From a virus: DNA of 32,088 nucleotides. A program made the translations under genes and the position numbers. The notes under the pieces are model-generated. The model ran no database searches and was not told the DNA's origin. It saw nothing but the letters and a program-made list of their open reading frames with translations. Location of the stretch: positions 1 to 32,088 of the IMG/VR virus record IMGVR_UViG_3300030085_001123; one strand, given 5' to 3'. How positions within the stretch are numbered: position 1 is the first letter of the stretch; each line of letters starts with the position of its first letter. Shown here in pieces: positions 1 through 32,088 of this stretch.

Positions 1-6
1 GAAATC

Positions 7-165
7 ATGAGCACATTACATCACGAATCAATCCTAGAAAACCTCTATGAAGAGGAAATGGCAAACATGATTAAATCAGGTTATGCTGAGTTAATGACAC
101 AAGAAGCACTCGAAGAACATTGTGCTTTTATCGCCAAAGAACTGTTCGAGGACCTATGCCAGTGA
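7..165 (+). CDS. Small acidic protein of unknown function (52 aa)
   Basis: A 52-residue open frame from ATG at 7 to TGA at 163-165. It is short and Glu-rich and probably helical (LENLYEEEMANMIKSGY), with no membrane segment or recognisable motif. Its end overlaps the start of the next gene, as seen for most genes in this cluster, which supports it being real. No function can be assigned. Upstream context is cut off by the window edge. Confidence 0.6.
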   Translation: MSTLHHESILENLYEEEMANMIKSGYAELMTQEALEEHCAFIAKELFEDLCQ

Positions 166-374
166 ATACATTTCCCAGTATCGATGAGATCGAAGCAAAG
201 CACGGTTTCACCATTGAAGCACTTGAACAATTTGAGTACATCATCACTTATCTCAATGAATGTGCTTCACCTGAGTTACTCAAAGAGATTAAAATCTCAG
301 AAGATGGATTTAATCAACTTGTAGACTATACTACAGAGTTAAGAGTATTTGATGGGGTGAACTGTGCCGAATAA
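156..374 (+). CDS. Small protein of unknown function (72 aa)
   Basis: Open frame of 72 residues read from ATG at 156. A GAGGA ribosome-binding sequence at 148-152 lies only 3 bases before that ATG but 9 bases before an in-frame GTG at 162, so GTG (giving a 70-residue product whose start overlaps the previous stop) is a real alternative. The product is acidic (EIEAKHGFTIEALEQFEYIITY), mostly helical in appearance, with no membrane segment. It is the last gene before a 74-base gap that carries a possible promoter. Function not recognised. Confidence 0.65.
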   Translation: MPVNTFPSIDEIEAKHGFTIEALEQFEYIITYLNECASPELLKEIKISEDGFNQLVDYTTELRVFDGVNCAE

Positions 375-393
375 CAAACTAGCACATAGTGGG

Positions 394-422
394 TTTATTT
401 TGATCTCATTATTGCTTATAAT
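394..422 (+). promoter_or_regulatory. Possible sigma-70-type promoter
   Basis: TATAAT at 417-422 is a perfect -10. The hexamer 17 bases upstream, TTTATT at 394-399, is only a partial match to TTGACA. It lies in the gap before the gene at 449, so placement is sensible, but the weak -35 keeps confidence low. Confidence 0.4.
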
Positions 423-448
423 AAGTACATAACAAACAAACAAACTTT

Positions 449-667
449 ATGACCAAAACTCAAACAATCATGAACAGAATCGTTCAAGTTGATAACTTTC
501 AGAACATGGCATGTTGCTGTGCTAACTGGGATGAATTTGTTCAAGAATTGGCAGAGTGGGGTGTTGATGGTTGTGCAAAGATCGATTTTGATGATCCTGA
601 CCTAGACATTCCTACTCTCAACGCTTTCATCAAAGCAGAAAACGGTTATGTAAGAGAGGTGGCATAA
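449..667 (+). CDS. Small acidic protein of unknown function (72 aa)
   Basis: 72-residue open frame, ATG at 449. The protein is acidic (FDDPDLDIPTLNAFI) and carries a CCC triplet near residues 22-24 followed by an aromatic helix (NWDEFVQELAEWGVDG). No known domain recognised. It follows a likely promoter and begins a unit of three overlapping genes: its TAA stop shares a base with the ATG at 667. Confidence 0.7.
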   Translation: MTKTQTIMNRIVQVDNFQNMACCCANWDEFVQELAEWGVDGCAKIDFDDPDLDIPTLNAFIKAENGYVREVA

Positions 668-837
668 TGAAGAGTTTATTTGAATCTCAAATTTGTGTAG
701 ATTGTGGCAAACCTTGTCACTTTGGTTCTGGTAGGTTTGTGAATAGATATTCAGTTTATAATGATGATGTAGAGGGTTGGCGCTGTGGTGATTGCGCTGC
801 TGAAGTTGATGCTATGTTAGAGGAATTAAATAGATGA
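667..837 (+). CDS. Putative zinc-ribbon-like small protein (56 aa)
   Basis: 56-residue open frame starting inside the TAATG overlap with the previous gene. It has two CxxC pairs, CVDC at residues 10-13 and CGDC at 40-43, the spacing expected of a small zinc ribbon that could bind nucleic acid or protein. A His at 18 could be an alternative ligand. Metal binding is inferred only from the cysteine pattern; nothing shows the target. Its stop overlaps the next ATG (ATGA). Confidence 0.65.
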   Translation: MKSLFESQICVDCGKPCHFGSGRFVNRYSVYNDDVEGWRCGDCAAEVDAMLEELNR

Positions 838-980
838 GTATAACCATAGATCTAAATTCTGAACAATACAACAACTTGATGACACTTTTAAGAGAGTCAC
901 AAGAAAGATCTAGAGACAGCATATTAACGTGCTCACTAGAAGCAAATCAAGTGGATGAACTCATAGAGGTGTGCCAGTGA
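834..980 (+). CDS. Small protein of unknown function (48 aa)
   Basis: 48-residue open frame with ATG at 834 overlapping the previous stop by 4 bases. The sequence (IDLNSEQYNNLMTLLRESQERSRDSIL) is probably two amphipathic helices, with no cysteine pattern or membrane segment. It ends this three-gene unit; a new promoter-like sequence follows immediately. Function unknown. Confidence 0.6.
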   Translation: MSITIDLNSEQYNNLMTLLRESQERSRDSILTCSLEANQVDELIEVCQ

Positions 981-1000
981 ACAAACTGGCACACAACCGC

Positions 1001-1034
1001 TTGAGATTCAGGTGAAAACCTGCAATACTATAAG
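1001..1034 (+). promoter_or_regulatory. Possible promoter with shared leader sequence
   Basis: TTGAGA at 1001-1006 and TACTAT at 1026-1031 (19-base spacer) or TATAAG at 1029-1034 resemble a sigma-70 promoter. The 16 bases at 1032-1047 (AAGAGTCAAAGAAACG) recur exactly at 2100-2115 at the head of another transcription unit, which suggests a shared promoter/leader module rather than coding sequence. Confidence 0.4.
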
Positions 1035-1056
1035 AGTCAAAGAAACGGAGGCAAAT

Positions 1057-1308
1057 TTGCAACTCACTTCCAAGGATGGTCACATGGTTGTTGACTTCTA
1101 TCCCGTCAAGTTTGCAACGGGTCAGATTCACAATCGTCTCATGCTTAAAGTTGTAACTTTCATGGGCAAAACTCAATCCAAACGTTACATCAACAAGAAA
1201 GATTTTCAGTATGAGTTTGATTCCCGCACTCATGGTTATGGTTATCAAGTAACCGACGAATCTATGTTGCCTCAACTCTTTAACTCTGCCCTCGCTCCCT
1301 GTTGCTAA
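1057..1308 (+). CDS. Small basic protein of unknown function (about 83 aa)
   Basis: The frame is open from a GTG at 1012, but 1026-1047 looks like promoter and leader, so a start inside that stretch is unlikely. I chose TTG at 1057, which has GGAGG at 1047-1051 five bases upstream. ATG at 1084, with AAGGA at 1072-1076, is a good alternative giving 74 residues. The protein is rich in beta-type residues and basic (MLKVVTFMGKTQSKRYINKK) and ends with two cysteines. It looks soluble. Function not recognised. The stop shares a base with the next ATG. Confidence 0.6.
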   Translation: MQLTSKDGHMVVDFYPVKFATGQIHNRLMLKVVTFMGKTQSKRYINKKDFQYEFDSRTHGYGYQVTDESMLPQLFNSALAPCC

Positions 1309-1442
1309 TGCGTTTATTCTTCGTTGCCATTTTTGTTCTGTTAGGTGTTAATCTAACCATTGAACTACTCAATTCTTCTCTGGTTGATGTACTAGAGAAA
1401 CGAAAAGAAACCATCGAACAAGTACAACAACAACTCAACTAA
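1308..1442 (+). CDS. Small protein with N-terminal hydrophobic segment (44 aa)
   Basis: 44-residue open frame in a TAATG overlap with the gene before it. Residues 3-16 (LFFVAIFVLLGVNL) are hydrophobic and could be a signal anchor or membrane segment. The rest is a charged, Gln-rich helix (VLEKRKETIEQVQQQL) that could form a coiled coil. A small inner-membrane protein with a helical tail is a reasonable reading, but its role is unknown. The next gene overlaps by one base. Confidence 0.6.
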   Translation: MRLFFVAIFVLLGVNLTIELLNSSLVDVLEKRKETIEQVQQQLN

Positions 1443-1612
1443 TGCCAAACCGCGATCTGCTTCTCAAGTACGAATCTGAGTCAATCACAGAGGAAGAGTT
1501 TTTGACACTATTTCAGGAAATTTATGACACTGGCGCCTGGAAATGGTTGCAGGGTCATTATGGCAGAACTCTAAACGCTCTTGCTTCTCAAGGACTTATC
1601 GAACTCGCTTAA
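1442..1612 (+). CDS. Conserved small phage protein with LQGHYGR motif (56 aa)
   Basis: 56-residue open frame. The C-terminal half, WKWLQGHYGRTLNALASQGLI, resembles a small family I recall from many tailed phages with the pattern W-x-LQGHYGR-x-A-x2-L-I-x2-G. The N-terminal part is an acidic helix (YESESITEEEFLTLFQEIYDTG). No enzymatic motif is apparent and no function is known to me. Its position in a tightly overlapping run suggests co-translation. Confidence 0.7.
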   Translation: MPNRDLLLKYESESITEEEFLTLFQEIYDTGAWKWLQGHYGRTLNALASQGLIELA

Positions 1613-1616
1613 ATCT

Positions 1617-1868
1617 ATGCAATTCAATGTAACCGAAATCGAATTTGACTTCAGTGATGATTATCCTGAAGGCGAAGAGTTTGCTATCTCAATCGATGAT
1701 GAGATTGCTGCTCGTGATCTTGCTCTTGGTGTCTGGGAAGCAGATGACGAAGATGACCTAATAGAGGAGATTACATGTGCTACAGGTTGGTGCATTAAAG
1801 AAATCGATTATAACATTGTATTGCGTGATTATGGTCCTTGGCGTAAACTTTCCCCACTGAGTGAATGA
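1617..1868 (+). CDS. Small acidic protein of unknown function (83 aa)
   Basis: 83-residue open frame read from ATG at 1617, 4 bases after the previous stop. An upstream in-frame TTG at 1581 lies inside the preceding gene and is less likely. The protein is strongly acidic (FDFSDDYPEGEEF, WEADDEDDLIEEI) with a C-terminal basic patch. Such acidic small proteins are often inhibitors or DNA mimics in phages, but that is speculation here. The stop overlaps the next ATG. Confidence 0.65.
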   Translation: MQFNVTEIEFDFSDDYPEGEEFAISIDDEIAARDLALGVWEADDEDDLIEEITCATGWCIKEIDYNIVLRDYGPWRKLSPLSE

Positions 1869-2032
1869 TTACTTCAAAAGCAAAAATGATTGAAGTGATG
1901 AGCAACTGCACTGATGCAGATACTCTCACAAGAGAACAGAAATTCGAGGTCTTTTGCCGTGTTTGTGACAACATGCTGAAGGAAGGTAGACTCAGCAAAG
2001 CGAAGCATAAACGTTGGACGGAGATCTGGTGA
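1865..2032 (+). CDS. Conserved small protein with KxKHxRWTEI tail (55 aa)
   Basis: 55-residue open frame beginning in an ATGA overlap. The C-terminal stretch (GRLSKAKHKRWTEIW) resembles short basic tails I recall from other cyanophage small proteins (pattern of basic residues followed by RWT). The N-terminal part is helical. Function unknown. It closes the operon begun near 1057; a hairpin-rich gap follows. Confidence 0.65.
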   Translation: MITSKAKMIEVMSNCTDADTLTREQKFEVFCRVCDNMLKEGRLSKAKHKRWTEIW

Positions 2033-2038
2033 TGGGGA

Positions 2039-2073
2039 GTGGACAGTTGCTCAAAGTGTCCACTTTTGGTGGA
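2039..2073 (+). promoter_or_regulatory. Overlapping mutually exclusive hairpins
   Basis: GTGGACA (2039-2045) is fully complementary to TGTCCAC (2057-2063), and part of that same right arm, TCCAC (2059-2063), is also complementary to GTGGA (2069-2073). The first hairpin is followed by only four T, so it is at best a weak terminator. The two stems cannot form together. It lies between two operons. Confidence 0.35.
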
Positions 2074-2115
2074 AATGGGTCGGATCTCGTGTATTATTAA
2101 AGAGTCAAAGAAACG
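2066..2115 (+). promoter_or_regulatory. Possible promoter and shared leader
   Basis: TATTAT at 2092-2097 is a plausible -10. TTGGTG at 2066-2071 is a poor -35 with a 20-base spacer. The next bases, AAGAGTCAAAGAAACG at 2100-2115, repeat exactly the sequence at 1032-1047, also just downstream of a -10-like hexamer and at the head of an operon. Conservation of the module is stronger evidence than the hexamers. Confidence 0.4.
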
Positions 2116-2124
2116 AACCTGCTT

Positions 2125-2328
2125 ATGTCTCTCTCTTCTCAAGAAACTTGCGCCACTATCTATCGCGGGTTGTTCACTGATGGAGAATGGGAAGTGATCG
2201 ATCGTGCTCTTGGTGAGTATATCGATCATCTCGATGATCCTAATCCTGAATATCCCGAAGAGGAACAGAATTATTACTCTGTTCAAGCAAAGATTCACGC
2301 AATTTTCAAACTGACGGAGAACAACTGA
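2125..2328 (+). CDS. Small acidic protein of unknown function (67 aa)
   Basis: 67-residue open frame from ATG at 2125, ten bases after the shared leader element. No clear ribosome-binding sequence is seen. The protein is acidic (LGEYIDHLDDPNPEYPEEEQ), with the feel of small cyanophage proteins that end in a helical segment. It starts a run of six overlapping genes to 3274. Function not recognised. Confidence 0.65.
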   Translation: MSLSSQETCATIYRGLFTDGEWEVIDRALGEYIDHLDDPNPEYPEEEQNYYSVQAKIHAIFKLTENN

Positions 2329-2495
2329 TGCAAGAGTTTAAGTTTCTACTTTATGGTGAATGGATCCGTCCAAATGGTCATCAAATGTATGACATTTTAG
2401 GTTACATCAAACCAACAAGAGAGGACGCAATCGCTACATGTAGGCGTCTCAATCCACACTTCCACATTAACCACATCGAAATCGAAAATGTCTGA
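2328..2495 (+). CDS. Small protein of unknown function (55 aa)
   Basis: 55-residue open frame sharing a base with the previous stop (TGATG). Alternating beta-like segments (FKFLLYGEWI, MYDILGYIKPT) and a helix (REDAIATCRRLNP) suggest a small alpha/beta fold, and the C-terminal end is His/Ile-rich. No known motif. The next gene starts within its last codons. Confidence 0.6.
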   Translation: MQEFKFLLYGEWIRPNGHQMYDILGYIKPTREDAIATCRRLNPHFHINHIEIENV

Positions 2496-2646
2496 ACAAC
2501 TCATCTACGAAGCAACCCAAGTCCTTGAACTACTTGAGGATTCAGTCGAGTTTATTTGCGATGATATGTCACTCTCTGGACAGAAAGTCTGGACGATGGT
2601 GTATGAACTCGCTGCACACAAAGTAAAGGAGTTTCCCGCAGAATGA
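2488..2646 (+). CDS. Small acidic helical protein (52 aa)
   Basis: 52-residue open frame, ATG at 2488, overlapping the previous gene by 8 bases. Two predicted helices (LIYEATQVLELLEDSVEFI and QKVWTMVYELAAHKVKEF) separated by a short turn. Acidic N-terminal half. No function recognised; retention in the overlapping run supports a real gene. Confidence 0.6.
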   Translation: MSEQLIYEATQVLELLEDSVEFICDDMSLSGQKVWTMVYELAAHKVKEFPAE

Positions 2647-2816
2647 CCTATCTTGAATTACTCGAAAAACTTACAGTTTGTTCATCTGAGACACTACAAC
2701 AACAAGTCACCGTTTATGACATTGCCGAGGATGAATTTGTGCCAGTGAGTGAAACTTATTACACTGATTCAGACTCTCAAGTGTTAGATCCCGCTCACCT
2801 CTATCTTGCTTTCTAA
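2643..2816 (+). CDS. Small conserved-looking protein (57 aa)
   Basis: 57-residue open frame with ATGA overlap to the previous gene. The pattern LELLEKLTV...QQQVTVYDIAEDEFVPV...LDPAHLYLAF resembles a short family I recall from marine phages, with a VTVYD strand and a closing LD-x2-H-x-YL motif. No catalytic motif. Function unknown. The stop abuts the next ATG directly. Confidence 0.65.
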   Translation: MTYLELLEKLTVCSSETLQQQVTVYDIAEDEFVPVSETYYTDSDSQVLDPAHLYLAF

Positions 2817-3071
2817 ATGTCCAACATTTCCGACGTAACTGACTCAATTCACGATTGGCAAGATTTTTGGTATGCTCCCGAAGAATATGGGTCGTGGTCA
2901 TACTATAACAGTGAAAGTGAAGGTTTAGATATACCCGAACAAACTTATCCTGTTTATCTCACAAAGAAAGAAATCGAAACCGTATTTGATGCACTAGAGA
3001 AAGAAACATTTGATAGCATCGTTGATAGTATTTTCTCTAAACTCGAAACCGCTACTCTCTCTTCCAAATGA
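2817..3071 (+). CDS. Small acidic protein of unknown function (84 aa)
   Basis: 84-residue open frame starting immediately after the previous stop. It is rich in Ser, Tyr, Trp and acidic residues near the N-terminus (DWQDFWYAPEEYGSWSYYNS) and has a helical C-terminal half (KKEIETVFDALEKETFDSIVDSI). No membrane segment. Not recognised. Overlaps the next gene by ATGA. Confidence 0.7.
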   Translation: MSNISDVTDSIHDWQDFWYAPEEYGSWSYYNSESEGLDIPEQTYPVYLTKKEIETVFDALEKETFDSIVDSIFSKLETATLSSK

Positions 3072-3274
3072 CTGAAACTAACATCCAAAAGGATAACATC
3101 GTTGATCGTGATGAACTTCAGTGCGATTATGTTGATCGCATTGTTGATGGTCTAGACATCAAAGATCTCTGCCAAATCGTCTCTGAGTACTTGCATGAAT
3201 CGTTGGATAAGTATTCAGTCAATGAGTTAATTACAGAGGTCGAGGAGACCTATCCAGACCTCCTAGAGGGATAA
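3068..3274 (+). CDS. Small acidic protein of unknown function (68 aa)
   Basis: 68-residue open frame from ATG at 3068. Very acidic and helical: RDELQCDYVDRIVDGL, then LCQIVSEYLHESLDKYSVNELITEVEE. The pattern of a repeated helix with conserved DLxxIVxExLxxSLDxYS looks like a compact helical fold. Last gene of the 2125-3274 operon. Function unknown. Confidence 0.7.
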   Translation: MTETNIQKDNIVDRDELQCDYVDRIVDGLDIKDLCQIVSEYLHESLDKYSVNELITEVEETYPDLLEG

Positions 3275-3278
3275 ACAT

Positions 3279-3300
3279 AGAGGGACTAATCGTCTCTCTT
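3279..3300 (+). terminator. Possible weak terminator hairpin
   Basis: AGAGGGA at 3279-3285 pairs with TCTCTCT at 3293-3299 (7 pairs including one G-T, 7-base loop), right after the stop of the last gene in the operon. There is almost no T-tract afterwards, so termination efficiency is doubtful. Confidence 0.3.
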
Positions 3301-3364
3301 AAGTATATCACAGGTGCTTCCAGTACGCTCGACGCGCCGCCCTAAATTTTGACACTATCTAATC

Positions 3365-3496
3365 ATGAAACTCACAGGATCGTCCAAGTACTCGAAACTT
3401 TTAGACTATCAATCACAAGAGAAATTATATAAGGAAATCGTCAAGTATTATGCTGAGGTAGATGAAGCGAGACAATCATATGTGAAGGATCGTTGA
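3365..3496 (+). CDS. Very small basic protein (43 aa)
   Basis: 43-residue open frame, ATG at 3365, standing alone between an operon end and the promoter at 3493. Basic and Tyr-rich (SSKYSKLLDYQSQEKLYKEIVKYYAEVDEARQSY), probably one long helix. No strong ribosome-binding sequence. Coding status is supported only by helical, charged composition and lack of other content here. Confidence 0.5.
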   Translation: MKLTGSSKYSKLLDYQSQEKLYKEIVKYYAEVDEARQSYVKDR

Positions 3497-3521
3497 CATA
3501 ATAGCACTACTCTTATAAAAT
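3493..3521 (+). promoter_or_regulatory. Sigma-70-type promoter
   Basis: TTGACA at 3493-3498 (perfect), 17-base spacer, TAAAAT at 3516-3521 (5 of 6). Host RNA polymerase should recognise it. The expected transcription start is near 3528, which rules out a TTG at 3526 as the start of the downstream gene and favours ATG at 3550. Confidence 0.65.
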
Positions 3522-3549
3522 ACTATTGAGTCATTCTTATTCACCGCTC

Positions 3550-3738
3550 ATGTTAGTTCAATCCACGCATCTTTCACGCTATCGGGTTACGTTAGATTTT
3601 ACGGTTGATGACAGCAACTGTGTGAGTCCGTCTAATTGGAATTGGAAGGAATTGCTTGAACTGAAAGCAAACGAGAAAGTGAAAGAGGTTATTGTCGAAA
3701 ACCTCGGACATGTTCCAAATAAAGGTAAAAGGAAATGA
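3550..3738 (+). CDS. Small protein of unknown function (62 aa)
   Basis: 62-residue open frame from ATG at 3550, chosen because the promoter at 3493-3521 would start transcription after the in-frame TTG at 3526. The product has a strand-rich N-terminal half (HLSRYRVTLDFTVDD), a Trp-containing turn (NWNWKELLELKANEKVKEVIVENL) and a basic tail (NKGKRK) that could contact nucleic acid. No family recognised. First gene of a three-gene overlapping unit. Confidence 0.65.
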   Translation: MLVQSTHLSRYRVTLDFTVDDSNCVSPSNWNWKELLELKANEKVKEVIVENLGHVPNKGKRK

Positions 3739-3893
3739 CCAGTAGTTACGGACCCGATGTTCTTACAAATGAACAAAGTTGTGAAGAGTATTATGATCTT
3801 TTCGATTCTACATTTGATGAGTTTTATGAAGCATTCATCGAGAAAGATGCTCCTGAATACGAATCACAAGTAGAGGTGGATTATGATCCCTAA
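3735..3893 (+). CDS. Very acidic small protein (52 aa)
   Basis: 52-residue open frame in ATGA overlap with the previous gene. Almost a quarter of residues are Glu or Asp with many Tyr/Phe (EEYYDLFDSTFDEFYEAFIEKDAPEYE is the core, split here as EEYYDLFDSTFDEF and YEAFIEKDAP). Charge and aromatic content suit a DNA-mimic or binding-partner role, but nothing proves this. Confidence 0.6.
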   Translation: MTSSYGPDVLTNEQSCEEYYDLFDSTFDEFYEAFIEKDAPEYESQVEVDYDP

Positions 3894-4074
3894 TGCTGAT
3901 CAATTAGATGACACATTTACTCGGGAAGAGTTATCAACTATTAAACTATTAGTGTTAATGTACTTGGAAAGATACAACGGCATTCCTAACAATGAACAGG
4001 GGGCAATGTATCAAAAGATTAAACAATTAGCAACTAAGGTTGATTACATTAACCGTGATACTTACACTAGATAA
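3883..4074 (+). CDS. Small helical protein (63 aa)
   Basis: 63-residue open frame with ATG at 3883 overlapping the previous gene by 11 bases. Helical throughout: TREELSTIKLLVLMYLERYNG then NEQGAMYQKIKQLATKVDYI (two helices around a short turn). Resembles small helix-turn-helix-length phage proteins without a recognisable DNA-binding motif. Function unknown. Confidence 0.65.
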   Translation: MIPNADQLDDTFTREELSTIKLLVLMYLERYNGIPNNEQGAMYQKIKQLATKVDYINRDTYTR

Positions 4075-4095
4075 AGTAACACATAGGGGGCACAC

Positions 4096-4176
4096 ATGTT
4101 ACGAGTACTTAAACAAACAGATCCAGTAATTATCATTGGAATAGTGTTAGGAATTAGTCTCTTATTTCTCTCTTAA
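4096..4176 (+). CDS. Putative single-pass membrane micropeptide (26 aa)
   Basis: 26-residue open frame with a good purine-rich ribosome-binding sequence, AGGGGG at 4085-4090, five bases before ATG. A short basic/polar N-terminus (MLRVLKQTDP) is followed by a 16-residue hydrophobic stretch (VIIIGIVLGISLLFLS) that would span the inner membrane. It lies directly before a terminator. The good start site argues for expression; a role is unknown. Confidence 0.55.
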   Translation: MLRVLKQTDPVIIIGIVLGISLLFLS

Positions 4177-4195
4177 TTAACTCGAATACACTGCT

Positions 4196-4242
4196 AAGTG
4201 CCTTCGGATATGCTTCACAGTATCTCTGAAGGTGCTTTTTTA
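4196..4242 (+). terminator. Rho-independent terminator
   Basis: AAGTGCCTTC at 4196-4205 pairs with GAAGGTGCTT at 4228-4237 over ten positions (two wobble pairs), with an inner GATA/TATC pairing, and is followed by a T-run to about 4241. It ends the unit begun at the 3493 promoter. Confidence 0.8.
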
Positions 4243-4426
4243 ATGTATTAAATAAATGGTTAAAAAAACATACTTGCGTGCTTTATCTCTCTTTTAATAC
4301 TTCTGAATAAAGGTAGCATTTTATAGTCATCTTGGACGGCATTCTATCACAAAACCTCTGAAAAGTCAAGGAGGTCTGGGAAACACTTTGAGACCCACAC
4401 ATAAGACCGACAGTGTAGCAAATGTC
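4243..4426. other. AT-rich intergenic stretch without a credible gene
   Basis: Between the terminator and the promoter at 4427 I see no supported gene. There is a 13-codon frame at 4256 that is too short to credit and a TTAAATAAATGG sequence resembling a late-promoter core, unconnected to a gene. CAGTGTA with CA two bases later occurs at 4411 and again at 4481, a degenerate 70-base repeat. Confidence 0.5.
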
Positions 4427-4455
4427 TTGACAATCCTCTGAGGCATTGTTATAAT
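4427..4455 (+). promoter_or_regulatory. Perfect sigma-70 consensus promoter
   Basis: TTGACA at 4427-4432, exactly 17 bases, TATAAT at 4450-4455. Both hexamers are perfect, so this should be a very strong early promoter for host polymerase. The expected start is near 4462, leaving an untranslated leader of about 140 bases before the gene at 4602. Confidence 0.8.
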
Positions 4456-4461
4456 AACTCT

Positions 4462-4560
4462 GCTAGGGTTCAGAAACTGGCAGTGTATCATATCTGCTTG
4501 CCTCTGAGAAGCAATAAAGGACAGTCTAATAAGTGTCACACAACCCCTAGTAATGGGTCT
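4462..4560 (+). ncRNA. Possible structured leader or small RNA
   Basis: The predicted transcript begins with CTAGGGTT (4463-4470), complementary to AACCCCTAG (4542-4550) with one bulged C; this would close an 80-base domain. The same right arm can instead form a hairpin, ACCC (4543-4546) with GGGT (4555-4558). An inner GGCA/TGCC stem (4479-4482, 4499-4502) is possible. No frame is coding here. Structure is from eye-matching only. Confidence 0.35.
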
Positions 4561-4569
4561 CTCATGCCC

Positions 4570-4575
4570 TATAAT
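4570..4575 (+). promoter_or_regulatory. Second -10 element before the 4602 gene
   Basis: A perfect TATAAT lies 26 bases upstream of the ATG at 4602, but no acceptable -35 is found 16-18 bases upstream. It may be a phage-modified or activator-dependent promoter, or a chance match. Confidence 0.35.
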
Positions 4576-4601
4576 AGTTGTATACCAAACAAAGGACAAA
4601 C

Positions 4602-4925
4602 ATGAGAAAGATCGAAACTCAAATGAACTCTGCAATCGAGAAGGGAATCAACTGGCATTCTTCTAACACCGTTGTTACTTTCGATCAGCAGTCTGGTGAG
4701 TCTTCGGTATATCTCCACGGAAACCACATCGCTACAATCGGTGAAGGATTCGTGCAGTTGTTTGATGGTGGTTGGCAGTCTAATACAACTAAGAGTCGTC
4801 TTAATGCGATCCTAGAGTATAACGGTCTGCCAGGTGAGCGTGTATATCAGAAGGCATATGTGTGGAATGTTCGTCTTACAGATGGCACTTCAATTCCTTT
4901 CTTTAGTGGTATGCGTCTTAACTGA
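4602..4925 (+). CDS. Conserved cyanophage hypothetical protein (107 aa)
   Basis: 107-residue protein. ATG at 4602 is preferred over an upstream in-frame codon at 4578 because AAAGGAC sits just before it and because 4570-4575 looks like a -10. I recognise the pattern MRKIETQMN-AI-----NW at the N-terminus, then VYLHGNHIAT near residues 44-53 and GGWQSNTTKSRLNAIL near 65-80 from many T4-like cyanophages, where the protein is conserved but uncharacterised. It is predicted soluble and mixed alpha/beta. It sits behind two promoter-like elements and is probably expressed early. Confidence 0.8.
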   Translation: MRKIETQMNSAIEKGINWHSSNTVVTFDQQSGESSVYLHGNHIATIGEGFVQLFDGGWQSNTTKSRLNAILEYNGLPGERVYQKAYVWNVRLTDGTSIPFFSGMRLN

Positions 4926-4962
4926 TTGCATCTCTTTCGTTAACACTTTCGTTCTTCTTATC

Positions 4963-5148
4963 ATGACTAACTACGCTACACTCTCCCGCCTTGATCTTGA
5001 GATTCTGGACACACAACAGAAAATCAAATATGTCCGTCTCCCTGCTTCTCGTCCTCGGAAATCTGATCTCTGGTTGACACAAACTAAAGGGATCAGGACT
5101 AACACTAATCGTGGCAAGATCAACACCAAACATGCTGATTTAGTCTAA
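4963..5148 (+). CDS. Conserved small basic protein (61 aa)
   Basis: 61-residue open frame from ATG at 4963. The frame is open further upstream (to 4834) but that part overlaps the conserved preceding gene and is hydrophobic noise. The N-terminal helix (LSRLDLEILDTQQKIKYVRL) is followed by a very basic tail (RPRKSD, RTNTNRGKINTKH) that could bind nucleic acid. It shares the transcription unit of the 4602 gene and is followed at once by a terminator. Function unknown. Confidence 0.65.
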   Translation: MTNYATLSRLDLEILDTQQKIKYVRLPASRPRKSDLWLTQTKGIRTNTNRGKINTKHADLV

Positions 5149-5158
5149 GACATGTGCA

Positions 5159-5187
5159 GGGGGAGTGCTTGACACTCTCTCTTTTTT
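5159..5187 (+). terminator. Rho-independent terminator
   Basis: Stem GGGGGAGTG (5159-5167) with CACTCTCTC (5173-5181), nine pairs including two G-T, loop of 5 bases, followed by six T (5182-5187). It ends the 4602-5148 unit. The -35 element of the next promoter lies inside it. Confidence 0.8.
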
Positions 5188-5197
5188 ATGGTATGAT
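5169..5197 (+). promoter_or_regulatory. Sigma-70 promoter embedded in a terminator
   Basis: TTGACA at 5169-5174, 17-base spacer, TATGAT at 5192-5197 (5 of 6). The -35 is formed by the terminator loop and right arm, and the T-tract forms the spacer. The expected start is near 5204. Confidence 0.7.
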
Positions 5198-5203
5198 AAG
5201 AGC

Positions 5204-5290
5204 AACTTAAGAGCAGTGATTTGCTCTGATATGTTGTAGCGTATTAAAACCGATGGGTCCTTCTAACCTACAACGGACCGAAAACGAGAG
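5204..5290 (+). ncRNA. Candidate structured RNA with hairpin and pseudoknot
   Basis: Starting at the predicted transcription start: hairpin AGAGCA (5210-5215) with TGCTCT (5222-5227); then GTTGTAG (5233-5239) with CTACAAC (5268-5274), a perfect 7-pair stem. GGTCC (5256-5260) in its loop is perfectly complementary to GGACC (5275-5279) immediately after it, giving either a pseudoknot or two alternative hairpins. No coding frame is present. It could be a riboswitch-like leader or a small RNA. No family was confirmed. Confidence 0.45.
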
Positions 5291-5508
5291 CTAAATATAA
5301 ACCTCATTTAAAAAAATTTCCAGTATAAAAAAATGCCCATAGGGTCCGACCCTCATAGACCCTCGGAGCATCCCCCTTAACAGATACTAATATTTGTGAT
5401 ATACTAGGAGAGTATACTATACAGGTAAATTACTCACAGCAATGATATTACCTAAGGTTAACCCATAGTGTTATCATCATTGTGAATACCTAGATACAAC
5501 ATAGCCGT
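5291..5508. other. Intergenic stretch before the 5509 gene
   Basis: No supported gene. It contains a CTAAATA at 5291-5297 matching the late-promoter core but with no gene in reach, A-rich runs, a cluster of AGGGTC/GACCCT arms at 5341-5372, and a TATACTA direct repeat (about 5400-5420) that could hold a -10 for the 5509 gene with only a weak TTGTGA (5394-5399) upstream. Confidence 0.4.
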
Positions 5509-5694
5509 ATGACTCTTATGAATGATCAAAAGTTTTACCATGTATATCTGAAAGATAAGGTCCTTTTTAAGAATCTCGATGAAGATGAGTTCAGAGTAGT
5601 TTGGGGCCGAATCTTTAAATCTTATTGGAAGGATGATTTATCTTACACTGTTTGTACTAATGATCTATGTGTTACTGAGGATCAGAGTTACTAA
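5509..5694 (+). CDS. Small acidic protein of unknown function (61 aa)
   Basis: 61-residue open frame, ATG at 5509 with a second in-frame ATG three codons later. The sequence FYHVYLKDKVLFKNLDEDEFRVVWGRI reads as a small alpha/beta protein resembling the HVY-x-KD-x-CLF-x-NL-x-EEEF pattern I recall from several phage small proteins (not confirmed). The C-terminal part has two Cys (CTNDLCV). No promoter is obvious. Function unknown. Confidence 0.65.
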   Translation: MTLMNDQKFYHVYLKDKVLFKNLDEDEFRVVWGRIFKSYWKDDLSYTVCTNDLCVTEDQSY

Positions 5695-5718
5695 TGCAAG
5701 TAAAGTACGGAGAAGAGA

Positions 5719-5862
5719 ATGAAGTGTAAGGTCACTTTATATAAAGCGGGTACTGTTTTCTATGAGGAGATGGTATGTACCGATTATGAGGATGCTAAAA
5801 AAATCGCTTTAGCGCGAAATCCTGGCGCGTCGATCGTAGGTGTTACTGCCGTATTCAAATGA
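5719..5862 (+). CDS. Conserved cyanophage small protein, KAGTVF type (47 aa)
   Basis: 47-residue open frame with GGAGA just upstream of ATG at 5719. I recognise the pattern KVTLYKAGTVF at the start, a middle helix (YEDAKKIALARNP) and a closing VIGVTAVFK-like end (here SIVGVTAVFK) from many cyanophages and other marine phages. Small beta-alpha-beta protein with no catalytic motif; the role is unknown. Its stop overlaps the start of the oxygenase-like gene, so the two are probably co-translated. Confidence 0.8.
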   Translation: MKCKVTLYKAGTVFYEEMVCTDYEDAKKIALARNPGASIVGVTAVFK

Positions 5863-6548
5863 ACTATGAATTTCATGACCCGCATATGTGCGGAGTACTT
5901 GATACCAAACTAGAAGGAGATAACCTAGAATTAACTTGGGATCTCATTAAGAAGTATTCTCCCAAGAGTGCGGTATGGAGTGGCAATGATTTGATTAGTA
6001 TTGATACTGAAGATAAACAATGGTTCTTAACTGATACTGATAATAAGTGGGAGAATGCAATTCTACGACCCGCAGTTGCAAAGTATGCTGATCGATGGGG
6101 ATTACCTTGTAGTACAATTACGAGTCACTATCATGGATTGAATTTTACTCGTTTCTGGTGTCGTGCTAGTACAGCAGGAGACTTTCATAGTCTTCATCAC
6201 CATCAGGCGGTATTGTCCTTTGTAGTGTGGATGAATATTCCTTTTAATAGTAGGATCGAACAAAACCTTCAACCTGGGTTCAGACCTAATGCAGGAACCT
6301 TTGGTTTGTACTATACTGATAGTATTGGTCGAGTACAAGAGATGCTTTGGCATGTTAGTAAGGAATGTAATGGACAAATGATTATGTTCCCTAGTGCATG
6401 GAAACATGCAGTATACCCACACTTCAGTACAGACGAATATCGTATCGCTATTGCTGGTGATGTTTGCATCAACAGTCATGATGTATATGATCCTATTCAT
6501 GAATGGGCAGATCCCAGTGAAGAACGGGAAATTAATGAAAATGTTTAA
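5859..6548 (+). CDS. 2OG-Fe(II) oxygenase-like protein, copy 1 (229 aa)
   Basis: Resembles 2-oxoglutarate/Fe(II)-dependent oxygenases of the double-stranded beta-helix fold, which hydroxylate proteins or small molecules. The candidate iron ligands are H113 and H115 (in LHHHQAVLSF), with distal H183 in WKHAVYPHF and R195 as the usual 2-oxoglutarate-binding Arg. Strand VVWMNIPF, the G-x-L-x-Y-Y-TD segment near 149-154 and MIMFPS before the distal His fit that fold. Related to the gene at 6883, aligning over most of its length. It starts in an ATGA overlap with the small protein upstream. Substrate unknown; such oxygenases are common in cyanophages. Confidence 0.7.
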   Translation: MNYEFHDPHMCGVLDTKLEGDNLELTWDLIKKYSPKSAVWSGNDLISIDTEDKQWFLTDTDNKWENAILRPAVAKYADRWGLPCSTITSHYHGLNFTRFWCRASTAGDFHSLHHHQAVLSFVVWMNIPFNSRIEQNLQPGFRPNAGTFGLYYTDSIGRVQEMLWHVSKECNGQMIMFPSAWKHAVYPHFSTDEYRIAIAGDVCINSHDVYDPIHEWADPSEEREINENV

Positions 6549-6586
6549 GTTTCTATATACGGTATAGTTTACGTATATTTTAAGAG

Positions 6587-6745
6587 ATGGAGTTAAATGT
6601 AGATTCTTGTACTGTCGATCTATTGTTGGAAACTATTCAATTCCGTATTGAGAACGACACAGCTCTACTTTACTCTCCTAATATCCGATCCGACCTAGAG
6701 GATCTATTGGCAACTATGGAAGGTTATTCCGATGAATTTCTATGA
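6587..6745 (+). CDS. Small acidic protein of unknown function (52 aa)
   Basis: 52-residue open frame with TAAGAG just before ATG at 6587. Acidic and Leu-rich: VDLLLETIQFRIENDTALLY then RSDLEDLLATMEGYSDEF, likely two helices. It lies between the two oxygenase paralogues. No family recognised. The next gene begins 14 bases before its end in another frame. Confidence 0.55.
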   Translation: MELNVDSCTVDLLLETIQFRIENDTALLYSPNIRSDLEDLLATMEGYSDEFL

Positions 6746-6902
6746 TGTTTACTTAGGAGAAGATTTAGTTGTTTCAGATGTTGCTGAGATTGATCTGAAA
6801 CACAAGTTGGACTTTATTAAGTGTTACTTTATTGAGTATCCAAAAGATGATTTAAAGGATCGTGAAGTGAGAGTAGTTAAGCATGAAGACCACAAAGATT
6901 AA
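6732..6902 (+). CDS. Small protein of unknown function (56 aa)
   Basis: 56-residue open frame from ATG at 6732, overlapping the preceding and following genes by 14 and 20 bases. Sequence begins MNFYDVYLGEDLVVSDV, then a helix (DLKHKLDFIKCYFIEYPKDD) and a charged His-containing tail. The overlapping arrangement is typical of this phage. Unassigned. Confidence 0.55.
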   Translation: MNFYDVYLGEDLVVSDVAEIDLKHKLDFIKCYFIEYPKDDLKDREVRVVKHEDHKD

Positions 6903-7542
6903 TCCACCCAACTATGGGTTTATAGATGTGACACTAGATGATAGTCATATTGACTATCTCTATTCACTGATAGAAAAGTATGAACCAGAGGGGTCTCCTC
7001 AACAGTGGCCACTCATCGATGATAATAACAGATTTCAGGAAGAAGTATTAAACAAAGCAGTAAAGGAATATATTGATGAGTGGGGGTTTCCAGAGAAACT
7101 CAAAATGACTCATGTACATGGACTTACCTTTCAGAAGTTTTGGGTTAATAAAACAGGAAAAGGTGAATACCAAGCATTGCACAATCATGATGGAGTGTTC
7201 TCTTTTGTAGCGTGGTTGAATATTCCATATGCATCAGAAGTTGAACAATGTGTTCCAAATACAATGCATCCAGAGGCAGGTGACTTTATACTTACATATA
7301 CTGATATTGTAGGTAGAACTCGTAAGATGAATTGGAAGGTAGATAAACAACACAACGAAGGACATCTGTTGCTTTTCCCAAGTGACTGTTATCATGCAGT
7401 GTACCCTCACTTCCTAACAGATGAAAAAAGAATTTCCGTCGCTGGTGATATCCTACTTAACAGTTTGAGTTGTGTAGATGTTCATAATCAGGGTGGTATA
7501 CCTCTAGGGTATGGGTACAATAATAGTCAGGAGTTTCTTTAA
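6883..7542 (+). CDS. 2OG-Fe(II) oxygenase-like protein, copy 2 (219 aa)
   Basis: Paralogue of the 5859 gene. Candidate iron ligands are H100 and H102 (in ALHNHDGVFSF), H171 (CYHAVYPHF) and R183 for 2-oxoglutarate. The shared segments HGLTFQKFW / HGLNFTRFW, VAWLNIPYASEVEQ / VVWMNIPFNSRIEQ, TYTDIVGR / YYTDSIGR and RISVAGD / RIAIAGD show common ancestry. The N-terminal parts differ most, which suggests different substrates or partners. Its start lies inside the previous small gene. The 2-oxoglutarate mechanism is inferred from the residue pattern; the substrate is unknown. Confidence 0.7.
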   Translation: MKTTKINPPNYGFIDVTLDDSHIDYLYSLIEKYEPEGSPQQWPLIDDNNRFQEEVLNKAVKEYIDEWGFPEKLKMTHVHGLTFQKFWVNKTGKGEYQALHNHDGVFSFVAWLNIPYASEVEQCVPNTMHPEAGDFILTYTDIVGRTRKMNWKVDKQHNEGHLLLFPSDCYHAVYPHFLTDEKRISVAGDILLNSLSCVDVHNQGGIPLGYGYNNSQEFL

Positions 7543-7569
7543 TTCGCTGACTATATAATACAGTTATCA

Positions 7570-7598
7570 TGGACAACTTGAATTGAACGTGGTATACT
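7570..7598 (+). promoter_or_regulatory. Sigma-70-type promoter
   Basis: TGGACA at 7570-7575 (5 of 6), 17-base spacer, TATACT at 7593-7598 (5 of 6). It would start transcription about 17 bases before the ATG at 7622. A separate TATAAT at 7554-7559 lacks a partner -35. Confidence 0.6.
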
Positions 7599-7621
7599 GA
7601 TCATGTAACTTTGCAAATGTT

Positions 7622-8380
7622 ATGGCTAAAGGATTTACAGTAAAAGCAAATGCCCCCAAGGTCAAGAAAGTAGAAGACGACTTCGATCTTGAGGCGGCAA
7701 AAGAAATGGTAAAAGGTAAGGCAATCGTCTTCTGCCTACCTGGACGAGGAGTTTCATATATCTTCCTCAAAGCATTTGTCCAGTTGTGCTTTGATCTAGT
7801 ACAAACTGGTGCAAGTATTCAAATCTCCCAGGACTATAGTTCCATGGTTAACTTTGCACGATGCAAGGTACTTGGTGCTAACGTTCTACGTGGACCCGAT
7901 CAGGTGCCCTGGGATGGTAAACTGAAGTATGACTATCAACTCTGGATCGACTCTGACATCGTATTCGACACTGAGAAGTTCTATCGTCTTGTCTGGATGA
8001 ACAAGGAGATTGCAGCTGGTTGGTACATGACTGAAGATGGTAAGACCACTTCCGTTGCACACTGGTTGGAAGAAGAAGACTTCGCTAAGAATGGTGGCGT
8101 CATGAACCACGAAACTGGTGAGTCTATCTCTCGTCGTCGCAAGCCTTTCACCGTGGACTACACTGGTTTCGGTTGGCTTCTTATCAAACATGGTGTGTTT
8201 GAAGATCCCAAGATGAAGTATCCCTGGTTCGCTCCTAAGATGCAGGTATTTGAATCTGGTGATGTTCAGGATATGTGTGGAGAAGACGTTTCGTTCTGTC
8301 TCGATGCTAAGGAAGCGGGTTATGAGATCTGGTGTGATCCTAAGATCCGTGTTGGACACGAAAAGACTCGCGTAATCTGA
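7622..8380 (+). CDS. Glycosyltransferase-like protein, GT-A type (252 aa)
   Basis: Resembles small GT-A fold glycosyltransferases found in many cyanomyoviruses. A Gly-rich start CLPGRGVSYIFLKAF near residues 38-52 is followed by the DxD signature in YQLWIDSDIVF (D110 and D112) expected to hold the metal and nucleotide-sugar. GWYM near 133-136 follows, then CGEDVSFCLDAKEAGYEIW (GED as candidate catalytic base), then a C-terminal DPKIRVGHEK with His. No signal peptide or membrane segment, so it should act in the cytoplasm. Donor and acceptor are unknown; DNA bases, virion proteins or host glycans are all possible. It sits between the early-type genes and the late cluster. Confidence 0.75.
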   Translation: MAKGFTVKANAPKVKKVEDDFDLEAAKEMVKGKAIVFCLPGRGVSYIFLKAFVQLCFDLVQTGASIQISQDYSSMVNFARCKVLGANVLRGPDQVPWDGKLKYDYQLWIDSDIVFDTEKFYRLVWMNKEIAAGWYMTEDGKTTSVAHWLEEEDFAKNGGVMNHETGESISRRRKPFTVDYTGFGWLLIKHGVFEDPKMKYPWFAPKMQVFESGDVQDMCGEDVSFCLDAKEAGYEIWCDPKIRVGHEKTRVI

Positions 8381-8535
8381 TGTTATACAAGGTCATGGAG
8401 TTGGGTACAGACGGTTGGGGTGTTCCTGACCTCAAACTCGATGTACATCTGACAAAAGAACAAGCTAAAGAGAGACTTGACTTCTATATTAACGAAGGGG
8501 TCTCTCCTTCAAGACTAAAAGCAACCCCTGAGTAA
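8380..8535 (+). CDS. Conserved small protein of cyanophages (51 aa)
   Basis: 51-residue open frame sharing a base with the preceding stop (TGATG). MLYKVMELGTDGW at the start, then LTKEQAKERLDFYINEGVSPSRLKATPE; the K-x-L-x-KEQA-x-E-x-L-x5-I-x-EGV-x-P-x2-L pattern resembles a small protein I recall next to late genes in cyanomyoviruses. Function unknown. It is the last gene before the late-promoter zone. Confidence 0.7.
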   Translation: MLYKVMELGTDGWGVPDLKLDVHLTKEQAKERLDFYINEGVSPSRLKATPE

Positions 8536-8545
8536 ACTTAATTGA

Positions 8546-8552
8546 CTAAATA
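8546..8552 (+). promoter_or_regulatory. T4-type late promoter (CTAAATA)
   Basis: CTAAATA, close to the T4 late consensus TATAAATA recognised by the phage late sigma factor, 15 bases before the ATG at 8568. It is one of five similar motifs upstream of structural-region genes. It supports the start at 8568 rather than the ATG at 8553, which follows the motif immediately. Confidence 0.6.
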
Positions 8553-8567
8553 ATGGCTGTAAGAAAA

Positions 8568-8702
8568 ATGGCAAAGGGTGGTGGCACCTTTATCGAGTCC
8601 ACTCCCAAGAAAACTAGGCAAGGTCAAGGAAAAAATTCTAAATTTTCCGCCACTTCTAGGAATAATGCCCGTAAACGCTATCGAGGACAAGGTAATGGCT
8701 GA
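8568..8702 (+). CDS. Conserved very basic cyanophage protein, KKTRQG type (44 aa)
   Basis: 44-residue basic protein. ATG at 8568 is chosen because the upstream ATG at 8553 directly follows the late promoter core. I recognise the order AKGGGTFIES, PKKTRQG, SATSRNNARKRYRGQG from T4-like cyanophages. With many Lys/Arg residues it probably binds nucleic acid or an acidic surface and may be a virion or packaging-associated component; that is inference. It is co-transcribed with the overlapping gene at 8695. Confidence 0.75.
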   Translation: MAKGGGTFIESTPKKTRQGQGKNSKFSATSRNNARKRYRGQGNG

Positions 8703-8850
8703 TTCGGATCCAACAAAATCTCCACTTAATGCTGCAGCAGTAGCAGGAACAGAGGGAAAAGTAGTGGGTCAATATGATGTTTCACAACAGGCTCGTAAAA
8801 AAGCTGCTAAAAATGACAATTCCACTCAATCTCCGCTAGCTGCTGGTTGA
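8695..8850 (+). CDS. Small Ala-rich protein (51 aa)
   Basis: 51-residue open frame from ATG at 8695, overlapping the basic protein gene by 8 bases. The composition is rich in Ala, Ser and Asp (TKSPLNAAAVAGTEGKV, QQARKKAAKNDNSTQSPL). The repeated sequence KSPL/QSPL at both ends is a small internal symmetry. Late-transcribed by position. A terminator follows directly. Function unknown. Confidence 0.65.
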   Translation: MADSDPTKSPLNAAAVAGTEGKVVGQYDVSQQARKKAAKNDNSTQSPLAAG

Positions 8851-8866
8851 TAAATTACTCAAATTT

Positions 8867-8906
8867 GCGTCTAAGTCTCCTAATTGGGGGTTTAGACGCT
8901 TTTTTT
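8867..8906 (+). terminator. Rho-independent terminator
   Basis: GCGTCTAA (8867-8874) is perfectly complementary to TTAGACGC (8892-8899) across a 17-base loop, followed by seven T. It separates the 8568-8850 unit from the next late promoter at 8913. Confidence 0.9.
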
Positions 8907-8912
8907 ATGCTT

Positions 8913-8919
8913 CTAAATA
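8913..8919 (+). promoter_or_regulatory. T4-type late promoter (CTAAATA)
   Basis: CTAAATA placed 19 bases before the ATG at 8939, just after the terminator ending at 8906. Same motif and spacing as at 8546, 20457 and 30535. Confidence 0.65.
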
Positions 8920-8938
8920 GTCCAGAGAGACTCTAACT

Positions 8939-9133
8939 ATGTTAATTCCTCCAAATAACGACTTCCTTGACAACTTGGGTGCCCAACAGCACGAAAAAAT
9001 GCTACGAGAAGTGGTTGGCGATGCTAAACACGACTTCAAAAGGCAGAATAAACTACATGAAGAGATCAGAAATGATGACGATTATGATGATTGGGAGTAT
9101 GGCACAGAACCGATCATCGGGGAAAGTGCTTAA
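8939..9133 (+). CDS. Small acidic/charged protein upstream of gp25 (64 aa)
   Basis: 64-residue open frame behind a late promoter. Charged throughout with a helix rich in His, Lys and Glu (LGAQQHEKMLREVVGDAKH then KRQNKLHEEIRNDDDY) and a C-terminal acidic-aromatic run (DDWEYGTEPII). No T4 homologue is recognised. Its late control and placement just before gp25 suggest a virion or assembly role. Confidence 0.65.
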   Translation: MLIPPNNDFLDNLGAQQHEKMLREVVGDAKHDFKRQNKLHEEIRNDDDYDDWEYGTEPIIGESA

Positions 9134-9136
9134 ATA
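9130..9136 (+). promoter_or_regulatory. Possible late promoter (TTAAATA)
   Basis: TTAAATA overlaps the end of the previous gene and lies 21 bases before the gp25 ATG at 9158. One base differs from the CTAAATA form. It probably drives gp25-gp6-gp7. Confidence 0.5.
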
Positions 9137-9157
9137 GATGTAAACTAAGGTTCAAAA

Positions 9158-9574
9158 ATGGCTCTGATCGATAGACTAAAGGTCACATCCAGAAAATTTA
9201 AAGATATTAGTCTGGCATTTGCTAAACATCCTGTTACAAATGACATTGGAGCCTTTTATGATGAGGATGCAATCAAGCGATCGGTCACAAATTTAGTCAG
9301 AACACGTATTGGAGAGCGTTTTTACAACCCTCTGGTAGGTTCTGAAGTGGAAGATTCGCTTTTTGAGAACCCAGATCTTCAAATGGCAACGTCAATTGAA
9401 GATGATATTATGCTTTTATTAGAAAACTTCGAGGGAAGGATTAAAAATACCCAGGTTATCGTAAGTTTTCCCATAGATACGAATGAATTGAACGTAGTTA
9501 TTAGTTACGACATCGTTGGAATTGTCCTCCCGACGCAAAATATCGAATTCATTCTCCAATCAACTAGAGTATAA
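9158..9574 (+). CDS. 25: Baseplate sheath-initiator, gp25-like (138 aa)
   Basis: 138 residues, close to the 132 of T4 gp25, a lysozyme-fold protein of the baseplate wedge that starts sheath assembly on the tube. Family-like features: N-terminal FKDISLAFAKHPVTNDIG, then a helical region (AIKRSVTNLVRTRIGERFYNPLVGS) that includes the typical RxGERxxxPxxGS, and later IEDDIMLLLENFEGRI where most homologues have EPR. C-terminal strands (ELNVVISYDIV). It is preceded by AAGG and sits next to gp6, whose start overlaps its stop. Confidence 0.9.
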   Translation: MALIDRLKVTSRKFKDISLAFAKHPVTNDIGAFYDEDAIKRSVTNLVRTRIGERFYNPLVGSEVEDSLFENPDLQMATSIEDDIMLLLENFEGRIKNTQVIVSFPIDTNELNVVISYDIVGIVLPTQNIEFILQSTRV

Positions 9575-11448
9575 TGGCTTTTAATCAGTTTACAAACCTA
9601 GATTTCGCTGATCTTAGAGCTCAGATCAAGGATTACCTGCGTGTAAACAGTAATTTTACTGATTTTGACTTTGAAGGATCGAACTTTTCGATTCTGATTG
9701 ACCTTTTAGCGTATAATTCATACCTCTCGGCCTACAATACCAACATGGCCGTCAATGAATGCTTCCTTGATAGTGCAACTTTGAGAGAAAATGTTGTTGC
9801 ACTCGCTAGAAACATTGGATATGTACCACGATCTGCTAGATCTGCTAAGGCAACAGTCAGTTTTAGTGTAGATTTGGGTCAAAACGACACCAGAATCGTT
9901 ACAATGAAGGCTGGACAGGTTGCATTAGGTCGTCAAGAGTCTGGACAGTACATTTTTTCCATTGCTGACGACTTTGTTGCTACTGTAAATGACGATAATC
10001 AAGCAGAATTTGCTAATGTCAACATTTATGAGGGTGTTTATCTAACAAAATCCTTCACAGTTGACTATTCTCAAGCAAATCAGAGATTTATTCTTCCAAA
10101 TCAGAATATTGACTCGACTTCTATTCGTGTAAAAGTCACTTCTACGACTACAGAGATCTACGAACTGTATTCAAACATCCTTAGAGTCGATGCAACGTCT
10201 AAATTATTCCTTCTTCAGGAAATTGAAGACGAAACTTATGAGATTTTGTTCGGTGATGGTATCCTAGGTAAGAAATTACCAGCTGGTGCAAGGATTGATG
10301 TAAGTTATATTGTAACAAATGGTCCAAAAGCTAACGGTGCTAAGAATTTCTCCTTTGCAGGTATCCTTAACGATGATACTGGAGCAGTTTTAACATCAGG
10401 AATCTCACTTATCACTACACAAGAGGAAGCATCTAACGGAGATACTGTAGAAGAAACCTCATCTATTAAATATCTTGCACCTCGTATCTACGCGGCACAG
10501 TACCGTGCAGTGACGGCAAATGATTATAAGGGGATTATACCCTTTGTGTACCCTAACGTTGAATCTGTGACCTCCTACGGGGGTGAGGAGTTGGATCCGC
10601 CTGAGTATGGTAAGGTGTTTATTTCCATCAAACCTAGAAATGGTAACTTCTTATCACAAATCACGAAAGATGATATTTCTAGAAAACTAAAACAATATTC
10701 TATTGCTGGTATCAAACCAGAAATTATTGATCTTAAGTATCTGTATGTTGAAACTGATACTTCAGTTTATTACAACACCAACTCCGTTTCTGATCCTACA
10801 GAAGTAATCACTGCTGTAACAAATACATTAACAACTTATTCTAAATCTTCTGATCTAAATGACTTTGGTGGAAGATTCAAATACAGTAAAGTTGTAGGTC
10901 TTATTGATGATAGTGCTAGAGGTGTTACCTCTAACATTACTAAGGTCAAGATGAGAAGAGATATTGTTCCTGAATTTAATACGTTTGCTACGTATGAGTT
11001 ATGTTTTGGTAATAAGTTCTACATTCAATGTGCTGGTTATGGAATCCGTTCTACTGGATTCACTGTAAGCAATATCGATGGAACTGTATATCTTGGTGAT
11101 ATTCCTGTTGACGGATCTGACAAAGGTAAGTTAGTTCTATTCAAACTTGATAACAACCAACCTTTGGTAGTTAAGAGTAACGCTGGAATTGTAGATTATA
11201 CCAAAGGAGAGATTATTTTAGACGTGGTAAATATAACAGGTACTTCACTTCCTAATGGAACGATTCAAGTCGAATCTATTCCACAGTCGAATGATATTAT
11301 TGCACTGAAAGACCTATATCTACAGTTGGATGTCCAACACAGTACAGTAAGTGCTCTACCTGACGTTGTTTCTTCTGGTGAGAATACAGCGGCCACAAAT
11401 TATGTAACTACATCTAGCTACGCTAGCGGAACAATCTATACGAGATAA
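9574..11448 (+). CDS. 6: Baseplate wedge protein, gp6-like (624 aa)
   Basis: 624 residues against about 660 in T4. gp6 dimers form the main ring joining baseplate wedges and carry the sheath-contraction signal. The N-terminal region reads FNQFTNLDFADLRAQIKDYLRVNSNFTDFDFEGSNF (cut here as FNQFTNLDFADLRAQIK and DYLRVNSNFTDFDFEGSN) followed by LIDLLAYNSYLSAYNTNM, the signature of cyanophage gp6/baseplate J-like proteins. The C-terminal half has alternating beta segments. The start codon overlaps the gp25 stop (TAATG), and the stop abuts the next ATG, so 25-6-7 form one operon. Confidence 0.9.
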   Translation: MAFNQFTNLDFADLRAQIKDYLRVNSNFTDFDFEGSNFSILIDLLAYNSYLSAYNTNMAVNECFLDSATLRENVVALARNIGYVPRSARSAKATVSFSVDLGQNDTRIVTMKAGQVALGRQESGQYIFSIADDFVATVNDDNQAEFANVNIYEGVYLTKSFTVDYSQANQRFILPNQNIDSTSIRVKVTSTTTEIYELYSNILRVDATSKLFLLQEIEDETYEILFGDGILGKKLPAGARIDVSYIVTNGPKANGAKNFSFAGILNDDTGAVLTSGISLITTQEEASNGDTVEETSSIKYLAPRIYAAQYRAVTANDYKGIIPFVYPNVESVTSYGGEELDPPEYGKVFISIKPRNGNFLSQITKDDISRKLKQYSIAGIKPEIIDLKYLYVETDTSVYYNTNSVSDPTEVITAVTNTLTTYSKSSDLNDFGGRFKYSKVVGLIDDSARGVTSNITKVKMRRDIVPEFNTFATYELCFGNKFYIQCAGYGIRSTGFTVSNIDGTVYLGDIPVDGSDKGKLVLFKLDNNQPLVVKSNAGIVDYTKGEIILDVVNITGTSLPNGTIQVESIPQSNDIIALKDLYLQLDVQHSTVSALPDVVSSGENTAATNYVTTSSYASGTIYTR

Positions 11449-14400
11449 ATGTCTGAAATCAAAAGGGTTAAAATATCTCACGTTATTGAGGGTCAGATTC
11501 CTGAGTTCCTAAATCAGGAGTCCCCTCTTTTTGAGCAGTTTCTTTTCCAATATTATCAGTCACAGGAACATCAATCAGGTTCTCTTGACTTAGCGAATAA
11601 TATTGCAGAATATCGAAAGATCACTGCATTTAATAATGAAACCCTAGTGCCTGCAACGGTTCTCACCGCAGAAATTTTTGGTGCGGATAGAGTCATTAAT
11701 GTAAACTCTACTGTTGGATGGCCTGACAATTATGGTCTCTTAAAAATTGATGAAGAGATTATTACATACACTAGTAAAACCGCAACTACTTTTGAGGGTT
11801 GTGCAAGAGGTTTTAGTGGTATTGATAAGATCTCTAAAGAAGATGCTGCTGAATTTCTAAACTTTTCTGAAACCTCTGCTACAAGTCACTTAGCTGGAGC
11901 AGTTGTACAGAACCTTAGTAATCTTTTCTTACAACAATTTTTTACCAAGTTTAAATCAGAATTCTTACCTGGCTTTGAAAACAGAAGTTTTGTTAGTGGA
12001 ACATCTGTTGCGAATGTATTAACTAGGGCAAAAGACTTTTATACCTCTAAGGGTACTGACGCTTCATATCAGATTCTTTTCAAACTTCTTTATGGTAAAG
12101 ATATTGAAATTATCAAACCCATTGAGAAGACTTTAGTTGCGTCTTCTAACGTTTACTTTAAAACAAAACACGTTCTAGTTGAAAACCTATTTGGTGGTGA
12201 TCCTACACAGACAGTTGGTAATCCACTACTACAAAATCTTCCTGGCATTGGAACAGTTAGTGCTTCGATCTATAACGTAGAGTACAGACCAGTTGGACAG
12301 AAAGATTTCTATGAAATTTCTCTAGACTCTACTTCATTTGATGGTTCTTTTGAAGTTCCTGGTAAAACAAAAACCTTAGAAGGAATTCCAGAGAAATCTG
12401 AAACAATTATTGTTGATTCTACAGTTGGATTTGGTAGAACTGGTAAGTTGTTGATTAAACCTAGAGAAGGTGCTAACTTTTTACTTGCAGAATACAAAGA
12501 TAAAACTTTAAACCAGTTTTTAGGGGTCACAGGTATTAACACTGACCTCAATTTTGGTGCCGACATCTTTGAAGATAAACTAGCATTTGCATATGCTGGT
12601 TTTGGGCAGACTTCATTGCTCCAAATGAGACTTGTCAACGTAATTGACAACGTTGATACTTCCGAAACTACAAATATGGAAGTCGGAGACAGCATGAAGC
12701 TGTACTCTTTTGGATTTGATCTACAAGATGATCCAAAATTCAATAGTTGGATCTACAACGTACCATCAACTCATAATTTAATATCCTCTCAACAGGTAAA
12801 CGTAAATTCATACAGACTTAGACTATATGATTCTGTTGTTTTCTACATTGGTGAGGAATTAACACTATCTGATGACTTAGGAAGTTCGGTAAGTGTAACT
12901 GTTAAAAACATTGAATACGATAGTGCCAATGTTCAGAAAAAATTATCGAATAGAATCGTAGTTCAAACAAATGGAGTTGCTCCAACACTTCCGACTAAGA
13001 TTCAAAAGAAGATTAGTAAGTCTTCACACAACTCAAATTACTTTGTTGGTGCAAATGCTTTCCCAGTAGGTATTCAGAACTCTTATTTGGACAATAATGA
13101 AGAGTTCTTCTATGTTGCTTCATCTGGTCTTCCAAACTATCCTATTTTTGCTACTGATAACAAGATTTTTGTAAAAACTTCTACTGTAGAAGTTACTGAT
13201 GGCACTGGTACACCTATTCTTGGTGGAGGATACACTTATACCGTAAGATCTCTAGATCCCCTTAACCAAACAACACCATTTAAGCACAATCTTGTAACTG
13301 GTGATAAGATTTATTGGGATAATACAACCTATAGTGGTATTCAAACTGGAGTATACTTTGTAACTAGTGTCAATGAGACTGAATTCCTACTCTCATACAG
13401 TGGTTCGGACGTATTTTCTAAAAAATATGTAGCAATTAGGACTAATACTTCTGGACAAGACATTTACAAGTCTGGATGGGAAAATAAAACTCTCAAAAAC
13501 CAAAAATTACTCAGAAAATTCACTTATACTCCAAAACGTGAATATTTTGATGATCCCAACAAGAGAACTATCAAAAATCGCCCAGTTGGGTTGCTTGCAA
13601 ATGGTGTAGAACTGTTTCCTGCTACTGTTCTTGATGAACAAATCCACTTTGGTGATATTGCAGACGTAAAAATCACCAATGCTGGTACAGGGTATGATGT
13701 TCTTAATGGACCTCCTCTACAAGTCTTCGATCAAACTGGTACGGGGTGTGTTGTACACGCAAACGTTGAAGGTTCTTTTGAAGAAGTAAAACTTATCTCC
13801 CCAGGTATTGGATATCAGGAAAAACCAAAGATTACTGTTACTGGTGGTAATGGTTCTGGTGCTGTTCTAGAATCAAACTTTGTTAAAGGTAGAATTATTG
13901 CCAATTTCAAGGCAGATGGTACATCTGTTAATGTTTTCTCCGATACTATTGATTTTGAGAATAAGCATAACTTTGAATTGGGAGAAGGAGTTGTTTACGA
14001 CTCTAAGGGTAACCCAAATATCGGAAATATTGTAAGTGGTGCAACATATTTTGTTGGGCCAGTTTCCGATAAGATCATTAAACTCTATACTGACCCTAAA
14101 GATGCAATTTCTGGAATTAACACCGTAAATATTGGTGGTGTTAGTTATGGATTCCATAGCTTGTCTACGGTTGAGTCCAAAAATACAATTACAAAGATTT
14201 ACGTAAAAAATAAAGGATCGGGATACTCCAATAAGAAAATTTTATTCCCTGCAAGAAAAGATACTGAATCTATTCGATCTGGAGTAAGTACATCTGATAA
14301 TTTTATCTTTGCTAAGGACCATAATTTTAAAGATGGTGAAATTGTTCAATATGAAACGGATGGAACATCTATTACTGGTCTATCTACAACAACTCAGTAT

Positions 14401-17400
14401 TTCGTTAAGATCATTGATAGTGATAGATTTAGATTATGTGATGCTGGAGTAGGAACTAATAGAACATTCGATAATTATGAGAAAAATAGATTCAGTATTC
14501 TAAAGAGTGTTGGTACTGGAAAGCATTGCATTAAATATCCACCCATCGTAGTTTCTGTTGAGTCTATTTCTGCTATTGGTGCAACTACAGTTGTAAAACC
14601 AGAAATTTCATCGGATATTCTAGGATCTATTACTAGTGTCTACCTTGAAGAGGGTGGAATTGGTTACGGTTGTACTAACATTCTAGATTTCCACAGAAGA
14701 CCTGATGTTGGTGTATCTTCAACAAGATTCCAAGCATTATTACAACCAATTATTATTGGTGGATCTATTGTTGATGTCCAGATTCTTGCATCTGGTGATG
14801 GATTTAGAGTCGATTCCGATATTATCATCAATAGTCCAACAGGTGCTTTTGCTGACATCAAACCAATAGTCAGTAATGGTAAAATTACTGGAGTAAGTGT
14901 TCTTGATGGTGGTGTAGGTTATGCTGCTAGTGATACCACACTGTTCTTAAGAAATAGAGGTAGAGACGCTAAGTTTATTGCTAATGTCCGTGAGTGGAAA
15001 ATTAACCAAGTAGTTAAAAATGAAAATATTATTGATCCTGCTGATTCTCTTTTAATTAAACCTAGTACAAACCCAGAGTATCAGTTACAAACATACTCAA
15101 TGTATCCACCTAACCAATTGAGATATCAGTTGGGTGACAATATTGATTCTGGCAATTTAGAACTATCGGCAAATGCTACCCACTCACCGATTCTAGGTTT
15201 TGCTTATGATGGTAACCCCATATATGGTCCTTATGGGTTCTCAGAATCGACTGGAGGACCTGTTGTACGTCTTAAGAGTGGATATATCCTCGATACCACA
15301 AACAAGGTCGGTTTAAGACCTCCTGGCTTCCAGTTAGGATATTTTGTAAATGACTTTAAGTTTGATAATTCTGGTGATCTTGATGAATATGGCGGTAGGA
15401 ATTGTGTAACTCCACAATTCCCAGATGGAACATATGCATACTTCTATAGTATTGACGTTGACTCTAGTGGAGTTGCTGATCCTAAGTTCCCATACATTTT
15501 GGGTAGTAGTTTTAGAGATACTCCTATTGAAGAGAACTTCGTAACCTTCTTCAATCAAGACGTAGATATTGTTTCTAGAAACTTAACTAGAAACATTGGT
15601 CCTTATTATCTTTCTGCTGGAAATTCAAAATACGAACTGATCGATAGAGTTGAAGATTCTTACAAACAAGAATTTAGTGTAACTAAAGTTAAAACAGCAG
15701 GAATTACTTCTGTTAGTGTTTTTGCCAGGGGTTCTGGATATAAAGTTGATGATAATCTAAACTTAGATAATACGGGAACTGATGGAACTGGAGCAAATAT
15801 TGTTGTTGGATCCGTTCTTGGAGCAGAAGTAAACACAATCAAGATTGGTGTTAGCACTCTCACTGATGTTGACTTGAGATTAGTTAATAATAAAATTATT
15901 GGTGTAACAACAGTTCCCCATGAGTTCTCTGATGGTGAAACAATTATTCTTTCTGGTATTTCTACTTCCGAATTTACTCAGTTTAACGGAGAGCAGAAAA
16001 TCAAGGTAAAGACAAGAACAACAGGTCTAAATGTTGAACTTGCTGATGTTGGTGCTACTGGTATTACCACATATATTTCAGTTACAGATACTAGAGACTT
16101 TGTAGCTGGTGACGTAATTGGTATTGGTACTGAGACTCTTACTATTTTGAATGTAGATAGTGAGTTTGGTAGATTTAGAGTCAACAGAGAATACTATGTT
16201 GGTATTGGTATCACACATGCTGTTGGAACTAATAATGTATTCTTAAAACCAAATAAATTTGAATTGGTTGAAGATAAGGACATTAAATTGTCCTATTTGA
16301 CATATACCAATCAAATGTTCTTCTTTGATCCTAGCTTTACTGTAGGTATGGGATCTACTGGAACACATTATGATATCTCTCTGACTGGTTTAGGTCTTTC
16401 TGCGGCTAATGAAACGATTGAAAATAGATTCGTACCACAAAGACAGTTATACATTCCTAACCATAAGTTCTACACTGGTCAAAGTCTTGTATATCACATG
16501 GGTGTTGGTGGAACATCACTAACATATGCTAAGACTGCTGTTGGATCAACTTCTGGAGTTGGTACAGAAAGACTTGAGAGTGGGGAAACCTACTATGCAG
16601 TAAACTTTGGTAATGATTACCTTGGTATATCTACAGTTGGATTCCCAACTGCTGCTGATGCTGTTTGGTGGTATAATGTTGCAAGTAATATTGGTGCAGC
16701 TCACTCAATAGCAACTAATTTCCCGAAAGTAACTGCTGTTGCTGAGAAATACTTTGGTCAAGTTACTACTAAGACAAATCATAATCTTTCAACCAAAGAT
16801 GAGATTAAATTAACTGCTATTCCAACTCAGACAGAGACAGTGGAGTTGAGATTTGATCCAGTTATTGCTAAAGTTACTACTAAGAAAGTTGCTTTTGATC
16901 AAACTTCATTTACTGCTGATCTAACTGGTTTTAAAATTAATGATACTAGTTACAATACAGGTGATAAGGTTGTTTTCTATGTTGATAATACAAACATTAC
17001 TGGATTAGTTCATAATGAAACTTATTTTGTATTGAGAGAATCTCCAGAGTACATCAAACTCTGTAAACACAAAGCAGATGTTGATAGTGGTACTATCGTC
17101 AACATTACCAATGTACCTACAGGTAATTATTACTTAGCAAGAGTAAATCCACCATTTGATTTTGTTAGAGGTGATAGAGTTACATTTGATGTTTCTGATG
17201 TAAGTCTCAGAAACATGGAACTTAGGTTCTTTGAAGATATTGATTTTGTAAAAGATATTGAGACCTCTGGAAATGTTAATCAGGGATTTAATATCAAGAG
17301 AAATGGAGCTACTGGTAATACTGGTGCTACAGTTGAAATTACTACTTCAACCGATTTCCCAAGAAAGTGCTATTATCAGGTAATTCCTGTTGTACCTTCT

Positions 17401-20400
17401 GATGAAAGAAAACTGAATATTTCTTCAGATAAGGAAGTAAAAGGAAGAAATAATATAACTCTGAATAAGATTGTTCTCGATAATGAGCATACTATCGTAA
17501 AAGTTGATGATACCACTTTTAATTTCAATTTGAAGAGTAAACCATCTGAACCTCAGATGTTTGTATCGTTGGCTGGTGTTTCTACAATCACTTATGAGAC
17601 TAGTTCTCGTAGTGCAGTTGGTCCTATTGCTAAACTTAAAGTCAACTTCCCAGGAAAAGGATATAGGAGACTTCCTAGAGTAGTTGATTTCGATACTGCG
17701 GCTGGTGTAGATGGTGTTGCCAAAATCTTCTCCGAAGAAGTTGGTGAGATTGATACTCTGGAGAGAGTGAAAGATGGATTCGATTATCCTACCGATCCCA
17801 CACTATTACCATTCCTAAATGTTCCTGCAATTGTAGATGTAAACGGAATTGCAAGAATTGATGAAGTCAGAGTTACTGACGGAGGTAAGAATTACACACA
17901 ACCACCAAATCTGGCGATTCGTGGAAATGATACTGCTAAACTTGCTGCTCATGTAAGTGGTGGATCTGTATCTAGAGTTGATGTTGTTGCAAATGCATTT
18001 GAATTCTACGAACCATTGAGCATTATTACTACAAATAATTCCAATGGTTATGACATTGACCAAATTACACATAGTGGTACAGATGTAACTGTTGAATTGT
18101 TACTTGATCCTCAGTTCAATATTCCCATTAGAACTGGATATGGATCTACCGATATTGAATTACCTTTTGCTATTGGCGACAGAGTGTTTATTGAAGGGTG
18201 TAGATTAAAACCAGATTCTTTTGCCGCAGGTGAACAGAACTTTAACTCCGATCTTTACGACTATAATTTCTTTACTGTAACTGGTGTAAACACTGCAAAC
18301 TTTACAGTTACTTACAGTATGGCTAATGCTCCTGGCATTACTACTGCTCCTTTGGGTTCATATGATGATGATTTTACCTTAGGATACATTGTCAACTACA
18401 ATGACATGGCTAAGTTTAGCATGAAGTTGATTGATGATGCTAAGTATCTTTCTGGTGAGAAAGTAACTTCAAATAAATTTGAAGGATATGTTGCAGAAAA
18501 TGGTTGGAATGGTGAGATTAGTCAACTTAGACTCAGAGATACTATTGGTACATTGAGAGAAGGTGATACTTTGGTTGGCGAAGTATCTGAACTGAAGGGT
18601 AACGTCAGATATGTAAGTAGGTTTAGTGTTAAAACTAGATTGGGAGTAACTAGAGATAAAATTGAAAAGAATGATCTAGAAACTGGTATTCTTAATGATT
18701 TCAGTCAAAGAATATCTGACAACTTCTACTACCAGAAGTTCTCTTATTCAGTTAAGAGTAATCTTGATTATAATACTTGGAAAGAATCCGTAAGATCTAT
18801 CTTACACCCATCTGGATTCAGAGAGTTCTCCGACTTCCAGCTAGAGAGTGATCCTAAGAAAGATGCTGAGACTTTTGATTTAGTAAGTGTTGGTGTTGCC
18901 AAGTCTACCAACATGGCAGTTAAACCAGTCGATACAAAGGTCGATCTTATTGTCAATGTTGACAATGAAATCTACATGGGAACCAGAGAAAACTTTGCTA
19001 TGGTTACTGAAGATGATGCATTGACTGATGGAACCGTTCAGAGAATATTCTTCCCAGAAGGTAGACCTATTAAGAGTTACATTCTTAATAAGACAAACAA
19101 AGTTCTGAATATTGATGATATTTCTACAGGATTCAATGGTGCTCATGATAGAACTGGTACTCTTGTAGGTTCGACTCAATTTAAGTTGAAGTCTAAAGGA
19201 AGTCCTATCTTTAGAGTGTCCTTTGCTTCTTCTAATCCAAATGTAGTTGATCTAACTAATAATATTATTAATCTACCTAATCATAACTTCCAAACTGGTC
19301 AAGAGTTGATCTATGACAAACAAGGAGGAGATGGTATTGGTATTGGTACTACAGATCAAATTGTTGGTACAAAAGATATCATTATGACCGCAGTCACCTC
19401 TGGTGTTGGTGGCAGTGCAATGTTTGAGAATGGATATAACGTTGAAATTCCTGAGGGTGGAGTTACTGGTACTTCATTGACATCTGGATTCCCAATCGTC
19501 ACCTTTAAGGTGTTTGGTTTTGGAATGGCTGAGGGTGGTATCCCAGGCATCTCCACTAGGGGTACTGGTGCTAGATTCCAAGTTAAATTTACATATGATG
19601 GTCAAGGATCTACCCTTTCTACTAATGTAGTTTTAACCAAGGGTGGTAATGGATACTTTGTTGGAGATACTGTAAGTATTGGTGGTACTTGGTTGGGAGG
19701 TGCGTCTCCTGCTAATGACTTATCATTCCCTGTTACTAGGGTTACTGGTACACGCACAGGTATTCAGTCAACGTATACTAATGTTCCATCAACAAATAAT
19801 AATGCTGGAACTGGTGCTATTTTCAATATCACTAGAGATTCCAACTTAGATGTTGTTGACGTTGAAGTTGTTCAGGGTGGAAGTGGTTATGCACATACTG
19901 ATGTTATTTCCATTGCAGGTACATATATTGGAGGAGCTACACCTACTGATGATATTTTCCTAACACCAATTCAATTGGGTGGCACAACAATGCCAGATTT
20001 GGTTTATGTAAATAAGGTAGATGACTTTAACTTTAAACTTTGTGGTATTCCTACAGGACTTCCACTTAACTTTACGGGATTTGGAACAGGCAATCACGTT
20101 CTAAGATATTCCAATCCCAATTTGAATGCTCTGATTATGATTGATAATATCATTCAGACACCAATTAAAAATAAAAAACTGAGTATTGGTATTGGATCTA
20201 ACTTGGGTCCAAGTGACCAGAGTATTTCTATTACCTCTGGTATTGGTTCAATTGCTAAGAATGACATCATCAAGATTGATGATGAGATGGTGAAGGTCAA
20301 ATCTATTGGTGACACTACATTTGTCCAATCTAGATTTGCAATCGCAGAAACTACAGTTGATAATAATTTCTATTATGACGTGAAGAGAATGAATTCCGAT

Positions 20401-20454
20401 GTAACTACGGTTGACGATACATTCCCAACTCACGATGACAACCCTCCATATTAA
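11449..20454 (+). CDS. 7: Enlarged baseplate wedge protein, gp7-like (3001 aa)
   Basis: 3001 residues, compared with about 1030 in T4 gp7. The N-terminus (PEFLNQESPLFEQFLFQYYQ, residues about 16-35) and the segment AKDFYTSKGTDASYQILFKL at about 194-213 resemble T4 gp7's central region. A second T4-like block, SVKSNLDYNTWKESVRSILH, lies near residues 2434-2453 and is followed by PSGF. Between them lie about 2,200 residues of repeats. HxFxTGxxVxY...YFV modules occur near residues 612, 839, 957, 1671, 1828 and 2611. At least eleven GGxGY-type turns and a YHYH-like domain (about 1240-1360) are also present. Predicted wedge initiator linking tail tube and outer baseplate. Starts directly after gp6 with no gap. 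Confidence 0.8.
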   Translation: MSEIKRVKISHVIEGQIPEFLNQESPLFEQFLFQYYQSQEHQSGSLDLANNIAEYRKITAFNNETLVPATVLTAEIFGADRVINVNSTVGWPDNYGLLKIDEEIITYTSKTATTFEGCARGFSGIDKISKEDAAEFLNFSETSATSHLAGAVVQNLSNLFLQQFFTKFKSEFLPGFENRSFVSGTSVANVLTRAKDFYTSKGTDASYQILFKLLYGKDIEIIKPIEKTLVASSNVYFKTKHVLVENLFGGDPTQTVGNPLLQNLPGIGTVSASIYNVEYRPVGQKDFYEISLDSTSFDGSFEVPGKTKTLEGIPEKSETIIVDSTVGFGRTGKLLIKPREGANFLLAEYKDKTLNQFLGVTGINTDLNFGADIFEDKLAFAYAGFGQTSLLQMRLVNVIDNVDTSETTNMEVGDSMKLYSFGFDLQDDPKFNSWIYNVPSTHNLISSQQVNVNSYRLRLYDSVVFYIGEELTLSDDLGSSVSVTVKNIEYDSANVQKKLSNRIVVQTNGVAPTLPTKIQKKISKSSHNSNYFVGANAFPVGIQNSYLDNNEEFFYVASSGLPNYPIFATDNKIFVKTSTVEVTDGTGTPILGGGYTYTVRSLDPLNQTTPFKHNLVTGDKIYWDNTTYSGIQTGVYFVTSVNETEFLLSYSGSDVFSKKYVAIRTNTSGQDIYKSGWENKTLKNQKLLRKFTYTPKREYFDDPNKRTIKNRPVGLLANGVELFPATVLDEQIHFGDIADVKITNAGTGYDVLNGPPLQVFDQTGTGCVVHANVEGSFEEVKLISPGIGYQEKPKITVTGGNGSGAVLESNFVKGRIIANFKADGTSVNVFSDTIDFENKHNFELGEGVVYDSKGNPNIGNIVSGATYFVGPVSDKIIKLYTDPKDAISGINTVNIGGVSYGFHSLSTVESKNTITKIYVKNKGSGYSNKKILFPARKDTESIRSGVSTSDNFIFAKDHNFKDGEIVQYETDGTSITGLSTTTQYFVKIIDSDRFRLCDAGVGTNRTFDNYEKNRFSILKSVGTGKHCIKYPPIVVSVESISAIGATTVVKPEISSDILGSITSVYLEEGGIGYGCTNILDFHRRPDVGVSSTRFQALLQPIIIGGSIVDVQILASGDGFRVDSDIIINSPTGAFADIKPIVSNGKITGVSVLDGGVGYAASDTTLFLRNRGRDAKFIANVREWKINQVVKNENIIDPADSLLIKPSTNPEYQLQTYSMYPPNQLRYQLGDNIDSGNLELSANATHSPILGFAYDGNPIYGPYGFSESTGGPVVRLKSGYILDTTNKVGLRPPGFQLGYFVNDFKFDNSGDLDEYGGRNCVTPQFPDGTYAYFYSIDVDSSGVADPKFPYILGSSFRDTPIEENFVTFFNQDVDIVSRNLTRNIGPYYLSAGNSKYELIDRVEDSYKQEFSVTKVKTAGITSVSVFARGSGYKVDDNLNLDNTGTDGTGANIVVGSVLGAEVNTIKIGVSTLTDVDLRLVNNKIIGVTTVPHEFSDGETIILSGISTSEFTQFNGEQKIKVKTRTTGLNVELADVGATGITTYISVTDTRDFVAGDVIGIGTETLTILNVDSEFGRFRVNREYYVGIGITHAVGTNNVFLKPNKFELVEDKDIKLSYLTYTNQMFFFDPSFTVGMGSTGTHYDISLTGLGLSAANETIENRFVPQRQLYIPNHKFYTGQSLVYHMGVGGTSLTYAKTAVGSTSGVGTERLESGETYYAVNFGNDYLGISTVGFPTAADAVWWYNVASNIGAAHSIATNFPKVTAVAEKYFGQVTTKTNHNLSTKDEIKLTAIPTQTETVELRFDPVIAKVTTKKVAFDQTSFTADLTGFKINDTSYNTGDKVVFYVDNTNITGLVHNETYFVLRESPEYIKLCKHKADVDSGTIVNITNVPTGNYYLARVNPPFDFVRGDRVTFDVSDVSLRNMELRFFEDIDFVKDIETSGNVNQGFNIKRNGATGNTGATVEITTSTDFPRKCYYQVIPVVPSDERKLNISSDKEVKGRNNITLNKIVLDNEHTIVKVDDTTFNFNLKSKPSEPQMFVSLAGVSTITYETSSRSAVGPIAKLKVNFPGKGYRRLPRVVDFDTAAGVDGVAKIFSEEVGEIDTLERVKDGFDYPTDPTLLPFLNVPAIVDVNGIARIDEVRVTDGGKNYTQPPNLAIRGNDTAKLAAHVSGGSVSRVDVVANAFEFYEPLSIITTNNSNGYDIDQITHSGTDVTVELLLDPQFNIPIRTGYGSTDIELPFAIGDRVFIEGCRLKPDSFAAGEQNFNSDLYDYNFFTVTGVNTANFTVTYSMANAPGITTAPLGSYDDDFTLGYIVNYNDMAKFSMKLIDDAKYLSGEKVTSNKFEGYVAENGWNGEISQLRLRDTIGTLREGDTLVGEVSELKGNVRYVSRFSVKTRLGVTRDKIEKNDLETGILNDFSQRISDNFYYQKFSYSVKSNLDYNTWKESVRSILHPSGFREFSDFQLESDPKKDAETFDLVSVGVAKSTNMAVKPVDTKVDLIVNVDNEIYMGTRENFAMVTEDDALTDGTVQRIFFPEGRPIKSYILNKTNKVLNIDDISTGFNGAHDRTGTLVGSTQFKLKSKGSPIFRVSFASSNPNVVDLTNNIINLPNHNFQTGQELIYDKQGGDGIGIGTTDQIVGTKDIIMTAVTSGVGGSAMFENGYNVEIPEGGVTGTSLTSGFPIVTFKVFGFGMAEGGIPGISTRGTGARFQVKFTYDGQGSTLSTNVVLTKGGNGYFVGDTVSIGGTWLGGASPANDLSFPVTRVTGTRTGIQSTYTNVPSTNNNAGTGAIFNITRDSNLDVVDVEVVQGGSGYAHTDVISIAGTYIGGATPTDDIFLTPIQLGGTTMPDLVYVNKVDDFNFKLCGIPTGLPLNFTGFGTGNHVLRYSNPNLNALIMIDNIIQTPIKNKKLSIGIGSNLGPSDQSISITSGIGSIAKNDIIKIDDEMVKVKSIGDTTFVQSRFAIAETTVDNNFYYDVKRMNSDVTTVDDTFPTHDDNPPY
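15172..15510 (+). other. YHYH-like domain within gp7
   Basis: Residues about 1240-1360 read SPILGFAYDGNPIYGPYGF, later LRPPGFQLGYF, DLDEYGGRNCVTPQFPDGTY and YFYSIDVD with YILG. This closely follows the YHYH protein family (Pfam PF14240) pattern of SP-x-GYAxDGxPIYGPY then LDE-x-NGR-x-CVTPE-x-P-GTYAY. The His-rich motif that named the family is replaced by FYS here. From memory of the family; no search was run. Confidence 0.65.
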
Positions 20455-20456
20455 AC

Positions 20457-20464
20457 TATAAATA
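20457..20464 (+). promoter_or_regulatory. T4-type late promoter (TATAAATA)
   Basis: A perfect T4 late consensus octamer in the 32-base gap after the gp7 stop, 22 bases before the ATG at 20487. Confidence 0.75.
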
Positions 20465-20486
20465 ACAGAAAACCACCTTTCATGTA

Positions 20487-21509
20487 ATGGCTAGACAAGG
20501 GATTAATACTGGTACTGCTCCGAATGACGGCACGGGTGATACCCTGCTAGCAGGAACTTTGAAAATTAATGCCAACTTTGAAGATATTTACAATATCTTT
20601 GGAGATGGTAATAATTTGGTTAGTTTTGTATCTTTTGCTTCAACTGCTGGGTACTCTACTAATGCGGGTATTGCTAGTACCTCAACTTATGCTGAAGAAG
20701 CTTCTAAAGTTTCCGATGATATCAATATCAATACTACTGGAGTTGTTACTTCCAGTTATGCTGATATTGGAAAAATTACTATTCAACAACCAGGGGCCAT
20801 TACTGATGGTCCTCTTGAGATTGGATATGCAACTACTATGATGAGGATTAGGTCCGATGGTATGGTGGGCATCGGAACCTCTCTTCCTACATCTCAGTTG
20901 CAAGTTGCAAGTTTCTCTAATGAAAAACCTACACTTTGGGCAATTACCAAGGGGAATGCACATGGATTGAGAGTATCTTCTCAAGAAGATATTGTAGATA
21001 GTGAAACTTTTGTTGTTACTTCTGGTGCTTATGTTGGACTTGGTTCAACTGCTCCGTCATCAAGATTGGATGTAAGAGGTGATGTTCAAGTTAGTGGCAT
21101 TAGTACTTTCAATGATACCACTCATCTAGCTGCTGATATTACAGAACAAGTTCAAGGTAATTGGAATACTCCATTGACTGCAATTGGAGGAACTCTTACC
21201 GTTGATGTGAATCAAGGATCTGTAGTTTTAGGTGGACTTACTACTTCAGTAACTACCTGGGCTTTCACTAATGTAACACAGTTAAATAGTAAGGCCACTA
21301 CAGTTACGATCATCAATGATGCAGGAACATCATCCACTTATGGGGATGATGCAACGGTGAATGGAGTATCAATCGCAGGCGGTATTAAATGGGTTGGTGG
21401 TAATCCACCTCCATCTACGGCATTAGAAGATATTCTTACTTTTAGTATTATCCGAGATGGTACTGGTCAAACGAGAATCTACTGTAGCAGTACACTAAAC
21501 ATTAGTTGA
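20487..21509 (+). CDS. Structural protein with gp10-like N-terminus (340 aa)
   Basis: 340 residues. The N-terminus, INTGTAPNDGTGDTLLAGTL followed by KINANFEDIYNIFGDG, matches the INxGxxxDDGTGDYLRxGxxKINxNFDELYxxLGDG segment I recall at the start of T4 gp10 (baseplate pin protein) and gp9-related proteins. The rest is typical cyanophage fibre or baseplate sequence: VGIGTSLPTSQLQVASF and GLGSTAPSSRLDVRGDVQV are two copies of a GxGTxxPxSxLxV turn. It is probably an adaptor of the baseplate rim or a short fibre. It has a late promoter upstream and is followed after 13 bases by the giant gene, with which it is likely co-transcribed. Confidence 0.75.
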   Translation: MARQGINTGTAPNDGTGDTLLAGTLKINANFEDIYNIFGDGNNLVSFVSFASTAGYSTNAGIASTSTYAEEASKVSDDININTTGVVTSSYADIGKITIQQPGAITDGPLEIGYATTMMRIRSDGMVGIGTSLPTSQLQVASFSNEKPTLWAITKGNAHGLRVSSQEDIVDSETFVVTSGAYVGLGSTAPSSRLDVRGDVQVSGISTFNDTTHLAADITEQVQGNWNTPLTAIGGTLTVDVNQGSVVLGGLTTSVTTWAFTNVTQLNSKATTVTIINDAGTSSTYGDDATVNGVSIAGGIKWVGGNPPPSTALEDILTFSIIRDGTGQTRIYCSSTLNIS

Positions 21510-21522
21510 TAAGAGGAGATAA

Positions 21523-24500
21523 ATGCCAAGGACTACACCTGGATCAGGAGCTCTTCTAAGACCATTCTTCACTTCCAATTACGGCGTTCATAGAATTGAA
21601 GTGTTGAGTGGAGGCAGTGGTTACGCAAAGACTGACCCACCAAAAATCGAGATCGACGGTACTGTAACACCTACAACAGAAGGTGTTTTTTATCCAATTA
21701 TCAAAAACAATAGTCAAGGCATTGGAACAATTGCCTCGGTTAGAGTTTTTGTTCCTGGTGTTGGATATTACCCCGTCTTCAGTACTACTACTGCTGCAGA
21801 TGTGGTGGTGGAAAGAGGTGCTTTTGGATCTATTGCAACAGATCACACCGCTACAGTTGGAGTACACTCTGTATTTACAGGGGACTATAATATTGTAGAT
21901 GATGATATTTTCTTCACTGATGCTCCTTATGGCAAACAAGGTCCAGTAGGTCTTTTAACTGGATCTACTTTTTCTGGAAGATTGTTCTCTAGAAAGTTAG
22001 ACCCATATGTACCAAAAGATAAGAACCTAGTCCTTGATGACATTTCTCTAGAGTTTACTGGAATTGCTGGTACTCAATTTGAGTTATCTGAAAACCTAGG
22101 AATTGTTACTGCACTTTATAATAACGTAAACTTGGGTGTTGATATTAACAATAACCCATTTGTTCTAATCAACAACATTGTTCAAACTCCTGGTTTGGAT
22201 TTTGAAATTGTAGGAACTGACAGTAATAAAATTAATTTTTTAAGTGGTGTACCTAGAGCTGGTAGAATTGTAAAAGTTGGTCTTGAAACGGGTTCTGGAT
22301 ATTATACTCCATTAAAAGCATCTGCTGTTGCTGGAATTGGAACAACTGGTGCTTTAGAAATTGCCAAACTAACTGGAAGAGGTCAAGGATATAGAACTCC
22401 TCCAGAAATCACTGTGAGATCTTCTGTTGGTTTTGGCGCAAGTGTTGTTGCTGTTCTTGGAACGAACGAAGGAACTACAATCGGTATTACCACAGCACAA
22501 TACAATATGTTTACTGGAATTGCTACATTCCAGACAAACGGTGCTCATGGATTTGCTAAGGATGAAAGAGTAAGAATTACTGGAGCTGGATTTACATTCA
22601 GTCCATTATCTCCTAACAGAAATATCAATACCTTTGGGTATGATTACATTACTGGCATTGCAACGGTAAATGTTACTGGTGGTCACTATATTGGAACGGG
22701 TACAAATTCCAATAAACATCTTCTAGTTACTCAAGTACAAGTTTCTGATGGTATTAGTACATATACTTTCAGGGAAGATGCATATCCTATTGTTGATGTA
22801 TCTGGTCCAAATGACGTAAACATTGATGTTGGTGTTGGTACACAGCCACTAACTTATGTAAGTGGTGGTCTTGTTCGTGCTGGTGTTGATACAAATATTC
22901 TTGAAGCTGTAAATGAAGTTGGATTTGATATTCTAGGTGTCACTACGAATACTTTCAGAGTCTTTGTTGGTGTTAGTACCTTTAATCATGATTATGTTAC
23001 TGGTGGTGTAGTAGAAAGAACTCAGGCTGGTATTGTTACTGCACTGAATATTGTTTCTGGTGGTCAAGATTACTTTACAACTAAGAAAGTTGCATGGATT
23101 GAAAATACTCCCTCAGATGGTATTACAACTGTAACTATTCATGGTAAAAAACTTAGTGATTCTCTTGGAATTGCTAATGTTTACTATACTGCTTCTACTG
23201 GTATTGCAACCATTCAAGCACAAGCAAATCATGGAATGTCGGTTAATGATGTTGTAAAATTAACTGGAATTGGATTTAGTACACCAGCTGGAAATATTAC
23301 TTTACCTCCAGAAGGTAAAAATCAATTCTTTGCAGTCAAGTCAACTCCAAGTACGATTGATTACACTGTAGATCTTGGCATTCGTTCTGGAATCCATACC
23401 CATCAGGCTGTTGGAATGGGTTCTTACATTAAGTATGAAAATCATGGTTTAGTAACTGACGATTTTGTAACAGTGACTGGAATTGCTGTTACTTTTGCAA
23501 GTGCTCCTGGTGTTGAAATTACCAACGTTGTTTATGACAACACCTCTGGTATTGCTACCTTTACTACAAAGAATAGTCACAATCTTGATTTGGATGATTG
23601 TGTTGTATTGAGTGGAATTGCATTTACTTGTGATTATTCTCCATCTTTAGGAATTAGTACCGTTGCATATGATAATACAACGGGTGTAATGACCGTTACT
23701 ACAGCTGCTCCTCATGGATATACCGTTGGTGGAAAAGCTGGAACAGTAGTATTGACTGGATTAGGGTTTACATGTCAATTAGACAATGGTGCTAGAACCC
23801 ATTATTACCCAAGAAGAAGATCTTCTACATTTGACACGTCAGTACCTATTGTTTCCGTAGGTGCTACAACAATTACAGTTGATGTTGGGTATGCTGGAGC
23901 AAGAGATCAGTATCCACACACCTTTGTAACCGCAGAAACTGGTGCAGTAATCACTGGAGGTGCATATGATCATACGTTTGTACGGTCTGTAGAGGGTGCA
24001 TTACGTAATGGAGGTGATTTCCCCCATGCCTTCGTCACATCGATCTCTGAATCGATTTTCAGTGGAGGTAACTATGCACACACATATACCGAATCATCAG
24101 AAGAAGCAATAATTGTTGGTGGTGGATATAATCATACTTTTGTTTCTCCAGCTGATGATGATTGTATTAACGTAGTTGGTGGTGGTACTACTACACCTAC
24201 ACATGCTGACTATAATCCAAATTCTGGAGATCTTACTTTAACAGTTGTTGGTCATGGTCTTAGTGGTCCCACACAACATACTGTAACTGATGCAGAATAT
24301 ACACCAAATACTGGTAAATTAACATTAACCCTTCCTACTCACGGATTCTTGGTTGGTGATTCTGTTAGAATTGCACAAGGTGGAATCACTTTCACTTGTG
24401 CTATGGATAATCATGCCACAAACCATCCATATCCTCGTGCAAATGATCCTGCAAATGGTCAGTGGTTGGGAATTGCTGCTACAACAACGAATACATTTGA

Positions 24501-27500
24501 TGTTTATGTTGGTGTTACTAGCACAAAATACTTCGATGTAAGTGGAGCAGATTATACTCCTTCTACTGGTATCATGACCATGACCGTTGGTCCTCATGAA
24601 TTACCAACTGGTACAAGTATTAAGATTGCTGCAAATTCCCTCACATTTAGTTGTGGTCTTGATCAATATGGTTCAAATAAGACCTATCCACGTACAACAG
24701 ACCCAGCATATGAGTCTGCACTATCAATTGTGGGTGTTGGATCTACTACATTCTCAGTAAACGTAGGACCAAGTACAATTGTTCCTTTTGATGTTGCTTT
24801 TGCACATTATACCCCAACCACGGGTATTATGACTTGTGCATTGACTGTCATCCATGGTCTACAAGTTGGCCAGAGTATTCGCATTAAGAATGAATCTCTT
24901 GGATTCAAGTGTAACAAAAATGCATATACAACAACTCACTTCTATCCAAGACCTTCTGACCCATATTACAACACTGCTGTTCCTATTGTAGGTGCTGCAG
25001 GAACTCTACTTACTCTACAAGTTGGTCCAAGTACATCTTGGGATTACACTCACGCTTTTGTTCCTAACCTAGGTAGTGCAGTCGGATCTATCATCTCTGG
25101 TGGTGATTATCCATATCAATTTGTTAGCGCTGCTTCTAGTGCTGTTATTACTGGTGGTAATTATAACCATGACTTTGTTTCTGCCACTCCTAACGGATTG
25201 GAAAGAACTGTACAAAGAATTGGAATTGCCACAGGATCTCTATCATTTAAATGTGCTAAGGACGGATACGCAACTGTCCACGACTATCCACGTACTACTG
25301 ACCCTGCTCATAATGCTGAGTTGGGAATTACCAGTGTAACTGCTGATACTCTGTCAGTCAGGGTTGGTGTATCGACATATGCAGTTCGTCAAGCAACTGG
25401 TGCAACATATGATCCTTCTACTGGAGAAATGGTTGTTACCGTTGGTGTTGGACATAGTTATTATGCACAGTCTGGACACACAATTACAACTGCAACTTAT
25501 AATCAATCAGCTGGTGTACTTGAGGTTACCGTTCCTAATCATGGTTTCTTGAACGGTGAGTATGTCAAGTTTGATGATGGATCAATTACATTCTCTTGTG
25601 ATAAGGACAATTATGGTAGTAACCATGCATATCCTAGAGCATCGGATCCATATAGAAACAAGTGGTTACCTGTATATCATGTAGGTGTTAACACATTCTC
25701 AGTATTTGTGGGTGTTGGTTCTACAAACAACTACATCTTCCAATCTGCAACTACAAACGGACTTAAGAAAGCTGCATACACTGTTGGTGTAGGAACTGGT
25801 TCTTATACGTTTACTTGTGCTAGAGATAATCATGCCACTAAACATGCTTATCCTCGTATGGATGATCCTGCTCATAATGCAGTTTTGGGTATTGGATCTA
25901 CTAGTGCAAATACCATTACTTTACAAGTTGGTGTAACAACACAAGTAACTAATGCAATTACAACCGCAACCTATGTTCCATCAACAGGTGATCTTGTAAT
26001 TACTTCTCCAGATCACGGATATAGTGGTGTTCAAACTTACACGCCAAATCTCGTCACATATAATCCTAGTACTGGAGTACTAAGACTAACCTTAGATAAT
26101 AACCATGGTTGGCAAGTTGGTGAAAGAGTGAAACTATTAGATGACTCACTAGTATTCAAGTGTGATCTTGATGGAAGAGCTACCGAACACACATATCCTA
26201 GAGGAACCGATCCAATTTCTGATAAGTGGGTTCCTATTGTGGGAACAGGAACTAATTTCTTTGATATTAATGTTGGTACAAGTCTGACTACTTTCTATTC
26301 CCCAACTTCAGGATCTTTTGATCCTGTAACTGGATTAATGACAGTTGGATTTGGAACAGCACACAACCTCAGAAAAGGACAGTCTGTAAGACTTAAGACT
26401 AGAGGATTTAAGTTTACTTGTGGCATGGATAATCATGCAACTAATCACTACTATCCTAGAGCTACTGGACTGACTGGACCAGATCCAGCTTACAACACTG
26501 CGGTTAAGATTACATCTACTACAGAACAGACCATCACATTAGATGTTGGAACGTCTTCTAACCAATCAGATCATATCTTTGTAGCTGCTGCTACTAGTTC
26601 TATTATCGCTGGTGGAGAATACACTCATGTATTTGTGAGAGCTGATCAAGGATGTTTACAAAAATCTGAAAATACCATTGGTATTGCAACTAATGGATTG
26701 ACTTGGAGATGTGCTCAGGACAATTATGCTACTGACCACACATATCCACGTACAACTGATCCAGTACACGGAGAAGAAATTGGAGTTGTCACCACAACAC
26801 AAAATACCTTCACTGTAAATGTTGGTGTAACAACTATTCAGAGACTAAACGTTTCTGATGCTACATACGATCCATCAACAGGAGTCGTTGTACTTACAAC
26901 TGACACTGCTCATGGATTGACAACTGTCCAAGGTGGTGTTGGTATTGCTACAAATTCTCTAATTTATACCTGCACAATGGACCAGAATGCATCTGAGCAT
27001 TCATATCCACGTACAACTGATCCAGCACACAATGCAAGGTTGTCAATCGCTGCTACAACATCCAATACATTGACAGTTAATGTTGGAACTTCTACCGCAG
27101 TTCCATATGATGTAGCTGGTGCAGATTACAACTCAGTTGTAGGTATCATGACCCTTGCAATTGGATCTCATAGTCTACTTGCTAATACTAACTTTAAGTT
27201 TAGAAATGAAGGGTTAATATTCACCTGCACTAAAGATGGTAATACACAACAACATGGATATCCTAAGGATGGTGATCCATATTTCGGTGGGGTTGAAATT
27301 ACTAGAGTTATTAACAATACTACTATTGAAACTAACGTTGGAGTAACAACTGTTCCTAGTTACTATGTTGGTGGAGGAACAATTCAGGGTGCTATCATTG
27401 CTCCTAGATTTAACAATAATTCTGCAAGTGGTGAAGATTATGCTGCAAGTGGAACTTTTGTAGATAAGGTCATTTCTAACAGAGAATTCGTTGCTAACGT

Positions 27501-30500
27501 TGGTATTGCAACTTGTCAACACTTCTACAATAGAATTGGTACTGCATTTAAAGGCAAGAGACTCGCTTCTTCTATTGAAGAAGGATATTCTGGATTTGAT
27601 GTTCTTGAAGCACTTGATGGTGCAAACATTAGAGTTAATGCAGGATTTACAACAGAGAACTTCTATTACACTGGTGGTGGTTCTGTAGGTAAACCAATTT
27701 TCCTAGATTTTGTTGAACCAGATCCTTATTACAATCTACCACTAAACTATATTGATGGTACTACTGGAATTGGTACTAATGCTACTGTTGATTTACGAGT
27801 TAATGTTGATGGCGACATTAGAGAGTTTAATCTAACCGAAGAGGGTATTGCATATAAAGTTGAAGACTCTCTAACGGTTGCTGGAATTGTAACAGATCCA
27901 AGAGTTGGTATTCTTACTGAATTTAGACTTAATGTTACTGAACTTGATAATGATAAGTTCTCTGGATTCTATCCTGGACAATTCATCCTCTTTGATGATA
28001 TTTCTAAATTCTTCAATAGCAATAGAAGGAAGTTTACTCTCTCTGTTACTACTGGAGGAACTACCGAGATTCTAAGTCTCAAGACTCTTGCAGGTAGTGA
28101 TATGGATATTACTAATAATATCTTTATCTACATTAATGATATCCTTCAAACACCAGGCACTTCTTACATTTTCAAAGGTAGTAGAGTTATCTTTAGTGAA
28201 GCTCCTAAGAGCAACTCTAAGTGTTCTGTTTTCTACTATAGAGGATCTGCCAGAGACGTAGAGACTATTGAACCTCCATTAACCGTAAAAGCTGGAGATA
28301 CTGTTCAAATCAAAGAGAATAAAGAAAATATCTTTGACATTGATCAGTTTGAAAGAACTGGAAAACGTATTGTTGCTTCTGATGTTCTAGAAACATTCGC
28401 TTACAACAGTATTGGTATTGATACAAATCCAGTTGCAGAGAGACCTCTGATGTGGGAAAAACAGAAGGTAGATAGAGTTCTATCTGGTGTTTTAGTTCCA
28501 AAAGCTAGACCAAGTTTGAAGAGTAGAGTAACTCCAGCTACTAGACTTATTCACAAGGTAGATCAACAGGATGGATTCATTAGAGTTCAGAATGCTTTCC
28601 CATTATTCTCAGAAATTGACCTTGTAACTCAGGCAGAAAGAAATGCTCAAATCTTTGAGGATGAAGAAATTACTCCTGGTATCGTTACATCTATTGTCTC
28701 TACTGCGTCCAGTATCAGTGATATTGTAATCGTTGATGGTGGTAGTGGATATAAGAACATTGTTAACCCTACAGTGAACATCTCTGCCTCTGGTATTACC
28801 AGACCAGATCCAATTAAGGATTGGAGATTTGATGGAATTAGTGGTGTAACTAATGTTGTTGATTTTAAAGCACTGACCGATCAAGAACCAATCGTTGCTG
28901 TTGGTGGTAGTAGTCAGTATATTAATACTAAGAGTGGAAGTTTCTGGGAAAGAGGAACTATTGGATTTGGTGGAACAGTACAGTTCCATTGTGTAGGCGT
29001 TGGACAGTCTTCTGGATATCCAACTAAGTATGTTGTTGCGGGTGGTGAGTATGGTAGTTTGGCTAGAGCTGCTGGTTTTGGTAACAGTTTGACTTCATTC
29101 TCCGAAATCGAACTTAGAGAACTGAGACAAATCCCTGCTCTTAACTTGACTGTTGAGTATCCAAGTACGTTTGAAGAAACTTTCAACGATGTTATCTATG
29201 AACCAGTTGTAGATACTTGGGTTGCAGTTGGTGCTGGTGGATCTGTATTTACTGCGGTTGGTGTTACTAGTGACGTATTCTTCAGTAACTATCCAAACAC
29301 AGTTCAAGATCTCAACTCTGTAGTCTATGCACAAGGTGAATTTATTGCTGTTGGTAATGGTGGTGAAATTGTCGCCTCTAATGACGGTAAAGTTTGGTCA
29401 CCAAAAGCAAGTAATACTCCATACAACTTGAGAGATATTATTTACGACGGTAACAGATTTATTGTTGTTGGTGATAATGGAACAATCGGTGTTTCCTCTG
29501 ATAAGAATTATTGGGAACCTTGGAGTACTCAACAGTACAACAACGCTATTCACCCAGCTACTTTTGACTTTAAAGTTCTTAAATATATTGACAATCTCTA
29601 CATCGGTATTAGTACCATCGGTGTTCTCTACTATTCCTTTGATCTAATCAATTGGAACCGTAGAGACGTACCTCACACTAATGAGATTAGAGATATTGTT
29701 GCCACCAATTTTGGTCCAAGTAGAGGACAAAGAATTATTTCAGTTGGATCTGGAACGACACAGTTCTATGCAGACCCAGTTATTAATAGAGCAACTGCTA
29801 CTGCATCCGTCACCAATGGAATTGTTACAAGTGTCACTATCACTGATGGCGGATTTGGTTATGAGTATGGTTCTTCTCCATCTGTTATTATTGAATCTGA
29901 TGTTCCTAAGAAGGAAGAGATTCTTTCTTTCAGAACCGAAGGTGATTTTGGTGTAATTGTTGGTGTAAATACTTGGATGCCTGGAATTGGATTCAGTGTT
30001 CCACCTAGACTTCAATTTACACTTAAGTCTGAATTTAATGATAATACTAACCTTGGTTATGGATATTCTTCACTGAATACCCTTGGAGTCAACTATTCTG
30101 GACTACAAAAAGACGATTATTTCGTTATCTACGATAGTCCACTGGTTGTTGGTCATGCTTTAACTGGAATTACTACCTCTATTGGTGGATATGCAAACTA
30201 TCCTGCAAATAAAGTTGGTATTATTTCTGCTGGTGAGAATCTAGAAGGTGTATTCAGAGTTGAGAGAGTTACTACTGGAGATGCGGTTTCTGGTCTTGTA
30301 ACTGTCACATGTGCTTTCCAGCCAGGTCCAAATAACAACAGTGATATTCAAGTTGGTGTTGGTACAACGGCCACTATTGATACTTACTGGGGTAAATATA
30401 GTTGGGGTAAGATCTTCGGATATCAAAATAGAGGAGCAGGTACTCCTCAAGCATTTGATGTCAATGTTGATGCTGGAATGGTCGGTTTATCGACCGCTGC

Positions 30501-30531
30501 ATCCGTCCGAAGAATTCAACCTCTTTCGTAA
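21523..30531 (+). CDS. Giant modular virion protein (3002 aa)
   Basis: 3002 residues, preceded by AGAGGAGATAA, a strong ribosome-binding sequence. N-terminus: GVHRIEVLSGGSGYAKTDPP, a GGxGY turn; then FVLINNIVQTPGLDFEIVG near residues 207-225. Residues about 745-1945 hold twelve modules with CxxDxxxxxHxYPRxxDP followed by a T-x-xVxVG strand. Residues about 2170-2230 repeat the FIYINDILQTPGTSYIF motif, and about 2450-2750 look like BNR-type blades (FIAVGNGGEIVASNDGKVW, FIVVGDNGTIGVSSDKNYW). A GGSGY turn recurs near 2407. No T4 counterpart is recognised; position between the gp10-like protein and gp8 and the late operon suggest a baseplate-attached fibre or spike with possible glycan-binding roles. 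No signal peptide is visible. Confidence 0.75.
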   Translation: MPRTTPGSGALLRPFFTSNYGVHRIEVLSGGSGYAKTDPPKIEIDGTVTPTTEGVFYPIIKNNSQGIGTIASVRVFVPGVGYYPVFSTTTAADVVVERGAFGSIATDHTATVGVHSVFTGDYNIVDDDIFFTDAPYGKQGPVGLLTGSTFSGRLFSRKLDPYVPKDKNLVLDDISLEFTGIAGTQFELSENLGIVTALYNNVNLGVDINNNPFVLINNIVQTPGLDFEIVGTDSNKINFLSGVPRAGRIVKVGLETGSGYYTPLKASAVAGIGTTGALEIAKLTGRGQGYRTPPEITVRSSVGFGASVVAVLGTNEGTTIGITTAQYNMFTGIATFQTNGAHGFAKDERVRITGAGFTFSPLSPNRNINTFGYDYITGIATVNVTGGHYIGTGTNSNKHLLVTQVQVSDGISTYTFREDAYPIVDVSGPNDVNIDVGVGTQPLTYVSGGLVRAGVDTNILEAVNEVGFDILGVTTNTFRVFVGVSTFNHDYVTGGVVERTQAGIVTALNIVSGGQDYFTTKKVAWIENTPSDGITTVTIHGKKLSDSLGIANVYYTASTGIATIQAQANHGMSVNDVVKLTGIGFSTPAGNITLPPEGKNQFFAVKSTPSTIDYTVDLGIRSGIHTHQAVGMGSYIKYENHGLVTDDFVTVTGIAVTFASAPGVEITNVVYDNTSGIATFTTKNSHNLDLDDCVVLSGIAFTCDYSPSLGISTVAYDNTTGVMTVTTAAPHGYTVGGKAGTVVLTGLGFTCQLDNGARTHYYPRRRSSTFDTSVPIVSVGATTITVDVGYAGARDQYPHTFVTAETGAVITGGAYDHTFVRSVEGALRNGGDFPHAFVTSISESIFSGGNYAHTYTESSEEAIIVGGGYNHTFVSPADDDCINVVGGGTTTPTHADYNPNSGDLTLTVVGHGLSGPTQHTVTDAEYTPNTGKLTLTLPTHGFLVGDSVRIAQGGITFTCAMDNHATNHPYPRANDPANGQWLGIAATTTNTFDVYVGVTSTKYFDVSGADYTPSTGIMTMTVGPHELPTGTSIKIAANSLTFSCGLDQYGSNKTYPRTTDPAYESALSIVGVGSTTFSVNVGPSTIVPFDVAFAHYTPTTGIMTCALTVIHGLQVGQSIRIKNESLGFKCNKNAYTTTHFYPRPSDPYYNTAVPIVGAAGTLLTLQVGPSTSWDYTHAFVPNLGSAVGSIISGGDYPYQFVSAASSAVITGGNYNHDFVSATPNGLERTVQRIGIATGSLSFKCAKDGYATVHDYPRTTDPAHNAELGITSVTADTLSVRVGVSTYAVRQATGATYDPSTGEMVVTVGVGHSYYAQSGHTITTATYNQSAGVLEVTVPNHGFLNGEYVKFDDGSITFSCDKDNYGSNHAYPRASDPYRNKWLPVYHVGVNTFSVFVGVGSTNNYIFQSATTNGLKKAAYTVGVGTGSYTFTCARDNHATKHAYPRMDDPAHNAVLGIGSTSANTITLQVGVTTQVTNAITTATYVPSTGDLVITSPDHGYSGVQTYTPNLVTYNPSTGVLRLTLDNNHGWQVGERVKLLDDSLVFKCDLDGRATEHTYPRGTDPISDKWVPIVGTGTNFFDINVGTSLTTFYSPTSGSFDPVTGLMTVGFGTAHNLRKGQSVRLKTRGFKFTCGMDNHATNHYYPRATGLTGPDPAYNTAVKITSTTEQTITLDVGTSSNQSDHIFVAAATSSIIAGGEYTHVFVRADQGCLQKSENTIGIATNGLTWRCAQDNYATDHTYPRTTDPVHGEEIGVVTTTQNTFTVNVGVTTIQRLNVSDATYDPSTGVVVLTTDTAHGLTTVQGGVGIATNSLIYTCTMDQNASEHSYPRTTDPAHNARLSIAATTSNTLTVNVGTSTAVPYDVAGADYNSVVGIMTLAIGSHSLLANTNFKFRNEGLIFTCTKDGNTQQHGYPKDGDPYFGGVEITRVINNTTIETNVGVTTVPSYYVGGGTIQGAIIAPRFNNNSASGEDYAASGTFVDKVISNREFVANVGIATCQHFYNRIGTAFKGKRLASSIEEGYSGFDVLEALDGANIRVNAGFTTENFYYTGGGSVGKPIFLDFVEPDPYYNLPLNYIDGTTGIGTNATVDLRVNVDGDIREFNLTEEGIAYKVEDSLTVAGIVTDPRVGILTEFRLNVTELDNDKFSGFYPGQFILFDDISKFFNSNRRKFTLSVTTGGTTEILSLKTLAGSDMDITNNIFIYINDILQTPGTSYIFKGSRVIFSEAPKSNSKCSVFYYRGSARDVETIEPPLTVKAGDTVQIKENKENIFDIDQFERTGKRIVASDVLETFAYNSIGIDTNPVAERPLMWEKQKVDRVLSGVLVPKARPSLKSRVTPATRLIHKVDQQDGFIRVQNAFPLFSEIDLVTQAERNAQIFEDEEITPGIVTSIVSTASSISDIVIVDGGSGYKNIVNPTVNISASGITRPDPIKDWRFDGISGVTNVVDFKALTDQEPIVAVGGSSQYINTKSGSFWERGTIGFGGTVQFHCVGVGQSSGYPTKYVVAGGEYGSLARAAGFGNSLTSFSEIELRELRQIPALNLTVEYPSTFEETFNDVIYEPVVDTWVAVGAGGSVFTAVGVTSDVFFSNYPNTVQDLNSVVYAQGEFIAVGNGGEIVASNDGKVWSPKASNTPYNLRDIIYDGNRFIVVGDNGTIGVSSDKNYWEPWSTQQYNNAIHPATFDFKVLKYIDNLYIGISTIGVLYYSFDLINWNRRDVPHTNEIRDIVATNFGPSRGQRIISVGSGTTQFYADPVINRATATASVTNGIVTSVTITDGGFGYEYGSSPSVIIESDVPKKEEILSFRTEGDFGVIVGVNTWMPGIGFSVPPRLQFTLKSEFNDNTNLGYGYSSLNTLGVNYSGLQKDDYFVIYDSPLVVGHALTGITTSIGGYANYPANKVGIISAGENLEGVFRVERVTTGDAVSGLVTVTCAFQPGPNNNSDIQVGVGTTATIDTYWGKYSWGKIFGYQNRGAGTPQAFDVNVDAGMVGLSTAASVRRIQPLS
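23773..27351 (+). repeat. Twelve-copy CxxD...HxYPRxxDP protein repeat
   Basis: The module's Cys codon starts at 23773, 24397, 24652, 24910, 25252, 25597, 25816, 26161, 26419, 26710, 26971 and 27226. Residue spacings after the first are 208, 85, 86, 114, 115, 73, 115, 86, 97, 87 and 85. Each copy has Cys, then Asp three residues later (Asn in the 24910 copy, Lys-Asp in others), His about six residues on, YPR (YPK in the last copy, Lys replacing His in the 24652 copy), usually DP, and ends in a VGxxT strand. Confidence 0.85.
23911..24180 (+). repeat. HTFV...GG protein repeats
   Basis: Within the 208-residue gap between the first and second C/D/H modules: YPHTFVTAETGAVITGG, YDHTFVRSVEGALRNGG, FPHAFVTSISESIFSGG, YAHTYTESSEEAIIVGG and YNHTFVSPADDD, five units of about 20 residues. 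Related units recur near 25039-25199 and 26569-26660. Confidence 0.75.
28880..29780 (+). other. BNR/beta-propeller-like region
   Basis: About 300 residues of the giant protein with blade-like units: WVAVGAGGSVFTAVG, FIAVGNGGEIVASNDGKVW, FIVVGDNGTIGVSSDKNYW, YIGISTIGVLYYSFDLINW and RIISVGSGTTQFY. The Sx-D-G-x-x-W type turns are the Asp-box signature of BNR repeats found in sialidases and phage tail proteins. Binding to a receptor is inferred. Confidence 0.6.
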
Positions 30532-30534
30532 CCA

Positions 30535-30541
30535 CTAAATA
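30535..30541 (+). promoter_or_regulatory. T4-type late promoter (CTAAATA)
   Basis: CTAAATA immediately after the giant gene's stop, 20 bases before the ATG at 30562. Same core and distance as the other late promoters. Confidence 0.65.
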
Positions 30542-30561
30542 AAGAAAAAACTTAGCTAACA

Positions 30562-32088
30562 ATGCCCGCTATAATTTCTGAACAATTTAGGATTCTTAAT
30601 GCCGAAACTTTTGTAAAGAGTTTAGTCGGTGTTGGTTCTACTGTAAATAAGTATTATGCGTTCTTGGGATTACCCAACTCGACGCAACCAGAAGCTGGTG
30701 GTACTACCACATGGGCTACTAATACTCCTGCTCCTTTGGATGGTTTTGAGGAAGAATATTCCATCAAAGAATCCATTATCGCTATGAAAAAAATTACGGA
30801 TAGAGATGTCCGTAGATTAGTCCGAAAGGTTAAGTGGGTAGCTGGTACTACATATGAGATGTATAGACATGATTACAATATCTACAATCTGACTCCTATT
30901 ACTAGTCAGGGTAGTTTGTATGACGCTAATTACTATATTGTCAACGAAGACCTTAAAGTTTATATTTGCTTACAAAATGGATCGGATCCCGAGAACCCTA
31001 AGGGTCGCCCATCATACGACCAACCCACATTTATTGACCTTGAGGCCAGAGCAGCGGGTACATCTGGCGATGGTTATATTTGGAAATATCTTTACACAAT
31101 CAAACCTTCCGAAATTGTAAAATTCGATTCTATTGAATATATTCCAGTTCCAGAAAACTGGGGTGATCAAGGTGAAACTATTGCAACGAAGAACAATGCA
31201 ATCGATGGTAAAATTGAAGTTGTAGTTATTGATGATAGAGGAACAAACTATCAACCGATCTCCACATCGTTTGCTAATGTTCCTATTTTGGGTGATGGAA
31301 CTGGAGGGAAGGCAACCATCACTGTAGATTCTTTCGGAAAGGTCTCTGAAGTCTTTGTTACTGATGGTGGTGAAGGATATACTCATGGATCTATCCAATT
31401 CTTCCCTGGCGCGCCTGGAAGTGAAACTGGTGGACCTTTGGCCAACCTAACCAATACTGGTATTGGTACAACCTCCATTTCACAGTTTTCAGTAATTGTT
31501 CCACCTAAAGGTGGTCATGGTTATGATATCTATCGTGAATTGGGTGCATATAGAGCACTTCTTTATGCAAGATTTGAAACTCTAGAAACAAACCCAGATA
31601 TTATTGAGGGTAATGACTTTGCGAGAGTGGGTATTATTAAGAACCCAACGGTATTTGGTAGTGATAGAGAACTTCTCGATACCTCTATTGTTAGTGGATT
31701 GAAAGCTCTGAAGATGGGTGGATTGACCACCGCGACGACTTATGCAGTTGACTCAACAATCACACAAACAGTTGGTGTTGGATCTACTGCTATTGGATAT
31801 GTGGCATCTTGGGATAAGATCAGTGGAGTGCTTAAGTACTATCAACCAATGGGTCTTGCTTCTAGTGCTACTGGATATAAAATTATTCCGTTCACATCCA
31901 ATCCCGATACTGGTTATGGTGTAACAATTGGTGGTTCTTCAGTCCAAGGACCTTTGTTATCAATTAATACAAACTTTGCGGGTGTCAATACCTCAATAAA
32001 TAACAGAACATACCAACTTGGAATGAACTTTACGGCAGGTATTGCTTCTGCTGAATATAATACCAAGTCAGGTGAGATTATCTACATC
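30562..32088 (+). CDS. 8: Baseplate wedge protein, gp8-like (partial, 509 codons)
   Basis: Open from ATG at 30562 through the window end with no stop (509 codons), so it is longer than T4 gp8 (334 aa). The N-terminus MPAIISEQFRILNAETFVKS with YYAFLGLPNSTQP and the motif GDGYIWKYLYTIKPSEIVKF match cyanophage gp8; T4 gp8 has GDGYVWEYLFEIP at the corresponding place. RDVRRLVRKVKWVAGTTYEMY is typical too. gp8 dimers cap the outer wedge next to gp7. The C-terminal part carries GGEGY and other strand repeats also seen in gp7. A late promoter lies 20 bases upstream. Confidence 0.85.
   Translation, partial: MPAIISEQFRILNAETFVKSLVGVGSTVNKYYAFLGLPNSTQPEAGGTTTWATNTPAPLDGFEEEYSIKESIIAMKKITDRDVRRLVRKVKWVAGTTYEMYRHDYNIYNLTPITSQGSLYDANYYIVNEDLKVYICLQNGSDPENPKGRPSYDQPTFIDLEARAAGTSGDGYIWKYLYTIKPSEIVKFDSIEYIPVPENWGDQGETIATKNNAIDGKIEVVVIDDRGTNYQPISTSFANVPILGDGTGGKATITVDSFGKVSEVFVTDGGEGYTHGSIQFFPGAPGSETGGPLANLTNTGIGTTSISQFSVIVPPKGGHGYDIYRELGAYRALLYARFETLETNPDIIEGNDFARVGIIKNPTVFGSDRELLDTSIVSGLKALKMGGLTTATTYAVDSTITQTVGVGSTAIGYVASWDKISGVLKYYQPMGLASSATGYKIIPFTSNPDTGYGVTIGGSSVQGPLLSINTNFAGVNTSINNRTYQLGMNFTAGIASAEYNTKSGEIIYI

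Follow-up and report, generated by a model that had tools for sequence, protein, structure and literature searches.

What is the role of the DNA that separates two small genes, ending at 5148 and beginning at 5509, in a viral genome from IMG/VR (record IMGVR_UViG_3300030085_001123, positions 1 to 32,088, the 32,088 nucleotides analysed being referred to here as the window)? An earlier note, made from the sequence of the window, had proposed that a promoter built into a terminator is followed here by a possible pseudoknot RNA, which could be a small RNA or a riboswitch-like leader for the gene at 5509. Comparison with related genomes upholds the first part of this proposal, argues against the second, and points to conserved features that are collected in Table 1.

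Table 1. Features of the locus, in window coordinates
Feature	Position	Strand	Basis
61-aa gene that closes the hyperplastic stretch	4963-5148	+	Homologue of Sf-FS3 SfFS3_71
Predicted intrinsic terminator: 10-bp stem (5158-5182), 5-nt loop, then T-tract	5158-5188	+	Folding
Predicted early sigma-70 promoter: TTGACA (5169-5174), 17-nt spacer, TGn-TATGAT (5192-5197)	5169-5197	+	Consensus match, relatives
Short hairpin with recurrent RRCAGT motif (AGAGCAGTGATTTGCTCT)	5210-5227	+	Folding, relatives
TATA-like AT box before core (window TATTAAAAC; family GTATATAAAAAC)	5242-5250	+	Conservation in 140 loci
Conserved core, consensus CCCTAAnCTAyAAnCGaaCCcAAAtCGmGAG	5261-5290	+	Alignment of relatives
CTAAATAT, resembling a T4-like late promoter	5291-5298	+	Comparison
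AT-rich tract past core: A-tract/T-tract (AAAAAAATTT) with a further TATA-like box (TATAAAAAAA)	5310-5333	+	Conservation, composition
First downstream gene, 61 aa, phrog_2626 (E 7e-21), unknown function	5509-5694	+	Other family in most relatives

The note's statement that no gene lies within 200 bases was mistaken, in that the product of ORF 4963-5148 is 63% identical over 59 aa to SfFS3_71 of Sf-FS3 (E 5e-24), and its stop codon is separated by 9 nt from the terminator hairpin; the downstream gene is 218 nt away. The stem-loop, AGGGGGAGTG-CTTGA-CACTCTCTCT, with T-rich DNA 3' of it, has a calculated energy of -13.1 kcal/mol (z -4.3), equalled by 0/200 shuffled sequences, and the combination expected of an intrinsic terminator, i.e. 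a GC-containing hairpin and a T-run after a gene end, is found at 5158-5188. The hairpin is the natural terminator of gene 4963-5148. The promoter scores 11/12 against the sigma-70 hexamers, a TGn extension precedes its -10, and the arrangement (TTGACA-N17-TATAAT-like) is above chance for its position. Its -35 is formed by part of the terminator loop together with the start of the right arm, and the T-tract lies inside its spacer; the -35, the spacer holding the T-tract and the TATGAT were all confirmed as the earlier note had described them, and their overlap with the terminator exceeds chance, both locally and by comparison with relatives. We infer a transcription start at about 5204, and the hairpin foreseen in the predicted transcript is present, with 7 pairs including one G-U. 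Further downstream, immediately past the conserved element, there is an inverted repeat (ATGCCCATAGGGTC/GACCCTCGGAGCAT, 5333-5371) with GGGTCC/GACCC repeats, then a second promoter-like site, TTAACA-N17-TATACT (5377-5405; 10/12, TGn), the regional number of such sites being at chance level, and, between that site and gene 5509, an imperfect inverted repeat (TACTCACAGCAATGATA/TATCATCATTGTGAATA, 5431-5488).

The superposition of promoter and terminator recurs in relatives. Sigma-70 promoters scoring at least 10/12, often with perfect hexamers and an extended -10, were observed 23 times at 100-125 nt upstream of the core, compared with 0.45 expected; an early promoter was detected in 47/130 loci, and terminator-like hairpins occur upstream of the core in 41%, compared with 7%. 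A strong hairpin encloses the -35 in 46% of 46 relatives' promoters and in 1.3% of shuffled controls. The enclosing stems vary in sequence yet stay self-complementary across relatives, e.g. GGCCACAG/CTGTGGCC in S-B05, and AACCCCC/GGGGGTT, GGGGCA/TGCCCC, CAGAGGG/CCCTCTG and ACTGCCCC/GGGGCAGT in others, and such compensating changes support a terminator-promoter unit, not a pseudoknot. In the genomes as a whole the same overlap occurs a few times on the + strand (19, that of the window included, compared with about 5 expected); each genome has no more than 1-6 promoters enclosed in a hairpin, and their stems are unlike. The core is no different in the S-SSM7 group, although a terminator lies directly 5' of it there and no early promoter scoring at least 10/12 turned up within 250 nt. 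Judged by these comparisons, the predicted terminator with its superimposed promoter is a real feature, recurrent in relatives, and its closest counterpart is in Sf-FS3, which infects WH8102.

The RNA part of the proposal rested on two interleaved helices, GTTGTAG (5233-5239)/CTACAAC (5268-5274; P1) and GGTCC (5256-5260)/GGACC (5275-5279; P2), and both are indeed perfectly complementary in the window. Among 140 non-redundant loci, however, the window is alone in forming all 7 pairs of P1 (the other 139 form 0-5) and all 5 of P2, and complementarity in any register is near the level of shuffled sequences (29% compared with 22% for P1, 6% compared with 8% for P2). The arms do not covary across homologues, the outcome that the earlier note itself had taken as decisive against a pseudoknot or alternating RNA, which is left unsupported. 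Mutual information among the loci gave neighbour-type signals and no pair-type signals, RNAalifold found no consensus RNA structure for 81 loci, and within the element (140 loci) the type of the upstream sub-block is not linked to that of the downstream one. Folding of the window gave z -2.2 for 5204-5290 and z -1.2 for each of 5204-5340 and 5230-5285, and that of the core z of about -0.2 on both strands, no better than shuffles. The suggested comparison with Rfam returned no family at gathering score for the window or 15 relatives, and only chance-level matches for the window at a relaxed threshold. A riboswitch-like leader for the gene at 5509 is likewise unsupported in the form proposed, since many relatives have the element in front of a different gene. 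Two other readings were rejected, i.e. a helix GTTAGCG/CGCTAAC that is present in some loci and missing from most, and a coding role for the core (xLTYNEPKSR frame), which is interrupted by stops in relatives and by a 2-nt indel in P-TIM40.

What the relatives share is a non-coding element spanning 5240-5330 in the window, the core of which harbours the 3' arms of the supposed helices. Its strongest stretch is CCCTAAnCTAyAA (5261-5273), with a weaker patch extending to 5290 in which G 5286 is almost invariant; across the 140 non-redundant loci AAA (5247-5249) of the AT box is nearly invariant, and ATA at 5295-5297 and the A-tract/T-tract at 5310-5318 are conserved. The GC content is 67% in the 15 nt before the AT box and 25-29% past the core. 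Since about half of the 140 loci were selected via the core sequence, its conservation there is partly forced; the same TAAnCTAyAA backbone is seen in a sample assembled via a downstream protein, from which loci were picked either with a pattern of that same shape or with a profile. Sites for NtcA (GTAN8TAC) and Pho boxes (CTTAN7CTTA) were not seen in the core by eye.

The box adjoining the core resembles the T4-like late promoter, TATAAATA, which in S-PM2 is NATAAATA (PMC2984593). A TAAATA-type box comparable with it stands at a fixed distance past the core in both the window and S-PM2 (GATAAATA at the position equivalent to CTAAATAT); most relatives have a degenerate box or none, with TAWATA at this spacing (+27) in 40/140 and TAAATA in 20/140. 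We know of no conserved 30-bp block upstream of T4 late promoters. In S-SSM7, the 8-mers TACATAAC (7 copies) and GCCCTATA/CCCTATAA (6 copies) share with the late-type ACTAAATA (10 copies) a nearly exclusive location between genes, and these 8-mers may be further promoter motifs.

The element is widespread. BLASTN found similar DNA in S-SSM7/S-SSM6a and Sf-FS3, a consensus query added P-TIM40, S-SCSM2R and a marine single-cell virus, and the 15-mer AACCTACAACGRACC matched more than 100 IMG/VR contigs, mostly with the same flanks. Because the 15-mer sample was selected by motif, a second was assembled from 80 loci fetched by the downstream protein of about 252 aa (phrog_1574, window 7622-8380). 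The element is present in at least 63 of these 80, in most cases 300-560 nt ahead of the phrog_1574 gene, among them variants beyond the reach of the 15-mer (CTAATCTATAACGACCC, CTAAGCTATAAACGACCC, CTAATCTATAAAGTGTTACG and CTAACCTACAAAACTTTGA); many of the loci in which it is missing have little upstream sequence. Profile searches located the element in P-SSM2, S-SRM01, S-T4, DSL-LC02, Sf-CH5, S-PM2, S-SM2, Bellamy, S-CAM9, S-B05, S-SCSM1, P-TIM68 and Syn9, so that 18 named T4-like cyanophages carry it; ACG-2014f has a weak, sub-threshold profile match in the right gap, and S-CAM7 has no profile match in the stretch examined. A host origin of the sequence was rejected, the only hit being a Prochlorococcus single-cell contig that is probably phage DNA. 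Whole-genome profile scans gave one significant copy in each of five complete genomes (Syn9, S-PM2, S-CAM9, S-SSM7 and S-SCSM2R), at 25.1 kb in S-PM2 and 53.5 kb in Syn9; in P-SSM2 the element is at 69.1 kb. As far as such searches can recognise it, nearly all T4-like ocean cyanophages examined carry the element, in single copy. No description of the core was found in Rfam or by a motif text search, mostly of literature outside subscription, and the element is, provisionally, apparently undescribed.

In the named phages the element is always intergenic, upstream of gp25 and on the same strand, and adjoins the hyperplastic region at its right edge, shortly ahead of the tail genes, with the baseplate module downstream. 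Upstream of it is a variable region of small ORFs, in which assembled contigs tend to break; downstream, the conserved order is small genes, phrog_1574 (73/82 loci), gp25 (60) and gp6 (58). In the window the phrog_2626 gene is followed by two 2OG-Fe(II) oxygenase genes. In 35 of the examined sequences, isolates included, the first gene past the element encodes an AbrB/MazE-like DNA-binding protein of about 55-66 aa (phrog_661, best E 2e-14; Pfam MazE_antitoxin at 9e-5, slightly short of the cut-off), e.g. P-SSM2 PSSM2_102 and S-SRM01 QPX48150.1, which PHROGs labels 'unknown function'; no obvious toxin partner adjoins it. That the element is the operator of this neighbour was considered and rejected, the gene being missing from this position in the window, S-SSM7 and others, and AbrB subtype and core subtype being unlinked by eye.

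In S-SCSM2R (PQ898602.1) the annotated CDS SSCSM2R_94 (54785-55003), probably called as a gene in error, covers the whole element (54817-54902), and in P-SSM2 (AY939844.2, 68263-69222) 959 bases without annotated genes, containing the element, terminator-like hairpins and short ORF-like stretches, precede the first gene past it. Downstream of gp6 the window has two ORFs of about 3000 aa each (11449-20454 and 21523-30531), at a position occupied in S-PM2 by a single 9-kb gene for a virion structural protein.

These observations may best be accommodated, in our estimation with about even confidence, if the element is a non-coding, single-copy transcription boundary and control region of T4-like cyanophages that acts at the DNA level. 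From sequence and comparison, the intrinsic terminator would end the last transcript of the hyperplastic gene region, and a strong host-type early promoter, presumably active, would be superimposed on it in many genomes, the window included; with the -35 in the hairpin loop or arm and the T-tract in the spacer, a single unit may thus stop upstream transcription and restart it downstream. A protein of the phage or of its host would then bind the core of about 30 bp, some 60-90 nt past the start, in double-stranded form and so control the genes that follow (small genes, then phrog_1574 and the baseplate module with gp25 and gp6); the adjacent TAAATA, similar to a late promoter, may contribute. 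A pseudoknot would have no part in this mechanism. A site acting as DNA is favoured because structure and covariation are missing, because the element is non-coding, and because the core is unchanged in the S-SSM7 group, where no early promoter was seen. Several points weaken the proposal. The operators of regulators are usually present in multiple copies per genome, so that a single copy counts against it, as do the degeneracy of the late-type box in most relatives, the detection of the promoter in only 47 of the 130 loci, and the fact that the candidate binder phrog_661 is not beside the element in the window, S-SSM7 and others.

Single copy at one locus throughout the group would fit a replication origin, in which an early transcript enters the AT-rich tract and primes replication, the core being an initiator-binding or unwinding site; on our analysis this is unlikely. 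In T4, oriF and oriG consist of a promoter and then an unwinding element, and early transcription primes replication. Here too a promoter is followed by an AT-rich tract, with a sharp shift from GC-rich sequence to the low GC content past the core; the likeness is one of sequence. The element differs in that the conserved core has no T4 counterpart and the promoter was not seen in all genomes, with only a terminator found ahead of the core in the S-SSM7 group. For Syn9, a single origin of the theta type has been predicted (PMC2984593), and resequencing of S-PM2 gave a 2-3-fold rise in read density just downstream of the ORFanage, read by its authors as terminal redundancy (PMC4503421); both are consistent with an origin, though neither is tied to the coordinates of the element. 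Against it, GC skew reaches no extremum at the element in any of five genomes, a weak test for phages that replicate by recombination. A wider version, which we regard as similarly doubtful, is that the element is a conserved single origin, or another initiation site of replication or packaging, fed by the terminator-fused promoter and with core sub-blocks matched to a genome-specific initiator. A precise packaging end was rejected, since contig ends scatter from <0.1 kb to several kb upstream and do not fall on one base.

Strong early promoters 100-125 nt upstream of the core in a large minority of loci might instead serve a small RNA or untranslated leader, the conserved single-stranded core of which binds a protein or base-pairs with a target in the host or the phage, and the core, which is strand-asymmetric, C-rich, little structured and in single copy, is like possible seed regions of small RNAs. 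This too seems improbable, given that there is no covarying structure, no Rfam match and no consistent 3' terminator past the core, and that in the S-SSM7 group the terminator separates upstream transcription from the core. The wcaG, manA and PhotoRC-II motifs of Rfam are likewise non-coding elements of marine T4-like phages (PMC2864571); the present element differs from them in having neither a match at gathering score nor a conserved structure.

The PeSL (promoter-early stem-loop) cassettes of T4-type phages (Arbiol 2010; Comeau 2014) are, in the summary given in PMC4503421, dense sequences that mediate shuffling. Compared with that summarised description, the locus is similar in having a stem-loop terminator and an early promoter, intergenic and in or at hyperplastic regions. 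It differs in that the hairpin encloses the -35 and the promoter spacer contains the T-tract, and in that the core is single-copy and stems are unlike between sites, where PeSLs have many near-identical copies; lacking this repetition, the element is not classed as a PeSL on the description summarised. A recombination anchor, i.e. a shared right border for swapping hyperplastic gene blocks as proposed for PeSL cassettes, would suit its position at the right edge of a variable region in which contigs tend to break, and the free combination of its sub-blocks. Recombination on its own leaves unexplained, however, the point-by-point conservation of about 30 bp in genomes otherwise unalignable here, and the genome has no second copy as a recombination partner, so that we consider it very unlikely. 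Hardly credible is a pseudoknot, alternating RNA or riboswitch-like leader, since the two perfect complementary pairs of the window have no complete counterpart of either helix elsewhere among the 140 relatives, whose arm types show no covariation; on this comparative evidence the proposed pseudoknot is a coincidence of one genome.

T4-like cyanophages are among the most abundant ocean viruses, yet only a small number of cis-acting signals have been described for them. With a landmark present once per genome at the border of the gene-swapping region and the tail module, there would be a fixed reference from which to map early and late transcription, to test the single origin predicted for Syn9 and to study exchange in the hyperplastic region. 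The overlap of the -35 with the terminator loop may represent a compact stop-and-restart unit, which is directly testable.
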